Source of the DNA: Actinoplanes sandaracinus
GTDB taxonomy: Bacteria; Actinomycetota; Actinomycetes; Mycobacteriales; Micromonosporaceae
Direction: 5' to 3'
Length of the DNA: 64,000 bases
NCBI RefSeq assembly: GCF_030009775.1
Contig: NZ_JASCTH010000016.1
Span: forward strand, 62,001 to 126,000
Positions 1 through 64,000 of this stretch are shown here, in pieces. Made by a program: the position numbers and the translations under genes. How positions within the stretch are numbered: the first letter of the stretch is position 1; every line of letters starts with the position of its first letter. Under the pieces are notes generated by a model. The model had not been told where the DNA came from, searched no databases, and was given only the letters and a program-made list of their open reading frames with translations.

Positions 1-28
1 CTCGGCCGGGCTCGGCGTCCGGTCGGGG

Positions 29-259
29 CTACTCGTTGAACCAGCCGGTGGCCTGGATCGTGCCGTTCTTGTTGCCGTCCCACCAGTAGACCATCCGGCA
101 GTTGTGCCAGTTACCGATGTTGAAGCCCTGCTTGTCGCAGCCGTCGTCGCCACCGTCCTTGATGGTCATGACCGTCGAGATGTCACCATCGACACCAGGC
201 ACGAACCCATCACATCCACCGCCGGATATGGCGTCCGCCGCACTGGGCCCCCGGCTCAA
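29..259 (-). CDS. small hypothetical protein, 76 aa
   Basis: Not recognised. The TTG start overlaps the TGA of the Spo0M-like gene upstream (TTGA, 256-259), which suggests translational coupling. The product has three cysteines (residues 16, 41 and 54), an Asp/Gly-rich middle and an aromatic C-terminal stretch (WHNC, YWWDGN). The composition is unlike the Arg/Pro-rich shadows common here. No signal peptide or membrane segment is evident. It may be a small partner of the upstream protein or the remnant of a larger gene. Coding status is moderately supported only. Confidence 0.4.
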   Translation of the reverse strand: MSRGPSAADAISGGGCDGFVPGVDGDISTVMTIKDGGDDGCDKQGFNIGNWHNCRMVYWWDGNKNGTIQATGWFNE

Positions 260-1056
260 CCTTCGTCGCGGAAGCCGCCGCGGCCCTGCCGCTGCTCGAC
301 GGTCCGCTGAACCCAGGCGTCGACCTGGCGCGTCCAGTCGGTCGTGTCAGCACAGGCGTGGCCGACGGTGAACCGGCCGAAACCGCCGGGGCCGCCGGAG
401 AGCACGCCGCCGCGCTTGTCGAATTCCAGGATCACCTCGACAGCGTGCGGGGTGGTCACGAAGGTCAGCTCCACCTCGCCGACGGCGTGCGCGTACCGCG
501 GGGCGGCGGAGTAGGCGATCTCCTGATGGAACGGCAGACTTCGCGGCACCCCGGCGATCCGCCCGCGCTCCAGGTCGGCACCCTTGAACCCGAACTCCAA
601 CTCGGCGAACGCGTCGAGGATGCGCAACTGCACCGGCAACGGGTTGACCAGAATCGGATCCAGGTCGCCCTTGTCCACGGCGCGAGCGATGGACACCTCC
701 GTGCGCACGCCCATCACCAGTCCGTGCAGGGGCCGGCCGTACACGGCGGTGATCGGAGCCTGCCACGGCAGTTCCAGCTCGAACGGAACCGACAGCTGCC
801 GGCCGGCAGGCAGACGCAGCGGGCCACTGACGGCCGTGCGATGAAACTCGCCGGCGGCCGCCCCCTCGCCGCCCTCGGTCTCCATGCCGGCGACCAGCCC
901 CAGGATGATGTGCTCGATCTCGACGTCCTGGCCGCCACCGGTCAGTTCCACCTGCCCGGCCACCAGACCACCGGGATAGGTGTGCGGGCTCAGCAGAACC
1001 GTGTCGACGCTGGGACCGCCGACACCGAGAGCGCCGAGCATCCTTCTGAAGACCAC
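256..1056 (-). CDS. Spo0M-like sporulation-control protein (arrestin fold)
   Basis: A 266-aa protein that matches the SpoOM family from end to end. The N-terminus (VFRRMLGALG, then a stretch with VDTVLLSPHTYPGG) and the repeated beta-strand pattern with a GxxxxGxVELTGG motif are typical. Spo0M proteins are cytoplasmic, arrestin-like and linked to sporulation or morphology control in Bacillus and actinomycetes; the exact role is unsettled. The GTG start follows a GGAGG-type ribosome site (revcomp of about 1065-1072). The C-terminal tail of about 40 residues is Arg/Gly-rich. It overlaps the small downstream gene by 4 bp. Confidence 0.88.
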   Translation of the reverse strand: MVFRRMLGALGVGGPSVDTVLLSPHTYPGGLVAGQVELTGGGQDVEIEHIILGLVAGMETEGGEGAAAGEFHRTAVSGPLRLPAGRQLSVPFELELPWQAPITAVYGRPLHGLVMGVRTEVSIARAVDKGDLDPILVNPLPVQLRILDAFAELEFGFKGADLERGRIAGVPRSLPFHQEIAYSAAPRYAHAVGEVELTFVTTPHAVEVILEFDKRGGVLSGGPGGFGRFTVGHACADTTDWTRQVDAWVQRTVEQRQGRGGFRDEG

Positions 1057-1219
1057 GTCTCTTCTCCTCCCTGAGAGCAGGGCGGAAGAGTGTCTGCCCG
1101 GCCGGCGCCTGATACCCCAGCCGGGCCGACAGCTAACAGACGTGGAGAACGCCCGGCACGGCTCGCGATGCGCACCGGGCGCGAAATCACTCGGCGGTCC
1201 GACCGAGTCGTTGAGCCGA

Positions 1220-1633
1220 TCAGAAAGGAGGCGCGTCCTCGCCCATCAACGCCAGGATGACGCCGCCTTTTCCGCTCTTGATGTTCTGGACCACGACCTT
1301 GCCGGTGCTGCCGTTGGGCAGCTCCAACGTGAAGGACTTCCCGGTGGCGTTCTTGCTCACGCTGCCGGAGCCGTTCGCGGGCCGGAAGTCGCCGGCCCAG
1401 GGCGGCGGTCCGCCGTTGCGGCCGGGCTCGGCGAAGAGCGCGACCGTGCCAGGGGTCCTGGTGCCGTCGGAGGAGAGGAGTGTCGAGGCGCTGCGGTAGG
1501 TAGCCATATGCAGCAAGGATATCTCGACCTGCGCCCGCTCGCGGGCCGGAAGCCGCGCCAAGACCCGAAACGGTAGCCGCGTCATCCTCACCGGCGACGC
1601 CTCGCCGACCGCCCCACGGCTCTCCACGGCCAT
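1220..1633 (-). CDS. hypothetical protein, 137 aa
   Basis: Not recognised. The ATG at 1633 has GGAG five bases upstream, so this start is preferred over the internal ATG at 1507. The N-terminal 45 residues are basic. The C-terminal half (SKNATGKSFTLELPNGSTGK, then VVVQNIKSGKGGVILALMG) looks like a small beta-rich domain. No signal peptide or helix is seen. It stands alone between the leftward Spo0M-like gene and the divergent rightward propeller gene. Function unknown. Confidence 0.6.
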   Translation of the reverse strand: MAVESRGAVGEASPVRMTRLPFRVLARLPARERAQVEISLLHMATYRSASTLLSSDGTRTPGTVALFAEPGRNGGPPPWAGDFRPANGSGSVSKNATGKSFTLELPNGSTGKVVVQNIKSGKGGVILALMGEDAPPF

Positions 1634-1754
1634 GGGATCTCCATATCAGCCAAGCCCGGCGCTTTCATAACGCCGCCCCTATCTGCCGTGCGATATGGCG
1701 AATTGATTCGACCGCGAATGCGTTCTCGGATGGCGCTCAGCCGTCGCAAAAACA

Positions 1755-1783
1755 TTGACCTCTGTCAAATTAATGCCTAGCGT
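1755..1783 (+). promoter_or_regulatory. candidate -35/-10 promoter with overlapping inverted repeat
   Basis: TTGACC (1755-1760) and TAGCGT (1778-1783) are separated by 17 bases, a close match to the vegetative actinobacterial consensus. The -35 box forms the left half of a TTGAC-CTCT-GTCAA inverted repeat (1755-1768), so a repressor could block it. It would serve the secreted propeller gene starting near 1852. This is pattern-based; no transcription start is known. Confidence 0.45.
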
Positions 1784-1851
1784 TCAGGCACGCTCCCGGC
1801 GCGTGCCACACCCTGCCCGCGCCGACTCCTCCGCGCGAAAGGGCGTTGACC

Positions 1852-3159
1852 ATGCTCCGAGGAGTACGTCGCACGATGCTCGCCGCCACCGCACTTCTGC
1901 TGCTACTCGCCGTCGCGGGCCCGCCGGCCACCGCGCACGACCCGGACACTCCGGAGGGCAAGGCCGAGCAGGCGGAGATGGTCCGCATCTACGAGCCCAC
2001 CTGGCGCAGTGGTGAGAGCCTGGCTGGCGCGCCGGTGACCTGCGTCAACGGCATGGCCGACAGGTACCCGTGCAAGAACGTCGACCTGCTCAGCTTCCTG
2101 CCCCAGTCCGCGCTGGGCGGCGGCGGCTCGTCGAGCATGTGGTACTGGACCGACACCCGCGACAGCAACGAGTACATCCTGTACTGCCGTTCCAACGGTG
2201 TCTCCTTCGTCAACGTCACCGACCCGGCCAACCCGAGATACCTCGGGAACCTGCCGGCCGCGAATGGCGTCAGCTCATCCTGGTGCGACGTCCGCACGTA
2301 CCGCAATTACGCCTACATCGGCAAGGACTCGGTCTCGCACGGCATTCAGGTCTTCGACCTCAACAAATTGCGCGGCGTGACCAACACCCAGACGTTCACC
2401 GCGGACGCCCGCTTCACCGGACTGACAAACAGCCACACCCTGTGGATCAACCAGACCACCGGTTTCCTGTACGTCTCCGGCGCGAACACCTGCCGCAAGG
2501 GCCTGACCATCTACGACATCAAGACTCCGCTCACCCTGAGGCTGGCGGCGTGCTACGACCGCGAGGTCTATTCGCACGAGTCCGTCGTGGTGAACTACGC
2601 CGGACCGGACACCCGGTTCACCGGGCGGGAGATCGCGTTCAACTACACCGGCCAGGGCAGGCGGTTCCAGATCCTCGACGTCACCGACAAGGCGAACATC
2701 AAGGTCCTGTCCAGCGTCACCCACCCGGGCGCCAGCTTCATCCACCAGGGCTTCGCCACCAGCGACTACAAGCACATGATCGTCAACGACGAGACGATCA
2801 GCACCCGTGGCGGCAGTCCGGACTTCGTCTACAACATCGAACGGCTCGACGCGGCCCGATTCGTCGGCAAGGACGTCGCCACGCGCGGCGAGTTCGTCAA
2901 CCACAACGGCTACACCGTCGGCAACCGGCACTTCCAGGCGTCCTACCGCGGTGGCCTGCGGATCCTCGACACCACCTCCGCCGCTTCGGCCCGGCTGCCC
3001 GAGGTCGGCTACTTCGACGTCGACCCGGCCTCCAACGCCAGCGGCTACAGCGGCAGCTGGATGGCCCTGCCGTACCTGAAGAACGGGGTGGTCGCCGTTC
3101 AGAGCATCGGCGTCGGCCTGTTCCTCGTGCGGCCCACCGGCACGGCGGCCGTAAGCTGA
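1852..3159 (+). CDS. secreted choice-of-anchor-B / LVIVD-repeat beta-propeller protein
   Basis: About 435 aa with a clear Sec signal peptide (basic start, Leu/Ala/Val core, AHA-like cleavage near residue 28). The rest is LVIVD-type propeller sequence: GVSFVNVTDPANPRYLG, GIQVFDLNKLR, FQILDVTDKANIKVL and GLRILDTTSAA are successive blades. This matches the choice-of-anchor-B family of extracellular proteins. No LPXTG, PEP-CTERM or other anchor is seen; it ends in a plain TGTAAVS tail. An in-frame TTG at 1846 is an alternative start; ATG 1852 sits 9-10 bases after AAAGGG. Ligand and role unknown. The next gene follows closely and may be co-expressed. Confidence 0.85.
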   Translation: MLRGVRRTMLAATALLLLLAVAGPPATAHDPDTPEGKAEQAEMVRIYEPTWRSGESLAGAPVTCVNGMADRYPCKNVDLLSFLPQSALGGGGSSSMWYWTDTRDSNEYILYCRSNGVSFVNVTDPANPRYLGNLPAANGVSSSWCDVRTYRNYAYIGKDSVSHGIQVFDLNKLRGVTNTQTFTADARFTGLTNSHTLWINQTTGFLYVSGANTCRKGLTIYDIKTPLTLRLAACYDREVYSHESVVVNYAGPDTRFTGREIAFNYTGQGRRFQILDVTDKANIKVLSSVTHPGASFIHQGFATSDYKHMIVNDETISTRGGSPDFVYNIERLDAARFVGKDVATRGEFVNHNGYTVGNRHFQASYRGGLRILDTTSAASARLPEVGYFDVDPASNASGYSGSWMALPYLKNGVVAVQSIGVGLFLVRPTGTAAVS

Positions 3160-3209
3160 CCAGCCAGCCCTCCGGCACCGAGCGTCACCGCCGCCGCCTG
3201 ACGGCGGCG

Positions 3210-4031
3210 GTGACGCTCGCGGGATTCGTCGGGGCCGCCTATCTGTTCGCCGACAGCCGCGGCCCGGCGGCAGCCCCGGCGGTGGCCCCGGCCCCCTCGC
3301 CGGTCACCTACCACAGCGACGGACTCTCCGACACCTACGACGGCTTCCGTGCGGAGCCGCTGGCCCTGCCCACCGGCCGCGGCCCGGGCACCGTGTCGCT
3401 GCGCGTCACCGGCCCCGCCGGGACGGCCACCGACTTCCAGCACGTCCACACCAAACCCGTGCACATGTACGTGCTGCGCGACGACCTCTCCGGTTACCAG
3501 CACCTGCACCCCGACGTCGTGGACGGCGCGTGGACCACGCCGGTGACCATCGCCGACGGCGGCGCCTACCGGGTGTACATCGAGTTCGTCCCGCACGGCC
3601 GTCCCCCGGGCGCCGAACCCACCGTCCTCGGGGTGCCGTTCGTCATCTCCGGTGACACCACCATGGTCCCGGTTCCCGCTCCACAGGCGCAGGACAGCTC
3701 CGGCCCGTACACCGTGCGCCGCCTCGACGGCGCCACCGACCTGGCCTCCGGCACCCAGACGGCGCTGCGGTTCCAGGTGACGCGCGACGGCCGGCCCGCC
3801 GTGCTCGAACCGTACCTCGGCGCGTACGCCCACCTGTCCAACTTCGAGGTGCGCACCCAGGGCCTCAAACACCTGCACCCGATACCGGCCGACGCCGCCG
3901 GCGGCGCGCCGGCCGACGGCGTCCTCTCCTTCCACGCCGCCTTCGCCGAACGCGGCGACAAGCGCATGTTCCTGCAGTTCCGCGCCGACGGCGCCGTTCA
4001 CCAGGTGGCCTTCACCGTCTTCACGACCTGA
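3210..4031 (+). CDS. secreted His-rich protein, possible metal-binding
   Basis: About 273 aa with one N-terminal hydrophobic segment followed by an Ala/Pro linker. The mature part has two related halves rich in paired histidines (FQHVHTKPVHMYV, YQHLHPD, LKHLHPIP), a pattern that suggests metal binding but is not proof. The start is uncertain: the only standard in-frame start is GTG at 3210, which lacks a ribosome site and cuts off a basic RHRRR stretch that would make a good signal n-region; a CTG at 3156 overlapping the upstream stop codon would include it. It directly follows the propeller gene, so the two probably form an operon. No exact family is recognised. Confidence 0.75.
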   Translation: MTLAGFVGAAYLFADSRGPAAAPAVAPAPSPVTYHSDGLSDTYDGFRAEPLALPTGRGPGTVSLRVTGPAGTATDFQHVHTKPVHMYVLRDDLSGYQHLHPDVVDGAWTTPVTIADGGAYRVYIEFVPHGRPPGAEPTVLGVPFVISGDTTMVPVPAPQAQDSSGPYTVRRLDGATDLASGTQTALRFQVTRDGRPAVLEPYLGAYAHLSNFEVRTQGLKHLHPIPADAAGGAPADGVLSFHAAFAERGDKRMFLQFRADGAVHQVAFTVFTT

Positions 4032-4068
4032 CCGGCGCCGAGATCGAGCAATACCGGGCCCCACGCGA

Positions 4069-4103
4069 CCCCGGCGGCCGCTCGTTCCCGTCGGCCGCCG
4101 GGG
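4069..4103. terminator. bidirectional hairpin terminator
   Basis: A perfect 12-bp stem (CCCCGGCGGCCG, 4069-4080, with its complement at 4092-4103) and an 11-base loop lie between two convergent genes. There is no T tract, which is common in actinomycetes. Confidence 0.55.
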
Positions 4104-4109
4104 CCGGTC

Positions 4110-4856
4110 TCAGAGGTCGGCGCACGTCTGCTCGCCGGGCAGCAGCGGCCGGGCCACCAGCACCACCCGGTGGCCGTCCGCCTCCCAGCGGGTGTCCGGG
4201 CCCGCGTCACGGAGCGCGGTCAGCAGCGGTTCGGCCTCGCCTCGTTCCACCACCTGGCACGGCTTCGACGGCGCACCCGCGAGCTGGGACAGCGGCGCCG
4301 CGAGCGGCCAGGGCCGAACATCGCCCCGCGCGTCCGATCCGGCGGTGACCAGCACCGCGTAGCGCTCCGGCAGGTACTCACCGGCGTCGGAGCCGCTGCC
4401 GAGCGCGGCGTCGGCGAACGCCACGACCCCACCCCGGCCGGAGTCCTCGTCGTCCGACGGCCCCACCACGGTGGTCTCGCGGATGCCCGTCTCGTCGGCG
4501 ATGCGCACGGTGAGCACCTCCCCGTCGATGATGTCGCGGTCGTGGGTCCGCCCGGTGAACAGGCCGGCCCGGTCCGCGAGCCGGTACAACTCGGTGATCC
4601 GCCCCGCCGGGATGGTCCGCCGCACTCCGCTGAGCAACCCGCCGCGTGTCTCGCCACGCAGCACCGCGGTGCCGTCGCCGAAGAGCGTGAGGTTCGGCAG
4701 CGTCCACCGCTCGACCGCCGCCGCCAGGCCGCCGCCCCGGTCCACCTCGACGATCGCGGCGGCCGGGTCCGCCGGTGGACGAGGCGGTTCGCCAGACCCA
4801 CAGGCGCAGACCAACAGCAGCATCGGTACGGCGTACAGCGGCGGTCGAAGGCTCAT
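4110..4856 (-). CDS. putative lipoprotein, 248 aa
   Basis: The N-terminus has a hydrophobic core ending in a lipobox-like LVCAC, with Cys19 as the likely lipidated residue, then a Gly/Pro-rich linker. The mature domain is soluble, with alternating strand and helix predictions and many acidic residues (DRDIIDGEVLTVRIAD, GPSDDEDSGRGG). It ends with a cysteine pair region (KPCQVV and QTCADL) that could form a disulfide. No named family is recognised. The ATG at 4856 is the natural signal-peptide start; the longer open frame to 5372 is non-coding in character. Confidence 0.75.
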   Translation of the reverse strand: MSLRPPLYAVPMLLLVCACGSGEPPRPPADPAAAIVEVDRGGGLAAAVERWTLPNLTLFGDGTAVLRGETRGGLLSGVRRTIPAGRITELYRLADRAGLFTGRTHDRDIIDGEVLTVRIADETGIRETTVVGPSDDEDSGRGGVVAFADAALGSGSDAGEYLPERYAVLVTAGSDARGDVRPWPLAAPLSQLAGAPSKPCQVVERGEAEPLLTALRDAGPDTRWEADGHRVVLVARPLLPGEQTCADL

Positions 4857-5390
4857 CGCTATCGGACGCTCCCGGCGGCGAGGCGGTTCCGGTGGGCCCG
4901 TGGGCCCACCGGGACCCACCCAACAGGACCCCGGCACCGGGTACATTCCGCACCGGCCTTGTTGATCACGATCACGCCGACGCAGCCGTCCGCCGGCGCC
5001 GCGTAGGCCAACTGCCGACAGACGGGCGGAACCGCCTAAGACTTGGCCTCCACCTGCGCAAACTCGGCTTGACAGCCGCCCGCGCATCGACGAACCTCGA
5101 TAATCTACGCGTTGACACGTTTCCTGGGAAGGATTCCGCCGAGGTGATCTCATCGGAACCGCCACGCCCGGTCGCGGCGGATCATCAACAACAATGAGCA
5201 GCAGGAATGCCGCCCAGCAGGGTGGAAGAATGCGCCAGGAACGTCGCCCCAGAAACGGATGCGCTCCCGAGCCGCCAGCCGCCGAGCGCCGGGGAGACGG
5301 CCGGAGAGAATGAGCAAGAACGCGACGGCGAGGCGACCGTACGTCAGCCAGTTCAGCCCCGGCGACCCGCATTAGCGGGGAATCCGGGCC
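4857..5390. other. 534-bp intergenic region between divergent genes
   Basis: It holds an 11-bp-arm inverted repeat (4889-4899 with 4902-4912) just upstream of the lipoprotein start, and two TTGACA hexamers (5069-5074 and 5112-5117) without well-placed -10 boxes. No convincing ORF or RNA gene was seen. Confidence 0.5.
4889..4912. promoter_or_regulatory. near-perfect inverted repeat upstream of lipoprotein gene
   Basis: Arms 4889-4899 and 4902-4912 (core GGTGGGCCC-GT-GGGCCCACC) pair over 11 bp with a 2-base centre. The site is 33 bp upstream of the leftward start at 4856. An operator is more likely than a terminator, because a 2-base loop is too tight for RNA. Confidence 0.4.
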
Positions 5391-6248
5391 GTGCTACAGG
5401 ACACCTCGCTCCACGCCCTCACCAGCGACGATGTACAATTCGGCATGGGAATCAACCATGATGCCGTCGAATCGCTTAAGGCCGACCCCACAGTCGCCGC
5501 CATCCACCGGTCGCTCGGCTTCTATTACGGAAACGCCGCTCAAGACGCGACGATGGACGCTTTCTACGCCCCGTTCGTCCGGCCGGGTGATCTCGTTTTC
5601 GACATCGGCTCCCACGTCGGTGACCGCATCGGCAGTTTCCGCCGGCTCGGTGCCCGAGTCGTGGCGGTGGAGCCGCAGCCTCTGTGCATTCGAGCCATCA
5701 AAGAGATCTACGCCGGCGACGAGGACGTGATTCTCGTGGAAGCGGTGTGCGGAGCGTCCGAGGGGACCGCGCAGTTCTACGTCAATTCGGAGAACCCGAC
5801 CGTGTCCACCGCGTCGACCGAGTTCGTCAAGGCCGCCGACGGCGCGCAGGGCTGGCAGGACCAGGTCTGGGACGAGCAGATCGAAGTGCCCTCCCTGACT
5901 CTCGACGACCTCGTCAAGTCGTACGGCATCCCCGCTTTCACCAAGATCGACGTCGAGGGTTTCGAGTCTTCGGTGCTGGCCGGTCTGAGCCAGATCGTGC
6001 CGGCGTTGTCGTTCGAGTTCACGACGATCGAGCGCTCGGTGGCGCTGCGGTGCCTCGACCAGGTGGCGGCTCTGGGTTTCACGGCCTTCAACCTGTCCAT
6101 GGGCGAGTCGATGAGGATGGAATTCGGCGAGTGGAGGTCGCGCGACGAGATGGCCGCCCATATCCGCGCGCTTCCGCATGAGGCCAACGCCGGCGACGTC
6201 TACTGCCTGCCGTCCCCGGCGCCGTGGCCCGGGCCGGCCGCCGCCTAG
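5391..6248 (+). CDS. FkbM-family SAM-dependent methyltransferase
   Basis: A 285-aa protein with the FkbM methyltransferase signature: SAM motif I at DLVFDIGSHVGD, the acidic strand-2 end (VVAVEPQ) and the family motif FTKIDVEGFE. FkbM enzymes O-methylate sugars or natural products; the substrate here is not indicated. The GTG at 5391 has GGGGA nine bases upstream; an in-frame ATG at 5445 (MGINHDAVE) is a shorter alternative with a poorer ribosome site. It stands alone, with a hairpin downstream. The N-terminal 50 residues are less GC-rich than the neighbours. Confidence 0.85.
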   Translation: MLQDTSLHALTSDDVQFGMGINHDAVESLKADPTVAAIHRSLGFYYGNAAQDATMDAFYAPFVRPGDLVFDIGSHVGDRIGSFRRLGARVVAVEPQPLCIRAIKEIYAGDEDVILVEAVCGASEGTAQFYVNSENPTVSTASTEFVKAADGAQGWQDQVWDEQIEVPSLTLDDLVKSYGIPAFTKIDVEGFESSVLAGLSQIVPALSFEFTTIERSVALRCLDQVAALGFTAFNLSMGESMRMEFGEWRSRDEMAAHIRALPHEANAGDVYCLPSPAPWPGPAAA

Positions 6249-6619
6249 CCCGGCCGGCACGGGAGGCGGGTGGAGGCCCGTCTCCCGCGGCCCCCACGAC
6301 CAGGACCGCCGCTCGCGCCGCGACGCCCGCGGCCGGCGGGTGAGCGCGCCAGGATGCTCCGCGCTGTGCGGAAAACGTCACTGTTTCTCCCGAACCCACG
6401 CACCGCCCGTGACGGGCTCTCCTGCACCCCAACACGTCCGTCAGCGCGGGACGGTTCAAACGGCGGTTCGTTCTGGCCGGACGGCGGTGAACGAAGAGGC
6501 CGAGTGATCCGTACGTAGAGGTGCGGCCGTACGAGTGTCGCCGGCATTGCCCACCTAGTCGGAAGACGGCCGCCACGTCGCCACGAGCGTCCCCGACCGG
6601 AGCCTGAAGGATCATCGGT
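6249..6619. other. 371-bp intergenic region
   Basis: Apart from the hairpin at 6261-6286, nothing definite is visible. Short open frames on both strands here are Arg/Pro/Ala-rich and look non-coding. Confidence 0.4.
6261..6286 (+). terminator. hairpin after FkbM gene
   Basis: Arms 6261-6270 and 6277-6286 form a 10-bp stem with one G-T pair and a 6-base loop, 13 bp past the stop codon. Confidence 0.4.
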
Positions 6620-8317
6620 TTGTCGCTCATCACGCGCCTTCACCGTTCGCCCGCGCCGGAACCGACGTCTGCCGCCGATCGGGACCGGTCCGCGAGGCGG
6701 AGGCTCCCGATCCGGACCGGGCTCGCGGGCCTGCTGGTCTTCGCCGTGCTGGCCGTGCCGGACAATCCGGACGCGTTCGCCTCGCTCCGCCAGGCGCTCA
6801 TCTCGCTGCTGCGCCTGCCGCTGGAGGGCATCCTCGGCGCCGCGGTGCTTCTGGCCACGCCGGCCCGGGCCCGCCGGACGGTCGCGATCGCGCTCGGTGC
6901 GGCTCTCGGTGTCCTCGGCATCCTCAAGGTGATCAACGCGGGCTTCCGTGAGGTCCTCGGCCGCCGGTTCAATCCGGTACTGGACTGGTCGCTCCTCGGC
7001 GACGGCTACAACTATCTGGTCGAGACGTCCAGCCGGGCCGCCGCCATCGGCGCGGTGATCGGCATCGTCGTGGTGAGCGTCGCCGCCGTGGCCGTCATCG
7101 CCGTCGCGGTCCGGCATCTGGCCGGTGTCACGGCACGGCACCACCGGCCGGCGCGGCGAGCCGTGGCCGCGCTGGTGCCGGTCTGGGCTGTTCTGGCCCT
7201 GCTCAGCGGGCACACCGTCGTCGGCGTTCCGCGCTCCTCCGACAACGTCGCCGTCCTGGTCCGCAACACGGTGCTGGGTGTGCCGACGGCACTCGCCGAC
7301 CGTGCGAAGTTCGCGGAACTGGCCCAGGCCGACGCCTTCCGCAACGTCCCGGCCGATCAGCTCCTCGGCGGGCTGCGCGGCCATGACGTGGTGATCGGGG
7401 TGGTGGAGAGCTACGGGCGTACCGCGCTGCAGGACGAGCCGATGGCCTCTATCGTCGGCCCGGCGCTGGCCGACCGGCAACGGCAGCTCACCGAGGCCGG
7501 GTTCTCCGCACGCAGCGCCTTCCTCACGTCGTCGACCTACGGCGGCAGCAGCTGGCTGGCCCACGCGACGTTCCAGTCGGGCGTCTGGATCGACAACCCG
7601 GACCGGTACCGGCAGCTCGTCTCGGGTGACCGGCTCACCCTCACCAAGGCCTTCCAGACCGCCGGCTGGGACACGGTCGGCATCGAGCCCGGCAACACCA
7701 AGGCATGGCCGGAGGCGGAATTCTATGGGTACGACCGGGTCTGGGACGCCCGCAACCTCGGCTACCAGGGCCCCCGCTTCGGCTGGTCCCGGATTCCGGA
7801 CCAGTTCACCCTCGGGGCCTTCCAAAAGCACGCGTTCGCCGGTCGGCAGAAACCGATGATGGCGGAGGTCAGCCTCACCTCCAGCCACACACCGTGGCCA
7901 CCGACCCCTCCGCTCGTCGACTGGAACACCCTCGGCGACGGCACGATCTACGGCCCGATCGCCCAGGCCGGCGAGCAGTCGGAGCGGGCCGGCGCGCCGG
8001 TTCAGGTGCGGTTCGCGGAGTCCGTCGTCTACTCCATCGACAGCCTGCTCTCCTGGGCCCGGACGTACGCCGACGACGACCTCGTCCTCATCGTCTTCGG
8101 CGACCACCAGCCCAACGCGAGGGTGAGCGGGAAGGGCTCCGACCACGACGTGCCCATCTCGATCATCGCCAAGGACCCGTCCGTCTTCGACAAGATCGCC
8201 GACTGGAAGTGGCATGAAGGGCTGAAGCCCGGCGCTGACGCCCCGCTCTGGAAGATGGACGCCTTCCGCGACCGGTTCCTGACCGCCTTCGGCACGCCGG
8301 GCGGCGCGGCGCGGTGA
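6620..8317 (+). CDS. membrane sulfatase/alkaline-phosphatase-superfamily protein
   Basis: 565 aa. The N-terminal 210 residues hold about four or five hydrophobic segments; the rest is an extracytoplasmic alkaline-phosphatase-superfamily domain. Visible features are VVESYGR (Glu263 as likely metal ligand), the block with STYGGSSWLAHATFQSG, SSHTPW, and FGDHQP (Asp495-His496, conserved metal pair). The layout resembles MdoB/LtaS-type transferases and sulfatases that handle envelope polymers. The nucleophile cannot be assigned confidently. The TTG start at 6620 has GAAGGA nine bases upstream. No operon partner is evident. Confidence 0.82.
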   Translation: MSLITRLHRSPAPEPTSAADRDRSARRRLPIRTGLAGLLVFAVLAVPDNPDAFASLRQALISLLRLPLEGILGAAVLLATPARARRTVAIALGAALGVLGILKVINAGFREVLGRRFNPVLDWSLLGDGYNYLVETSSRAAAIGAVIGIVVVSVAAVAVIAVAVRHLAGVTARHHRPARRAVAALVPVWAVLALLSGHTVVGVPRSSDNVAVLVRNTVLGVPTALADRAKFAELAQADAFRNVPADQLLGGLRGHDVVIGVVESYGRTALQDEPMASIVGPALADRQRQLTEAGFSARSAFLTSSTYGGSSWLAHATFQSGVWIDNPDRYRQLVSGDRLTLTKAFQTAGWDTVGIEPGNTKAWPEAEFYGYDRVWDARNLGYQGPRFGWSRIPDQFTLGAFQKHAFAGRQKPMMAEVSLTSSHTPWPPTPPLVDWNTLGDGTIYGPIAQAGEQSERAGAPVQVRFAESVVYSIDSLLSWARTYADDDLVLIVFGDHQPNARVSGKGSDHDVPISIIAKDPSVFDKIADWKWHEGLKPGADAPLWKMDAFRDRFLTAFGTPGGAAR

Positions 8318-8449
8318 CCACTGTCGCGCCCCGCTCCGCCTTGTCCCGCGCGGCTACGATCGGGCACGCTCCATCCCACGCGGGTCGTTCAGGTCGAGCG
8401 TGCCGCGGGGTGGGGCTTTCCCTCTGACCGCGACCCTCGGGAGTTTCCT

Positions 8450-8731
8450 GTGGCCTACCCGCCGCCGTCCGCGGTCAAGCCCTCCGCCGCCTCCGTCGGC
8501 GCCTCCTGGGCGGCGCTGGCCCTCGGGATCGTGGCGTTCGTCGTGGGCCTCTGGAACGCCACGATGACGCTCAGCGAGAAGGGCTTCTACGGTCTCGCCT
8601 TCGCGTTGGCGCTGTTCGCGGCGGTCGCCGTGCAGAAGAACGTGCGCGACGCCCTGCAGCACGGGGAGCCGTCGCAGGCGGCGTCCTACCAGTCCGACAC
8701 GACGACGGGCGGCCCCGGCGGCCTGGACTGA
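8450..8731 (+). CDS. YiaA/YiaB-like two-helix inner membrane protein
   Basis: 93 aa with two transmembrane segments ([16 protein letters not shown] and [15 protein letters not shown]) separated by a short polar turn, matching the YiaAB two-helix domain. The GTG start follows a GGGAG ribosome site. Function of the family is unknown. It lies 45 bp before the ankyrin gene. Confidence 0.75.
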
Positions 8732-8776
8732 CCCGGTCCCGCCGGGGAGTCCGGCCCGGTGACGAAGGAGGTTGCG

Positions 8777-10141
8777 ATGTCCGATCGTCATTTCGAACTG
8801 CCGGCGCACCCGGACCTCGACTACTACCGCAAGCAGGCCAAAGACCTGCATCGCGCCTACGCGGCGGGCGATGCGGCAGCCGAAGCCCGGGTTGGCGAAG
8901 TGCTGGGCGGCCGGGGCACCAAGCGGTTCCAGCTCACCGACGCCCAGTTCGTGCTCGCTCAGGAACACGGATTCGAGAGTTGGGCCAAGTTCCGCGCTCA
9001 CATCGAGTGCCGGAACACCACCGAGGACCGGCCGGTTTCGCGCCTCGCGGGGATAAGGGCGACCTCTTACGCCTCGATGGCAGACGCTCTCCTCGTCGAA
9101 CTACGCCGCAACGACCCCGGCGCGCTGCAACGGTTGCGGGCCTACGTGCCCCGGCACGCATCCACCGCTTCCGCCACTACCGCCGAGGTCCGGGACGCAC
9201 GGCTGGTCATCGCGCGGGAGCTCGGCTTCCCGGCCTGGCGTGAACTCGTATCGTTCACCGAGAAGTCCATGCGCGATCTCGACGAACGGCAAGAGAAGTG
9301 GCGGCGCCTGCACCGGGAGGCCGAAGCCCTGTTGGCCGGCGACACCAATCGGTTGGCCGGTCTGACCACCGAGCAGGCCAACATCCTGCTCCACATGCTC
9401 GCGGGTCCCGAGACGATCCCCGGCGTCCGGCTCGACGAGGAACTCGGTGTGCCGCGCGCGGCAGTAGATCTGCTGCTCAGCAAGGCCACTGATCTGGACC
9501 TCCCGCTTATCTGGGCTGCCCGCTCCAACCGGGTCGAATATGTGCGCCTATTGCTCGCCGCCGGCGTCGACCCGGGCAACCGAAGCTGGGGCGCCACTGC
9601 GCTGGAGAACGCCATCTACTTCGGCCACACAGGAGTCGTCGACGTTCTCGCCGAGCATGGGATCATCCCGCGAGCGCTCTGGACATATGCCGCCTGCGGC
9701 CGGCTCGATCTCGTGCAAGCCTGTTTCGACGCGGATGGCAGGCCACAGCCGGACGCCGCGTTGGCACGCCCGAACCCCGCGGACGCCGGTATCGGCCTGC
9801 TTTCCCGGCCACCAGCGACCGATGATCCGCAAGAGATTGTGGCAGAGGCGTTCGTCCACGCCTGCCAGCACGGCCGGGTAGAGATCGTGCGCTGGTTCCT
9901 CAGCCACGGCGTCCACCCCGACGTCGCGCCCTACTACGGACGGACCGGCCTGCACTGGGCGATCCCGCCCGGTCATCTCGAAGTGATCCGCCTGCTCCTC
10001 GACCGCGGCGCCGACCCGTCCCTCCGCGACGATCTCTTCCAATCCGACGCCGACGGCTGGCTGCACATATTCTTCGCTGCCCGCCCACACGATCCCCTGA
10101 CCCTGCAGCTCCACGAGCTGATCGAGAACCGATCGCGCTGA
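8777..10141 (+). CDS. ankyrin-repeat protein
   Basis: 454 aa, cytoplasmic. The N-terminal 230 residues are mostly helical, with two related segments (QFVLAQEHGFESWAKF and RLVIARELGFPAWREL). The C-terminal half carries ankyrin units: RVEYVRLLLAAGVDP, HTGVVDVLAEHGI, RVEIVRWFLSHGVHPD and HLEVIRLLLDRGADP. ATG 8777 is chosen because AGGAGG lies directly upstream; the in-frame GTG at 8759 does not have this. Codon third positions are less extreme in GC than in the neighbours, hinting at later acquisition. The partner protein is unknown. Confidence 0.85.
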   Translation: MSDRHFELPAHPDLDYYRKQAKDLHRAYAAGDAAAEARVGEVLGGRGTKRFQLTDAQFVLAQEHGFESWAKFRAHIECRNTTEDRPVSRLAGIRATSYASMADALLVELRRNDPGALQRLRAYVPRHASTASATTAEVRDARLVIARELGFPAWRELVSFTEKSMRDLDERQEKWRRLHREAEALLAGDTNRLAGLTTEQANILLHMLAGPETIPGVRLDEELGVPRAAVDLLLSKATDLDLPLIWAARSNRVEYVRLLLAAGVDPGNRSWGATALENAIYFGHTGVVDVLAEHGIIPRALWTYAACGRLDLVQACFDADGRPQPDAALARPNPADAGIGLLSRPPATDDPQEIVAEAFVHACQHGRVEIVRWFLSHGVHPDVAPYYGRTGLHWAIPPGHLEVIRLLLDRGADPSLRDDLFQSDADGWLHIFFAARPHDPLTLQLHELIENRSR

Positions 10142-10296
10142 GTTGGCTCAGCCGGGTCGCGCTGCGTGCTGTTCTGCCGCGATGTCGGAAATGGCCTCGT
10201 CCTGTTCAGCGCCGACGCACAAGACTTCTCGTCGCCGCCGACGGCACGGCCTTGGGCTTCGAGCACCGCCGACGAGCGCGTCCCGGGCGCGCCGGT

Positions 10297-10599
10297 TCAG
10301 TGCGGCCGGGGCTCGTCGAACAGCTCGTCGACCCGCTGCCGGGTGTCCTGGACCAGTTGGTCGCGTTCGGCGGGGCTCATCGCCTGGTAATCGCCCCAGA
10401 ACCGGCCGAAGGCCTTGCTCAGTTCGTCGCCGTACGCCGCTTCCCGGGTCGCCGCCCGCAGGTCGGCACGACCGGCGAGAACCTCCCGCGCCATCTCCCG
10501 CAGCGGCCCGTCCGGACCCTCGGCGATCCGGTCGAGGCTCATCCGCAGCAGCTCGGCCTTGCGGGGGTCGCCGGCGACGTCGTAGACGCTGTCATGCAT
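10297..10599 (-). CDS. hypothetical protein next to WXG100-like gene
   Basis: About 100 aa, helical, charged and without membrane segments. ATG 10599 has GAAGG eight bases upstream; GTG 10608 is an alternative. It ends in an acidic DELFDEPRPH tail. It lies 18 bp downstream of the WXG100-like gene and is probably in the same transcript, so it may be an accessory or immunity-type partner. No family recognised. Confidence 0.65.
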   Translation of the reverse strand: MHDSVYDVAGDPRKAELLRMSLDRIAEGPDGPLREMAREVLAGRADLRAATREAAYGDELSKAFGRFWGDYQAMSPAERDQLVQDTRQRVDELFDEPRPH

Positions 10600-10617
10600 G
10601 TCGGTCACCTTCGGCTG

Positions 10618-11700
10618 TCACTGGGCGGCGATCGGATGGCGGTAGGCGCCGTCGGCGCTGATCTGTGGCAGGGACGTCTGCCGCAGCATCGACGTCTGCG
10701 CCTCGATGAGCCCGACACCACCCTGCACCGCGCCGTAGATGTAGGCCATCGCCTTGGTGGCCTGGCCCCACATGTCGAGGATCTCGACGACCTGCCAGGC
10801 GGCGATCCCGTAGCCGACGACGGCGCCGACGCCCGTCTCGGCGGTGACGGTGCCGGCCACGGCCGCGATCCCGGCGATGGTGAGGGCGTCGCCGAGCCCC
10901 TTGATCAGGCCGCTGACCGCCTCGCAACTGCTCCACACGCCGTGCGAGATCTGCTCGAACTGTTTGGCGGCTTCCCGCATCGGGCCGGCGAGCCCCTGGA
11001 TGTCCGCGGCCAGCCTGGTGAAATGCTGGTAGGCGCTGTCCGCGGCCTGGCCGTCCCAGGTGCTGTGGAGCGCGATGGCGCCACCCTGCACGTTGTAGGC
11101 GAGGTCGTCGAGGGAGTCCGCGGCGTTGGCGAGAGCCTTGCCGGCCTTGGCGAAGGACTGCCAGTCGCCGAGGAAGTGGTCGAGGGCCTTGTTCAGCGGA
11201 TTACAGCCGATGATCTTGTCGGCGGCCTCGAGCGCCCAGTGCGTCATGCTGATGTTGTCGAGGAACCCGAGCGGGTGGCTGTACTCCACGTCCTCGACCG
11301 GCTTGAGCCGGGTGTAGGGCTCCCGGGAGTCGGCGAACCCGGGCCCGCACGGGTTCGCCGCCCAGGCCTCCTCCAGCGCCGTGCCGGCCACACAGATGCC
11401 GGACAGAGTCGCGTCGATCCTGGCCGCGGCGTCCACGTCGGTGGCGCGGTAGTAGTTCGCGCTCGCGGTCACACCCTGCCCGCTGCCGGACAGCACCCCG
11501 GCGAGTTTGTCGCAGGCCTCGATGGCGGCGTTCAGCGAGTCGACCGCGGGCGGGCCGGCGATCATGATGAGCGCGCCGTTCCAGCCGCCGAGCCCCGCGT
11601 ACCCGCTGAGGTACTGCCGGGCCTGGGCCGCGTCGTCGGCGGCACGGCCGAGCTGGCGCGCGTAGGCGTCCAGGTCGCCCGGAAGAACCTTGAACGTCAT
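10618..11700 (-). CDS. WXG100-like type VII secretion substrate candidate
   Basis: 360 aa. Residues 1 to about 100 and 190 to 260 are helical and resemble WXG100/ESX proteins; STWDGQAADSAYQHFTRLAADIQGL contains the W-x-G-type turn. The C-terminal third is Gly/Ala-rich and hydrophobic (TIAGIAAVAGTVTAETGVGA), as in other long ESX substrates. No toxin domain is evident. ATG 11700 begins MTFKVLPGDLDAYARQL, a typical start for this family; the longer open frame upstream is not coding-like. No EccC or EccD gene lies in the window. Flanked by two small genes on the same strand. Confidence 0.75.
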   Translation of the reverse strand: MTFKVLPGDLDAYARQLGRAADDAAQARQYLSGYAGLGGWNGALIMIAGPPAVDSLNAAIEACDKLAGVLSGSGQGVTASANYYRATDVDAAARIDATLSGICVAGTALEEAWAANPCGPGFADSREPYTRLKPVEDVEYSHPLGFLDNISMTHWALEAADKIIGCNPLNKALDHFLGDWQSFAKAGKALANAADSLDDLAYNVQGGAIALHSTWDGQAADSAYQHFTRLAADIQGLAGPMREAAKQFEQISHGVWSSCEAVSGLIKGLGDALTIAGIAAVAGTVTAETGVGAVVGYGIAAWQVVEILDMWGQATKAMAYIYGAVQGGVGLIEAQTSMLRQTSLPQISADGAYRHPIAAQ

Positions 11701-11723
11701 CAATCCCTCGTGATGGAGAAGTG

Positions 11724-12056
11724 TCAGGACGTCAGCACGGAGACCAGGTAGAACTCCAGGAAGCCGGCCACCGTGCAGACGGCCGCCCACAGGCCCAGGC
11801 GACGTGCCGCGCCGATATCGCGTTTCAGGAACACCAGCCCGCCCAGCACGCCGCCGGCGACCATGAGGGCGCACCCGATCCCGGCCGCCCCGCCGATGTT
11901 GCCGAGGGCCAGGGACAGGAAGCCGCTCAGTCCGATGAGGCCGAACACGATGCTCAGCACGGCGGCGAAACCACGCGCGCGGGCGATCGCAGGGCTCTCG
12001 GTCTCGGCGGCGGTCTGCTGGCGGAACTGTTCACGGAAGGTCTGGCGCCACGACAC
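11724..12056 (-). CDS. small membrane protein, 110 aa
   Basis: Three hydrophobic segments (GFAAVLSIVFGLIGLSGFLSL, IGCALMVAGGVLGGLVFL and LWAAVCTVAGFLEFYLV) follow a charged, Gln-rich cytoplasmic N-terminus. The GTG start has no clear ribosome site. It lies 23 bp upstream of the WXG100-like gene on the same strand, so co-expression is likely. No family recognised. Confidence 0.65.
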   Translation of the reverse strand: MSWRQTFREQFRQQTAAETESPAIARARGFAAVLSIVFGLIGLSGFLSLALGNIGGAAGIGCALMVAGGVLGGLVFLKRDIGAARRLGLWAAVCTVAGFLEFYLVSVLTS

Positions 12057-12079
12057 CGCGGGAGTCTAACAACGCCGAT

Positions 12080-13270
12080 CTATCCGCTGAGCCGTGAGCC
12101 GGTGACGGCCGGGTTCCCCGGTCCCAGATAGAAGACGCCCGGCAGGCCGTCGGTCTCGAACCCCTCGCTGACGTTGCGGCGCAGCGTCGAGTTCCGGATC
12201 GTCAGGTTTCCGGTGCGGTCGTTGCTGACGAAGAAGATCGCGCCGCCGCCCTCGGCCGCCCGGTTCTTCTCGATCAACGTTCCGTCCAGGGTCAGCTTGT
12301 AGGTGTCACCGTCCTGATAGACCGCTCCGCCGCTGCCACCGCCCGGTGTCCCGTCGCGGGCCGGGTTCGCGCCGTCGCCGACCGCCGCGTTGCCGGAGAA
12401 GTGGCTGTTCAGCAGCGTCCAGGAGACGCCGATGCTGCTCAGGGCGCCGCCGTTGGAGCAGACGCCGCCAGTGAAGGTGCTGCCCACGACGTAGACCGGC
12501 TGGTTCGCGCCCTGCAGCCGTACCCGGATCGCGGCGCCACCGAGGTCGGGGCCCGTACCGTGGCATCTGTTGCCGGTGAACCGGGAATTGACGACCTTGA
12601 GCCCGCCGCCGTTGGCGAAGATCGCGCCTCCGCCGCCGGTCTCGTCCGTCGGGTCGGTGGCGTTGCCGCGGGTGAAGGCCATGTTCTGGACGGTCAGGCG
12701 GGGTGTGGCCTTGGCATGGCAGTCCCCGCCGGCGGAGCTGCGGCCCTGCGCCGGGTCGCAGACGTTCATGTAGAGGATCCGGCGTTTGCCGCCGCCGCTG
12801 AGCGTGACGCGGCCGCCGCCGTCGAGGACGATCGCGGCGACGTCGTTGCGGACCTTCGCGGTCTCGGTCAGGGTGATCCTGACCGGCGACGGGCCGCAGT
12901 CGAAGGTGATGACGCCGCCGGCCGCCACCGCCTTGACCACCGCGGCGGAGGTGCAGCTCGCGGGCGTGCCGTCGCCGACGGTGCGGTCCGGGTCGCCGGT
13001 GTCGGCCGGTTTCGCCGCGGCCGGGATCGTGGCCCTGCCGGCGGGATTCCCGGGTTTCGGGAGCGAGGCGGTCCGCGCCGGGGACGGCGAGGCGGACGCC
13101 ACGGAGGCGGACGGCGGCGCCGGCGCGGGCGGCGCGGGCGGGGACCCCGCCGACGAGGGCGCCGGTGGTGACGGCTCGGCGGGAAGGGGCGTCCGCTCCG
13201 GGCTGCCGGACTGGCATGCGGCCAGCGAACCGGCGAGGAGCACGGTCAGGACGGTCCGTCGGATTCGCAC
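12080..13270 (-). CDS. lipoprotein with right-handed parallel beta-helix
   Basis: 396 aa. The signal peptide ends in a good lipobox (SLAACQ, Cys19). Residues 25-90 form a Pro/Ser/Ala linker. The remainder is beta-helix sequence with polymorphic-outer-membrane-like repeats (GGGAIFANGG, SRFTGNRC, GGAVYQDGDT, GGGAIFFVSND). Such proteins are usually surface-exposed carbohydrate-active or adhesive proteins; no catalytic residues can be assigned. The GTG start is immediately preceded by a strong hairpin (13271-13312) and has no ribosome site, so translation may be leaderless or start elsewhere. Confidence 0.8.
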   Translation of the reverse strand: MRIRRTVLTVLLAGSLAACQSGSPERTPLPAEPSPPAPSSAGSPPAPPAPAPPSASVASASPSPARTASLPKPGNPAGRATIPAAAKPADTGDPDRTVGDGTPASCTSAAVVKAVAAGGVITFDCGPSPVRITLTETAKVRNDVAAIVLDGGGRVTLSGGGKRRILYMNVCDPAQGRSSAGGDCHAKATPRLTVQNMAFTRGNATDPTDETGGGGAIFANGGGLKVVNSRFTGNRCHGTGPDLGGAAIRVRLQGANQPVYVVGSTFTGGVCSNGGALSSIGVSWTLLNSHFSGNAAVGDGANPARDGTPGGGSGGAVYQDGDTYKLTLDGTLIEKNRAAEGGGAIFFVSNDRTGNLTIRNSTLRRNVSEGFETDGLPGVFYLGPGNPAVTGSRLSG

Positions 13271-13312
13271 CGGGCGATGCTACGGCTCTTTCACCGGCCG
13301 TAGCATCGCCCG
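13271..13312 (-). terminator. 15-bp hairpin between peptidase and lipoprotein genes
   Basis: Arms 13271-13285 and 13298-13312 (CGGGCGATGCTACGG and complement) form a perfect 15-bp stem with a 12-base loop. It lies just past the M28 peptidase stop (13318) and abuts the next GTG start (13270). Confidence 0.6.
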
Positions 13313-13317
13313 GTCAT

Positions 13318-14739
13318 CTACGAAGTCTCCGGCGCACCGTGGGTCAGCGGGCCGGCCGTCGCGTACGCCGCCGAACCGATCAGTTCCATCGAGACCTGCA
13401 GCCGTTCCAGGCTGATGTTCTTCGCGATGGTGTCCTCGGGGCTGTGGTAGGGCGGTTCCAGCAACGCCGGCGACGCCTCACCACGCCACGAGAAGTTGGC
13501 CGCGGCGATCCCCACCTCCTGGAACGACTGGTGGTCGCTGGAGCCGCGCAGCGTGACCGGAGAGATCCGCGGCTGGTATCCGAGCCGTTCGGCCGCCGCG
13601 GTCACCTCGTCGGTCGCCCGGTTCGCCTGCCCGGTGAAGGAGAGCAGCCAGTACCGGGTCGCCGGATCCCAGCTCGTCGCGACCATGTCGTTCTGGTAGA
13701 CGGCCACGATCCGGTCCCGCTCCGCCTGCGGCAGCTGCGCCACGTAGTAGCGCGACCCGATCAGACCCTGTTCCTCGGAGCCCCAGAGGGCGAACCGCAG
13801 CGTCGCCTCGGTGGGCAGTCTGCGCAGCACCCGGGCCAGTTCCAGGCACAGGACCGTGCCGGAGCCGTCGTCGTTGGCGCCGGGCGCGCCGATGACCGAG
13901 TCGTAGTGGGCGCTCACCATCACCACCGGGCCGGCGCCCTTGCCGGGACGCTCGGCGATCACGTTCTGCGAGGTGAGGCCGCGGTGTGCGGCGGTCGTGA
14001 CGGTCAGCCGGAGCCGGCCTTTCGCCAGCAGCTCGCGCAGCCGGTGCTTCTGCGCCTGGGCGACCCCGACGACCGGGATCGGCACCGGCGTGGTCGCCGA
14101 GCCGGGCAGGGTCGGGCTGAACGCCGACGCGCGGCGCGGCTCGACCAGGTCGGCGGGGAGGAAGACGACGGCCGCGGCGCCGCGCGCGACCGCGGTGGCG
14201 ACCAGCGCCTCCCGGTCGGCGGCGACGTAGTCGATCAGCAGGATCTTTCCGGTCACGTCCTCCGGGTAGTCGGCGGCGGCCCCGGAGCGGGCGTCCAGCA
14301 CGTCGCCGCGCACCCTGGTGTCCAGGGCCGCGTGCGGGGACGCACCGGCCTGCCAGCACAGGTCGGACGGCAGCCGGCGCGAGTCGAGCTGGGCGAGGAA
14401 CTTGTCGGCCACCGTGAACGGCTGGCGGCTCACGTCGTACCCGAGGTGGTCGAGCACGCCGGAGAGGTAGTCGGCGGCCTTGCGCTCGGAGCGGGTGCCG
14501 CCGATGCGGGGCCCGATGCCCTGGGAGAGCACCTGGAGGTGCCGCAGAGCACGTTCGGCGGAGACGCGGCCGGCGACGCGCCGGTCGCCCCCGGTCAGAG
14601 CCGGCGGGCGGGCGGCGCCGGGCCGCTGATCGCCGACGGCCCACGCGGGCGCCGGGAGCGCGACGGTGGCCGCGCCTCCCAGTGCGATCGTGATCATGCG
14701 GCGACGGCTCAGTGAAGATTTCTCGGCTGGTGTGTCCAA
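13318..14739 (-). CDS. Tat-exported M28-family metallo-aminopeptidase
   Basis: 473 aa. The N-terminus (SLSRRRMITIALGG then an AxA site) is a twin-arginine signal. A PA domain sits at about residues 125-235 (ARGAAAVVFLPADL). The M28 zinc site is visible: SAHYDSV (His ligand), GANDDGSG (bridging Asp), WGSEEQGL (catalytic Glu pair), QNDMV and SSDHQSF (final His). Family members are extracellular di-zinc aminopeptidases. ATG 14739 gives a correctly placed signal peptide. A 16-bp palindrome about 70 bp upstream may regulate it. Confidence 0.9.
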   Translation of the reverse strand: MDTPAEKSSLSRRRMITIALGGAATVALPAPAWAVGDQRPGAARPPALTGGDRRVAGRVSAERALRHLQVLSQGIGPRIGGTRSERKAADYLSGVLDHLGYDVSRQPFTVADKFLAQLDSRRLPSDLCWQAGASPHAALDTRVRGDVLDARSGAAADYPEDVTGKILLIDYVAADREALVATAVARGAAAVVFLPADLVEPRRASAFSPTLPGSATTPVPIPVVGVAQAQKHRLRELLAKGRLRLTVTTAAHRGLTSQNVIAERPGKGAGPVVMVSAHYDSVIGAPGANDDGSGTVLCLELARVLRRLPTEATLRFALWGSEEQGLIGSRYYVAQLPQAERDRIVAVYQNDMVATSWDPATRYWLLSFTGQANRATDEVTAAAERLGYQPRISPVTLRGSSDHQSFQEVGIAAANFSWRGEASPALLEPPYHSPEDTIAKNISLERLQVSMELIGSAAYATAGPLTHGAPETS

Positions 14740-14808
14740 AGCTCCCCCTCGCTGGAAGGGATCGCCGATCCTGGTCAGGATGACGGTCCACGCGCCAGAA
14801 GACTATGG

Positions 14809-14824
14809 TCAATATCGATATTGA
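14809..14824. promoter_or_regulatory. 16-bp perfect palindrome
   Basis: TCAATATCGATATTGA is a perfect, AT-rich palindrome in a GC-rich context. It lies between the M28 peptidase start (14739, leftward) and the oxidoreductase stop (14841). It is a candidate operator for the peptidase gene. The regulator is unknown. Confidence 0.5.
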
Positions 14825-14840
14825 ACAATCACGTGACGCG

Positions 14841-15233
14841 TCATCCCTGGTAGCTGACCGCCGTCGGGCGGACCACGTAGACGACGCGGTGCTCGACGTC
14901 GCCCGGCGGGCCGTCGAAGTTCATGCCGTACCGCGCCGCGAGCTCCGCGAAGAACACCCCCTCGGTGTCCGGTTCGATCCGCTCGACCAGGCCGCGCACT
15001 TCGAGATAGCGGTACGGCTGGGCCGGGTCGTTGATCGAGAGGCTGATCCGTGGCTCGGTGGTCACGTTGCGGTACTTGCGGCGGGTGGTCGTGTTGGTGA
15101 ACCGCAGGAACTCGCCGTCATAGGTGAACCACATCGGGTTGACCTGCGGCTCTCCGTCGTCGCGCACGGTGCCGAGGTGACCGAAGAGGGGCCGTTCGAG
15201 CAGATCGGTGTAACGGTCCGGAATAACGCTCAT
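14841..15233 (-). CDS. PPOX-class F420-dependent oxidoreductase-like protein
   Basis: 130 aa, the usual length for the single-domain split-barrel family. MSVIPDRYTDLLERPLFGHLGTV, PQVNPMWFTYDG, FTNTTTRRKYRN and PRISLSINDP are the conserved blocks of PPOX-class enzymes that bind F420 or FMN and reduce small substrates. The ATG at 15233 is 63 bp from the divergent MarR gene, with two palindromes in the gap. This arrangement suggests control by that MarR protein and a role in detoxification. Confidence 0.87.
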   Translation of the reverse strand: MSVIPDRYTDLLERPLFGHLGTVRDDGEPQVNPMWFTYDGEFLRFTNTTTRRKYRNVTTEPRISLSINDPAQPYRYLEVRGLVERIEPDTEGVFFAELAARYGMNFDGPPGDVEHRVVYVVRPTAVSYQG

Positions 15234-15234
15234 G

Positions 15235-15260
15235 TGACAGGACTCTGTCATAAAACAGAG
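15235..15260. promoter_or_regulatory. two overlapping inverted repeats, candidate MarR operators
   Basis: TGACAG-GACT-CTGTCA (15235-15250) and CTCTGT-CATAAA-ACAGAG (15243-15260) are both perfect and share the CTCTGT half. They sit between the divergent oxidoreductase and MarR-family starts, the classic position for MarR autoregulation. Confidence 0.6.
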
Positions 15261-15296
15261 CTCACTCACAACCCGGCCCCGTGGCAGAATGCCGCC

Positions 15297-15728
15297 ATGA
15301 GCGCGATGGACGACCGGCTGGGCCTCGTGATCAAGCGGGCCGAGCAGGCCCTGATCGCCCGCAAGACGGCCGCTCTGCGCGAGTTCGGGCTGACCGTCCC
15401 CCAGTACGCCGCGCTGCTCCTGCTCACCTCGGGCGAGGGCGCCGGCATGTCCGCCGCCCAACTGGCCCGCGAGTCGCTCGTCACCCCGCAGACGATGGCC
15501 ACCGTCCTGACCAACCTCGAAGCCAAAGGCCTGATCGAACGCGGACCGTCCCCGCTGCATCAGAAGGTCGTCGTCAACCGCGTCACCCCGGCCGGCGCCG
15601 CCCTGCTGAAAGACGCCGACGTCGCCGCCCTGACCGTCGAGAAACGGCTCGCCGACGCCTTCACCGACATCGAGCGCCGGCAGCTCGCCGCGTTGCTGGA
15701 ACGCGCGATCACCGGCCTCGCACCGTGA
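15297..15728 (+). CDS. MarR-family transcriptional regulator
   Basis: 143 aa, standard length. The winged helix-turn-helix is clear: LTVPQYAALLLLTSGEGAGM, SAAQLARESLVTPQTMATVL (recognition helix), NLEAKGLIERGPSPLHQK (wing). A C-terminal helix for dimerisation follows. It is divergent from the F420-type oxidoreductase gene and probably represses both through the palindromes at 15235-15260, with release by a small ligand. ATG 15297 is the first start after those sites. Confidence 0.9.
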   Translation: MSAMDDRLGLVIKRAEQALIARKTAALREFGLTVPQYAALLLLTSGEGAGMSAAQLARESLVTPQTMATVLTNLEAKGLIERGPSPLHQKVVVNRVTPAGAALLKDADVAALTVEKRLADAFTDIERRQLAALLERAITGLAP

Positions 15729-15910
15729 CCGCTGCGACCACCCGTTCGTAGGACCCGCCCCGCACCTGCGCGGGCGAGAGCGGGAGGTGACAGGCCTGCG
15801 ACGGTACCTGTCGCTCGATAGAGGTGTTGACCCCATGTTGGCGTCCGTCAATCCTGTGCCGCGTTGCAAGTTGCACTCCAGGCAGCCGCGAGGTCGACAG
15901 AGGAGGCCGG

Positions 15911-18301
15911 ATGAAACGCGGACGGACCATTCGGGGCCGCATCGTCCGCATGCTGGCGCTCCCGGTCGCGGCGATGATGCTGCTGCTCTCCGTCGTGGTG
16001 GTCGAGGAGTTCACCACCTACCGGCTGGCGGCCCGCACCGGCCACGCGATCACCCTGGACCTCGCCGTCCAGGCGCTCGCCCAGGAGGTTCAGAACGAGC
16101 GCGGGGTGACGCTCGGGCTGCTCGCCGGCAACCAGGACTTCGCCGGCCAGATCACCCCCGCCCGCCAGCAGGTCGACACCCGGCGCGGAGGCGTGGAACA
16201 GCTGGTCGCCGAACGCGGCGACCTGGACGGGCAGGTCACCGAAGCCCTGGAGCAGACGGTCGTGCTGGCCGAGATCCGCGACGAGGTGGACAAGGGCGGC
16301 GCCGACCGGAACGAGATCTTCGACGACTACAACGAGGTCGTCGAGGAACTCGGCGAGGTCTACTTCGCGCTGGACAACGCCGCGGACGCGACGATGCGCC
16401 TCGGCTCCGAATCGCTCGCCATGCTCAACCTCGCCAAGGAGGCCCGCGCCCAGCAGCGCGCCTTCCTCAACGGGGTGTTCTCCGCCGGCGGCTTCACCGA
16501 CGGCGAGTTCCTGCGGTACGTGCAACTGCGGGCCGACCTCAACGCCGCCGTCGCCGAATTCGAGGAGTACGCCACCCCGGAGGCGATCGCGGCCAAGGAC
16601 CAGCTGTTCAGCAGCGATCCGGCGGACCGGGCCCTGCAGTTGGAGACGCGGGCGCTGCGGTCCGGCGACGGCCAGCCGCTGCGCGCCGACACGCAGCTCT
16701 GGTGGACCTCGACGGGCACGGTGCTCGACGACATGACCCGGCTGGCGCAGCAGATCGGCGCATCTCTGCAAGCCCGCGCCGACGTGCTGCTCGACCAGGC
16801 GAACCTCCGGCTCGCCGGGCTCGCCGCGGTGGTCCTGCTCTGCGTGGGCATCGCGATCTATCTGGGCACGGTCGCCGCGCACTCGATCGCGAGCCCGCTC
16901 GCCGGGCTGGCGGCCGAGGCCAACCGGGTGGCCGGCGAACGGCTGCCCGAGGCGGTGCGCCGGGCCATCACCGGTGAGGCGACCGGGCCGCCGGGGGCGG
17001 TGCGGGTCGCGGAACGGGCCAGCACCGAGGTGCGGCTGGTGGCGGACGCGTTCGACCGGGTGCAGGCGACGGCGTACGCGCTCGCCACCGAACAGGCCGA
17101 CCTCCGCCGGGCCGGCGCCGAGTCGCTGGCCAACCTGGGCCGCCGCAACCAGAACCTGCTGCGCCGCCAGCTCGGCTTCATCACCCGGCTCGAACAGGAG
17201 GAGTCCAGCCCGGCCGGCCTGGCCAATCTGTTCGAGCTCGACCATCTGGCCACCCGGATGCGCCGCAACGCGGAGAGCCTCCTGGTGCTGGTCGGCGCGG
17301 CCAGCCCACGGCAGTGGTCACGGCCGCTGCCGCTGACCGACGTGATCCGGGCGGCCGTCAGCGAGGTCGAGGAGTACCGCCGGGTGTCGCTGCGCCGGCT
17401 GGACGAGGCGATGGTGACCGGCTCGGTCGTCAGCGGCCTCGCCCACATGCTCGCCGAGCTGATCGAGAACGGTCTGGCGTTCTCTCCGCCCGACCTGGAC
17501 GTGGAGATCCACGGGCGGCTGATCGACGGCGGCTACCTGATCGCGGTCTGCGACCAGGGCGTCGGCATGAGCGAGGCGGAGCTGGACGTCGCCAACCGGC
17601 GTCTGCGCGGCGAGGGTGACTTCATCACCGCGCCGGCCCGGTTCCTCGGGCACTACGTGGTCGGCCGGCTGGCCGCCGAGATGGGCGTCGGCGTGCAGCT
17701 GGCCCGGTCGCCGGTGACCGGGGTGACCGCCCGGGTCTCGCTGCCGGCGGGCATCCTGGCCACTGCCGAGGCCATCACCGCCCCGTCCTCCCCCGCCGCG
17801 CCCCCCGTGGCTTCCCTCCCCGCCCCCGCGGCCCCCTCGTCCGCCGCGGCCCCCTCGTCCCCCGCCGCGTCCTCCCCCGACACGCCCTCCCCCGCCGCGT
17901 CGGCCGATGACGACACCACGCCGTTGAACGGGACCGCCGTGCTCATGGCCCCGGAACCGGTCGGGCTGCCGTCACTGGCGCGGTCGGCCGTCGGGCCACG
18001 GCCGCTGGCGGAGGAGGTCGACTACGTGGTGCTGGACCATCGGCCGCAGGTGCCGGCGCCCCGCCGTCCCCTCTCCGCACCGATGCACGGCGACGCCGGG
18101 CACACCGTCAACGGCCTGCGCCGGCGAACCCCGCGGGCGCAGCGGACCCGGGAGGAGACGGCGCCACCACCCCGGCCCACGCCGGCGGTTCCGGTCACCG
18201 ACACACCCGAGGCGGTACGGGACCGGCTGACCGCCCTGCGTGCGGGGATCCAGCGCGGCTCCGGCCGGCCCAGGCACATCGTCAATGAGGAGATCTCGTG
18301 A
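15911..18301 (+). CDS. conservon sensor kinase-like protein (CvnA type, NIT domain)
   Basis: 796 aa. AGGAGG at 15901-15906 sets the ATG at 15911. Order: TM1 (about residues 14-34), extracellular nitrate/nitrite-sensing-like helical domain (about 40-290, with QNERGVTLGLLAG), TM2 (about 298-318), HAMP-like linker, a kinase core with LDHLATRMRRNAESLLVL near residue 443, and an HATPase_c domain (ELIENGL, CDQGVGMS). It has no standard response-regulator partner; conservon kinases work with the three following genes. A Ser/Pro/Ala-rich tail from about residue 620 is long and low-complexity. The stop overlaps the next start (GTGA). Confidence 0.9.
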   Translation: MKRGRTIRGRIVRMLALPVAAMMLLLSVVVVEEFTTYRLAARTGHAITLDLAVQALAQEVQNERGVTLGLLAGNQDFAGQITPARQQVDTRRGGVEQLVAERGDLDGQVTEALEQTVVLAEIRDEVDKGGADRNEIFDDYNEVVEELGEVYFALDNAADATMRLGSESLAMLNLAKEARAQQRAFLNGVFSAGGFTDGEFLRYVQLRADLNAAVAEFEEYATPEAIAAKDQLFSSDPADRALQLETRALRSGDGQPLRADTQLWWTSTGTVLDDMTRLAQQIGASLQARADVLLDQANLRLAGLAAVVLLCVGIAIYLGTVAAHSIASPLAGLAAEANRVAGERLPEAVRRAITGEATGPPGAVRVAERASTEVRLVADAFDRVQATAYALATEQADLRRAGAESLANLGRRNQNLLRRQLGFITRLEQEESSPAGLANLFELDHLATRMRRNAESLLVLVGAASPRQWSRPLPLTDVIRAAVSEVEEYRRVSLRRLDEAMVTGSVVSGLAHMLAELIENGLAFSPPDLDVEIHGRLIDGGYLIAVCDQGVGMSEAELDVANRRLRGEGDFITAPARFLGHYVVGRLAAEMGVGVQLARSPVTGVTARVSLPAGILATAEAITAPSSPAAPPVASLPAPAAPSSAAAPSSPAASSPDTPSPAASADDDTTPLNGTAVLMAPEPVGLPSLARSAVGPRPLAEEVDYVVLDHRPQVPAPRRPLSAPMHGDAGHTVNGLRRRTPRAQRTREETAPPPRPTPAVPVTDTPEAVRDRLTALRAGIQRGSGRPRHIVNEEIS

Positions 18302-18723
18302 GCGTCGAGGCGCAGGCCGACCGGCATCAGTTCAACTGGCTGCTCGGCAACTTCGTCCATCAGACCGACGGGGTACGCGACGCGGTGGCGGTCTCCTCCG
18401 ACGGCCTGCTGATCGCCGCGTCCGACGGGCTCGCGCGCGCCGAGGCCGACCAGCTCGGCGCGATCGTGTCCAGCATGGCGAGCCTGGCGCGCAGCGCGTC
18501 CCGCCGGTACGAGTTCGACGGCCTCAAACTGATCATGATCGAGATGCACCGGGGCTTCCTGGTCATCTCGGTGATCCCGGGCGGCAGCTGCCTCGGCGTG
18601 GTGGCCGCCGGCGACAGCGACCTCGGCCTGGTCGGGTACGAGATCTCGCGGCTCGCCGAACGCTTCGGTGACCTGCTGACCCCGGCCCTGATCGCCGAAT
18701 CGCGGCAACACCTGCCCCGATGA
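18298..18723 (+). CDS. roadblock/LC7-domain protein (CvnB type)
   Basis: 141 aa. The roadblock fold is recognised from FNWLLGNFVHQTDGVRDAVAVSSDGLL and the block VVAAGDSDLGLVGYEI. In conservons it acts on the membrane complex with the kinase-like and GTPase proteins, probably as a GTPase regulator. It overlaps both neighbours by 4 bp (GTGA at 18298, ATGA at 18720), so translation is coupled. Confidence 0.92.
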   Translation: MSVEAQADRHQFNWLLGNFVHQTDGVRDAVAVSSDGLLIAASDGLARAEADQLGAIVSSMASLARSASRRYEFDGLKLIMIEMHRGFLVISVIPGGSCLGVVAAGDSDLGLVGYEISRLAERFGDLLTPALIAESRQHLPR

Positions 18724-19058
18724 GGCCCGAGGCCGAGGAACCGGTGGTACGCCCCTTCATGCTGACCGGCGGGCGGACCCAGCCGCTCCAGGATGGACTG
18801 CGGATCGAGACGCAACTGTGGGCCGTACCGGCCGCCCTGTCGGCGCCGTTGCGATTCGAGTCACGGCGGATCGTCGTGCTCTGCCAGCGGCCGCAGTCGG
18901 TGGCCGACCTGTCGGCGAAGCTTCCGGCCCCGCTCGGCGTGGTCCGCGTCATCGTCGCCGACCTGGTCACCCAGGGGCTGTTACGCGTCGGTGAGCTGCC
19001 GGGCGAGTTGACCACCGCGTTGATCGAGAGGATCAGGGATCGTGTTCGGGCGCTCTAG
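18720..19058 (+). CDS. DUF742 protein (CvnC type)
   Basis: 112 aa, typical length for DUF742. VVRPFMLTGGRTQP near the N-terminus and the winged-helix-like part (RIVVLCQRPQSVADLSAKL, PLGVVRVIVADLVTQGLL) are diagnostic. It is the third conservon subunit. It overlaps the roadblock gene by 4 bp and the GTPase gene by 17 bp. Confidence 0.92.
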   Translation: MRPEAEEPVVRPFMLTGGRTQPLQDGLRIETQLWAVPAALSAPLRFESRRIVVLCQRPQSVADLSAKLPAPLGVVRVIVADLVTQGLLRVGELPGELTTALIERIRDRVRAL

Positions 19059-19653
19059 CACAGTGACGGCACCGTCACCGGTCGCCGTCAAGATCGTCAT
19101 CAGTGGCGGTTTCGGGGTCGGCAAGACCACCTTCGTCGGCGCGGTCTCGGAGATCGAGCCGCTGGTGACCGAGGCGGAGATGACCGAGAGATCGATCGGG
19201 GTGGACGACACGTCGGCGGTCTCCGGCAAGACCACCACCACGGTCGCGCTCGACTTCGGCCGCATCACCCTGGACGAGACGCTGCTGCTCTACCTCTTCG
19301 GCACGCCGGGGCAGGACCGGTTCGCGTTCCTCTGGGACGATCTGGTGCTCGGGGCACTGGGCGCGATCGTGCTGGTCGACACGCGCCGGATCGAGGACTG
19401 CTTCCCGGCGATCGACTACTTCGAGGAACACGACATCCCGTTCATCATCGGGGTCAACGCCTTCGACGGGGCGCGCCGGTTCGAGGCGGCAGAGGTCCGC
19501 GACGCGCTGGGCGTCGCGTCGAACATGCCGCTGCTGGAGTGCGACGCGCGGCAGCGGGAGTCGGTCAAAGCGGTGCTGGTGGCGCTGACCGAGCGAGTGC
19601 TGGCCCGCCGCCTGGACCGCCAGGCGCAGGCTGAACGCCAGACCCAGCCGTAG
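19042..19653 (+). CDS. conservon small GTPase (CvnD type)
   Basis: 203 aa. G1 P-loop GGFGVGKTT (residues 22-30), G3 FGTPGQDRF and G4 NAFDG identify the conservon GTP-binding ATPase-like family. It couples the upstream sensor complex to development or secondary metabolism in Streptomyces. GTG 19042 lies inside the DUF742 gene. The last 15 residues are Gln/Arg-rich. A hairpin-forming repeat follows the stop codon. Confidence 0.92.
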   Translation: MFGRSSTVTAPSPVAVKIVISGGFGVGKTTFVGAVSEIEPLVTEAEMTERSIGVDDTSAVSGKTTTTVALDFGRITLDETLLLYLFGTPGQDRFAFLWDDLVLGALGAIVLVDTRRIEDCFPAIDYFEEHDIPFIIGVNAFDGARRFEAAEVRDALGVASNMPLLECDARQRESVKAVLVALTERVLARRLDRQAQAERQTQP

Positions 19654-19700
19654 CCCACACCCGCCACCCGCACACCACAACCCGCCTGCGCTACGGCTGG
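19644..19700 (+). terminator. long-loop hairpin after conservon
   Basis: CCAGCCGTAGC (19644-19654) pairs with GCTACGGCTGG (19690-19700) over 11 bp with a 35-base loop. The left arm begins inside the last codons of the GTPase gene. Confidence 0.35.
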
Positions 19701-19746
19701 CCCGTCCGGGCACATCGCAGCCGTAGACCACACCCGCTACCCGCGC
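19645..19746. repeat. pair of 29-bp direct repeats, 73-bp period
   Basis: CAGCCGTAG(C/A)CCACACCCGC occurs at 19645 and again at 19718, and each copy extends to about 29 bp with four mismatches. The first copy overlaps the 3' end of the GTPase gene. Inverted copies of the core lie at 19691-19700 and near 19765. Confidence 0.5.
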
Positions 19747-19878
19747 CCAGAACCTGTCTGGATTACGGCTGGCTGGCCGGTGACCAGCGGACTCCGCCCG
19801 AAAGGCGCGCCGCGGCCGTGCGCCGCGGCCGCCTCGCGTGGTGGCTCACGGTGCTGGGGTAGCCGTACAAGACAGGGC

Positions 19879-20469
19879 TTATTTTTCGGTGAGCAGACCG
19901 TCCGATTCGGTGTATTCCGCACCGGTCGCCTCGCAGAGCCAGGTGTTGTCGCCCTTGGCGACGAGCGGGCGTCCGGCGCGCCCGACCCAGCCGACGCGGC
20001 GGGCCGGCACGCCGACGACCAGGGCGAAGTCGGGAACGTCCTTGGTGACCACGGCGCCCGCGGCGACCAGGGCCCAGCGGCCGACGGTGACCGGCGCGAC
20101 GCAGACGGCGCGTGCGCCGATGGCGGCGCCCTCACCGATGGTGACGCCGACGGCGGTCCAGTCCTCGCCGGTCTGGAGGCGGCCGTCGGGGGTGACGGCG
20201 CGCGGGTACTCGTCGTTGGTGAGCACCGCGGCCGGGCCGATGAACACGCCGTCGCCGAGGCGGGCCGGCTCGTAGACCAGGGCGTAATTCTGCAGCTTGA
20301 CGTTGTCGCCGATCACGACGCCGGGGCCGACATAGGCGCCGCGGCCGATGATGCAGTCGCGACCGAGCGTGGCATTCTCCCGGATCTGGGCGAGATGCCA
20401 GACCCGCGTGCCGGAGCCGATCTCGGCCCGGTCGTCCACATCGGCGGTGGGTGCGACGGTGACGGTCAT
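19879..20469 (-). CDS. WbpD/WlbB-like hexapeptide acetyltransferase
   Basis: 196 aa. Left-handed beta-helix repeats run through most of the protein (ADVDDRAEIGSGTRVWHLAQ, AYVGPGVVIGDNVKLQN, GVFIGPAAVLTND). The N-terminus and the LTND motif fit the group that acetylates the 3-amino group of UDP-2-acetamido-3-amino-glucuronate. This assignment is supported by the divergent Gfo/Idh oxidoreductase and DegT aminotransferase, which would supply the substrate. ATG 20469. First gene of the polysaccharide locus. Confidence 0.8.
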   Translation of the reverse strand: MTVTVAPTADVDDRAEIGSGTRVWHLAQIRENATLGRDCIIGRGAYVGPGVVIGDNVKLQNYALVYEPARLGDGVFIGPAAVLTNDEYPRAVTPDGRLQTGEDWTAVGVTIGEGAAIGARAVCVAPVTVGRWALVAAGAVVTKDVPDFALVVGVPARRVGWVGRAGRPLVAKGDNTWLCEATGAEYTESDGLLTEK

Positions 20470-20759
20470 GCTGAGCTCCTGGAGATCGGCGGAGAATCCG
20501 GCACAGGGTAGTGGGCGGGGCCAGAAAGTTATGTCGGGAAACTGACCTTCTCATCCATTCTGGCCGTTGAGTTGCACGATCACTGACCGTCAGGCGTAAC
20601 CCGAAATGGCCGAAGGTATCGGCTCACCCCGCAGCTCCGTCCGAAATTCACTCGCGATCTGGCGCTGGGACACGGCGGATCGATAGCTTTCCGGACGGAC
20701 TGCGTCGGCACCGTCCGTCTACCCTGCCCGGGCGCGTCTCTTCCACATCGACGAAACGG
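20470..20759. promoter_or_regulatory. 290-bp divergent promoter region at head of sugar operon
   Basis: It separates the leftward acetyltransferase from the rightward six-gene operon. It contains AT-rich stretches by local standards (for example near 20525-20590), but no clean -35/-10 pair could be assigned. Confidence 0.4.
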
Positions 20760-21830
20760 ATGCTCGTGACTCCTCCGCTCCCCGCACCCATCGGCGTCGC
20801 CGTCGTCGGGGCCGGCTACTGGGGCCCCAACCTCGTCCGCAACTTCCAGAGCAGCCCGAACTTCCGGGTGCGCTGGCTCTGCGACCTCGACGTCGAGCGG
20901 GCCCAGCGGGTCCTCGGCGGCTACTCCACCGTTCAGGTCTCCGCCGACCTCGACGAGGTTCTGGCCGACCCCGAGGTCCAGGCTGTGGCGATCGCCACCC
21001 CGGCCGGCACCCACCTGCCCGTGGCGATGGCCGCGCTACGGGCCGGCAAGCACGTCCTGGTCGAGAAGCCGCTGGCGGCAACCTTCTCCGAGGGCCTGCA
21101 GCTCGTCGAGGAAGCCGACAAGCGCGGCCTGACCCTGATGTGCGACCACACCTACTGCTACACCCCGGCGGTGCTGCGCATCCGCGACCTGCTGGCCGCC
21201 GGCGAGCTGGGTGAGCTGCACTTCCTCGACTCGGTGCGGATCAACCTGGGGCTGGTCCAGCGCGACATCGACGTCATCTGGGACCTGGCTCCGCACGACC
21301 TGTCGATCCTGGACTTCGTGCTGCCGCCGTCGGTGCGCCCGATCGCCGTCGCCGCGCACGGCGCGGACGGGATCGGCGCCGGCCGCGCCTGCGTGGCCTA
21401 TCTCACGCTGCAGCTCAGCACCGGCGCGATCGCGCACATCCACGTGAACTGGCTGTCGCCGGTGAAGGTCCGCACCGCGATCTTCGGCGGGTCGAAGCGG
21501 ACCCTGGTGTGGGACGACCTGAACCCCAGCCAGCGGCTGTCCATCTACGACCGCGGCGTCGACGTGTCGTCCCCGGACGAGCTCGGCGACGAGCAGCGCC
21601 GTGACATCCTCGTGTCGTACCGCTCCGGCGATGTGGTCTCCCCTGCACTCACCGAGCGTGAGGCGCTGCGGACCATGGTGGACGAGTACGCGCGTGCCAT
21701 CACCACCGGAACGCCGGCGCTCACCGACGGCCGGTCGGGGCTGCGCGTGCTGGAGATCCTCCAGGCTGCCTCGCGTAGCCTGGCCGAGGGCGGAACAATG
21801 ATCAAGCTCGACGAAGGGCACATGGCGTGA
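20760..21830 (+). CDS. Gfo/Idh/MocA-family sugar oxidoreductase
   Basis: 356 aa. The Rossmann motif VAVVGAGYWGPNLVRNF, the EKP motif (VLVEKPLA) and the HDLSILDFV stretch are standard for the family. It oxidises a sugar nucleotide with NAD(P); beside a DegT aminotransferase and a WbpD-like acetyltransferase, the WbpB-type role (3-oxidation of UDP-GlcNAc uronate) is the best guess. The operon begins here, and the next start overlaps its stop (GTGA at 21827). Confidence 0.85.
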   Translation: MLVTPPLPAPIGVAVVGAGYWGPNLVRNFQSSPNFRVRWLCDLDVERAQRVLGGYSTVQVSADLDEVLADPEVQAVAIATPAGTHLPVAMAALRAGKHVLVEKPLAATFSEGLQLVEEADKRGLTLMCDHTYCYTPAVLRIRDLLAAGELGELHFLDSVRINLGLVQRDIDVIWDLAPHDLSILDFVLPPSVRPIAVAAHGADGIGAGRACVAYLTLQLSTGAIAHIHVNWLSPVKVRTAIFGGSKRTLVWDDLNPSQRLSIYDRGVDVSSPDELGDEQRRDILVSYRSGDVVSPALTEREALRTMVDEYARAITTGTPALTDGRSGLRVLEILQAASRSLAEGGTMIKLDEGHMA

Positions 21831-22792
21831 CTGGCGTACAGATCGAGGGCACCCGTGCTCTCGTCACCGGCGGAGCGGGCACCATCGGCTCGCACGTCGT
21901 CGACGAGCTGGTCCGTGGCGGCGCCGCGGAGATCGTCGTTCTCGACAACTTCGTGCGCGGCCGGCGCGACAACCTGGCCTGGGCGCTGGAGAACGGCCCG
22001 GTCAAGCTGGTCGAGGGCGACATCCGTGACCAGGCGCTGGTCAAAGAGGTGACCGCGGGCAAGGATCTGGTCTTCCACCTGGCCGCGATCCGCATCACCC
22101 AGTGCGCCGAGGAGCCGCGGCTCGCCAACGAGGTGCTGGTCGACGGCACGTTCAACGTGATCGAGGCGGCCGCCGAGGCGGGCGTGAAGAAGCTCGTCGC
22201 GTCGTCGTCGGCGTCGGTCTACGGCCTGGCCGAGCAGTTCCCGACCACCGAGCGCCACCACCCATACAACAACGACACGTTCTACGGCGCGGCGAAGGCG
22301 TTCAACGAGGCCACGCTGCGCAGTTTCAAGGCGATGAAGGGCCTTGACTACGTCGCCCTGCGTTACTTCAACGTGTACGGCCCGCGCATGGACATCCACG
22401 GTCTCTACACCGAGGTGCTGATCCGCTGGATGGAGCGCATCGAGGCGGGCAACCCGCCGCTGATCCTCGGCGACGGCCTCGCGACCATGGACTTCGTGCA
22501 CGTGGCCGACATCGCCCGCGCCAACATCCTGGCCGCCAAGGCTGATGTCACCGACGAGGTGTTCAACATCGCCAGCAGCGAGGAGACCAGCCTCAAGGAC
22601 CTGGCCGCCGCGCTCAGCGCCGTGATGAAGTCGGAGCTGGCTCCGGAGCACGGCCCGGCGCGCGCGGTCAACGGCGTCACCCGCCGCCTGGCCGACATCT
22701 CCCTCGCGGAGAAGAAGCTGGGCTGGAAGCCCGAACTCACCCTGACCGCGGGCCTCGAGGGCCTCGTCGACTGGTGGCGGGGGTCCAAGTGA
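21827..22792 (+). CDS. NAD-dependent nucleotide-sugar epimerase/dehydratase
   Basis: 321 aa, extended short-chain dehydrogenase family. GGAGTIGSHVVDEL binds NAD; SSSASVYG and YGAAK (Tyr-x3-Lys) are catalytic. The length and the DFVHVADIARAN block fit UDP-sugar 4-epimerases or GDP/UDP-sugar dehydratases; the substrate cannot be told apart by sequence alone. It overlaps both neighbours by 4 bp in the operon. Confidence 0.88.
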   Translation: MTGVQIEGTRALVTGGAGTIGSHVVDELVRGGAAEIVVLDNFVRGRRDNLAWALENGPVKLVEGDIRDQALVKEVTAGKDLVFHLAAIRITQCAEEPRLANEVLVDGTFNVIEAAAEAGVKKLVASSSASVYGLAEQFPTTERHHPYNNDTFYGAAKAFNEATLRSFKAMKGLDYVALRYFNVYGPRMDIHGLYTEVLIRWMERIEAGNPPLILGDGLATMDFVHVADIARANILAAKADVTDEVFNIASSEETSLKDLAAALSAVMKSELAPEHGPARAVNGVTRRLADISLAEKKLGWKPELTLTAGLEGLVDWWRGSK

Positions 22793-23913
22793 TCCCGGTG
22801 ATGATCCCCCAGCTCGGGGAAGAAGAGGCGCAGGCCGCGGCCGAGGCGATCCGCTCCGGCTGGGTCGCCCAGGGTCCCCGGGTCGCCCGCTTCGAGACCG
22901 AGTTCGCCGCGGTCGTCGGCGCCGGCCACGGTGTCGCGGTCAGCTCGTGCACCACCGGCCTGCACCTGGCCCTCGTGCTGCTCGACATCAAGCCCGGCGA
23001 CGAGGTCATCGTGCCGTCGCTGTCGTTCATCGCCACCGCCAACGCGGTCCGCTACGTCGGTGCGACGCCGGTCTTCGCCGACGTCGAACTGGCCACCGGC
23101 AACGTCACCGTGGAGACGATCGACGCGGTGCGCACCGACCGGACCCGCGCGGTCATCGCGGTGCACCAGGGCGGCGTGCCGTTCGACACCGCGGCGCTGC
23201 GCAAGGCCACCGACGGCTGGGGCATCGGGCTGGTCGAGGACGCCGCTTGCGCGGCGGGCTCGACCGTCTACGGGGCTCCGGCCGGCACCGGCGCGAAGGT
23301 CGCCGCCTGGTCCTTCCACCCGCGCAAGCTGATCACCACCGGTGAGGGTGGCATGGTCACTGTCGACGACCCGGCCTTCGCCACGCGCCTCAAGCGGCTC
23401 CGCGAGCACGGCATGAACGTGTCCGCCGCCGACCGGCACGCCAGCAAGCAGCCGGTGCTCGAGGCCTATCTGGAGACCGCCTACAACTACCGGATGACCG
23501 ACATCCAGGCCGCGGTCGGCCTGGTCCAGCTCGGCCGGCTGCCCGGTCTGGTCGCGCAGCGGCGCGAGCTGGCGGCCCGCTACCAGGAGCTGCTGGCGGA
23601 CATCGACGGTCTGGTGCCGGTTCGCGACCCCGCTTACGGGCAGACGAACTACCAGTCGTTCTGGGTGCTGCTGGACGGCTTCCGGGTGAGCCGCGACGAG
23701 GTGCTGACCGAACTCGCGGCGCGGGGCGTCTCCGCGCGGCGGGGCATCATGGCCGCCCACCTGGAACCGGCCTACGAAGGCGTCACCACGGCGCCGCTGC
23801 CGGTGACCGAGCGGATCACCCGTGAGTCGCTGATCCTGCCGCTGCACCACCAGCTCACCGAAGAGAACCAGAACCACATCGTCGGCGTGCTGCGGGAGCT
23901 GGCAAGCCGGTGA
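22789..23913 (+). CDS. DegT/DnrJ/EryC1/StrS aminotransferase (first copy)
   Basis: 374 aa from the GTG at 22789, which overlaps the epimerase stop (GTGA). PLP-binding features are visible: SCTTGLHLAL, VEDAACAAGS and the Schiff-base lysine in SFHPRKLITTGEGG. It aminates a keto-sugar nucleotide using glutamate. A longer in-frame start at 22774 is less likely. It is one of two such enzymes in this operon, so the pathway probably makes two amino groups or two amino sugars. Confidence 0.9.
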   Translation: MIPVMIPQLGEEEAQAAAEAIRSGWVAQGPRVARFETEFAAVVGAGHGVAVSSCTTGLHLALVLLDIKPGDEVIVPSLSFIATANAVRYVGATPVFADVELATGNVTVETIDAVRTDRTRAVIAVHQGGVPFDTAALRKATDGWGIGLVEDAACAAGSTVYGAPAGTGAKVAAWSFHPRKLITTGEGGMVTVDDPAFATRLKRLREHGMNVSAADRHASKQPVLEAYLETAYNYRMTDIQAAVGLVQLGRLPGLVAQRRELAARYQELLADIDGLVPVRDPAYGQTNYQSFWVLLDGFRVSRDEVLTELAARGVSARRGIMAAHLEPAYEGVTTAPLPVTERITRESLILPLHHQLTEENQNHIVGVLRELASR

Positions 23914-24542
23914 AAGAGCTGGTCATCGTCGGGGCGGGCGGGTTCGCCCGGGAAACCGCCTCGGCCGCGGCCGACGCCGGATGGCGGGTCCTCGGATTCG
24001 CCGACGACGACCCCGGCCTGCTCGGGGTCGTCCGCTCCGGCCTGCCCGTCCTCGGCGCGATCGACACCGTCGCCGGGAAGACGGACGCCGCCGTCGTGGT
24101 GTGCGTGGGCAACCCGCGCAACTTCACCGCGCGGCGCGGCATCGTCGAGCGGCTCGGCCTGCCCGCCGACCGGTACGCGACGGTCGTGCACCCGTCCGCG
24201 TCCATCGGATCCGGCAGCACCGTCGGCCCCGGAACGGTTCTGCTCGCCGGGACCGTGCTCACCGCGGACGTGACCGTGGGCGCGCACGTGGCGGTCATGC
24301 CGCAGGCGGTGCTCACCCACGACGACCGGATCTCCGATTTCGCCACCGTCGCCTCCGGCGTCCGGCTGGGTGGTTCCGCGGTTCTGGAGACCGGCGCCTA
24401 TGTCGGCGCCGGGGCTCTGGTCCGCGAGGGTGTGACCGTCGGCGCCTGGGCCCTGGTCGGGATGGGCTCGGTCGTGTTGCGCGACGTGCCTCCCGGCGAG
24501 GTCTGGGCCGGCAGCCCGGCCCGTTTCCTGCGTAATGTCTGA
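23910..24542 (+). CDS. NeuD/PglD-like sugar O/N-acyltransferase
   Basis: 210 aa. The N-terminal Rossmann-like part (KELVIVGAGGFARETASAA) binds the nucleotide sugar; the C-terminal left-handed beta-helix has HPSASIGSGSTVGPGT and the catalytic-type histidine in the QAVLTHDDRI segment. Family members acetylate amino sugars such as UDP-4-amino-sugars or sialic acid. It overlaps the preceding aminotransferase by 4 bp (GTGA), so the two probably act in sequence. Confidence 0.85.
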   Translation: MKELVIVGAGGFARETASAAADAGWRVLGFADDDPGLLGVVRSGLPVLGAIDTVAGKTDAAVVVCVGNPRNFTARRGIVERLGLPADRYATVVHPSASIGSGSTVGPGTVLLAGTVLTADVTVGAHVAVMPQAVLTHDDRISDFATVASGVRLGGSAVLETGAYVGAGALVREGVTVGAWALVGMGSVVLRDVPPGEVWAGSPARFLRNV

Positions 24543-24554
24543 GGAGCTGACTTC

Positions 24555-25652
24555 ATGACCCGCATCCCGCTCGTCGACCTGGCCGCCGCTCACGCGGAGG
24601 TGGCCGAGGAGGTCGAGGCCGGATTCAAGCGCATCATCGCCGCCACGGCGTTCATCGGCGGCGCCGAGGTGGCCGCGTTCGAGCAGGAGTACGCGGCCTT
24701 CTCCGGCCTGCCGCACTGCATCGGCGTGGCGAACGGCACCGACGCCCTGGAGCTGGCGTTCAAGGCCGTCGGCGTCGGGCCGGGCACCGAGGTGATCCTG
24801 CCGGCGAACACGTTCATCGCCACGGCCGAGGCGGTCGCCCGGACCGGCGCCGAGGTGGTGCTGGTGGACTGCGACCCGCACACGTACCTGATCGACGTGG
24901 ACGCGGCTCTCGCCGCGATCACGCCGCGCACCCGGGCCATCGCGCCGGTACACCTCTACGGCCAGCTCGCCCCGGTCGACCTGCTCAAGCAGGGTCTGGC
25001 CGGGCGGGACATCGCCATCGTCGAGGACGCCGCCCAGTCGCAGGGCGCCACCCGGCACGGCCTCGGCTCCGGGGTCGACGGCATCGCCGCGACCAGCTTC
25101 TACCCGGGCAAGAACCTCGGCGCCTACGGCGACGCCGGCGCGGTCACCACCGCCTCGGCGGATTGGGCGACGACGGTACGCACCCTCGGCAGCCACGGTG
25201 GCCTGCGTAAGTACCACCACGACATGATCGGGGTGAACAGCCGCCTCGACGGTCTGCAGGCGGTCGTGCTGCGGGCCAAGCTGGCCCGTCTGGCCGGCTG
25301 GAACGAGCAGCGCCGCGCCGCCGCCGCCCGCTACGGCGAGCTGCTGGCCGGTTTCGAGCAGGTGGTCCGCCCGGTGGTGCTGGACGGCAACGTGCCGGTG
25401 TGGCACATCTACTGCGTCCGGGTGCCGAACCGGGACGAGGTGCTGGCCAAGCTGAACGCGGCCGGCGTCGGCGCGGCCATCCACTACCCGATCCCGGTGC
25501 ACCGGACGGGTGCGTTCGCGTCGCTCGGCGGTTCCTTCCCGAACGCGGAGAAGGTGGCGCCGGAGATCCTGTCGCTGCCGATCTACCCGCAGATCACCCC
25601 GGACCAGCAGGCCCGGGTGGTCGAGGAACTCGGCAAGGCCCTCGCTTACTGA
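24555..25652 (+). CDS. DegT/DnrJ/EryC1/StrS aminotransferase (second copy)
   Basis: 365 aa. It starts MTRIPLVDLAAAHAEV, with GVANGTDALELAF, VEDAAQSQGA and the lysine in FYPGKNLGAYGDAGA. These blocks are closest to WbpE/FdtB-type 3-aminotransferases. Together with the Gfo/Idh protein and the WbpD-like acetyltransferase it could complete a 2,3-diacetamido uronic acid branch. It lies 12 bp after the acyltransferase gene. Confidence 0.9.
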   Translation: MTRIPLVDLAAAHAEVAEEVEAGFKRIIAATAFIGGAEVAAFEQEYAAFSGLPHCIGVANGTDALELAFKAVGVGPGTEVILPANTFIATAEAVARTGAEVVLVDCDPHTYLIDVDAALAAITPRTRAIAPVHLYGQLAPVDLLKQGLAGRDIAIVEDAAQSQGATRHGLGSGVDGIAATSFYPGKNLGAYGDAGAVTTASADWATTVRTLGSHGGLRKYHHDMIGVNSRLDGLQAVVLRAKLARLAGWNEQRRAAAARYGELLAGFEQVVRPVVLDGNVPVWHIYCVRVPNRDEVLAKLNAAGVGAAIHYPIPVHRTGAFASLGGSFPNAEKVAPEILSLPIYPQITPDQQARVVEELGKALAY

Positions 25653-25668
25653 CAAGTTAGGTAACACC

Positions 25669-26916
25669 GTGTACGTGTCACTGCGCGACCGTCCCGGCTC
25701 TGACGAGCCGGCCGGGGCGGGCCGCGCGGTCAAGCGGGTCTCCTCCACCGTGATGCTGCTCGGTGTGGTGAGCCTGCTGACCGACGTCTCCTCCGAGATG
25801 GTGGCGTCGGTGCTGCCGCTCTATCTGACGGCGGCGGTCGGGCTCAGTCCGGTCGCGTACGGCTTCCTGGACGGCATGTACCAGGGGGTCAGCGCGTTCC
25901 TGCGGATCGCCGGCGGCTATGCCGGCGACCGTGGGGGCCAGCCCAAGTGGGTGGCGGTGCTCGGGTACGGCGCGTCCGCGCTCAGCCGGATCGCGATGCT
26001 CGTGGCCACCGGCTTCGCCGCGATCACCGCCGTGGTGACCGTCGACCGGCTCGGCAAGGGGCTGCGGACCGCGCCCCGGGACGCGCTGATCGCCGAGGCC
26101 TCCGACCCGAAGATGCTGGGCCGCGCGTTCGGCGTGCACCGCACCCTGGACACCATCGGCGCCGCGATCGGCCCGCTCGTGGCGTTCGCGTTGCTGGCCG
26201 CCGTGCCGGGCAGCTACGACTCGATCTGGGTGGTGTCGTTCGCGTTCGCCATCGTCGGCGTGGCCGTCCTGGTGTTGTTCGTGCCCAACCTGCGCACTGC
26301 CGCCGGGACCGCCCGGATCGGGTTGCGGCGCACGTTCCGGGCGGTGGCCGGCCGCCGGCTGCGCCGCCCGCTGCTCGCCGCCGGAGCGCTCGGCCTGCTG
26401 ACGGTCGGGGACGGTTTCCTCTACCTGTCGTTGCAGGAGCGCGACGACTTCGCGGCCGTCTACTTCCCGCTGCTCTATGTCGGGACGAACCTCGCCTATC
26501 TGGCGCTGGCCGTGCCGCTGGGCCGGCTCGCCGACCGGGTGGGCCGGGCGAAGGTGCTGGTGGCCGGGCACGGCGCCCTGCTCGCCTGCTACCTGCTCGC
26601 GGCGCTGCCGACCGGGGGCATCGGCCTGACCCTGATCGTCCTGATGCTGCTCGGCGTCTTCTACGCGGCCACCGACGGGGTGCTGCCCGCCCTGATCAGC
26701 CGCCTGGTCCCGGCCGAGGCGCGGGGCAGCGGGATCGCGGCCGCGCAGACCGTGGTGGCGCTGGCCCGGTTCGCCTCGTCGCTCAGCTTCGGTCTGTTGT
26801 GGAGCCTGCGGGGGCCGGGCTGGTCGCTGGTGCTCTTCGCCGGGCTGCTGGCCCTGGCCATTCCCGCGGCGGTGTGGCTGCTGCGGGGCATCGACCGGGT
26901 GGAGGAGAACGCATGA
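25669..26916 (+). CDS. MFS transporter
   Basis: About 415 aa with 11 to 12 hydrophobic segments. The typical loop-2 motif appears as GYAGDRGGQPKW and its repeat as GRLADRVGRAKV. The GTG at 25669 (a second GTG is at 25675) begins a short polar N-terminus; the longer open frame upstream lies inside the aminotransferase gene. Substrate unknown; its position in a sugar operon suggests export of a precursor or by-product. It overlaps the next gene by 4 bp (ATGA). Confidence 0.85.
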   Translation: MYVSLRDRPGSDEPAGAGRAVKRVSSTVMLLGVVSLLTDVSSEMVASVLPLYLTAAVGLSPVAYGFLDGMYQGVSAFLRIAGGYAGDRGGQPKWVAVLGYGASALSRIAMLVATGFAAITAVVTVDRLGKGLRTAPRDALIAEASDPKMLGRAFGVHRTLDTIGAAIGPLVAFALLAAVPGSYDSIWVVSFAFAIVGVAVLVLFVPNLRTAAGTARIGLRRTFRAVAGRRLRRPLLAAGALGLLTVGDGFLYLSLQERDDFAAVYFPLLYVGTNLAYLALAVPLGRLADRVGRAKVLVAGHGALLACYLLAALPTGGIGLTLIVLMLLGVFYAATDGVLPALISRLVPAEARGSGIAAAQTVVALARFASSLSFGLLWSLRGPGWSLVLFAGLLALAIPAAVWLLRGIDRVEENA

Positions 26917-27932
26917 CGGTCCGGATCCGCATCGCCCTGCTGGCCGCGATCCTGGTGGTCGCGCTGGCCGCGTCCGTCGGTTTCGTCTGGGACGTGCGCC
27001 AGGAACAGGCCGCCGACCTGGCCGCCGCCCCGGCCGTCTCGGCCGGCGGCGACGTCGCGGCGCTGCGTTCCCAGCCGCACCTGGTCTTCCGCAGCACCGC
27101 GCTGGGCCAGGGCTACGGCCAGGTCGCGGTGGTGCCGCTGAGCGCGCCGTCCGGGGCGCGGGCGTTCACCACGATCTCCTGCGAGCGGGTCTACGCGACC
27201 CCCGCCGACGCCATCTGCCTGTCCGCCGACCGCGGCATCGTGACCACCTACAAGGCGCAGCTGCTCGACGCGTCGTGGGCGCCCGCGCGTGAGCTGCCGC
27301 TGACCGGACTGCCGTCCCGGGCCCGGCTGTCGAAGGACGGGTCGCTGGTCGCCACCACGACGTTCGTCTTTGGCGACTCCTACGCCAACCCGGGGCAGTT
27401 CTCCACCCGGACCGTGGTGACCCGCACCGACGGCGAGGTCGTCGGCGACATCGAGAAGTTCACGCTCGTCGTCGACGGCAAGGAGATCACCGCCGCGGAC
27501 AAGAACTTGTGGGGCGTCACGTTCGCCGGCGGCGACCGGTTCTATGCGACCGCGTCCTCCGGCGGGAAGACCTGGCTGGTCGACGGCAACCTGTCGGCGC
27601 GCACGGTCACCTCGGTGCGGGGCGACGTGGAGTGCCCGTCGCTGTCGCCGGACGGCACCCGGGTCGCGTTCAAGAAGCACGGCGACCTGCCGCCGGGTAA
27701 GTGGCGGCTGGCGGTCTACGACCTGCGCAGCGGGAGCGAGACGGTGCTGTCCGAGACGCGCAGCGTCGACGACCAGGTCGAGTGGCTCGACGACAAGACG
27801 GTGATCTACGGTCTGCCGCGGCAGGACGAGAGCTCCGCGTCGAGCGACGTGTGGGCGGTGCCGGCGGACGGGACGGGCGAGCCCCGCGTGCTGGTCGGCG
27901 ACGCCTGGTCACCCGCCGTCATCCGAGGTTGA
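26913..27932 (+). CDS. membrane-anchored PD40/TolB-like beta-propeller protein
   Basis: 339 aa. A single N-terminal hydrophobic segment (IALLAAILVVALAASVGFVW) acts as signal or anchor. The exported part has PD40-like blades, the clearest being CPSLSPDGTRVAFKKHGDLP then WRLAVYDLRSGSETVL. ATG 26913 overlaps the MFS stop. Such propellers act as binding scaffolds; a role in handling the exported glycan is inferred from context only. Last gene of the rightward operon, ending 31 bp from the convergent beta-helix gene. Confidence 0.78.
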   Translation: MTVRIRIALLAAILVVALAASVGFVWDVRQEQAADLAAAPAVSAGGDVAALRSQPHLVFRSTALGQGYGQVAVVPLSAPSGARAFTTISCERVYATPADAICLSADRGIVTTYKAQLLDASWAPARELPLTGLPSRARLSKDGSLVATTTFVFGDSYANPGQFSTRTVVTRTDGEVVGDIEKFTLVVDGKEITAADKNLWGVTFAGGDRFYATASSGGKTWLVDGNLSARTVTSVRGDVECPSLSPDGTRVAFKKHGDLPPGKWRLAVYDLRSGSETVLSETRSVDDQVEWLDDKTVIYGLPRQDESSASSDVWAVPADGTGEPRVLVGDAWSPAVIRG

Positions 27933-27963
27933 CGGGAAGGAGCTCCAGGACGGCTCGTCGCCG

Positions 27964-28881
27964 TCAGCTCGCGCTGGGCTCGACCGCCTTGCCGTCCACG
28001 AACCTGTTGCCCCGCCACTCGTTGCCGGGCGCCTTCGTGTTGAAGGAGGTGACGGTGCCGAACGAGGCGCACTCGCCGTTGGGGCCGCGCTGGAACACGT
28101 TGTCCACCACGACGATCCGCTCTGATTGGGTGCCGAACTTCTTCTTCGCGTCGTAGCCGCCGTAGAAGCAGTAGGACATCTCGGTGGAGGCGACGAAGAG
28201 GTTCCCCTGGATCGTGTAGTCGGAGTTCGGCCCGAGGTCACCGAAGATCGACGCGTTGGAGGTGCACCCGCCGCCGGCCTTGTTGGTGGGCCGGTCACAG
28301 GCCAGCGTGTTGCCGATCAGCTTGATGTTGGTGCCGCCGTTGGAGAGGAATCCGTTGAGGTGCCAGTCCCCACCCTCGGGCACGAACGGGTTGTGCAGGT
28401 ACGAGTCCTGGATCACGCAGTTCAGGTAGCAGTTCACGGCGCTCTGGCCACCGACGATGTCGGACCGCAGCACGGTGAGGTTCTCGAAGCCGACGGTGTG
28501 CAGGAACGCCTCGCCGCCGTCGATGTCGGAGTCCTCGATCAGCAGCGAGTGGCCCTTGCCCTCGACCTTCACCGAGCCGGTGACCTTGCTGTTGCGGATC
28601 ACCACGTCGGCCGCCTGGATCAGCAGCGGGCACCGGACGTCGCTCGCCTCGATGACGGTGCCGGATTCCTTGATCGTGCACGGCCCGTCGTAGGAGCGCA
28701 GCGACGTCCCGTCGAGCACGCCGGTCGACGCGGCGTCCGGGAAGACGTCCGCCTTCTTCCTGGTGTTGGTGAAGTTGGGGCTCGTGTCGCCGCCGCCCGG
28801 GCGGCTTTCGACGTACCACCACGCGGCAGCGCCCCCGACCAGCACGGTCGCGAGCGCTGCCAGCAGGCGCTTTCTCCACAT
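27964..28881 (-). CDS. secreted right-handed beta-helix protein (operon end)
   Basis: 305 aa. One N-terminal hydrophobic segment (LLAALATVLVGGAAAWWYV) precedes a short linker. The mature part is a parallel beta-helix: VVIRNSKVTGSVKVEGKGHS, LLIEDSDIDGGEAFLHTVGF and NLTVLRSDIVGGQ are typical rungs, with paired cysteines (CTIKES, RCPLL, NCYLNC). It resembles pectate-lyase-like and related glycan-binding or lytic proteins. Start 7 bp after the ACP stop, so the genes are cotranscribed. Related in plan to the protein at 33319-34458. Confidence 0.82.
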   Translation of the reverse strand: MWRKRLLAALATVLVGGAAAWWYVESRPGGGDTSPNFTNTRKKADVFPDAASTGVLDGTSLRSYDGPCTIKESGTVIEASDVRCPLLIQAADVVIRNSKVTGSVKVEGKGHSLLIEDSDIDGGEAFLHTVGFENLTVLRSDIVGGQSAVNCYLNCVIQDSYLHNPFVPEGGDWHLNGFLSNGGTNIKLIGNTLACDRPTNKAGGGCTSNASIFGDLGPNSDYTIQGNLFVASTEMSYCFYGGYDAKKKFGTQSERIVVVDNVFQRGPNGECASFGTVTSFNTKAPGNEWRGNRFVDGKAVEPSAS

Positions 28882-28888
28882 GGGAGGG

Positions 28889-29152
28889 TCAGTTCCGCTT
28901 CTCTGCCACGAACGTGGTGAGGCTGCCCAGGGTCTCGAACACCTCGGCGGTCACGTCCTCGTCGTCGACCGCGATGCCGAACTGCTGCTCCAGGGCGGCG
29001 ACCAGTTCCAGCACCGCCATCGAGTCGAGTTCCGGCAGGTTGCCGAGCAGTTCGGTGTTCGCGTCGATCGAGGCGGCCCGGTCGGAGATGGCGAGCGTCT
29101 CGACGAGAACCGTCTTCACCTCGTCGAGCAGGGCAGAGCTGTTCAGTGCCAT
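28889..29152 (-). CDS. acyl carrier protein
   Basis: 87 aa, the normal ACP size. The phosphopantetheine site is the serine in LPELDSMAVLEL (Ser44), followed by the helix with EQQFGIAVDDEDVTAEVFETL. It lies directly downstream of a PLP decarboxylase and an AMP-forming ligase; in exosortase-linked loci the same three types form a set. It probably carries an acyl or aminoacyl group loaded by the ligase. No ketosynthase or other chain-building enzyme is nearby. Confidence 0.9.
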   Translation of the reverse strand: MALNSSALLDEVKTVLVETLAISDRAASIDANTELLGNLPELDSMAVLELVAALEQQFGIAVDDEDVTAEVFETLGSLTTFVAEKRN

Positions 29153-29178
29153 CGTGTTCCTCCGTAGTTTCTGCGGTT

Positions 29179-30405
29179 CTAGACGAGCATCTCGGCCGCG
29201 GCCGGATGGCTCAGGAAAGCGGTCGGACTGGCGGTGAGCCCGTAGGCGCCGGCCTGGAAGAGGACGATCAGGTCGCCGACGTCGGCGCGGGGCAGCGTGA
29301 CATTGTCGCCGAGCAGGTCGAGCGGGGTGCACAGGGAGCCGACCACGGTGACCGTCTCGACCGGCTCCTCGTCGAACCTGGTGCCGACGACCAGCGGATA
29401 GTTGCGGCGGATGACCTGGCCGAAGTTGCCGGACGCGGCGAGCTGGTGGTGCAGACCACCGTCGACGACCAGGAAGGTCTTGCCGCGCGACTGTTTGCGG
29501 TCGACGACCCGGGTGACGTAGACGCCGGACTCGCCGACGATGTAGCGGCCCAGTTCGACCACCACCCGGGCCTCGGGGAGCCGGGGCCGGAGCTTGCCGG
29601 TCATCAGCTCGCTGAGGTTCGCGCCCACGGCGGCGAGATCCAAGGGCAGATCACGATCGGTGTACGGGATACCGAAGCCGCCGCCCAGGTTGACATAGCG
29701 CACCGGGGTAGGAGCGTCGTCGGCCAGCCGCAGCACCAGGTCGACGGTGTGCTGCTGGGCCTCGATCAGGCTCTCCGCCCGCAGGTTCTGCGAGCCGGCG
29801 AAGACGTGGAAGCCGAGGAACTCGCACTCGGTCTCGCCGAGCTGCTTGAGCAGGGCGGGCACCCGCTCGGCGTCCACCCCGAACTGCTGGGGGCCGCCGC
29901 CCATCCGCATGCCCGAGCCCTTGAGGCTGAAGTCGGGGTTGACGCGGACCGCCACCCTCGGGCGGATGCCGAGCTGCTCGCCGATGTGGGCGGCGCGGGC
30001 GGCCTCGTTCTCCGACTCCATCTCGATCGTCACGCCCGCGGCCACGGCCTGCCGCAGCTCGGCGTCGGTCTTGCCGGGCCCGGCGAAGCTGATCCGCTGG
30101 GCCGGCACCGGCGTGTCGAGCGCCACCAGCATCTCGGCCGACGAGGCCACGTCGAACGAGTCGACCAGGCCGCTCAGGTGCTGCACGACGGCCGGCATCG
30201 GGTTGGCCTTGACGGCGTAGCTCAGCTGCAGGTCGGCGGGCAGGGTGGCCCGCAGCAGCGCGATCCGGTCGGTGAGCAGCTGCCGGTCGTACGCGAAGTA
30301 GGGCGTGCCGCCGGCCCGCGCGGCCAGCCGGTCGACGGGCACACCGTTGACGGCCAGCCGGCCCTCCCGGCGTCCGAAGGCGGCGACGGTGGGGTGCGAA
30401 GTCAC
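29179..30405 (-). CDS. PLP-dependent decarboxylase (DapDC/ODC fold, exosortase-type triad)
   Basis: 408 aa. Alanine-racemase-fold type III decarboxylase: LSYAVKANP with the PLP lysine at residue 66, the HVFAGSQN block, NLGGGFGIPY (phosphate-binding glycines) and GSLCTPLD in the place of the catalytic Cys motif. The overall pattern is nearest the subgroup annotated as exosortase A system-associated, not true LysA. GTG 30405 overlaps the ligase stop (GTGA). The substrate is probably an amino acid, perhaps ACP- or ligase-linked (inference). Confidence 0.85.
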   Translation of the reverse strand: MTSHPTVAAFGRREGRLAVNGVPVDRLAARAGGTPYFAYDRQLLTDRIALLRATLPADLQLSYAVKANPMPAVVQHLSGLVDSFDVASSAEMLVALDTPVPAQRISFAGPGKTDAELRQAVAAGVTIEMESENEAARAAHIGEQLGIRPRVAVRVNPDFSLKGSGMRMGGGPQQFGVDAERVPALLKQLGETECEFLGFHVFAGSQNLRAESLIEAQQHTVDLVLRLADDAPTPVRYVNLGGGFGIPYTDRDLPLDLAAVGANLSELMTGKLRPRLPEARVVVELGRYIVGESGVYVTRVVDRKQSRGKTFLVVDGGLHHQLAASGNFGQVIRRNYPLVVGTRFDEEPVETVTVVGSLCTPLDLLGDNVTLPRADVGDLIVLFQAGAYGLTASPTAFLSHPAAAEMLV

Positions 30406-31973
30406 GAGTTCAGCTCCTGGCGGATGAGGTTGCGGTCGAACTTGCCGTTGGGCGAGCGGGGCAGCTCCGGGCGTACCTCGATCTGCTTGGGAAGCATGTA
30501 GATCGGCAGGTCCTTCTTGAGCCGGTCGAGCAGGGCGGCCGGGTCGAGGTCGGCGCCCTCGGGCGCGCTGGCCACCAGCACGATCCGCTGGCCCAGCTTG
30601 GGGTCGGGCAGGCCGAGCGCCACGGCGTCGCGGACCAGGCCGGTGCCGTAGGCGATCTCCTCGATCTCGGTGGGGCTCACCCGGTAACCGGACGTTTTGA
30701 TCATGTCGTCGGTCCGGCCGACGAAGTAGAGGAAGCCCTCCTCGTCGCGGACCACGGTGTCGCCGGACCAGACCGCCAGCTCGGGCGCGAGCGCGCCCTC
30801 CCGGACCGGCAGCGGCTTGAATCGCTCGGCGGTGCGCTCGGGGTCGTTCCAGTAGCCGAGGGCGACCAGCGCCCCGCGGTGCACCAGTTCGCCGTGCTCC
30901 CCCGCCTCGCACTCGGTGCCGTCGGGCCGGACGACCAGGATCTCGGCGTCCGGGATCGCCTTGCCGATCGAGTCCGGGCGGCGGTCGACCTCCGCCGGAT
31001 CGAGGTAGGTGGACCGGAACGCCTCGGTGAGCCCGTACATCAGGAAGGGCCTGGCGGCCGGGAAGATGGCCCGCAGCCGGTCGAGGGTGGTTCGCGGCAT
31101 CCGGCCGCCGGTGTTCGCGAAGTAGCGCAGCGACGCGGTCGCCTCCGGTGTCCAGCTCTGCTCGACCAGTTGCACCCACAGGGGCGGGACACAGGTCAGG
31201 CCGGTGACGCCGTGTTTGGCGCAGAGCCGGACCACGTCCTTGGGGAGCAGGTAGTTCGTCAGCACGACGTGCGCCCCGACCGCGAACGCGGTGGTGATCT
31301 GGCTGAAGCCGGCGTCGAAGCTGAGCGGGAGGACGGAGAGGATCACGTCGTCGGCGGTGTTGCCGAGATAGGTGCTGACGCTCTCGGCCCCCACGATCAG
31401 GTTGCGGTGCGACAGCACCACGCCCTTGGGGCGGCCGGTGCTGCCCGAGGTGTAGAGGATCGCGGCCACGTCGGCGTCGATGCCGCCGGCGTCGGGAGAG
31501 CCCGTCGCCGCGACGACCAGGTCGTCCCAGGAGGACACCGTGTATCCGGCCGGGGTCTGCGCCGTCCCGGTGGCGGCGCCGCCGACCAGGACGACCCGCT
31601 CCACCGACTTGAGGTTCTCCAGCTCGTCGTGCAGCAGGGCCAGCCGGTCCGGGGTGGTGATCAGCACCCGCACGTCGCAGTCGGCGATGATGTGGCCCAC
31701 CTGCCGCGCCCGCAGCACCGGGTTGACCGGCACGAACACCCCGCCGGCCGCCGACGTGCCGAAGATCGCGGCCACCGTCTCGACGCGCTTGTCGAGCCAC
31801 ACACCGACCCGGTCGCCGCGCTGGAGGCCGAGGCGGCGCAGGCCGCGGGCCGCGTTCAGGGTGCGGTCGGCGAGCTCGGCGTAGCTCAGCGTCTGGTCCT
31901 TGAAGGTCAGCGCCGGCGACTCCGGGGAGCGATCGGCCGAGCCGAGGAGCAGATCGTGCAGGCGGATGCGCAT
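30402..31973 (-). CDS. AMP-forming acyl/aminoacyl-CoA (ACP) ligase
   Basis: 523 aa from the ATG at 31973, which has AAGGAAGAAG upstream; a GTG at 32003 is a longer option. Adenylation motifs are clear: YTSGSTGRPKG (residues 174-184), YGLTEAFRST, GDTVVRDEEGFLYFVGR and the C-terminal catalytic lysine in SPNGKFDRN. It should activate a carboxylate and load the downstream ACP. The grouping with decarboxylase and ACP matches exosortase A-associated ligases. It lies in the middle of a five-gene leftward operon. Confidence 0.9.
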   Translation of the reverse strand: MRIRLHDLLLGSADRSPESPALTFKDQTLSYAELADRTLNAARGLRRLGLQRGDRVGVWLDKRVETVAAIFGTSAAGGVFVPVNPVLRARQVGHIIADCDVRVLITTPDRLALLHDELENLKSVERVVLVGGAATGTAQTPAGYTVSSWDDLVVAATGSPDAGGIDADVAAILYTSGSTGRPKGVVLSHRNLIVGAESVSTYLGNTADDVILSVLPLSFDAGFSQITTAFAVGAHVVLTNYLLPKDVVRLCAKHGVTGLTCVPPLWVQLVEQSWTPEATASLRYFANTGGRMPRTTLDRLRAIFPAARPFLMYGLTEAFRSTYLDPAEVDRRPDSIGKAIPDAEILVVRPDGTECEAGEHGELVHRGALVALGYWNDPERTAERFKPLPVREGALAPELAVWSGDTVVRDEEGFLYFVGRTDDMIKTSGYRVSPTEIEEIAYGTGLVRDAVALGLPDPKLGQRIVLVASAPEGADLDPAALLDRLKKDLPIYMLPKQIEVRPELPRSPNGKFDRNLIRQELNS

Positions 31974-32010
31974 GTGGAGTTGCTTCTTCCTTGTGACGGG
32001 CACCCGGAGG

Positions 32011-32865
32011 TCACCAGCTGAGGCACACGAGTTCGCTGTAGAGGTAGTCGACGTCGGAGTCGGCGAACCCGTCTCCGAGGACCATCTTGCGGCGGGGGTT
32101 CTCGAGGGTCCGGCCGCCGGGCAGCGAGCCGCCGACCACCCTCGGCTCGGCCAGGGTCGCCGGGATGCCGTGCCGCAGCAGCAGGTGGCGCGACACCTGA
32201 CGGAACATCCGGCGGAAGAGGGCGGGATTGCTCACGTACAGGATCGAGGCGAAGAGCGGCAGACCCTTGCGGCGGTCCTTGCGGAAGATCGCGTAGCAGG
32301 TCTCGTCACCGCGGGTGAGCAGCAGGTGGCGGGCCGCCGCCAGGCCGGCGTGGTCCTGGTAGATCTGTGCCTGGGCGCCGGACAGCGTGGCCTCGATCTT
32401 GCGGGGGTCGTCCGTCACCGAGCCGGAACCGGGCAGTCCGGGCAGGTTCGGCACCAGCTCGGTGGTGGTGTCGAGGAAGCGGAAGCCCTTGCGGGTGTTC
32501 ATCGGCACCACGTTGCCGCTGGGCGACAGATCGGTGTACGCGTCGCAGCCTTGGTCCAGCAGCGCCTTCAGCAGTTTCAGGCTGTGGAACCGCTGCTCGG
32601 GCAGGACGCACCAGGCGCCGAGATTGCAGAACCGCAGAACCCGGCCGCCGATCGTCCGGTCCGAGTAGAAGGCGAGGTATGCGCCGACCACGACGTCGTC
32701 GTCGGTGCGGAGGTGGAACCCGTGGTTGGGGGCGTCGACCTTCCACGGGACGTCGACCGCGCGCGCCCACGCCTGGGCGGAGACCCTCTCGTTGAGGTGC
32801 CGGTGCAGGAACTCCGCGACCTCGGGCACGTCCGAGCCGGTGATGGCGCTGACTCGAACTCCCAT
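32011..32865 (-). CDS. GNAT-fold acyltransferase-like protein
   Basis: 284 aa. The acetyl-CoA-binding part of the GNAT fold is suggested by FCNLGAWCVLPEQRFHSLKL followed by helix LLKALLDQG, then NTRKGFRFLD, which fits the GNAT motif-B region. The C-terminal 130 residues have no clear match and could be a second domain (FemAB-like proteins also have duplicated GNAT folds). As first gene of the ligase/decarboxylase/ACP operon it could transfer the carried group to a sugar (inference). It starts within the divergent intergenic region. Confidence 0.65.
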   Translation of the reverse strand: MGVRVSAITGSDVPEVAEFLHRHLNERVSAQAWARAVDVPWKVDAPNHGFHLRTDDDVVVGAYLAFYSDRTIGGRVLRFCNLGAWCVLPEQRFHSLKLLKALLDQGCDAYTDLSPSGNVVPMNTRKGFRFLDTTTELVPNLPGLPGSGSVTDDPRKIEATLSGAQAQIYQDHAGLAAARHLLLTRGDETCYAIFRKDRRKGLPLFASILYVSNPALFRRMFRQVSRHLLLRHGIPATLAEPRVVGGSLPGGRTLENPRRKMVLGDGFADSDVDYLYSELVCLSW

Positions 32866-33318
32866 CTAGCTCGCCGCTCCGACCGGCCGACGAGGCCGTC
32901 CGGGGGTGGAATTCATGTCTGTGCCCTTCCGATTGCGTGGTCGCGCCGACGATACCGTGACCCGGCGACGGGACGCCGCCGCTGTGCCAGCTTTCCGTCA
33001 CTCCGGATCGTCGATATGACCACTCCGGACGGCTCGGTACCGGACGAACGGGGGATTGCCGTGCACCCTTCGGCGACCATGCGCCGAACCGGTCGGCCGA
33101 GTCCTCTTCGGAGGGAGATTTCGCCCGATCGGCAGTGATGGGGAGAATTGCCGGAAAACGCGATTCGAGATCCGCGGCTTTTCTTGGCTCTTCCTTAACC
33201 GGCCGACCCGCGGCACCTCATCCCCACGCCGCATCTTCTAGGATGCTCGGGTTGCCCTATGCAGAAGCACTCTCGATGACCGCCCGGAACCGGGACCATC
33301 ATGAGGAGATCGCACCCC
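32866..33318. promoter_or_regulatory. 453-bp divergent promoter region
   Basis: It drives the leftward triad operon and the rightward beta-helix gene. The part at 33150-33250 is AT-richer than its surroundings, and TAGGAT (33241-33246) is a possible -10, though without a good -35. A short CACTCCGGA direct repeat lies near 33000 and 33021. No ORF here looks coding. Confidence 0.4.
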
Positions 33319-34458
33319 ATGAAACATCGCCGCAATTTCCGGCCGAAAGCTCTCGTTCCCATTGTCGCGATGGTTTTGGTCGTCCTCTCCGCCTCCGGCG
33401 CCTTCGTGTTCCAGGCCTACGCAAAGAATGACGGAGGCGAAACCTCGCCCGAGACCGTGGCGAATGCACAGATCCCGACGAGTCCGGCCGGCCTGAGCGC
33501 CCCGGCGCCGTCGGTGTCGGCCCTGCCGCCGTCACCGAGCGCCTCGGTCTCGGCGTCCGCCTCGGCGTCGGCGTCGGCGTCGGCGTCGCCCAGCGCGTCG
33601 GCCAGCTCCAAGCCGACCGAGAAGGCGACGACCACATCGTCCGCCGGCGGCTGCGCGCTGCCGAGGTACCCCACTCCGGCCTGCACCGGAGTGCCGGCCG
33701 GGTGGAAGCCGAAGAAGACCGTCAACGGCGACCTGACCGTCACCAAGGCCGGCACGGTGATCTCCGACCACCTGGTGACCGGAAGCATCATGATCAAGGC
33801 GGACAACGTCACGATCAGCAAGACCCGGGTCTACGGCGCGGTCGACAACTTCCACGGCAACAAGGTGTACGGCCACACCACCATCAAGGACACCGAGGTG
33901 GTCAACCCGCCCGGCCAGGAGTACTCGACGAACGACCAGTACGCGTTCGGCGTCGCCGACTACACCTGCCTGCGCTGCAAGGTGATCAACCGGATGGAGG
34001 GCTGGCGGGTCGGCGCCTCCGACTACAGCGGCGCCGGCAACGTGGTCATCCAGGACTCGTTCGCCCAGCTCGCGGTGCCGCCGGGCATGTGCGCCTCGGA
34101 CGACCCGCACGGTGACGGCATCCAGGCGTACGGCGGACCCAGCGTCACGATCAAGCACAACACCATCGACCAGCGCAAAGACGACTGCCCGACGGCGCCG
34201 ATCTTCATCCCGGACCAGGGCAACGCCGGCGCGACGGTGCAGGACAACCTGCTCGCCGGCGGCGCCTACGCACTGCGCCTGACCGGCGGGAATTTCCCCG
34301 CGGTCACCGGCAACAAAGTCGTGCAGGGCAGTTACGGATTCGGCCCGGCCGAGCTTTCCTGCGGCCTCATCGGAGCCTTCAGCGGAAATGCCACCGTCAC
34401 CTACGACTGGGCGTCCGGAAAGGTCACCGGTCAGGTGAAGGCCATCAACGAGTGCTGA
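33319..34458 (+). CDS. secreted beta-helix protein with Ser/Ala linker
   Basis: 379 aa. ATG 33319 follows GAGGAG (33303-33308); the in-frame ATG at 33301 is less well placed. Residues about 12-35 form a signal peptide or anchor. A Pro/Ser/Ala stretch follows, including a near-perfect Ser-Ala repeat encoded at about 33535-33605. The C-terminal 260 residues form a beta-helix (NGDLTVTKAGTVISDHLVTG, IMIKADNVTISKTRVYG, NVVIQDSFAQL) with three cysteine pairs. Similar in plan to the 27964-28881 product. Probably cell-wall-spanning or extracellular; role in glycan processing is inferred. Confidence 0.83.
   Translation: MKHRRNFRPKALVPIVAMVLVVLSASGAFVFQAYAKNDGGETSPETVANAQIPTSPAGLSAPAPSVSALPPSPSASVSASASASASASASPSASASSKPTEKATTTSSAGGCALPRYPTPACTGVPAGWKPKKTVNGDLTVTKAGTVISDHLVTGSIMIKADNVTISKTRVYGAVDNFHGNKVYGHTTIKDTEVVNPPGQEYSTNDQYAFGVADYTCLRCKVINRMEGWRVGASDYSGAGNVVIQDSFAQLAVPPGMCASDDPHGDGIQAYGGPSVTIKHNTIDQRKDDCPTAPIFIPDQGNAGATVQDNLLAGGAYALRLTGGNFPAVTGNKVVQGSYGFGPAELSCGLIGAFSGNATVTYDWASGKVTGQVKAINEC
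33535..33605 (+). repeat. in-gene Ser-Ala codon repeat
   Basis: The codons TCG/TCC and GCG/GCC alternate, giving a (Ser-Ala)n linker. This kind of tract is prone to length change by slippage. Confidence 0.6.
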
Positions 34459-34466
34459 TCTGACAG

Positions 34467-34500
34467 CACACGGGAGGGGCCTGCGGGCCCCTCCCGTGTG
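34467..34500. terminator. 15-bp bidirectional hairpin terminator
   Basis: Perfect stem 34467-34481 with 34486-34500 (CACACGGGAGGGGCC and complement) and a 4-base loop, 8 bp past the beta-helix stop and before the end of the leftward flippase gene. Confidence 0.75.
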
Positions 34501-34522
34501 TCTGACGAGTCTTAAGTCTCGC

Positions 34523-35990
34523 TTAAATCTGATCCGCCATAGCCGGTGAATCCGTAACCGTCGCGGCCGTTCGCAGCTCGCGGAGCACGTGACGCAGGCG
34601 ATAGCCGAGCAGCGCCACGACGCCCGCGGCGACGGCACCGGAGACCGCCAGCACGACCAGGTCGTGCCAGCCGGTCCGGGTGGCCGCCCACGCGATCCCG
34701 GCGACCACCGCCCCACCGAGCACGGCCGGAGCGATCCGGGCCGCCAGCGTGCCCAACGTCACCCCGGTGCGGCGCAGCTCTATCAGATAGAGCGGCATGA
34801 CCACCACCACCGCGACCGCGAACTGCACCGCGGCGGCGGCCCACAGGCCACCCGCGCGGCTCGCCAGGTAGAGCGATGGCAGCAGCGCCACGAACCAGAC
34901 CGTCTGCACGACCAGCACCACCCGGGTGTTCGCCAGCACCACGAAGTAGTCGTAGAACAGCTCGAACAGGACCCGCATCGCGGCCAGCAGGCCCAGCCAC
35001 ACCAGCACCGTCGAGGCCGGCTCCCACACGTCGCCGTAGAGGAACCGGATCAGCGGCCCGGACGCGCCGGACAGCAGCAGGCAGGCCGGCAGCGCGATCA
35101 CCGCGAGCAGCCCCGACGCCGACAGGAACGCCGACCGCAACGCCGGCCGGTCGTGCTGCAGACGGGCCAGCGCGGCCGGCACGACCGCCCGCACCGGTTG
35201 CGAGAAGATGGTGATCGGCCAGCTCGCCAGGTTCAACGCGAGCATGTAATAGCCGAGCGCGGTGGGCCCGAGGACCGTACCCACCACGATCCGGTCCACA
35301 TTGGTGGTCGCGAAGACGATGATGCTCGACCCGGCCAGCGGCAGGCCGAACTTCAGCAGCGCCCGCGCCTTGGCCGGGTTGAAGCCGAACCGCAGGCCCT
35401 TCGGGGCGAACACGAAGAACAGGATCCCGCCGGCGACCGCGCCGGACAGCTGGCCGATCGCCAGGCTCATCGCGCCGGCGCCGGACACCGCGAACCCGAT
35501 CGAGATCAGCGCGCTCGTCCAGTTGCTGACCAGGTCGACTATGGTCCGCTGCTTCTGCATGAAGGCACGCTGCATGAGACCGACCGAGGTGGCCACCAGG
35601 CCGCTGACCACCACGGCGAGCGCCAGCACCCGGATGACCGGGATCGAGCTCTCGTCCCCGAGCGCGCGCGAAGGCCGGCGCCCCGAACCAGCAGCCCGCG
35701 TAGACCAGCAGGCTCGACAGCGCCGACAGGGTGGCGACGGTGGGGCCGATCTCCTCCGGGTCGTCCGGCCACCGCACGATCGCCAGGCTCACCCCGAGCT
35801 CGTTGAAGCTCAGCACGGCGGCCAGCACCACGAGGGCCACCGCGAAGGTGCCGAACTCCTCCGGCCCGAGGATCCGGGCCAGGGCGATGCCGATGACGAG
35901 CGTGCTCAGCCGGCTGAGGAGCGTGCCGATGAGGCTCCAGCCCAGCGCCCGCGACGCCTTCTGGAAGAGAGCCGGTTCCTGCTCGCTCAT
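34523..35990 (-). pseudogene. Wzx-type polysaccharide flippase, frameshifted
   Basis: Two overlapping reading frames together make one flippase of about 488 aa. The N-terminal part starts at ATG 35990 (MSEQEPALFQKASRALGWSL, then ARILGPEEFGTFAVA) and keeps typical Wzx/PST sequence to ARAR near 35665. The rest continues in another frame from ALGDESSIPVIRV, with ten or more hydrophobic segments down to 34523. Adding one GC to the (GC)4G tract at 35662-35670 restores FARALGDESS, so a 2-bp loss explains the break. It may be a sequencing error, a true mutation or a phase-variable site. It overlaps the GT4 gene upstream by 4 bp (ATGA) and would export the lipid-linked repeat unit. Confidence 0.85.
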
Positions 35991-37210
35991 CCGAGGAACC
36001 GTCGCACCCGGCGGCGGGCGCTGTCGGAGAGGAGGTCCGCGACCGCCTTGTGGCCGGCCACCCGGGCGCCCTCGCTCAGGCGGCGCGAGGGCCGCACGGG
36101 ATTGGCGAGCGCACGTTCGTACACCTCGTTGAGGGTTTTCGCGGCAGCCTTGAGGCTGAACCGGTCGAGGATCAACCGCCGTCCCCAGCGACCCCGCTCG
36201 GCCCGCAGCGCGGGGTCGTCGACCAGGGTGCGCAGCGCGGCGGCCAGCGGCGCCGCGTCGACGTCGCCCTCACCGATGCCGTAGAAGCCCTCGCGCAGGA
36301 AGTGGTCGATGGTGTCGGGTCCGGCGGGCAGGAAGAACCCGCGGATGCCGAGGACCACGAGCGGCTGGGCGAACGCCATCGCCCGCAGCGCGGATCCGCC
36401 CATCCCGACCATGAGGTCGGCGCCCGCGTACGCCGGGCGGGGGTCCTCCATGGCGCCCGCCATGACCACCGCGGGCCGGCCCAGGGCCGTGTTGACCCGG
36501 TCCGCCTCGGCGGACACGTCGGCGAACGACGGACCGTCACCGACCACCACGAAGCGGACCCGCGGGTCGTCGAGCAGCCCGACGGCGCGGATGGTCCGCA
36601 GGATGCCCTCGGCCTTCATGTCCGGCTCCAGCCGGGAGACCACACCGATCATGATCTCGTCGTCGCCGACGCCGTGCCGTGCCCGGAACGCCCGGCCGTC
36701 GACCGCCGCCGGGTCGTCGGAATCGGTGTTCACCGGCGGCTCGATGAGCGTGGGCCGGGCCCGGAAGCCGGCCGCCTCGTCGACCAGTTGCTGAGTGCCG
36801 ACGATGATCTCGCCGTAGCGGGGCATCCACCGGGGAACCCGCATGCCGTAGATCGTGGTCACCACCGGCAGGCCGCGCCGCACGTGCGCGCCGTAGAAGG
36901 CGTCCAGCCCGACGGAGAACTCGTAGACGTGCAGGAGGTCCGCCCGGAACTCACGGGCCGCGCGGCCGATCGCCCGGGACAGCGCGGGGCGGGCGGGCAT
37001 CGTCTTCCCGAGCCGCACCGCCGAGTGCCGCTCGGAGATCAGTGGCAGGCCGGCGGCGCGGACCAGGTCGGCCATCGGGCCGGGCCGGTCGGTGTAGTTG
37101 CCGAAGACGGCGACCTCGTGCCCGTAGTCGCGCATGCTGACGGCGAGGTCCAGAGCGTTGAGCTGACTCCCGCCGAGTTCCAGATGATGCAGGCCGACGA
37201 TCAGTCGCAC
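35987..37210 (-). CDS. glycosyltransferase family 4-like
   Basis: 407 aa, GT-B fold. The N-terminal GLHHLELGGSQLNALDLA and the donor-domain blocks IGVVSRLEPDMKAEGILRTI, FVVVGDGP and MGGSALRAMAFAQPLVV are typical of GT4, although the usual EGFGLxxxE motif is replaced by GMGGSALRAMA. It adds a sugar to the repeat unit on the cytoplasmic side. First gene of a two-gene leftward unit with the flippase. Confidence 0.85.
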   Translation of the reverse strand: MRLIVGLHHLELGGSQLNALDLAVSMRDYGHEVAVFGNYTDRPGPMADLVRAAGLPLISERHSAVRLGKTMPARPALSRAIGRAAREFRADLLHVYEFSVGLDAFYGAHVRRGLPVVTTIYGMRVPRWMPRYGEIIVGTQQLVDEAAGFRARPTLIEPPVNTDSDDPAAVDGRAFRARHGVGDDEIMIGVVSRLEPDMKAEGILRTIRAVGLLDDPRVRFVVVGDGPSFADVSAEADRVNTALGRPAVVMAGAMEDPRPAYAGADLMVGMGGSALRAMAFAQPLVVLGIRGFFLPAGPDTIDHFLREGFYGIGEGDVDAAPLAAALRTLVDDPALRAERGRWGRRLILDRFSLKAAAKTLNEVYERALANPVRPSRRLSEGARVAGHKAVADLLSDSARRRVRRFLG

Positions 37211-37272
37211 CTATTCCCCCAGTCGGTCGCGAACCGGCGGACGATCCGCCGCGGTCGATGGTGCCCGGGCGC

Positions 37273-37312
37273 GGCCGTGGCGCGGACGGTTTGCACCATC
37301 CGCGCCACGGCC
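37273..37312 (-). terminator. 14-bp hairpin terminator
   Basis: Perfect stem 37273-37286 with 37299-37312 and a 12-base loop, 14 bp past the stop of the giant leftward gene. It separates that gene from the GT4/flippase unit. Confidence 0.65.
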
Positions 37313-37325
37313 GGTCACCCGCAGG

Positions 37326-40300
37326 TCAGTTGGGTGCGAACACCACATCGACCCAGAAGTTGGCGGTCGTCGATGACCCCGGCATCACTCCACCCGTCCC
37401 GTAACGGTAGGTGGCTCCGTTCGCCGGCACCGTCAGCTGCGAGACTGTTCGAGGGTTGGCCAGGCCACCCCCGGTCACCGCGTAATGCCCGGCCGTCATG
37501 TGGTAGGAAACCACATATTGATGGCCGGCGCTGACCGCCACCGGTTGCGAGAAGTACGCCGTCTGCCAGCCCGTCGCGGTCTCGTTCTGGAAGGTGACGG
37601 TCGCCATCTCGATGCCGCCGGGCGACCAGAGCGTGCCGGTGTGCGTGCCGGTGTTGCCCGGACCCTTGTAGAACCGCACGCCGTGGACCTTGCCGTTCAC
37701 CGACGGGATCACCTTCATGCCCACTTCGAGGGCGTCGGGGTCGTCCCAGCTCGCGGTGGCGGGGGTGTCCGCGTCGGTGAAGACGCCGTAGGTGCTCGGC
37801 GCGCTCGTGCTGGCCGACGGTGACGGCGACGCGCTGGCGCTGGCGCTCGGCGAGGGCGACGCCGAGGACGCGCTCGGCGACGGCGATGGGGTGCCGTGCC
37901 CCTCGGAGACGAACAGCGGATCGACCCAGTAGTTCGCCGAGTTGTACGACTGCTGCGGGAACTCGCTGTCGCCGTACCGGAAGACGCCGTTGTTGCCACC
38001 CTGAGCCTTCAGCGGCCCCCGGCTGATGTCCGAGGCGAAGTACCCGCTGTCGAACGCGTAGTTGCCGTTCGGAGCGAAGTACGAGGCCACGTACGTGGTC
38101 CCGGCGGTGATCGCGGCGGGCTGGGCGAAGTACGCGGTCCGCCACCCGTTCTCGGTCGAACTGGGCACGATCGCCGAGTCGACCTTCGAGCCGTTCGCGT
38201 TCCACAGGCTCACCTGGTGCGTCCCCGAGTTGCCCGGTCCCTGATAGAACCGGACCCCGACCAGCTCACCGTCGGTGGTCGCCTGGAACTTGACGCCCAG
38301 TTCGACTTTCGCCGAGTCGGTCTGCGACACCGTGGTGGGCACCGCGTCACTGGGGAACAGGGAGTGGACCGTGCCGTCGACGGCGGTGAAGAACGACCAC
38401 GACGTGCCGCCGGAGCGGTCCTCCGTGTCCTTGCCGGACACCTCGGCGGTGTACGACGTCGACGCGTCCAGCGGCTGTGCCGGGGTGAAGGTCACCTTCT
38501 TCTCGACGCTGTCGTACGCCGTGGTGCCGGTGACCGCGCCGCCGCTCTGCTTGGTGAGCGTGAACTGGACCGACGTCGCCTTCAGCGCCTTGGAGAAGGC
38601 CGCCGAGACGGTGGTGGCGGTCGGCACCGCGCCGGCGCCGTCGACCGGGGTCGTGCTGGTCACCACGGGCGGCAGCTCGCTGCTGACCACGAACTCGACG
38701 TCGACGTAGTAGTTGCCGGCGTTGAACGACTCGTTCGGGAACCCGCCGCCGTTGGCGTACTTGAACAGGCCGTTGCCGGCGCCGGTCACCGAACGCGACC
38801 CGGTGAGCGGGCCGTTGGTCCAGTCCCGGGTGAACCAGTAGCTGTCGGCGGCGTAGTTGCCGCTCGGGGCGTAGTAGGAGGCGACGTAGGTCGTACCCTC
38901 CTCGACCTTGACCGGTGAGGAGAAGGTGAGCGTCTGCCAGCCGGACGCCGACTCGTTCTGGAAGGTCCCGGTCCGGAGCCGCTGGCCGGTGGTGGTCCAG
39001 AGCGACCCGGTGTGCGAGCCGGTGTTGCCCTCGCCCTTGTAGAACCGGATGCCGGTGATGTAGCCGTCGACCGCGGGCTGGAAACGCACGCCCAGCTCGA
39101 CCGGGCTGCCGTCGGCGACCGCGGGGGTCGCCGGCACCCGGTTGCCGAACATGGTGTTCGGCCCGGTCAGCTTGAACTCGGCCGTCGCCGGCGACGCACC
39201 GAGGTTGGCGCTGTCGTCGGCGGCCCGGACCTGCACCGTCTGGGTGTTCAGGCCGGCCGCGAAGAACTTGTAGGACCAGTTCGTGGTGCCGGTGGCGGCA
39301 TGCCAGGTCGCACCGTTGTCGATGGAGACCTCGACCCCGGCGACCCGGCCGCCGACGTCGGCCGCGGTGCCCGTCAGCGTCACCGTGGCGCCCCGGGCGA
39401 ACGAGGCGCCGGAGGCCGGCGACGTGATGGTCACGGTCGGCGCGGTGTCGTCGGTGGAGGCGGTGGCCGCGTGCAGCTCGCTCATCAGGGTGCCCGGCTG
39501 CACGCCCATGTCGGCGAAGAGATTCACCACGGACTGCTGCATCCGCTTGTCGGTCGGGGTGGGCTGGCCGTCGTGCACCTCGTCCAGGCCCCAGGTGTAC
39601 TGGATCGAGCCGGCGCTGAAGACGAGCGCGCCGCTGCCGGCCCGGTAGAGCGTCAGGTGGTGGCTGGTCTTGCCCGGGCCGACCTTGTTGCCCCAGCCGT
39701 CCTGCACGAGCTGCGGGACGTCACCGGTGGTGGTCGATAGCCGGACCAGGCCCTCGGGCCGGAACCCGTTGTCGACGTCCTCGTCGGATTCGTAACCGAC
39801 GGTGTGCGGCGCGAGAGCGACCGACTGGCCGGCCGGGATGTCGTCCAGGTCGGTGTGCCGCCAGAGCCGGTACTTGCCCTCATCGGACTTGACGGTGACC
39901 GGCAGGTCACCGTCGTTGACCATGTACTGGGTGCCCATCAGCTCGTTCTCCGGCCGGCCACCGTCGGACGGCGGGCTGAACCGCGGGTCACGCCAGGTTC
40001 CGGTCCACTCGGCCGCCGGGTCGAGCTTGGAGTTGGCCCAGGTCTCCTTGTATGTCACCACGGTCCGGTGGTCGGTGTTCGTCCCGTCCTTGCTGGGCTC
40101 GTAACGGGTCTTCCAGTACACCGAGTTGCCGCTGAAGAAGGCCAGGTGCGTGCCCGCGTCGCGGGCCGCCTCGACGTTGTCGCGCTGCTTCTTCGACCAG
40201 TACTCGTCGTGACCGACGGAGAGGAAGACGTTGTGGTTCTTGATGAGCTGGCCGCGGCGGTCGCTGTCGACGTTGGTGGTGTAGCTGACGTCGTACCCGT

Positions 40301-41090
40301 TGCGCTCCAGGAACCGGATCATCGGGTATTCCGCGCCGAACAGGAAGTCACGCCGCTCGACGCTGCCCCGGTCCGCGAACGGCCGGTTGTAGCTCAGCTT
40401 GTACGCCCGGCCGTTGGGCCCACCGGCGTAGAAGTTCGAGCCGCCGTACAGGTTGTAGGCCTGCCAGGTCGCGTCGGAGGTCTGATAGAAGACGTCGGAG
40501 GTGCTGGCGTCCTGCCGCACAACGAAGGTGATGTGGCTGGAGCCGTCGGTGTCGTCACGGAACAGGCGGGCGATGTACACGCCGGACACGGCGTCGGCGG
40601 GCGGGGTCCACGAGGCGGACACGTCCCAGTTGCCGCAGTCGTAGAGCTGGGTCGCCGGCTCGGTGATGCACGCGCGCTGCGGCTGCGGGGCGGCGACCGG
40701 CGCCACGCTGGCGATCAGGCGCGCGCCGTCACCGTCGTAGTACCCGAGGCGGTAGATGTCGATCTCGTAAGCGGAAGCGTCCGTCTTGATTTTGAAGTCG
40801 ACCCGCTGACCGGCGTTCACACTGATGTCGGTCGCGAAACCCTGCAGGCTGGGGTCGCCGGCGCCGTCGATGTCCCAGACCGACTTCGGCGTGCCGTCCT
40901 TGCTGTTCTCGCAGACGATCGGGTTGTTGCCCGGGTTGCACGGGTCGGCCCAGGCCGCGGCCGGCACCACCATGACGCCACCGGCGGCCACGGTCACGAC
41001 ACCGGCCGCCACCGCCAGCGTGCGCCGCTTCGACCATGGTTTCAGGTAGCGCGCTGTATAGGCCACGTACAGCGCCTTCCACTTGCTCAA
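37326..41090 (-). CDS. giant secreted protein: dimethylformamidase-beta-like domain plus three DUF4082
   Basis: 1254 aa from the TTG at 41090, which has AGAGGGAG eight bases upstream; a GTG at 41183 would add 31 residues of poor quality. Order: signal peptide with a long n-region (1-48), N,N-dimethylformamidase beta subunit-like domain (about 49-545, with SVGHDEYWS and FFSGNSVYWKTR), Ig-like domain (about 547-640), DUF4082 (about 642-800), SbsA-type Ig domain (about 805-900), DUF4082 (about 908-1065), Ser/Pro linker, DUF4082 (about 1101-1254). No wall anchor is seen. DUF4082 repeats share the core GVRFYKGxGNTGTHTGxLW. Probably an extracellular glycan-binding or modifying protein; activity unknown. 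Confidence 0.85.
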   Translation of the reverse strand: MSKWKALYVAYTARYLKPWSKRRTLAVAAGVVTVAAGGVMVVPAAAWADPCNPGNNPIVCENSKDGTPKSVWDIDGAGDPSLQGFATDISVNAGQRVDFKIKTDASAYEIDIYRLGYYDGDGARLIASVAPVAAPQPQRACITEPATQLYDCGNWDVSASWTPPADAVSGVYIARLFRDDTDGSSHITFVVRQDASTSDVFYQTSDATWQAYNLYGGSNFYAGGPNGRAYKLSYNRPFADRGSVERRDFLFGAEYPMIRFLERNGYDVSYTTNVDSDRRGQLIKNHNVFLSVGHDEYWSKKQRDNVEAARDAGTHLAFFSGNSVYWKTRYEPSKDGTNTDHRTVVTYKETWANSKLDPAAEWTGTWRDPRFSPPSDGGRPENELMGTQYMVNDGDLPVTVKSDEGKYRLWRHTDLDDIPAGQSVALAPHTVGYESDEDVDNGFRPEGLVRLSTTTGDVPQLVQDGWGNKVGPGKTSHHLTLYRAGSGALVFSAGSIQYTWGLDEVHDGQPTPTDKRMQQSVVNLFADMGVQPGTLMSELHAATASTDDTAPTVTITSPASGASFARGATVTLTGTAADVGGRVAGVEVSIDNGATWHAATGTTNWSYKFFAAGLNTQTVQVRAADDSANLGASPATAEFKLTGPNTMFGNRVPATPAVADGSPVELGVRFQPAVDGYITGIRFYKGEGNTGSHTGSLWTTTGQRLRTGTFQNESASGWQTLTFSSPVKVEEGTTYVASYYAPSGNYAADSYWFTRDWTNGPLTGSRSVTGAGNGLFKYANGGGFPNESFNAGNYYVDVEFVVSSELPPVVTSTTPVDGAGAVPTATTVSAAFSKALKATSVQFTLTKQSGGAVTGTTAYDSVEKKVTFTPAQPLDASTSYTAEVSGKDTEDRSGGTSWSFFTAVDGTVHSLFPSDAVPTTVSQTDSAKVELGVKFQATTDGELVGVRFYQGPGNSGTHQVSLWNANGSKVDSAIVPSSTENGWRTAYFAQPAAITAGTTYVASYFAPNGNYAFDSGYFASDISRGPLKAQGGNNGVFRYGDSEFPQQSYNSANYWVDPLFVSEGHGTPSPSPSASSASPSPSASASASPSPSASTSAPSTYGVFTDADTPATASWDDPDALEVGMKVIPSVNGKVHGVRFYKGPGNTGTHTGTLWSPGGIEMATVTFQNETATGWQTAYFSQPVAVSAGHQYVVSYHMTAGHYAVTGGGLANPRTVSQLTVPANGATYRYGTGGVMPGSSTTANFWVDVVFAPN

Positions 41091-41328
41091 GACGTCTGCT
41101 CCCTCTGGACGATGTGCGGCCGGTAAATGTCCATCTGGCCCGCTCAGCTCGATTTCAGCGGGAGCGTAGCTCTGGGTGTCCACCGGGCGTACCGCAACTT
41201 CGGCCGATAAATTCGTACGACCGGCCAGGTCGGACGACCCGTCGGCTGCCTCGTGACAAAGGTCGGCCGACCGGCCGAGCGACTCGGCTGATCTTGGAAC
41301 GGCACCTATGGTAATAAGTTCCCGCTTA

Positions 41329-42711
41329 TCAGGTGCGGCGGGTGGTGGCTGTTCTCACGGTCCGGGCCGGATGGGTGAACCTCCACACCGTCCCGCACAT
41401 GCCGATGAACAGAGCGAGCGTGATGGCGAAGGTCGTGTAGTACAGCGAGTCGAACGTCCCGCCGACCACGACCGCCACCGCCTGCGCCGAGATCAGCGCC
41501 ACACACAGATGCCGGTCCTGCTCACGCGTGGAACGGCGCAGCGCGATGACCGCCAGGGTCACGGCCGCGATGTGCAGCACCAGGAGCGCGAGCACGCCGA
41601 TGATCCCGCCCGTCACCAGGGTGTAGAGCCACTGGTTGTCCAGGATCGTGTCGCGCACCGGGTCGGCCAGCAGGGTCCGCGGCCCGCGCCCCAGCCAGGG
41701 ACGCTGCTCGTAGAAGTGCCCGACCAGGTCGTAGTCGTTGGTGCGCCCCTCGATGCTCGGGTCCACCCCGACGTTGAGGAACATCGCCTTGAGGGTGCCC
41801 AGCACGCCGGGTTTGGCGATGGTGATCGCCGCCACCGCGGCGACGCCGAGGTACATGAAGGTGTAGCGCAGCCGCCAGGACCAGATCGGCACCATGATGA
41901 CCAGCGCGAGCGCGAGCGCCACGATGCCGGTCCGGGAGATCGACATCGGGTTGGAGACGGCCAGCAGGAAGCCGCACAGCGCGGCGAACCGGCGCTGGAA
42001 CTTCGTCTCCGCGAAGCGGGCCACATGGATGGCGAACGGCACCATCATGGCGACCACGGCGCTGAACTCGATGTAGTGCGTGGTGGTGCCTGCGATCCGG
42101 AACTGGCCCTCGTCACCGCGGGTGCCGAAGCCGACCAGCCCGCCCTTGACCTCCAGGCCGGGAATGACGAAGTACTCCGAGACGTCGATCTTCAACGTCG
42201 CCTGGAGGATGCCGACCACCGCCATGAAGCCGGCGCTGTACACCATGATCCGGAGGAGCCGGTTGAGCCGGTCCCAGTTCTGGATGCCGTCCGCGACGAT
42301 CAGCGCCGCCCCGAGGAACTCGAAGAGCTGGAGCATCGCGAAGTTCTGCGCGTTCGACTCCTGGGTGGGGAGGCCGCGCAACAGTCCGGCGATGTAGGAC
42401 AGCAGGTTCGCTATGAGGTAGAGGCCGAGGAACCATCGGATCGGCTGCGGCCCGACCAGGAGCAGCCTGGGGCTGAGCCGGGCCAGGCACCACCACGCGA
42501 ACATCAGCAGGGCGAGCAGCAGCGCCGGCCGGCCCGCGTAGGTCAGGTTGGGGACGATCAGGGTGCCCGGCAGGACGTACAGCAGCACCACGGCGATCGA
42601 GACCAGCGTGACGACGTCGATCGTCGCCTTGTACCGCCGCGAGCTGTAGACGTTCTGGTCGAGCAGGGACGGTTCTAGGTCGACCGGGTGTGAGACGGCC
42701 GCCGAACTCAA
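41329..42711 (-). CDS. O-antigen polymerase/ligase-like protein (Wzy type)
   Basis: 460 aa with ten to twelve hydrophobic segments and the Wzy_C-type loop containing GRTNDYDLVGHFYEQRPWLG followed by RGPRTL. It joins exported repeat units on the outer membrane face. The TTG at 42711 overlaps the Wzz stop codon (TTGA), which would couple their translation; the longer open frame upstream lies over the Wzz gene and is Arg-rich. No ATG exists near the N-terminus. Confidence 0.85.
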   Translation of the reverse strand: MSSAAVSHPVDLEPSLLDQNVYSSRRYKATIDVVTLVSIAVVLLYVLPGTLIVPNLTYAGRPALLLALLMFAWWCLARLSPRLLLVGPQPIRWFLGLYLIANLLSYIAGLLRGLPTQESNAQNFAMLQLFEFLGAALIVADGIQNWDRLNRLLRIMVYSAGFMAVVGILQATLKIDVSEYFVIPGLEVKGGLVGFGTRGDEGQFRIAGTTTHYIEFSAVVAMMVPFAIHVARFAETKFQRRFAALCGFLLAVSNPMSISRTGIVALALALVIMVPIWSWRLRYTFMYLGVAAVAAITIAKPGVLGTLKAMFLNVGVDPSIEGRTNDYDLVGHFYEQRPWLGRGPRTLLADPVRDTILDNQWLYTLVTGGIIGVLALLVLHIAAVTLAVIALRRSTREQDRHLCVALISAQAVAVVVGGTFDSLYYTTFAITLALFIGMCGTVWRFTHPARTVRTATTRRT

Positions 42712-43730
42712 CGCCGTTCGGCCTTCTCGTCTCGCTTCCAGCCCCACGGCGGCAGAACGATCGTGGCGTCGGCCGGAGCCTGCTCGAGACGCGGGTCCGG
42801 CTCGGCCGAGCCGGACTGCTTCGACCGGTACGTGCCGTCGGAACCCCGTCGCTGCGCGGGCGCCCCGCTGCCGTTGGGGCCGGCCGGCCGCTGCGGCTGC
42901 TGGACCGGCTGCTGGGCGGGCGCCCCGCTGTTGCCGGCCGGGCGCTGCGGCTGCTGCTCGACCGGCTTGTTCGGACCGTTCTGAACCGGGACCGCCTGCT
43001 GGCGTGCCTGGCCGACCGGCTGGGTCTTCTCGAAGTTGGACGGCACCGGCACGGAACCGCCGCGACCGTCCGGATGGGCCGAGCCGACAACCGACGAGGC
43101 AGCCGGGTCGTCGTCGTTGCGACGACGGCCACGCCACCGGATCAGAGCGTCGATGCCGATCGTGAAGCCGGCCGTCAGCAGCAGGCCGAGACCCGCCGCG
43201 ACCACCATCACTCGCATGATCTTGGAGCTTTTCTCCTCGACCTCGCTGCCGTCGTCGAGCGAGAGCGTGGTGATGACCTCGGTATCGGCCACCCGCAGCG
43301 TCGACTGACGCTGCTCGACGGCCTCGGCGATGGCCTTCTGCACGTACTGCACGGTGGCGGTGGCCTGCTCGGGCGACTCACCGACGACCTCGATGGCGAA
43401 CAGCGGCACCTGGTCGATCGTGACGGTGATGTTGTCGCTGAGGCCCTGCTTGACCATCTTCTCCAGCACCGACTTCTTGGTCACGTCGATCACCGTGGCG
43501 TTGGCCATGGCCTCGTAACCCAGGTCGAACCAGGGGTTGTCGATCGGGTTCTTCTCGCCGTCCTTGGCGACCGTGCCGACCGGCGGGATGAACTGGATGT
43601 GCCCGGTGGCGCTGTAGTCCGGCTTGACCGTCACCGCCGCGACCCCGACCGCCGCGATGGTCACCAGAAGCATCGGGAGTGAGAAGTACCAACGCCGGAA
43701 CAGCAGTTTGGTCATGTCCCAGAGGTCCAC
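42708..43730 (-). CDS. Wzz-type chain-length determinant protein
   Basis: 340 aa. Short cytoplasmic start (MDLWDMTKLLFRRWYF), TM1 at about 16-36, a periplasmic-side alpha/beta domain, and TM2 at about 175-200 (IMRVMVVAAGLGLLLTAGF). The C-terminal 130 residues are cytoplasmic and rich in Pro, Gln and Asn, ending PPWGWKRDEKAERR. It has no tyrosine-kinase domain. It controls polymer length together with the Wzy protein encoded next. GTG 43730 follows AAGGGGA. Confidence 0.85.
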   Translation of the reverse strand: MDLWDMTKLLFRRWYFSLPMLLVTIAAVGVAAVTVKPDYSATGHIQFIPPVGTVAKDGEKNPIDNPWFDLGYEAMANATVIDVTKKSVLEKMVKQGLSDNITVTIDQVPLFAIEVVGESPEQATATVQYVQKAIAEAVEQRQSTLRVADTEVITTLSLDDGSEVEEKSSKIMRVMVVAAGLGLLLTAGFTIGIDALIRWRGRRRNDDDPAASSVVGSAHPDGRGGSVPVPSNFEKTQPVGQARQQAVPVQNGPNKPVEQQPQRPAGNSGAPAQQPVQQPQRPAGPNGSGAPAQRRGSDGTYRSKQSGSAEPDPRLEQAPADATIVLPPWGWKRDEKAERR

Positions 43731-44043
43731 ACGTTCCCCTTGCCCTTACCGATGCTTGTAGCTGGAGTTGGTCGACCCTCGACGGTCGACCAGCGGGTAG
43801 AACCTAGTGGTAGCTGCCCGGACGGCGCCAGTGTCCCCCATGAGTACGGGGTTCTGACAACTGAAGATTAACGTCACACCGGCGTGACCGTATCGATACT
43901 AAGGTATCTCCGGCCGCGGAACGGGTCGGCAACCGGACGCGCTCACCGGTACGAACGGTGGTTGCCATGCTCCATTCGTACCGGAAGGGTGGCGGGGCGG
44001 CCGCATCCGGCCAATGCCAACAATCACGTGGAGTTCCACTGTC
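43731..44043. promoter_or_regulatory. 313-bp divergent promoter region with inverted repeats
   Basis: It separates the leftward Wzz/Wzy operon from a rightward glycosyltransferase. It contains TGGTCGACC-N6-GGTCGACCA (43769-43792), GTCAC-N6-GTGAC (43873-43888) and the 10-bp palindrome GTATCGATAC (43890-43899). Proteins that bind them are unknown. Confidence 0.5.
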
Positions 44044-45111
44044 ATGACTAATGCGATCGTCCGCCCTGTCCGCGCAGCCCTCCGGCGTGCCGCTGACCTT
44101 CGTGACCTGCGGCGGCACACTCCCGCCGAGGTCAGATACGACGCGGCCGCATCGGGCACGGGCACCATCCACTACCTGTGCCCCGACGCGGACAAGCCGT
44201 CCGGCGGCATCCGGGTCATCTATCGCCACGTGGATCTGCTCAACGCCGCCGGGCTGAGCGCGGTCGTGCTGCACGAGCGGCCCGGCTTCCGGGTCGGCTG
44301 GTTCCACAACGACACCCGAGTGCTCGCCACCCGCGACGTGACGCTGGGGCGCGACGATCTGCTGGTGGTGCCGGAGATCTACGGACCGGGGCTCGGCGTG
44401 CTCCCGGCCGGCTGCCGGAAGGTCGTGTTCAACCAAAACGCCTATCAGACCTTCTCCCTGGTGCCGTTCGCGACGACGGCGGCGGGCGCGCCGTACGCCT
44501 CGGTGCCCGGCATCGAGGCGCATCTCACCGTCTCGCAGGACAACGCGGCCCTGCTCCGGCACGCGTTCGGGCAGGTACCGGTGCACGTCGCCCGGGTGGT
44601 CGTGGACGAGCGGGTGTTCCATCCGGGCGGCACGCCGGCCGGCCGGCGCATCGGTTACATGCCGCGACGTCGCGCCGAGGAACAGGAGCAGCTACTGCAC
44701 ATCCTGCGCGCCCGGGGCGTTCTGGACGGCTGGGAGCTGGTGTCGATCGACGGGCTGACCGAGGCCGGGACCGCGGAGGCGCTGCGCGGCTGCGCGGTGT
44801 TCCTCAGTTTCAGCGAGCGGGAGGGCTTCGGCCTGCCGCCGGCCGAGGCGATGGCGAGCGGCGCCTATGTGGTGGGTTTCACCGGCCTGGGTGGCCGCGA
44901 CTTCTTCGACCCCGCGTACTGTGCCCCGATCGCCGAGGCCGACCTGCTGGCCTTCGCCGTCGCGGTCGAGGACGCTCTGCGGCGGTACGAGGAGGATCCC
45001 GGCACGCTTGCCGCGGCGGGGCTGGCCGCGTCGAAGCAGATCCTGGCGCACTACCACGAGGACGGGCTCCGGGCCGATCTGCTCGCCTTCTACGGCAGCC
45101 TGCGCCGGTAG
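44044..45111 (+). CDS. glycosyltransferase (GT4-like)
   Basis: 355 aa. ATG 44044 (MTNAIVRPVRAALR) follows GTGGAG; the in-frame ATG at 44014 is less likely. Recognised by VFLSFSEREGFGLPPAEAMASG, the EGFGLPPxEAMA nucleotide-sugar motif of GT-B enzymes, and by PSGGIRVIYRHVDLL near the N-terminus, common in rhamnan and cell-surface glycan transferases. Probable rhamnosyl- or hexosyltransferase for the repeat unit. Confidence 0.85.
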   Translation: MTNAIVRPVRAALRRAADLRDLRRHTPAEVRYDAAASGTGTIHYLCPDADKPSGGIRVIYRHVDLLNAAGLSAVVLHERPGFRVGWFHNDTRVLATRDVTLGRDDLLVVPEIYGPGLGVLPAGCRKVVFNQNAYQTFSLVPFATTAAGAPYASVPGIEAHLTVSQDNAALLRHAFGQVPVHVARVVVDERVFHPGGTPAGRRIGYMPRRRAEEQEQLLHILRARGVLDGWELVSIDGLTEAGTAEALRGCAVFLSFSEREGFGLPPAEAMASGAYVVGFTGLGGRDFFDPAYCAPIAEADLLAFAVAVEDALRRYEEDPGTLAAAGLAASKQILAHYHEDGLRADLLAFYGSLRR

Positions 45112-45378
45112 TGCTCGCTGAGACTTCTGTCTCTGATGCGACATGCGCACGTCGCGGCAGCGAGAACGTGCATACTGGTCGATATCTACTGTGCATTCGG
45201 GGGCATTCAGAGCGGATCAGATAAGGCGTCCTAAACGGGCATTGCTCTGAAAGTGGATCAAGATGGCCGTCAAAGTGAAATGGACGACACGATTCCGCCC
45301 GGATAGCCACTGGCCGCTGTGGAGCGGATCCAGCACTGTTTCTCCCGAGTCGAACGACCCAGGGGGACAGACGAGACG

Positions 45379-46656
45379 ATGGCAGGAAATCCGCACGTCA
45401 CCATTCTCATCGCCAACTTGCCGGCGGAACGCGATCGCCGCGTCATCCGGGAGTGCCTGACGCTGGAGGAGAAGGGCTTCGACGTCACGGTCATCGCGCC
45501 GCGAGGCGACAAGAGCCTGAAGGTCCTTCCCGGCAGCCGCAACACGCGCCTCAAGCCGTACCCGGTCAAGGTGTACGGCAGTGGCCTGCTCACCTTCGCT
45601 GTGGAATTCGGCTGGTCCTTCCTCTGCATCGCGGTCCGGCTGATCGGCGAGGTGCTGGCCGGCCGGGCCCACGCCGTCCAGGTCTGCAACCCGCCGGACG
45701 TGTACTGGCCGCTCGCGCTGCTGCTGCGCGCGATCGGCCGGCCGTGGGTGTTCGACCACCACGACCTGTGCCCGGAGGTCTACATCTCCCGGGGCGACGG
45801 CACGCCCAACAAGTGGGTGCTGCGCACGCTGAACGCCCTGGAGTGGCTGACCCTGCGCACTGCCACCGAGGTGGTCGCCACTAACCAGTCCTTCAAGGAC
45901 AACGCGGTCCGTAAAGGGGTTCACCCGGACAAAGTGACCGTGGTCCGTAACGGCCCGTCGCTCAAGGAGATCGCGGTCGACGGCGATCCGCAGGAGCCGG
46001 CCTCGCCGGACGGCCTGCACCGGGTCGTCTACCTCGGCGTCTTCGGACCGCAGGACAACGTCGAGGGCGTGGTCCTGGCCGCCGACGAGCTGATCCGCCG
46101 GCGCGGCCGGGACGGCTGGCGCGTGGTCCTCGCCGGTGACGGCGAGAGCATGCCGTCGGTCCGTGCCCTGATCGCCGAGAAGGGCCTTTCGGACGTGGTC
46201 GAGCTCACCGGCTGGCTCAACGGCGAGCAGGTCGACGAGGTGCTGCGCTCGGCCACCGTCGCCATCCAGCCGGACCTGCCGACCCGGATGAACCAGCTCT
46301 CCACGATGGCGAAGACCGTCGAATACGTCGGCCGGGGCCTGCCGGTGGTCGCCGCCGACGGCATCGAGACCCGCCGCACCCTGGGCGACGCCGGCGCGTA
46401 CGTGGCGAACGGCACGCCGGAGGAGTTCGCCACGGTGATCGACGAACTGCTCGACGACCCGGAACGGCGGCAGGAGATGCGCAAGCTGGGCCGCGACCGG
46501 TTCCTCAGCATGCTCTCCTGGGAGCACCAGGCCGGCCCGTACGCCGCCGTGTTCCAGCGGCTGCTGGCCAAGCGCCTGCCCGCGCCGGGCGGCACGCCGG
46601 CCCCGCGTATCCCGCGCCAGCGCACCAGCTCCGACACCCGGGTGGACCAGCCGTGA
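45379..46656 (+). CDS. glycosyltransferase family 4
   Basis: 425 aa from ATG 45379, which follows AGGGGGA; a GTG at 45319 adds 20 unlikely residues. NLPAERDRRVIRECLTLEEKG opens the acceptor domain, and FDHHDLCPEVYISRGDG, VYLGVFGPQDNVEGVV, VLAGDGESM and ATVAIQPDLPTRMNQLSTM mark a WbuB-like GT4. It overlaps the following GT2 gene by 4 bp (GTGA), so they form an operon with the deacetylase. Confidence 0.87.
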   Translation: MAGNPHVTILIANLPAERDRRVIRECLTLEEKGFDVTVIAPRGDKSLKVLPGSRNTRLKPYPVKVYGSGLLTFAVEFGWSFLCIAVRLIGEVLAGRAHAVQVCNPPDVYWPLALLLRAIGRPWVFDHHDLCPEVYISRGDGTPNKWVLRTLNALEWLTLRTATEVVATNQSFKDNAVRKGVHPDKVTVVRNGPSLKEIAVDGDPQEPASPDGLHRVVYLGVFGPQDNVEGVVLAADELIRRRGRDGWRVVLAGDGESMPSVRALIAEKGLSDVVELTGWLNGEQVDEVLRSATVAIQPDLPTRMNQLSTMAKTVEYVGRGLPVVAADGIETRRTLGDAGAYVANGTPEEFATVIDELLDDPERRQEMRKLGRDRFLSMLSWEHQAGPYAAVFQRLLAKRLPAPGGTPAPRIPRQRTSSDTRVDQP

Positions 46657-47519
46657 CCAGCATCGTGATCGCGGCCCACAACGAGGCCGCCGTCATCGGC
46701 CGCTGCCTGGACGCCCTGCTCGCCGACGCGGCGCCCGGCGAGCTCGACGTGACGGTCGTCGCCAACGGGTGCACCGACGACACCGCGACGGTGGCCGCGA
46801 CCCGTCCGGGCGTGCGCGTGCTGGATCTGCCGCAGCCCGGCAAGGCCGGCGCGCTGAACGCCGGTGACGCGGCCGCCCAGGGTTTCCCCCGGATCTACCT
46901 GGACGCCGACATCGTGCTGAGCACCGCGGCGGTCCGGGCCCTGACCGAGGTACTCGAGGCCGGGGCGCCGTCGGCGACGGTCGGCCGCGAACTGGACCTG
47001 ACCGGGCGCCCGCTGCTCGTCAAGGCGTACTTCGCGATCCACGGCCGGTTGCCGGTGATGCGGGACGGGCTGTTCGGACGGGGCGTGGTGGCGCTGTCGA
47101 AGGAGGGCCGGTCCCGGTTCGACCGCTTCCCCGAGTTGGTCGCCGACGACCTGTACCTCGACTCGCAGTTCGGCCGCGAGGAGAAGAAGCACGTCAACGC
47201 GTACTCCGCCCGGGTCGCCACCCCGCGGCGCACCGGTGATCTGATCCGCCGCCTGGTCCGGGTCCGCGGCGGCAACGCCGCCATGCGGGCGGCGGCGGCG
47301 CGCGGCGAGATCACCGTCGGAGTCCGCCCGGCCGCCCGCAGCTCCTGGCTGCGCGACGTGGTGCTCCCCCGGCCGTGGCTGGCGCCCGCGGCGGTCTGCT
47401 ACGTCGGCATCACGGTGTGGGCGGCGCTGGCCGCCAAGCGGGCCGGCGACGGCGGCGCGGCATGGGGACGCGACGAGTCATCCCGGATCGCCGACGGCGA
47501 ATCCGCGGCACGGCGATAA
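46653..47519 (+). CDS. glycosyltransferase family 2
   Basis: 288 aa, GT-A fold. SIVIAAHNEAAVIGRCLDAL, VVANGCTDDTATVA and the metal-binding YLDADIVLS are clear. The C-terminus has one hydrophobic segment (WLAPAAVCYVGITVWAAL), so it may be membrane-associated. Start GTG overlaps the previous stop. Confidence 0.87.
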   Translation: MTSIVIAAHNEAAVIGRCLDALLADAAPGELDVTVVANGCTDDTATVAATRPGVRVLDLPQPGKAGALNAGDAAAQGFPRIYLDADIVLSTAAVRALTEVLEAGAPSATVGRELDLTGRPLLVKAYFAIHGRLPVMRDGLFGRGVVALSKEGRSRFDRFPELVADDLYLDSQFGREEKKHVNAYSARVATPRRTGDLIRRLVRVRGGNAAMRAAAARGEITVGVRPAARSSWLRDVVLPRPWLAPAAVCYVGITVWAALAAKRAGDGGAAWGRDESSRIADGESAARR

Positions 47520-47526
47520 GGAAGTC

Positions 47527-48192
47527 ATGAGCGACGACGTCATCAACATCTGCTTCCACGGCATCGGGACGCCGCAACGCGACCTGGAACTGGGCGAGGA
47601 CCGGTACTGGATCAGCGTGGAGCTGTTCCACGCGGTCCTCGACGAGGTCCGCACCTGGCCCTCGGTCCGGATCAGCTTCGACGACGGCAACGCGTCGGAC
47701 CTCGAGATCGGCCTGCCGGCCTTGCAGGAGCGCGGCCTGACGGCCGACTTCTTCGTGATCGCCGCCCGCTTCGGCAAGCCGGGCAGCCTGAGCGAGGACG
47801 ACGTCCGCAGACTGCACGGCGCGGGCATGACCATCGGTACGCACGGGATGTGGCACCGCCCGTGGCGCGGCATGGACGCCGAGACCAGCACCGAGGAACT
47901 GGCGACCGCCCGGGACCGGATCGCCGGGGTGGTCGGTGTGCCGGTGGACCAGGCGGCCTGCCCACTCGGCCGGTACGACCGTGAGCTGCTCGGCAAGATG
48001 CGCAAGCTCGGTTACCGGCGGGTCTTCACCAGCGACCGGCGACGGGCGCAGGCCGGGAGCTGGCTGCAGCCGCGGTACAGCCTCCGCCGCGAGGACACGG
48101 TGGACGGCCTGCGCGCCGAGGCCCTGGTGGGCCCCGGCGCACTGACCCGCCTCAAGCTGGAGGCGGTCGGAGTCGTCAAGCGGCTGCGCTGA
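47527..48192 (+). CDS. polysaccharide deacetylase (NodB/CE4-like)
   Basis: 221 aa. ISFDDGNASD (Asp52 and Asp53) and GTHGMWH (His106 and His110, the H-x3-H pair) make the standard metal site. No signal peptide is seen, so it may act in the cytoplasm on a lipid-linked or nucleotide-bound amino sugar. It follows the GT2 gene by 7 bp and is followed by a strong terminator. Confidence 0.88.
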   Translation: MSDDVINICFHGIGTPQRDLELGEDRYWISVELFHAVLDEVRTWPSVRISFDDGNASDLEIGLPALQERGLTADFFVIAARFGKPGSLSEDDVRRLHGAGMTIGTHGMWHRPWRGMDAETSTEELATARDRIAGVVGVPVDQAACPLGRYDRELLGKMRKLGYRRVFTSDRRRAQAGSWLQPRYSLRREDTVDGLRAEALVGPGALTRLKLEAVGVVKRLR

Positions 48193-48195
48193 GCA

Positions 48196-48244
48196 GCGCC
48201 TGTTCCGGGAGGGGCGGTCCGGCCATCCCTCCCGGAACAGGCGC
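48196..48244. terminator. 18-bp bidirectional hairpin terminator
   Basis: Perfect 18-bp stem (48196-48213 with 48227-48244) and 13-base loop, between the rightward deacetylase gene and the leftward GT2 gene. It is the longest hairpin seen in the window. Confidence 0.8.
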
Positions 48245-48275
48245 CGGTCAGCGGCCTTCTACCAACTGGCGCCGG

Positions 48276-49226
48276 CTAGCGGGCCGTGGCGCGGGCGGCG
48301 TCACGCTGGACCGTGTGCGGGCCCGGCGCCTCCCGCAACCGGGCCGGGCTGACCAGCGCCCGCACCGCCAGCTTGCTCGGCGCCTTGCCGAGCACCGCAC
48401 GGCTGCCCTCGCGCAGCAGCAACGCGGCCCAGAACGCGGCACCGAGCACCGGGTTGTGCCGGCGGCCGTACAGACGGACCTTGTTCAGCGTCAGCAGCGT
48501 CCACAGAGCCGGCGACACCTTGGAGTCGCCCTCCAGGTGCACCGCCTTGGCGGCCGGTGTGAACCGGGTGGCCAGCCCGGCGTCCCGGGCCCGCAACGCG
48601 AAGTCGGTCTCCTCCGAGTAGAGGAAGAACGACTCGTCCCAGGCCCCGATCCGGTCCCAGCACTCGGCGCTGATCAGGACCGTCGAGCCCTCGGCCCAGT
48701 CGGTGACCGTCTCGGCCGTGTAGAGCCGCTCGTCGGTCACCAACTCACCGAACGCCGGGTACCGGCCGGCCCGGACGGCGCCCATCAGCGCGTCACCGAG
48801 GACCCTCCGGACCGACGGCTCGCGGCGCATTGTGTGGATGAGCTCGCCGTCGCCGTCCTCCAGCAACGGCACCGCGATGCCGGTTCCCTCGGTGCGCAGC
48901 ACGCCGAGCAGCGTGCGGACGCAACCGGGCGTCAGCCGCACGTCCGGGTTGAGCACCAGGAGCGCGGTGAACGGGCCGGCCTTGGCGACGGCCGCGTTGA
49001 TGCCCGCGGCATATCCGGCGTTGCGCCCCATCTCGACCACGGTGGCGCCCGGAGCGAGCCGCCGCACGGCACCCACCGAATCGTCCACGGAGGCGTTGTC
49101 CGCGACGGTCAGATGCCAGTCGACGCCGTCCAGGCCCGGGCCCAGCGAAGCGATGAGGTCAGGTAGCAATCGTTCGCTGTTGTACGTGACCACAACGACC
49201 GCCACGGTATCGGGCGTTCTGTCCAA
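48276..49226 (-). CDS. glycosyltransferase family 2 (rhamnosyltransferase-like)
   Basis: 316 aa. VAVVVVTYNSERLLPDLIAS, VADNASVDDSV, GRNAGYAAGINAA and LVLNPDVRL form a GT2 donor site of the rhamnosyltransferase type; FFLYSEETDFALRARDAG is the acceptor-side motif. The TTG start has GGGGAGG close upstream. Alone on the leftward strand. A rhamnosyl role fits the rml genes nearby. Confidence 0.87.
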   Translation of the reverse strand: MDRTPDTVAVVVVTYNSERLLPDLIASLGPGLDGVDWHLTVADNASVDDSVGAVRRLAPGATVVEMGRNAGYAAGINAAVAKAGPFTALLVLNPDVRLTPGCVRTLLGVLRTEGTGIAVPLLEDGDGELIHTMRREPSVRRVLGDALMGAVRAGRYPAFGELVTDERLYTAETVTDWAEGSTVLISAECWDRIGAWDESFFLYSEETDFALRARDAGLATRFTPAAKAVHLEGDSKVSPALWTLLTLNKVRLYGRRHNPVLGAAFWAALLLREGSRAVLGKAPSKLAVRALVSPARLREAPGPHTVQRDAARATAR

Positions 49227-49574
49227 CTTGTCCTCCCCTGGTTACACGGACGGGATCATCCTGCCGTCTGCACCGAACCGCCGGTACGGCCGGTCGGCCA
49301 ACCCGAGTGTCGGAAACCGGCACCCCCGTACGGCCCGGCGGCGCCCGCATATCCGAAAGGACGGCCAGGTCCGGCCGTTCGTCGGCCGGGTGGATCAAGT
49401 CGGTCCCAGACCTCATCCGCCGACAGGATCGAATGACCCATCAGGGCCTTCGAGTGTCAGCGGGTCGATAGCTATCGTCGTGCTCCTATCTGAGGATCCT
49501 TCCAGCTCTGCCGGGCCGGACCGGCGTTGACGACGGCCGTGACGCCGGGGGCGCGCGGCGGGGAGGCGTGTCCC
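49227..49574. promoter_or_regulatory. 348-bp divergent intergenic region
   Basis: It lies between the leftward GT2 gene and the rightward giant exoprotein. The perfect 12-bp palindrome CGATAGCTATCG (49466-49477) is the only clear element. No ORF looks coding. Confidence 0.4.
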
Positions 49575-52500
49575 TTGCGAGACTTCAAGTCCATACGCCA
49601 GCGATCGCTGCTGGTTCTCATACTCGTCGCGGCGGCGCTGTTCGTGCCGGCCGCGTCACCGGCCGCGGCCGCGGACCCGTGCGCGCCGGTGGTCAACCCG
49701 GTCGCCTGCGAGAACACCAAGGCCGGCACACCGAAGTCCACATGGGACGTCTCCGGAGCGGGCAGCGCGGCGCTGCAGGGCTTCACCACCCAGATGAGCG
49801 CCAACGTCGGCGAGACGGTCCACTTCAAGGTCAAGTCGACCGCCGCGTCGTACCGGCTGGACATCTACCGGATGGGCTACTACGGCGGCAACGGCGCGCG
49901 GCTGATCACCACGGTCAACCCGGTCGGGCGGCAGACCCAGCCAGACTGCGTCTCCAACTCCTCGACCGGCCTGGTCGACTGTGGCAACTGGGCGGTCTCG
50001 GCGTCCTGGCCGGTGCCGGCGACCGCGGTGTCCGGCATCTACTTCGCGCGCCTGGTGCGCACCGACGGCACCAGCGGCGCGAGTCACGTCGTGTTCGTCG
50101 TGCGGGACGACTCCAGCCGGTCCGACCTGGTCTTCCAGACCTCCGACACGACCTGGCAGGCGTACAACTCGTACGGCGGCAACAGCTTCTACACCGGATC
50201 GCCGGCCGGCCGTGCCTACAAGGTCAGCTACAACCGGCCGCTGACCACCCGCGGCACCGGCGCCGAGGACGCGGTCTTCAACGCCGAGTACCCGATGGTG
50301 CGGTTCCTGGAGTCCAACGGGTACGACGTCAGCTACATCTCCGGCGTCGACACCGACCAGCGTGGCTCACTGCTGCGCAACCACAAGGCATTCCTCTCCG
50401 TCGGCCACGACGAGTACTGGTCCGGCGCCCAGCGGGCCAACGTCGAGGCCGCCCGGGACGCCGGCGTTCATCTGGCCTTCTTCAGCGGCAACGAGGTGTT
50501 CTGGAAGACCCGCTGGGAGACCGCCGTGGACGGTTCGGGAACGCCGTACCGGACGCTGGTCTGTTACAAGGAGACCCACGCGAACGCGACCATCGACCCC
50601 AGCCCCACCGAGTGGACCGGCACCTGGCGTGACCCGCGGTTCAGCCCGCCGAAGAACGGCGGACGGCCGGAGAACGGCCTCACCGGCACCGCCTTCGAGG
50701 TCAACTCGGGGACGGTGAACCTGCGGGTCCCGGCCGCCGACGGCAAGATGAGGCTGTGGCGCGGCACCACGGTCGCGAGCCAGGCGGCGGACGCCACCGC
50801 CACCCTCGGCACCGGCACGGTCGGGTACGAGTGGGACGAGGACCTGGTCAACGCGGCCCGCCCGCAGGGCCTGATCCGGCTCTCCACCACCGAGGCCAGC
50901 GGGGTCGAGATCCTGACCGACCACGGCTCCTCGTACACCAGCGGCAGCGCCACCCACCACCTGACGCTGTACCGGGCCGCCAGCGGAGCGCTGGTCTTCG
51001 GCGCCGGCACCGTGCAGTGGTCGTGGGGCCTGGACAGCAACCACGATCGCGGATCCGGCGCGGCCAGCACCCCGATGCGCCAGGCCACCGTGAACCTCTT
51101 CGCCGACATGGGCGCCCAGCCGGCCACCATCGCTTCCGGGCTGACCGTCGCGACCGCGTCCACCGACACCACCGCGCCGACCGCGGTCATCACCGCCCCG
51201 GCGGCGGGCACGACGGTGTCGGCCGGCTCCCGGGTCACCGTCTCCGGCACCGCCTCCGACGTCGGCGGCGTGGTCGGCGGCGTCGAGGTGTCCACCGACG
51301 GCGGCACGTCCTGGAAACCGGCGACCGGGCGTGGCGCCTGGACGTACAGCTTCACCCCGACCGGCTCCGGCGCGGTCGAGATCCGGGCCCGCGCGATCGA
51401 CGACAGCGCGCGGATCGGCACGGCCGCCACCCGGTCGATCACGGTGGGCCAACGGGTCTGCCCGTGCAGCCTGTGGACCCCGGAGGACGTGCCCGCCGTG
51501 CCGAGCGACCCGGACGGGACGGCCACCGAGGTCGGCGTGAAGTTCCGAGCCGACGTGGCCGGCAAGGTCACCGCGATCCGCTTCTACAAGGGCCCCAACA
51601 ACGGTGGCACGCACGTCGGCAGACTGTGGTCCTCGACCGGGACGCAGCTGGCCACCGTGACCTTCACCGGCGAGTCCGCGACCGGCTGGCAGCAGGCCAC
51701 CTTCGCCACTCCGGTGACGCTGACCCCGGGCGCCACCTACGTCGCGTCCTACTACGCGCCGAACGGCCGGTACGCCGGTGACGTCGGGTACTTCGCCGAC
51801 AGCGGCGTGGACAGCGGACCCCTGCACGCGCTGCGTGACGGCCTCGACGGCGCCAACGGGGTCTACCGCTTCGGCGCCGGTTTCCCGACCCTGTCGTGGG
51901 AGTCCGCGAACTACTGGGTCGACGTGGTGTTCACCCCGAACGACACCGCACCGGACACCACCGCGCCGACTGTGAGCGCCCGCACGCCGGCGTCCGGAGC
52001 GACCGGTGTCGCGGCCGGCGCCACGGTGTCCGCGACGTTCAGTGAGGCGGTCAGCGCCGCTGCCGTCACCCTGACCGGCCCGTCCGGCGCCGTCGCGGGC
52101 GCGGTCGCCTACCACGCCGGCACGTCGACCGCGACCTTCACCCCGTCGGCCGCCCTGGCCGCGTCCACCACCTACACCGCCACGGTCAGCGGGGCCCGCG
52201 ACGCCGCCGGCAACACCATGACCGCGACCTCGTGGACCTTCACCACGGCGTCCGCGCCCACCGGGCCGGACTGCCCGTGCTCGGTCTGGCCGGCCTCGGC
52301 GACGCCCGGCACCCCCAGCGACTCGGAGACCGCCGCGGTGGAGGTCGGCATGAAGTTCCGCTCCGATCTCGCCGGCCGGATCACCGGTGTGCGGTTCTAC
52401 AAGGGCGCGGCCAACACCGGCACGCACACCGGCTCGCTCTGGTCCTCGACCGGAACGCGGCTCGCCACCGTGACCTTCACCGGCGAGACCGCCAGCGGCT

Positions 52501-52766
52501 GGCAGCAGGCGACCTTCTCCACGCCGGTCGCCGTCACCGCCGGAACCACCTACGTCGTGTCCTACTACGCGCCGGCCGGGCGGTACGCGTTCGACGGCGG
52601 CTTCTTCGCCACGACCGGGGTCGACAACGGCCCGCTGCACGCGCTGCGCAACGGCGTGGACGGCGCCAACGGCGTCTACCGGTACGGCGCCGGTGGCGGC
52701 TTCCCCACCAACAGCTGGGAGTCCGGCAACTACTGGGTGGACGTCGTGTTCACTCCGGGCAACTGA
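49575..52766 (+). CDS. giant secreted protein: dimethylformamidase-beta-like domain plus two DUF4082
   Basis: 1063 aa from TTG 49575, which follows GGGGAGG; upstream in-frame TTG 49527 and GTG 49539 are alternatives. Order: signal peptide (1-33), N,N-dimethylformamidase beta-like domain (about 34-530, SVGHDEYWS near 275, FFSGNEVFWKTR), Ig-like domain (about 531-625), DUF4082 (about 627-790), SbsA-type Ig domain (about 794-892), DUF4082 (about 899-1063). It is a paralogue of the 37326-41090 product with one DUF4082 fewer. It overlaps the next gene by 1 bp (TGATG), so the two are coexpressed. Activity unknown. Confidence 0.87.
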   Translation: MRDFKSIRQRSLLVLILVAAALFVPAASPAAAADPCAPVVNPVACENTKAGTPKSTWDVSGAGSAALQGFTTQMSANVGETVHFKVKSTAASYRLDIYRMGYYGGNGARLITTVNPVGRQTQPDCVSNSSTGLVDCGNWAVSASWPVPATAVSGIYFARLVRTDGTSGASHVVFVVRDDSSRSDLVFQTSDTTWQAYNSYGGNSFYTGSPAGRAYKVSYNRPLTTRGTGAEDAVFNAEYPMVRFLESNGYDVSYISGVDTDQRGSLLRNHKAFLSVGHDEYWSGAQRANVEAARDAGVHLAFFSGNEVFWKTRWETAVDGSGTPYRTLVCYKETHANATIDPSPTEWTGTWRDPRFSPPKNGGRPENGLTGTAFEVNSGTVNLRVPAADGKMRLWRGTTVASQAADATATLGTGTVGYEWDEDLVNAARPQGLIRLSTTEASGVEILTDHGSSYTSGSATHHLTLYRAASGALVFGAGTVQWSWGLDSNHDRGSGAASTPMRQATVNLFADMGAQPATIASGLTVATASTDTTAPTAVITAPAAGTTVSAGSRVTVSGTASDVGGVVGGVEVSTDGGTSWKPATGRGAWTYSFTPTGSGAVEIRARAIDDSARIGTAATRSITVGQRVCPCSLWTPEDVPAVPSDPDGTATEVGVKFRADVAGKVTAIRFYKGPNNGGTHVGRLWSSTGTQLATVTFTGESATGWQQATFATPVTLTPGATYVASYYAPNGRYAGDVGYFADSGVDSGPLHALRDGLDGANGVYRFGAGFPTLSWESANYWVDVVFTPNDTAPDTTAPTVSARTPASGATGVAAGATVSATFSEAVSAAAVTLTGPSGAVAGAVAYHAGTSTATFTPSAALAASTTYTATVSGARDAAGNTMTATSWTFTTASAPTGPDCPCSVWPASATPGTPSDSETAAVEVGMKFRSDLAGRITGVRFYKGAANTGTHTGSLWSSTGTRLATVTFTGETASGWQQATFSTPVAVTAGTTYVVSYYAPAGRYAFDGGFFATTGVDNGPLHALRNGVDGANGVYRYGAGGGFPTNSWESGNYWVDVVFTPGN

Positions 52767-55700
52767 TGGAGCACAACTTGTTCATATCAAAGATACGGCC
52801 GTACCTCCTGGTCCTGATATTGGTGGCGGCCATGACCGCGGTCGTCGGGTCGACGGCGGCGTCCGCCGCCGCCTGCCCGTGCACGATCTTCGCCGCGTCC
52901 GCGGTGCCGGGCACGCCGGCTGACTCCGACCCCTCGGCCGTCGAGGTGGGCGTGAAGTTCCGATCGGACACCGACGGCCTGGTGACCGGAGTGCGCTTCT
53001 ACAAGGGCGCCGGCAACAGCGGCACCCACGTCGGCCACCTGTGGACCGCGGCCGGCGGCAACCTGGGCACCGTCACCTTCACCAACGAGACCGCGACCGG
53101 CTGGCAGACCGCGACGTTCGCCACCCCGATCGCGATCACCGCGGGCGCCACCTACGTCGCCTCCTACTACGCCCCCAACGGGCGGTACGCCGTGGACGAG
53201 GGCACGTTCGCCTCGGCCGGGGTCGGCAACGCCCCGCTCACCGCGCTGCGGGACGGCGAGGACGGCGCCAACGGCGTCTACCGGTACGGCGCCGGTGGCG
53301 GCTTCCCCACCAACAGCTGGGAGTCGAGCAACTACTGGGTCGACGTCGTCTTCAACACCACCGGACCGGACACCACGCCACCCACGGTGACCAGCACCGA
53401 TCCGGCCGCGGGCGCCACCGGCGCGGCGACCACCACCACGGTCAGCGCTGTCCTGAGTGAGCCGGTGCAGGCCGGCACCCCGGCTCTGGCCGTGGCCGGT
53501 GTGACCGGCACGACCAGCTACAACACCGCCACCCGCACGGTGACCTTCACTCCGGCCACGCTCGCGGCGTCCACCAGCTACACCGCGACCGTCTCCGGCG
53601 CACGGGACACGGCCGGGAACACCATGGCCCCGTACTCGTGGTCGTTCACCACCGCGCCGCCCGGGGGAACCGGCTGTCCCTGTTCGATCTGGGCCGCCAC
53701 CGCCACCCCGGCGACAGCGGCCGCCGCCGACAACTCCCCCGTCGAACTGGGCGTCAAGTTCCGCACCACCACCGCCGGCTACATCACCGGCCTGAAGTTC
53801 TACAAGGGCAGCGGCAACACCGGCACGCACACCGGCTCGCTCTGGAACACCGGCGGCTCCCGGCTCTCGACGGTGACCTTCACCGGTGAGAGCGCCACCG
53901 GCTGGCAGACCGCGTCCCTGCCGGCTCCGATCGCGGTGGCCGCGAACACCACGTACGTCGCGTCCTACTACGCGCCGGCCGGCCGCTACGCGGTCACCGG
54001 CAACGGTCTCGCCTCCGCGGTGACCCGGGGACCGCTGACCGCCCTGGCCAACGGCGCCGACGGCGGCAACGGCGTCTACCGGTACGGCGCCAGCGCGTAC
54101 CCCACCGGCACCTACCAGGCCACCAACTACTGGGTGGACGTGGTGTTCAACACGACCGCCGCGGACACCCAGGCGCCGGTCCTGACCGCCCGCGCCCCCG
54201 GCCCCGGGGCGTCCGGGGTGGCGGCCACCACCGCCGTCACCGCGACCTTCAACGAGCCGGTCACGGCGGCCGCCGTCGCCCTGACCGGACCGTCCGGGGC
54301 GGTCGCCGGCAGCACCTCCTACGACTCGGCCACGTCCAGCGTCGTCTTCACCCCGTCGGCCGCGCTGGCCTACTCCACCTCCTATACCGCCACGGTCAGT
54401 GGCGCCCGGGACGCCGCGGGCAACGTGATGACCTCGGCGACCTGGTCGTTCACCACCGCGGCGGCGCCACCGCCCCCGCCGGACCAGGGCCCGGGCGGCC
54501 CCGTCCTGGTGATCAAGTCGTCGGTCTCCGGGGCCAGCGGATTCACCTCGTTCACGGCCGAGGTGCTGCGCGCCGAGGGCCTCAACGAGTTCGCCACCGC
54601 CGAACTGTCCACCGTCACCCCGGCCGTCCTCGGCCAGTACGACGTGGTCCTGCTCGGTTCGACACCACTGACCGCGGCCCAGGTCGCCATGTTCACCACC
54701 TGGGTCACCGGCGGCGGCAACCTCATCGCGTTCCGGCCCGACAAGCAATTGGCCGCCCTGCTGGGCCTGACCTCCACCACCGGCACCCTGACCGAGGGTT
54801 ACCTGCGGGTCGACACGTCGTCGTCGCCCGGTGCCGGCATCACCAGCCAGACCATCCAGTACCACTCGGCCGCCGACCGCTACACCCTCGCCGGCGCCCG
54901 CTCGGTCGCCACGCTCTACTCCAACGGCACCACGGCCACCGTCAACCCGGCGGTGTCGCTCACCGACGTCGGCACCGCCGGCGGCCAGGCGGCGGCCTTC
55001 ACCTTCGACCTGCCGCGCTCCCTGGTCCAGACCCGCCAGGGCAACCCCGCCTGGGAGAAGCAGAACCGCGACGGCAAGGCCCCGGTCCGCTCCAACGACA
55101 TGTACTTCGGAGCCGGCTCGGCCGACTGGGTCGACCTGACCAAGGTCGCCGTGCCGCAGGCCGACGAGCAGCAGCGCCTGCTGGCCAACCTGATCGGGGC
55201 GATGAACCTCGACCGCAAGCCGCTGCCGCGGTTCTGGTACTTCCCGCGCAGTCTCAAGGCCGTCGTCGTAGCCACCGGTGACGACCACGCCAGCGGCGGC
55301 ACCGCGGGCCGGTTCGACCAGTACCTCGCGAACAGCCCGGCCGGGTGCTCGGTCGCCGAGTGGCAGTGCCCGCGGTTCACGTCGTACATCTATCCGAACA
55401 CCCCGCTGAGCAACGCCCAGGCGGGTGGCTACCAGTCCAACGGGTTCGAGGTCGGCCTGCACCTCAGCACCAACTGCGCCGATTACACCCCGGCCTCGAT
55501 CGCCGCCAACCTGACCGGCCAGCTCGAATCGTTCCGGTCGAAGTACAGCTCGGTCCGGGCGCCGGACACCAACCGCACCCACTGCATCGTCTGGTCGGAC
55601 TGGTCCAGCCAGGCGACCGCCTCGGGCGCCAACGGGATCCGGCTCGACACCAACTACTACTACTGGCCGGACACCTGGGTCGCCGACCGGCCCGGATTCA

Positions 55701-57214
55701 TGACCGGCTCCGGCATGCCGATGCGGTTCGCCGACTCGGGCGGTGGGCTGATCGACGTCTACCAGGCCGCCACCCAGATGACCGACGAATCGGGGCAGAG
55801 CTACCCGTACACCTCGAACACTCTGCTCGACGCGGCGCTGGGCTCCCTGGGCTACTACGGCGCGTTCACCGCCAACATGCACACCGACAAGCCCACCACC
55901 TACGACAGCGACCAGGTGCTGGCCTCGGCCCGCGCCCGCAACGTGCCGATCATCACCGGCCACCAGTTGCTCACCTGGCTGGACGGGCGCAACGCCTCGT
56001 CGTACTCGAACATCGCCTGGTCCGGCGACAACCTGACGTTCTCGGTCAACGTCGGCGCCGGCGCCGACGGCCTCACCGGCATGGTGCCGACCGCCGGGCC
56101 GGGCGGGCGGACACTGTCCACCCTCACCCGCGCCGGCGTCGCGGTCCCGTTCACCCGGACCACGATCAAGGGCGTCGAGTACGCCATGTTCACGGCCGCG
56201 ACCGGCGCGTACACGGCCGGATACGCCGCCGCGGCGCCCGCGACGCTCACCGCCACCGCGGCGGCCGAGACGGGCGGCACCACGGCCTCGGTCACGGTCG
56301 CCAGCAACACGGCGGCCAAGACCGAGATCGCGTACGGCGACTCGCCCGACCAGCTCACCCGGAAGGCGGGCGACGGCACCGAGTCCGGCAGGCGCACCGT
56401 CCAGTTGTCCGGCCTCACTCCCGGCACCACCTACTGGTACCGGGTGAAGGTGACCACTCCGGGCGGCCGCACCACGACCGGCCCGCTGCAGAAGGTCACC
56501 ACCGGCGCGGCGGACCGGACGGATCCCGCCGCATCGGGGGTTACGGTGACGCCCCGCCCCGACGGCACCGCCGAAGTCGCCTGGCGCACCAGCGAGCAGG
56601 CGGCCGGAACCCTGCTGGTCGGGACCGCCCCGGCCGATCTGAGCCGGTGGCCCGGCACGCAGGGCGGCACCCGGCAGAGCGCCGTGGTGACCGGTCTGGA
56701 ACCGCGGACGACCTATCACTACCGGGTCCGCAGCGTCGACACGGCGGGCAACGTCTCGACGTGGCCGGCCCTCGACCAGCCGCCCGCGACGTTCGTCTCG
56801 TCGGCGGTCGGTGTGGCCGACCACACCGCGCCGCAGCTGCGCACCGGCGTCGAGTCCGGCACCACGGTCACCGACGACGGGGTCCGGCTGGCCGACGGCA
56901 ACCGCTCCGGCAAGCACGTGTCCCGGGTCATGGACGTTCAGCAGATGGTCAACTGGGACCGGCTGACCTACCAGGCCGACGTGCCGCGCGGGGCCGGGCT
57001 GCGGGTGTTCGTCCGCACCGGCAGCACGGCCACGCCGGATGGCAGCTGGAGCTCCTGGTCCGCGGTGGGCCAGGGCGGACGGGTCAAGGGCGGTTCGCGC
57101 TACGCGCAGTACCGGGTCGAACTGACCCGGGCGGCCGGCGGCGACAGCCCGATCCTGCACGGAGTCGGCATCACCTCGGACGGGCAGCTACTGGAGACCC
57201 CCACCGAGAAGTGA
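52766..57214 (+). CDS. giant secreted protein: two DUF4082, deacetylase-like core, fibronectin repeats
   Basis: 1482 aa. Order: signal peptide (1-33), DUF4082 (about 35-200), SbsA-type Ig (about 202-298), DUF4082 (about 302-465), SbsA-type Ig (about 467-565), a ThuA/amidotransferase-like Rossmann domain (about 578-800), a polysaccharide-deacetylase-like barrel (about 830-1150), two fibronectin-III-like domains (about 1158-1340) and a C-terminal beta domain. The barrel keeps TGDDH (Asp839, Asp840) and GLHLSTN (His899) and has GHQ (His1066); Asn903 replaces the usual second histidine of H-x3-H. The plan recalls fungal Agd3-type deacetylases. ATG 52766 overlaps the previous stop. Likely deacetylates or binds the exported polymer (inference). 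Confidence 0.87.
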   Translation: MEHNLFISKIRPYLLVLILVAAMTAVVGSTAASAAACPCTIFAASAVPGTPADSDPSAVEVGVKFRSDTDGLVTGVRFYKGAGNSGTHVGHLWTAAGGNLGTVTFTNETATGWQTATFATPIAITAGATYVASYYAPNGRYAVDEGTFASAGVGNAPLTALRDGEDGANGVYRYGAGGGFPTNSWESSNYWVDVVFNTTGPDTTPPTVTSTDPAAGATGAATTTTVSAVLSEPVQAGTPALAVAGVTGTTSYNTATRTVTFTPATLAASTSYTATVSGARDTAGNTMAPYSWSFTTAPPGGTGCPCSIWAATATPATAAAADNSPVELGVKFRTTTAGYITGLKFYKGSGNTGTHTGSLWNTGGSRLSTVTFTGESATGWQTASLPAPIAVAANTTYVASYYAPAGRYAVTGNGLASAVTRGPLTALANGADGGNGVYRYGASAYPTGTYQATNYWVDVVFNTTAADTQAPVLTARAPGPGASGVAATTAVTATFNEPVTAAAVALTGPSGAVAGSTSYDSATSSVVFTPSAALAYSTSYTATVSGARDAAGNVMTSATWSFTTAAAPPPPPDQGPGGPVLVIKSSVSGASGFTSFTAEVLRAEGLNEFATAELSTVTPAVLGQYDVVLLGSTPLTAAQVAMFTTWVTGGGNLIAFRPDKQLAALLGLTSTTGTLTEGYLRVDTSSSPGAGITSQTIQYHSAADRYTLAGARSVATLYSNGTTATVNPAVSLTDVGTAGGQAAAFTFDLPRSLVQTRQGNPAWEKQNRDGKAPVRSNDMYFGAGSADWVDLTKVAVPQADEQQRLLANLIGAMNLDRKPLPRFWYFPRSLKAVVVATGDDHASGGTAGRFDQYLANSPAGCSVAEWQCPRFTSYIYPNTPLSNAQAGGYQSNGFEVGLHLSTNCADYTPASIAANLTGQLESFRSKYSSVRAPDTNRTHCIVWSDWSSQATASGANGIRLDTNYYYWPDTWVADRPGFMTGSGMPMRFADSGGGLIDVYQAATQMTDESGQSYPYTSNTLLDAALGSLGYYGAFTANMHTDKPTTYDSDQVLASARARNVPIITGHQLLTWLDGRNASSYSNIAWSGDNLTFSVNVGAGADGLTGMVPTAGPGGRTLSTLTRAGVAVPFTRTTIKGVEYAMFTAATGAYTAGYAAAAPATLTATAAAETGGTTASVTVASNTAAKTEIAYGDSPDQLTRKAGDGTESGRRTVQLSGLTPGTTYWYRVKVTTPGGRTTTGPLQKVTTGAADRTDPAASGVTVTPRPDGTAEVAWRTSEQAAGTLLVGTAPADLSRWPGTQGGTRQSAVVTGLEPRTTYHYRVRSVDTAGNVSTWPALDQPPATFVSSAVGVADHTAPQLRTGVESGTTVTDDGVRLADGNRSGKHVSRVMDVQQMVNWDRLTYQADVPRGAGLRVFVRTGSTATPDGSWSSWSAVGQGGRVKGGSRYAQYRVELTRAAGGDSPILHGVGITSDGQLLETPTEK

Positions 57215-57226
57215 CCTGACCTGCCC

Positions 57227-57264
57227 GAACGGCCACCCCACCCCCTCGGGTGGGGTGGCCGTTC
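57227..57264 (+). terminator. 17-bp hairpin terminator
   Basis: Stem 57227-57243 with 57248-57264, perfect over 17 bp with a 4-base loop, 12 bp past the stop of the giant gene. Confidence 0.75.
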
Positions 57265-57444
57265 CTATGACGGCACCCGTCGCTCAGCCAGGTGTGCGGG
57301 GCCCGAAAACCCGTCTACGCCGCGGCAGGGCCCCGCCTAGGGTGGGTACCGGAACGACGAGCCGTCGTTCAGGCGGGCGGACGACGCCAGGAATGACCCG
57401 CCTGAACACCTCGGGCCGGTTGTCGTACCCCCGGAAAAAGATCT

Positions 57445-57478
57445 ACCCGGTACCGCCGCCGATGCGGCGATACCGGGT
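57445..57478 (-). terminator. intrinsic terminator with T tract
   Basis: Arms 57445-57459 and 57464-57478 form a 15-bp stem with one mismatch and a 4-base loop. On the minus strand it is followed by AGATCTTTTTCC, giving a true T tract, unusual in this genome. It ends the sugar-transferase transcript. Confidence 0.75.
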
Positions 57479-57501
57479 GGGTGTGCGAACGACAGGCTCG
57501 G

Positions 57502-58998
57502 TCAGTAAGCGCCTGAACTGCGAACCACGGCACTGACCGTACGGAAGAGGATGACCAGGTCCATGACGAGCGACCAGTTCTCGACATAGGTCAGGTCGAG
57601 CCGGATCGACTCCTCCCACGACAGGTCGGAGCGGCCGGAGACCTGCCACAAGCCGGTGAGACCGGGTTTGACCACGAGCCGGCGGAGCATGTCCGCCGGG
57701 TAGTCGGCGACCTCCTTGGCCAGCGGCGGGCGCGGGCCGACGAGCGACATGTCGCCCTTCACCACGTTCAGCAGCTGGGGCAGCTCGTCGATCGAGAACC
57801 GGCGCAGCCAGCGGCCGACCGGCGTGACCCGCGGGTCCTGGCGCATCTTGAACAGCGCGCCGTCGTTGTCGTTGAGGTCGCCCAGCTCGAAGAGCCGGGC
57901 CTCCGCGTCGACCTGCATGGTGCGGAACTTGTAGAGGGTGAACGGCTTGCCGTCCTTGCCGACCCGTTCCTGCTTGAAGATGGCCGGGCCGCGGCCGTTG
58001 CGGCCGAACCGGACCAGTCCGGCGACGATCACCAGCACCGGGGAGGCGAGCAGGATCAGCAGCATCGCGCCGACCCGGTCGAAGATCTCCTTGACCACGC
58101 GGGCGCTGCCCTTGAGCCGCGGGTGCTCGACGTGCAGCATCGGCAGGCCGTCGACCGGGCGGATCGTGGTGCGGTCGCCGGCGACGTCGACCAGCGTGCT
58201 GGCCACGATGAGGTCGACCTCGTTGCGCTCCAGCTGCCAGGCGAGACGGCGCAGGGCCGGGCCGTCGATCTCCGGGCAGGAGAGCACGATCACGGTGTCG
58301 GCGTCGGAGCGGGCGACCGCGGTGGCCACGTCGTCGAAGTTGCCGTAGACGGGGGGCATCCCGGCCAGCGTCCGGGTGCGGGACGGGGCCGGCGGCAGGC
58401 AGGCGCCGATGACGCCGAGACCGTGGTAGCGCTCCCGGCTGAGGCGGCGGGTCATGTCGACGACGGCCCGGTCGTGACCGACCAGGACGACTCGGTGCAG
58501 GCGCTGGCCACGGGCCCAGGACCGGTGCAGCCGCTGCCGGAAGACGAACCGGGCGGCCAGGTCGACCACGATCGCGAGCGGAATGACGATGCTCACATAA
58601 CCGCGGGCCAGGCGCAGATCGAATGCGAAGGAAACAATGGCGAGGCCGGCGGTGAGCGCCAATCCCGCACGGAATACCCGCGCGTACTCTTCCGTGCCCA
58701 CAAACAGGTGACGGGACTCATACGCTCTGTTGAACACGAGGCAGACGATCCAGGCGATCGGCAGCAGCATCGTGAGCAGTAGGTAGTCGCGCTGATGCGG
58801 TGCGACACCCTCGGCGCCGAACCGCAGCAGGAGTGCCCACGAGGCGGCGCTGAGGCCCACCACGAAGTCTATGAGATAGAGGGTCAGGGCATAACGGCCC
58901 TGCCACCCGGTGCGCGCCGCACTGGCACGCGACCGGGCCTTGAGCTGGGAAACCGTCGCCGCCAGGTCAACGGTCTCCACGGATTCAATTGTCTGCAC
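57502..58998 (-). CDS. polyprenyl-phosphate sugar-1-phosphate transferase (WcaJ/WbaP type)
   Basis: 498 aa. Four to five N-terminal membrane segments, a central Rossmann-like domain (VVLVGHDRAVVDMTRRL), and the C-terminal catalytic domain: RVGAMLLILLASPVLVIV, KFRTM, GDMSLVGPRPPL and KPGLTGLWQVSGRS. It starts assembly by moving hexose-1-phosphate to undecaprenyl phosphate. GTG 58998 is the start; no strong ribosome site is seen. This is the priming enzyme of the locus. Confidence 0.92.
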   Translation of the reverse strand: MQTIESVETVDLAATVSQLKARSRASAARTGWQGRYALTLYLIDFVVGLSAASWALLLRFGAEGVAPHQRDYLLLTMLLPIAWIVCLVFNRAYESRHLFVGTEEYARVFRAGLALTAGLAIVSFAFDLRLARGYVSIVIPLAIVVDLAARFVFRQRLHRSWARGQRLHRVVLVGHDRAVVDMTRRLSRERYHGLGVIGACLPPAPSRTRTLAGMPPVYGNFDDVATAVARSDADTVIVLSCPEIDGPALRRLAWQLERNEVDLIVASTLVDVAGDRTTIRPVDGLPMLHVEHPRLKGSARVVKEIFDRVGAMLLILLASPVLVIVAGLVRFGRNGRGPAIFKQERVGKDGKPFTLYKFRTMQVDAEARLFELGDLNDNDGALFKMRQDPRVTPVGRWLRRFSIDELPQLLNVVKGDMSLVGPRPPLAKEVADYPADMLRRLVVKPGLTGLWQVSGRSDLSWEESIRLDLTYVENWSLVMDLVILFRTVSAVVRSSGAY

Positions 58999-59228
58999 GC
59001 CAGGCCCCCATCATCGGCTGCGACCGACTCATGATCCACTTCCTCGCCGACGCGCTCGGACACGCCCGGCAGAAAACTTCCCGCAGGCGAAACCCGCGAG
59101 ACACATGAGACAGACTCTCAACGCGTCCCCGTCCGCGCTACACCTTTCCGTTTGACAGGGTTGGCGATTCGGACGATGCCGGGAACCGATGTGTCCCCTG
59201 GCGTCCGAACCGGACCCGCGAAAGGCGG

Positions 59229-59840
59229 TTATCGGCTGTCGTCAATCCGACGCAACGATTTGACGTACTTGTTACACGCCTCGTAATCAGGCAGTAAACC
59301 CTTCGCTCCGGCTTCCGCCAGCGTCGGCGCCGCAGCGTCCTTGGCGGACAGTACGGGCTCCGCCACCGGCCAGGCAATGCCCAGGTCCGGATCCAACGGA
59401 TGGACGCCGTGCTCGTGCCCGGGACGGTAGGTCGTCGAGCAGAGGTACGCCACAGTAGCGCCCTCGGTCAGCGAACAGAACGCGTGCCCCAGGCCTTCGG
59501 TCAGATAGACCGCCCGCCGGTCCTCGTCGTCGAGCCGGACGCCCTCCCAGGAGCCGAACGTGGGCGACCCCACCCGCAGGTCCACGATCACATCGAGCAC
59601 CGCGCCGGACACGCAGGTCACGTACTTGGCCTGACCAGGAGGAACATCAGCGAAGTGGACACCCCGCACCACGCCCGCGGCCGAGGTGGAGAGGTTCGCC
59701 TGGGCCAGGTCGAGCGGGCGGCCGACAGCCTCGGCCAGGCGGTCGAACCGGTACCACTCCAGGAAGCGGCCCCGGTCGTCGCCGTGCTGCGCCGGAGTGA
59801 TCTCGAAGGCGCCCTCGATCGACAGCGGACGGATCCTCAC
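59229..59840 (-). CDS. rmlC: dTDP-4-dehydrorhamnose 3,5-epimerase
   Basis: 203 aa. The cupin enzyme blocks are present: [27 protein letters not shown] (catalytic His), [31 protein letters not shown] and [12 protein letters not shown]. It converts the keto sugar from RmlB into the L-lyxo form. GTG 59840 overlaps the rmlA stop (GTGA); GTG 59843 is equally possible. Second gene of rmlA-rmlC. Confidence 0.93.
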
Positions 59841-60709
59841 CACACACCGCCGTCGAGGAGGCGGACCAGGTACTGGCCGTACCCGCTCTTGAGCAGCGGA
59901 ACCGCCAGCCGGCGCAGCTCGTCGTCAGAGATGAAGCCGAGCCGCCAGGCGGCCTCCTCCACGCAACCGATCTTCAAACCCTGTCGCTCCTCGATCACCC
60001 GGACATACTCGGACGCCTGGACCATCGACTGGAAGGTCCCGGTGTCCAGCCACACCGTGCCACGGTCGAGCACCGTCACGTCGAGCCGGCCCTGACGCCG
60101 GTACTCCTCGTTCACCGCTGTGATCTCCAGCTCACCACGGGCGCTGGGCCGCAGCTGGTCAGCGATCTTCACCACGTCGGCATCGTAGAAGTAGAGACCC
60201 GGCACCACATAGTTGGACTTGGGCTTTTCGGGCTTTTCCTCGATGGACAGAACCCGGCCGGCGCCGTCGAACTCGACCACGCCATACCGCTCCGGGTCGG
60301 CCACCGGGTAGGCGAACACCCGCCCACCGGCCGGTTCGGCGAATTTCGCCAGCTGCCGGCCCAGGCCGACGCCGTGGAAGATGTTGTCGCCAAGGATCAG
60401 CGCCACCGGGTCATTACCGATGAAATCGGCACCGATCCGGAATGCCTGGGCAATCCCGTCAGGCTTCGGCTGCACCGCGTAGCTCAGCTCGAGCCCGAAC
60501 CGGCTGCCGTCGCCCAGCAGCCGCTCGAAGTGCGGCCGGTCCTCGGGCGTGGTGATCACCAGGACCTCGCGGATCCCGCCCGACACCAGCGTAGTGAGGG
60601 GGTAGTAGATCATGGGCTTGTCGAAGATGGGCATGAGCTGTTTGGACATGGCCATGGTGATCGGCCACAACCTTGAGCCGGTGCCACCGGCAAGCAGAAT
60701 TCCGCGCAC
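59837..60709 (-). CDS. rmlA: glucose-1-phosphate thymidylyltransferase
   Basis: 290 aa, the standard length. [17 protein letters not shown] (nucleotide binding), [25 protein letters not shown] and [11 protein letters not shown] are conserved. It makes dTDP-glucose from dTTP and glucose-1-phosphate, the first step to dTDP-L-rhamnose. GTG 60709 gives the correct N-terminus; a longer frame to 60790 is unlikely. It is divergent from rmlB. Confidence 0.95.
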
Positions 60710-60755
60710 CGGGGAACAATAGTCAATGCTCGGCTTGGGACTACACTCCCTACCC
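60710..60755. promoter_or_regulatory. 46-bp shared rmlA/rmlB promoter region
   Basis: Only 46 bp separate the two divergent GTG starts. TACACT (60742-60747) lies 8 bp before the rmlB start, so the rmlB mRNA may be almost leaderless. TTGACT on the minus strand (60721-60726) faces rmlA but is too close to its start to act as a normal -35. Confidence 0.4.
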
Positions 60756-61733
60756 GTGCAGATTTTCGTGACCGGTGGTGCCGGTTTCATCGGATCGGCC
60801 TACGTCAGGGCCCTCTTGCAGGACGAGTTTCCGGGTGCGACCGGTGCCTCGGTGACCGTTCTGGATCTGTTGTCCTATTCGGGTAATCGCTCCAACCTGC
60901 CAGTGTCGGATCCGCGACTGCGATTCGTGCAGGGCGACATTTCCGATTCCGACCTCCTACGCGACTTGCTTCCGGGTCACGACGCGGTAGTGCATTTCGC
61001 CGCCGAATCACACGTGGACCGGTCCATTTCGGGCGCTCTGCCGTTCGTCACCACGAATGTGCTGGGCACGCAGATCCTGCTCGACGCCACCCGCGCCGCC
61101 GGCGTCGGACGGTTCGTGCACGTCTCCACCGACGAGGTCTACGGATCGATCGACGAGGGCTCGTGGACCGAGACGTGGCCCCTGGCGCCGAACTCGCCGT
61201 ACGCCGCCTCCAAGGCCGGCTCGGACCTGCTCGCCCTCGCCGCCCACCGCACCCACGGCATGGACGTGGTGGTGACCCGCTGCTCCAACAACTACGGCGA
61301 CCACCAGTTCCCGGAGAAGGTGATCCCGCTCTTCGTCACCAACCTGCTCGACGGCAAGCCGGTCCCGCTCTACGGCGACGGCGGCAACATCCGCGACTGG
61401 CTGCACGTCTCCGACCACTGCCGTGGCATCCAGCTCGTACTGGAGAAGGGCCGCTCCGGTGAGGTCTACAACATCGGCGGCGGCACCGAGCTGACGAACA
61501 AGGAACTCACCGGCCGTCTGCTCGAGGCGTGCGGCGTCGGCTGGGACATGGTCCGCCCGGTCACCGACCGCAAGGGCCACGACCGCCGCTACTCACTGGA
61601 CATCACCAAGATCGGCGACGAGCTCGGGTACGCGCCGCAGGTCACCCTCGACCAGGGCCTGGCCTCGACGGTCGCCTGGTACCGCGACAACCGCGCCTGG
61701 TGGGAACCGCTCAAGGCCCGGGCCGGTCTTTGA
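60756..61733 (+). CDS. rmlB: dTDP-glucose 4,6-dehydratase
   Basis: 325 aa. [16 protein letters not shown] binds [15 protein letters not shown] holds the catalytic Thr/Asp/Glu set, and YAASKAGSD holds the Tyr-x3-Lys. [17 protein letters not shown] is the RmlB signature. It forms dTDP-4-keto-6-deoxyglucose. GTG 60756 is chosen for the correct N-terminus. rmlD overlaps its stop by 1 bp (TGATG). Confidence 0.95.
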
Positions 61734-62623
61734 TGACCGTCTCCTCCGTCCCGCTGCCGCCGGACGAACGGCCGGCTCTGCGCTGGCTGATCACCGGCGC
61801 CGGCGGCATGCTCGGCCGGGACCTCCAGCGGGTCCTGGCCGAGCAGGGCGAGACCCGGGTGGTCGCCGCTACCCGCGCCGAACTGGACGTCACCTCCCCC
61901 GGGCAGGTCCGCCGGGCGGTGGCCGACGCGGACATCGTCCTCAACACCGCCGGCTGGACGAACGTGGACGGCGCCGAGGCCGACGAGGACTCCGCCACCG
62001 CGATCAACGGCGTGGGCGCGGGGATCCTCGCCGCCGAGGCCGGCAAACGACTGATCCACATCTCCACCGACTACGTCTTCGGCGGCGACGCCACCGCGCC
62101 GTACCCCGAGGACGCCCCGCACGCCCCGGTCAACGCCTACGGTCGCGGCAAGGCGGCCGGCGAGACGGCCGTTCTGGCGGCCGGCGGCTACGTGGTCCGC
62201 ACCGCCTGGCTCTACGGCGAACACGGCTCCAACTTCGTCCGGACCATCCTGCGCCTGGCCGCCGACCGCGACACCCTCGACGTCGTCGACGACCAGGAAG
62301 GCCCGCCCACCTGGTCCTACGCCCTGGCCCACCAGTTGGTGGCGCTGTCCCACGCGGCGGTCGCCGGCCATGCCCCACCCGGCGCCTACCACGGCACCGC
62401 GACCGGCTCCACCACCTGGTTCGGCCTGGCCCGGGCGGTCTTCGAGGAGGCCGGCCTCGACCCGTCCCGGGTCCGCCCGACCACCAGCGACCGCTTCCCC
62501 CGCCCGGCACGCCGGCCCAGCTACAGCGTGCTCGGCCATTCCCGCTGGTCAGAGGTGGGCATCGCGCCACTGTCGCACTGGCGCGCGCAACTCAGGGAAG
62601 CCATGCCCCTCTTCCTCGGCTGA
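61733..62623 (+). CDS. rmlD: dTDP-4-dehydrorhamnose reductase
   Basis: 296 aa. LRWLITGAGGMLGRDLQRVL, LNTAGWTNVDGAEAD, ISTDYVFGG and YGRGKAAGE (Tyr-x3-Lys) are clear. It makes dTDP-L-rhamnose, the final step of the pathway. ATG 61733 overlaps the rmlB stop. An 18-residue Pro/Leu-rich N-terminal extension precedes the Rossmann fold. Confidence 0.94.
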   Translation: MTVSSVPLPPDERPALRWLITGAGGMLGRDLQRVLAEQGETRVVAATRAELDVTSPGQVRRAVADADIVLNTAGWTNVDGAEADEDSATAINGVGAGILAAEAGKRLIHISTDYVFGGDATAPYPEDAPHAPVNAYGRGKAAGETAVLAAGGYVVRTAWLYGEHGSNFVRTILRLAADRDTLDVVDDQEGPPTWSYALAHQLVALSHAAVAGHAPPGAYHGTATGSTTWFGLARAVFEEAGLDPSRVRPTTSDRFPRPARRPSYSVLGHSRWSEVGIAPLSHWRAQLREAMPLFLG

Positions 62624-62725
62624 CACCGCGGCGCCGCTCTCCGGCGCTCCGCGTCCCCTCCCGCCGCCTGCCGTCGCCCGCGGCAGACGGCGGGATACGC
62701 GACCAGATCCATGCCACCGACGGCC

Positions 62726-62847
62726 GGCTCGGACCGGGTGACGAATCCGAGACCCCTCCCGCCAGTACGGGCCGACCGGGCAGCCGGACTCGGGCCGGGT
62801 GACGAATCCAAGACCGCTCCCGCCGGTGTGCGGCCGGACGGGTCGAT
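62726..62847 (+). repeat. two tandem copies of a 61-bp repeat
   Basis: Copies at about 62726-62786 and 62787-62847 share GGGTGACGAATCC, AGACC and CTCCCGCC blocks, with about 75 to 80 percent identity judged by eye. They lie directly upstream of the TauE/SafE gene start. Confidence 0.5.
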
Positions 62848-62857
62848 AAGCTGGCTC

Positions 62858-63613
62858 GTGCAACTCGATCATGCGGTGCTGCTCGTGGCGGGTGGTGTCG
62901 GCTCCGGGCTGACCGGGTCGATGGCCGGGCTGGCGTCACTCATCAGCTATCCGGTGCTGCTGGCGGTCGGGTTGCCGCCGATCGCCGCCAACGTCACCAA
63001 CTCGGTGGGCCTGCTGGCCAGCGGCGCGGGTTCGGCCCTCGGCTCCCGGCGCGAGCTGCGCGGGCAGGGCGCCCGGATCCTGCGGCAGAGCGTCTTCGCC
63101 CTGCTCGGCGGCACCACCGGAGCGGTGCTGCTGATGAACACCACCTCGTCGGTGTTCGAGCGGATCGTGCCGGCGCTGATCGCTCTCGCCGCGGCCGTGC
63201 TGCTGCTCCGCGACCGGCTGCGAGGCTGGTACACACGGCCGAAGGGCCGCTTCGCTCAGCCTCCGTTGGGTCTGGCGGTCTTCCTGATCGGCATCTACGG
63301 CGGCTACTTCGGGGCGGCGGCGGGCGTCCTGATGCTGGCCGTGCTGTCGATGTCGATCGTCGAGCCGCTGGCGGTCACCAACGCCGTGAAGAGCATCGTC
63401 CTGTGTGGCGCGAACTTCGCGGCCGCGATCCTGTACGCGGTGATCGCCCCGGTGCACTGGACGGCGGCCCTCCTGCTGGGCGCCGGCTGCCTGGTCGGCA
63501 GTTGGATCGGCCCGGCGCTGGTCCGCCGCATCCCGGAACGCCCGCTGCGCATCGTGATCGCCGTCGCCGCTCTGGGACTGGCCGCCTACCTCTGGCACGA
63601 TGCCGTCACGTGA
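62858..63613 (+). CDS. TauE/SafE-family sulfite/anion permease
   Basis: 251 aa with seven or eight hydrophobic segments. The duplicated family motif is visible as GLTGSMAGLASLISYPVLL and GIYGGYFGAAAGVLMLAVL. Members export sulfite or organosulfonates. GTG 62858 gives the standard N-terminus; the open frame from 62711 runs over the tandem repeat and is poor. Not linked by operon structure to the rml genes. Confidence 0.85.
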   Translation: MQLDHAVLLVAGGVGSGLTGSMAGLASLISYPVLLAVGLPPIAANVTNSVGLLASGAGSALGSRRELRGQGARILRQSVFALLGGTTGAVLLMNTTSSVFERIVPALIALAAAVLLLRDRLRGWYTRPKGRFAQPPLGLAVFLIGIYGGYFGAAAGVLMLAVLSMSIVEPLAVTNAVKSIVLCGANFAAAILYAVIAPVHWTAALLLGAGCLVGSWIGPALVRRIPERPLRIVIAVAALGLAAYLWHDAVT

Positions 63614-63930
63614 CGGCCGTCGCCGTTCAACCGGTGATGGCCTGACGGCCCCTGTCGCTGCTCCGGCCGGCGAGGAACCGCGTGTCCCTGAGGCCGTCCT
63701 CGGTGTGGGTGTCGTCGCGGGTGGCCACGGACGTGCTGCCGCTCCTGGTGAACGCCTGCTCGACCGCATGTGTCGAGGCGCTGCCGACACCGGCCGAGGG
63801 AATGTCACGACCCCTCACCGCGGGGGCCTGGAGATCGAGCAGCCCGAGCCCTGGTGACCGAGACAGATCAACGGACCGATCCACGGCGAACCCGGTACGA
63901 CGCGCAGCCGGGGCAGCGATCGGCGGCTCG
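63614..63930. other. 317-bp region without a convincing gene
   Basis: Open frames exist on both strands but none has a start, composition and length that support coding. No hairpin or promoter was identified. Confidence 0.35.
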
Positions 63931-64000
63931 CTATCGGCCATGGTTGAGGGCGACATAGCGGCCCGAGTGGTACACCAGCGGCGTCGACGCCTCACCCAAG
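63931..64000 (-). CDS. 3' end of an unidentified leftward gene (partial)
   Basis: The minus strand reads LGEASTPLVYHSGRYVALNHGR then TAG at 63931-63933. The composition is not that of a shadow frame. The rest of the gene lies beyond the window, so the family cannot be named. Confidence 0.4.
   Translation of the reverse strand, partial: LGEASTPLVYHSGRYVALNHGR

Follow-up and report, generated by a model that had tools for sequence, protein, structure and literature searches.

Among the closest described counterparts of the locus studied here are systems that make antibiotic side chains and polyketide starters. In the butirosin pathway, BtrK decarboxylates glutamyl-ACP (BtrK/BtrI; excerpts of PMC7857480), and the aminobutyryl group is then moved onto an amino group of the aglycone (excerpt of PMC11405602). 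Similarly, in the vicenistatin system VinN/VinO/VinL, decarboxylation takes place after loading on the acyl carrier protein (ACP), and the substrate of the ligase VinN is 3-methylaspartate (excerpt of PMC11284099). The excerpts available for vicenistatin and for the bolagladin system BolO/BolN/BolC describe AMP-forming ligases with Asp230 and Arg331, stand-alone ACPs, and PLP decarboxylases acting post-loading; both systems supply a PKS or NRPS (PMC11284099; PMC7756342). In VinN, residues D230, S299, and R331 are assigned to binding of the amino group and the free carboxylate of an aspartate-type substrate (excerpt of PMC7756342). Two further families, TIGR03098 and TIGR03099, have been named solely by their association with exosortase, as "acyl-CoA ligase" and "decarboxylase."

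We analyzed a stretch of 64,000 nt (hereafter, the window) from Actinoplanes sandaracinus (assembly GCF_030009775.1, contig NZ_JASCTH010000016.1, positions 62,001-126,000 of the forward strand). At 27964-32865 it carries an operon of five genes, all on the minus strand, in the order g33-g32-g31-g30-g29, with intergenic gaps of 37, -4, 26, and 7 nt; the leftward five-gene operon reported by an earlier sequence-only reading is thus confirmed gene for gene. Its members are:

32865-32011, minus strand: GNAT-like protein g33, a putative tandem-GNAT acyltransferase (predicted fold, co-occurrence with TIGR03099)
31973-30402, minus strand: AMP-forming ligase g32, putatively amino-acid:ACP (TIGR03098, VinN-like pocket)
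30405-29179, minus strand: PLP decarboxylase g31, BtrK-like (TIGR03099, BtrK resemblance, CTPLD motif); it starts with GTG and overlaps the g32 stop by 4 nt
29152-28889, minus strand: free-standing acyl/aminoacyl carrier protein g30 (PF00550, PELDSM site)
28881-27964, minus strand: right-handed beta-helix protein g29, membrane-anchored or secreted, an optional member (predicted structure)

It is probable that this cassette makes an omega-amino-acyl group on the carrier protein and places it on a cell-surface glycan. In such a pathway, the ligase would load an Asp- or Glu-type acid onto the ACP by its side chain, and the PLP decarboxylase, judging from its resemblance to BtrK and VinO, would strip the alpha-carboxyl on the ACP to give beta-alanyl-ACP or GABA-ACP. 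The tandem-GNAT protein, as its fold and linkage suggest, would move the group from the ACP thioester to a sugar amine, which may be exposed by a cytoplasmic-type CE4 deacetylase or made by DegT aminotransferases. The unit would then be exported and polymerized by Wzx and Wzy, and the resulting glycan would carry additional positively charged, reactive primary amines. The sequence-only reading had likewise proposed that the GNAT protein adds an ACP-bound amine or aminoacyl group to a sugar, an idea that the BtrK and VinN precedents, the pocket residues of the ligase, and the predicted fold of g33 now support. As in the BtrI/BtrJ/BtrK system, a free-standing ACP would be combined with a ligase for an acidic amino acid and with a decarboxylase of LysA fold that works on the carrier-bound acid, and in butirosin, too, the product is passed to an amino group, that of an aminoglycoside (excerpt of PMC11405602). 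However, the window ligase is AMP-forming (PF00501), the transferase has a predicted tandem GNAT fold, and the presumed acceptor is a polymer. In butirosin, the ligase BtrJ is of the ATP-grasp type and the acyltransferase, BtrH, has another fold; with its PF00501 ligase in place of a BtrJ-type ATP-grasp enzyme, the operon does not encode the butirosin pathway proper.

The genes around the cassette point to a glycan:

20760-25652, plus strand: amino-sugar genes for a Gfo/Idh dehydrogenase, an epimerase, two DegT aminotransferases, and a PglD-type acetyltransferase (family matches)
34512-43730, minus strand: Wzx-like flippase, glycosyltransferase, DMFA/DUF4082 surface protein g37, Wzy-like polymerase, and Wzz-like protein (family matches, the Wzz-like protein excepted)
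47527-48192, plus strand: CE4/NodB-type polysaccharide deacetylase g43, lacking a signal segment (PF01522)

The Wzz-like label (42708-43730) is drawn from position and N-terminus. At least two glycan gene classes were found in 30 of the 37 loci that bear g33, and fewer than two in the other seven, one of which is a 6.5 kb contig. The deacetylase g43, a relative of which is present in 25/37 of these loci, has residues D52, D53, H106, and H110, as do all 31 rows compared, and no N-terminal hydrophobic segment was found in the window protein; it is a possible maker of the acceptor amine. As an alternative origin of that amine we propose the amino-sugar genes, a set that is syntenic in loci L047 and L050. 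The beta-helix protein g29 has no Pfam or NCBIfam match, but its AF2 model (pLDDT 85.6) is a beta-helix whose best 50 structural matches include polysaccharide lyase, epimerase, and tailspike folds (Z 16.6-19.6); of 80 named loci, 16 have a relative (at least 100 bits) at a distance of up to 10.5 kb. From its modeled fold, g29 is likely to bind the polymer or act on it. About 4 kb past the right end of the window lies an NRPS-like gene.

The Pfam GNAT match of g33 is weak (PF13527, 16.9 bits; cut-off, 25). Its AF2 model (pLDDT 94.6) is a tandem GNAT fold that aligns with N-myristoyltransferase (NMT) over 263 of 284 residues (Z 15.5, rmsd 4.2), and Eis is also among the structural matches; model and matches together place g33 in the GNAT superfamily, at 8-17% identity to tandem-GNAT structures among the matches listed. 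N-myristoyltransferase and Eis share with g33 this fold, which they use to pass an acyl group from a thioester to an amine, and we propose that g33 is a transferase that takes the amino-acyl group off the ACP and hands it to an amine. However, these two enzymes transfer another acyl group, and since the fold of g33 matches CoA-dependent enzymes, it is the linkage that suggests ACP as its donor. Of 67 genomes of the genus, 13 carry g33, and these are also the 13 that carry TIGR03099; extra copies of g33 are located away from the cassette.

A rather unlikely alternative is that g33 works like FemAB or N-myristoyltransferase, with an amine of a protein or of peptidoglycan, not of a sugar, as acceptor. 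N-Myristoyltransferase, the nearest fold, acylates protein amines, and in the distant locus L066 the ligase, decarboxylase, and ACP genes lie beside a GNAT gene and two genes of the FemAB family. In addition, a relative of the large surface protein g37 adjoins the ACP in seven of the 12 genus loci L047-L058 (L048, L049, L051, L053, L054, L055, and L057), and therefore a conserved candidate protein exists. However, g37 occurs in either orientation and other loci lack it beside the cassette, and the labeled neighbors of the cassette are mostly glycosyltransferases, Wzx, Wzy, and deacetylase, which favors a glycan as acceptor.

In 16 of 19 TIGR03099-bearing loci from genus, family, and phylum, the gene order is GNAT-like protein, ligase, decarboxylase, ACP, and the four-gene cassette, shared by soil actinobacteria, is also found in named Actinobacteria and Rhizobiales. 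Its conservation in other genera and in another phylum shows that the arrangement is not a chance neighborhood; a gene-neighborhood survey, which the sequence-only reading had recommended, thus came out in favor of linkage. Among 34 loci that hold all four genes, g33 is positioned or oriented differently in 12, and it is absent, within the available stretch, from L089, L100 (near a contig end), and L105, despite the presence of ligase, decarboxylase, and ACP.

In nine named loci, the ligase and/or decarboxylase lie beside PKS-like genes (called by eye from N-termini, with Pfam run for L084 and L092 only). That related ligase and decarboxylase genes adjoin type I PKS genes and condensation domains standing alone supports the proposed chemistry, for a carrier-bound amino-acyl unit would be expected to have such neighbors. 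Alternatively, the same ACP chemistry could yield a small molecule (polyketide or peptide), the location in a sugar locus being incidental. The decarboxylases of the nine loci belong to the same actinobacterial clade as that of the window (52 rows, starred), in which the 14-row group containing the window has a support of 83, and the NRPS-like gene beyond the window agrees with such a product. Nevertheless, we regard it as improbable: relatives of the window's glycan genes were found in none of the nine PKS-type loci (two of them short contigs), as against the 30 of 37 g33-bearing loci above, and g33 was found in none of the nine within the available stretch. Moreover, unlike the vicenistatin and bolagladin systems, the window shows no PKS or NRPS domain besides the ligase and ACP themselves among the 35 ORFs scanned with Pfam (34 of 52 called genes), and the excerpts on those systems name no counterpart of g33 (PMC11284099; PMC7756342). 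A beta-amino-acid starter pathway of the vicenistatin type would be marked by a neighboring type I PKS together with homologues of VinM and VinK.

The enzymes themselves support a carrier-bound amino acid. The ACP g30 has a PF00550 match with the PELDSM site, and its best solved match is 2lki (E 9.4e-19). The ligase g32, of the AMP-forming superfamily PF00501, scores 774.6 bits against TIGR03098 (ligase_PEP_1; curated cut-off, 592.35). When single domains are compared, its best solved relative is 3wvn/3wv4, which we take to be VinN, and the pocket segment searched alone retrieved only two sequences at E 1e-8, both VinN. Its pocket residues are D220, T288, R320, and K511. VinN D230 and R331 are kept in all 67 ligases compared, exosortase lineages included, and the position of S299 is Thr or Ser in every one; by contrast, the D and R pair is missing from a sample of 27 further adenylating domains of the same genome, one of them gapped at the Arg column. 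The window ligase thus has the pocket for an amino dicarboxylate, with Thr replacing Ser, and the evidence points to TIGR03098 as an amino-dicarboxylate:ACP ligase.

Against TIGR03099 (dCO2ase_PEP1), the decarboxylase g31 scores 590.4 bits (curated cut-off, 478.45), the single gene above cut-off in its genome; both families named in the sequence-only reading are therefore borne out by profile. The score against the lysA model TIGR01048 is 237.3 bits, under the cut-off of 297.9, and a separate LysA (465.9 bits) is encoded in the genome. The nearest solved protein is BtrK (7ru7/2j66; E 2e-72, next sequence 1.3e-43), with 36.6% identity (249 bits) vs. 33.9% (166 bits) for the closest LysA among 24 rows. 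A CTPLD motif is present in 82/82 TIGR03099-type rows and in 22/22 related f18 rows (CTP in 104 of 104), where BtrK has CTPED and all 24 LysA rows have CE[STQ]. An insertion of about five residues is common to the family and BtrK and missing from LysA (compared in 4/81 TIGR03099-type, 4/22 f18, BtrK, and 4/24 LysA rows). In the tree, LysA splits from the remaining rows with support 100/100, while BtrK sits on a long branch whose joining point is weakly supported (48/8). By sequence, g31 resembles BtrK more than LysA, having a LysA fold with CTP in place of CE[STQ], and the evidence points to TIGR03099 as a BtrK-type decarboxylase.

The exact acid cannot be read from the ligase pocket, given that VinN F231 and K330 are replaced by Ala and Phe, respectively. 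These differences mean that a larger acid could fit, and VinN itself takes a methylated substrate (excerpt of PMC11284099). Another acid might thus be decarboxylated on the ACP, such as diaminopimelate (to lysyl-ACP) or a dicarboxylate with a methyl or hydroxyl group, and a partner mutase or methyltransferase might lie among the unlabeled neighbors. The Glu of the LysA CE motif meets the second amine of the substrate, but in g31 this motif is replaced by CTP, and we give such an acid a low probability. That the pair is an ordinary acyl-CoA ligase and diaminopimelate decarboxylase, merely adjacent, is scarcely credible: both are remote superfamily members (PF00501, PF02784), but the profiles far over cut-off, the lysA model under its own, the separate LysA, the CTPLD motif, the amino-acid pocket, and the linkage across phyla already contradict it, and the outcome that the sequence-only reading had named as fatal to its idea (ordinary fatty-acid ligase, LysA, no linkage) failed on every count.

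Exosortase A (PEP-CTERM) loci share with the window the TIGR03098/TIGR03099 families (profile-checked in L130), identical D and R pocket residues, and, in 13 of 21 loci, a related ACP. The "exosortase-style" label is the weak point of the sequence-only reading: in the 21 exosortase-bearing named genomes the ACP lies on the opposite strand in 12 of those 13 loci and in the cassette position in one, and in L130 it is the first gene of an operon that includes the hydrolases TIGR03101 and TIGR03100. The window ACP, in contrast, is co-directional in one operon, and g33 is present; of the exosortase loci, L130 and L134 show a PF13480 GNAT. The label is also weakened by TIGR03101, sampled for the pair TIGR03100/3101: it exceeded the cut-off in 3/3 Proteobacterial controls and in none of ten actinobacterial or Rhizobiales cassette genomes, the window's own included (9/10 had weak sub-cut-off matches). 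That reading had also seen no exosortase or sorting signal in 64 kb; for exosortase this extends to the whole 10.19 Mb genome (no PF09721 match) and to the genus (none over cut-off in 67 genomes, three weak matches below it), and for C-terminal sorting signals (PEP-CTERM tails) it holds by eye for 12 selected window proteins. One might speculate, at long odds, that the triad has one function everywhere, an omega-amino-acyl arm (beta-alanyl/GABA) on surface glycans. In Gram-negative exosortase A systems, the primary amine would be the nucleophile that exosortase links to PEP-CTERM proteins, like the stem-peptide amine for sortase; in Actinobacteria and Rhizobiales, which would retain the chemistry without an exosortase, it would be a cationic decoration added by g33.

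More generally, our analysis suggests what two exosortase-tied enzyme families may do. The ligase and decarboxylase also occur without exosortase, and in Actinobacteria and Rhizobiales a partner transferase accompanies them. A previously unexplained exopolysaccharide gene set thereby acquires a predicted function that is testable by a simple in vitro assay. Surface glycans bearing amines are predicted, and glycan decoration would be tied to the chemistry of antibiotic side chains and polyketide starters.

The operon recognized in the sequence-only reading consists of five close-packed genes on the minus strand, with exactly matching coordinates, and is listed here with five genes nearby:

27964-32865 (-): operon encoding the beta-helix protein g29, the acyl carrier protein (ACP) g30, the PLP decarboxylase g31, the ligase g32 and the tandem-GNAT-like protein g33
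26913-27932 (+): putative beta-propeller protein flanking the operon on the opposite strand (labelled by eye; no Pfam match)
33301-34458 (+): second beta-helix protein, flanking the operon on the opposite strand
37326-41183 (-): g37, very large secreted surface protein with DUF4082 and Big_5 domains
49575-52766 (+): very large secreted protein with DUF4082 and Big_5 domains
52766-57214 (+): very large secreted protein with DUF4082 and Big_5 domains

The two flanking genes are kept near the operon in several relatives, and two of the three very large proteins carry a DMFA2_C (N,N-dimethylformamidase-like) domain. The surrounding glycan locus encodes Gfo/Idh, epimerase, two DegT aminotransferases, hexapeptide acetyltransferases, a Wzx-like flippase, glycosyltransferases, a Wzy-like polymerase, a deacetylase and a sugar transferase. 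In addition, some 4 kb past the right end of the window there is an NRPS-like gene (L205, G000:C9:126001-142000). No promoter-like site was found, and of the four terminator-like sites (1.8 expected) none was convincing at the operon ends. The suspected family memberships were borne out: g32 scored 774.6 bits against TIGR03098 (NCBIfam cut-off 592.35) and g31 590.4 bits against TIGR03099 (cut-off 478.45). The carrier protein g30 has a PELDSM site, g33 gave only a weak GNAT match by family profile (Pfam), and g29 matched no family in Pfam or NCBIfam.

When the pocket segment of g32 alone was compared with solved structures, 3wv4 and 3wvn were the only matches at E 1e-8. We take these entries to be the vicenistatin ligase VinN, and 2lki, the best solved match of the carrier protein g30, to be a protein from Nitrosomonas; the VinN identity is backed by the single constant offset of 16 shared by D230, S299 and R331 (hand count). 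According to PMC11284099, VinN loads 3-methylaspartate onto the ACP VinL, on which VinO then decarboxylates it. PMC7756342 proposes that Asp230 grips the amino group while the free carboxyl is held by Ser299/Arg331, and that BolO, BolC and BolN of bolagladin carry out the same chemistry with aspartate. The equivalent residues in g32 are D220, T288 and R320. The pocket Asp and Arg and the catalytic Lys were present in 67/67 ligases, namely that of the window and those of the 66 named loci, out of 80 (the best 80 of at least 549 decarboxylase relatives), whose called ORF has 440-620 aa; exosortase-bearing genomes contributed some of these loci. The Ser/Thr position held Thr in 53 and Ser in 14. 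As controls, 30 of the 51 PF00501 matches in the window's own genome were taken, which left 28 distinct rows, the window's being one, after removal of duplicates and short cores. None of the 27 control adenylating domains had the Asp-Arg pair, with Asp alone in 22 and a gap at the Arg column in one. Since the VinN-type pocket is kept throughout and the pair is absent from the controls, g32 should accept an amino acid bearing a second carboxyl, contrary to the family name acyl-CoA ligase. Two other candidates for its nearest relative were set aside. Linear gramicidin synthetase owes its lead in full-sequence score to the adding up of several stretches, the best of which reaches 158.5 bits vs 217.6 for the single VinN domain; 8xjz has a full-sequence score of 231.5 bits, above VinN, yet no single stretch past 1e-40.

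The closest solved protein to g31 is the butirosin decarboxylase BtrK (7ru7, 2j66; E 2e-72, runner-up 1.3e-43), with 36.6% identity (249 bits) vs 33.9% (166 bits) for the nearest of 24 LysA rows. BtrK converts L-glutamyl-BtrI, borne on the butirosin ACP, to GABA-BtrI by decarboxylation (PMC7857480). The site that reads CE[STQ] in 24/24 LysA rows is CTPLD instead in 82/82 TIGR03099-type rows; it is also CTPLD in 22/22 rows of the related f18 subfamily and CTPED in BtrK. Motif states were counted by alignment columns, a regular expression having given 13/81 false 'other' calls. A CTP at this site is not by itself diagnostic of the family, because a divergent paralogue in the same genome has CTPRD. 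Immediately ahead of the site, in the printed rows, the g31 family and BtrK have in common an insert of about five residues that LysA lacks. The careful tree, built with a random 24/81 TIGR03099-type and 8/22 f18 rows and excluding two long LysA rows and own2, split LysA from the TIGR03099-type, f18 and BtrK rows at 100/100, with support of only 48/8 for the joining point of BtrK. The kinship of g31 with BtrK, which the tree thus fails to place, rests on score and motif and is supported, though not proven. The reading of the pair as LysA plus an ordinary fatty-acid ligase is rejected by the TIGR scores, BtrK as nearest protein, CTPLD, the ligase pocket residues and the control domains.

The own-genome paralogue (L002, C36) is a very divergent LysA-fold decarboxylase with 232 bits to TIGR03099. 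The f18 subfamily, TIGR03099-like at 407-424 bits (below the cut-off), occurred in 22/396 genomes of the phylum, every one of them with the family code f18.

The interpretation of the sequence-only reading, in which an ACP-bound amine or aminoacyl group could be added to a sugar by the GNAT protein, holds up overall. More specifically, an acidic amino acid would be loaded on the ACP, decarboxylated and passed by g33 to an amine of a surface glycan. The AlphaFold2 model of g33 (pLDDT 94.6) is a tandem GNAT throughout; its nearest structural matches are N-myristoyltransferases (Z 15.5, rmsd 4.2, 263/284 residues) and Eis. These enzymes transfer acyl groups from CoA thioesters, mostly onto amines. 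For g33, we infer from the operon and from co-occurrence that the acyl donor is the ACP. A CE4-type deacetylase, whose metal residues are conserved and whose window copy has no signal segment, has a relative in 25/37 g33-bearing loci and could unmask a sugar amine as acceptor; the DegT enzymes are another candidate source of such an amine. Glycan genes of two or more classes stood nearby in 30/37 g33-bearing loci. A protein acceptor rather than a sugar amine is also conceivable, a relative of g37 adjoining the ACP, in either orientation, in 7/12 genus loci. The beta-helix protein g29 probably acts on the polymer outside the membrane: its model (pLDDT 85.6, first 37 residues low) is a right-handed beta-helix, with polysaccharide lyases, epimerases and tailspikes among the top 50 rows (Z 16.6-19.6). 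Its presence is optional, a relative lying within 10.5 kb in 16 of the 80 named loci (the best 80 of at least 549 decarboxylase relatives).

A second g33 lies elsewhere in the genome in 7/13 genus genomes, and therefore one carrier pool may serve two transferases. By labels assigned by eye, glycosyltransferases and a putative glycoside hydrolase are found close to the extra copy in the window's genome and in two of three others read; in the third it lies amid unrelated genes. The copy in the window's own genome (L201:9318-10169; G000:C9:186320-187168, outside the window) neighbours a putative GH5-like hydrolase, GT2-type genes and a carbonic-anhydrase-like gene, also labelled by eye.

The cassette of g33, ligase, decarboxylase and ACP is patchy and accessory. 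TIGR03099 was above cut-off in 13/67 genus genomes, the identical 13 that bear g33, in 10/150 genomes sampled from the family and in 2/396 phylum-wide, a count that includes the genome of the window. In a neighbourhood survey, the order g33-ligase-decarboxylase-ACP was found on a single strand in 16 of the 19 loci picked by TIGR03099 (L047-L065; 12 genus, 6 family, 1 phylum), a twentieth, L066, being of the distant f18 type. Among the named loci found by decarboxylase (best 80 of at least 549 relatives), all four genes were present in 34, in the same order in 22; some genomes are duplicated across the two sets (L067/L050, L069/L056, L073/L062, L083/L065). In L089, L100 and L105, with ligase, decarboxylase and ACP, g33 was absent from the available stretch. 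Rhizobiales (Mesorhizobium and others) also carry the cassette, and their decarboxylases nest inside the starred actinobacterial clade, which suggests lateral transfer. Between decarboxylase and ACP, Mycobacterium sp. NAZ190054 has an unassigned 366-aa gene (L074:11220-12320; no Pfam match), and gene maps of the mycobacterial loci L097 and L126 show one of 315-322 aa.

The absence of an exosortase, earlier noted for the window, extends to the whole genome, in which PF09721 had no match; above cut-off it was found in 0/67 genus genomes, with three weak matches below. Among the best 80 of at least 549 relatives, 50 named genomes that carry a TIGR03099-type gene and belong almost without exception to Actinobacteria or Rhizobiales included six with a PF09721 match at E 0.001, of which only Jiangella (L094) was above cut-off, with a partial match of 27.6 bits; the other 30, mostly Beta- or Gammaproteobacteria, included 21 with an exosortase above cut-off, one by a partial match of 37.1 bits. 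The ligase-decarboxylase pair therefore occurs both with and without exosortase. In this same set, g33 was near the decarboxylase in 37/59 loci counted without exosortase, among them L094, whose partial match is just above cut-off, vs 0/21 with (Fisher 1.7e-7); with the strict cut-off, which makes L094 positive, the counts were 36/58 vs 1/22 (Fisher 2.0e-6), both values ignoring shared ancestry. No counterpart of g33 was found by profile in the 21 exosortase-bearing named loci; a PF13480 GNAT was present in both exosortase loci examined, too few (n=2) for a claim of such a counterpart. An ACP was found in 13/21 loci of exosortase-bearing named genomes: 12 have it on the opposite strand, and one (L132) has it directly downstream. 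In L130 it leads an operon that also encodes hydrolases of the families TIGR03101 and TIGR03100. TIGR03101 was above cut-off in 3/3 exosortase-bearing genomes vs 0/10 cassette genomes tested. The neighbouring glycan genes of the window (10 proteins) are not members of exosortase-associated families, because TIGR03088, TIGR04063, TIGR03097, TIGR03087 and TIGR03013 matched only below cut-off and TIGR03006 not at all.

The pair also occurs in other settings. Nine of the named loci, all actinobacterial, have the ligase, the decarboxylase or both alongside PKS-like genes, and the decarboxylases of PKS-type loci fall inside the window's starred clade. Type I PKS regions with ligase, decarboxylase and stand-alone condensation-like proteins were seen in L084 and L092 (type I PKS and condensation domains by Pfam) and in L085, L086, L107 and L059 (by a look at the sequence), with an ACP ahead of the ligase in L086 (Pfam); these six look like loci for uncharacterised amino-acyl-started polyketides. 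The f18-type locus L066 has two FemAB genes and a GNAT gene next to the pair and an ACP. What these settings would share is a putative carrier-bound amino-acyl unit, passed to differing acceptors.

No paper linking the triad of ligase, decarboxylase and ACP with BtrK or VinN was found in open-licence PMC; in the available portion of PMC8776678, the relevant words stand only in unrelated places, and the main text of Haft 2006 (PMC1569441) lacks ligase, decarboxylase, acyl carrier, hydrolase and TIGR03099. Open-licence papers gave no description of a glycan locus that combines a tandem GNAT and an ACP with a VinN-type AMP-forming ligase and a BtrK-type decarboxylase, and a search for known beta-alanyl or aminobutyryl glycans yielded nothing usable. 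Taken part by part, the proposed mechanism is, by analogy, well precedented. Its main value is that the exosortase-associated triad, hitherto unexplained, would gain a concrete and cheaply testable function.
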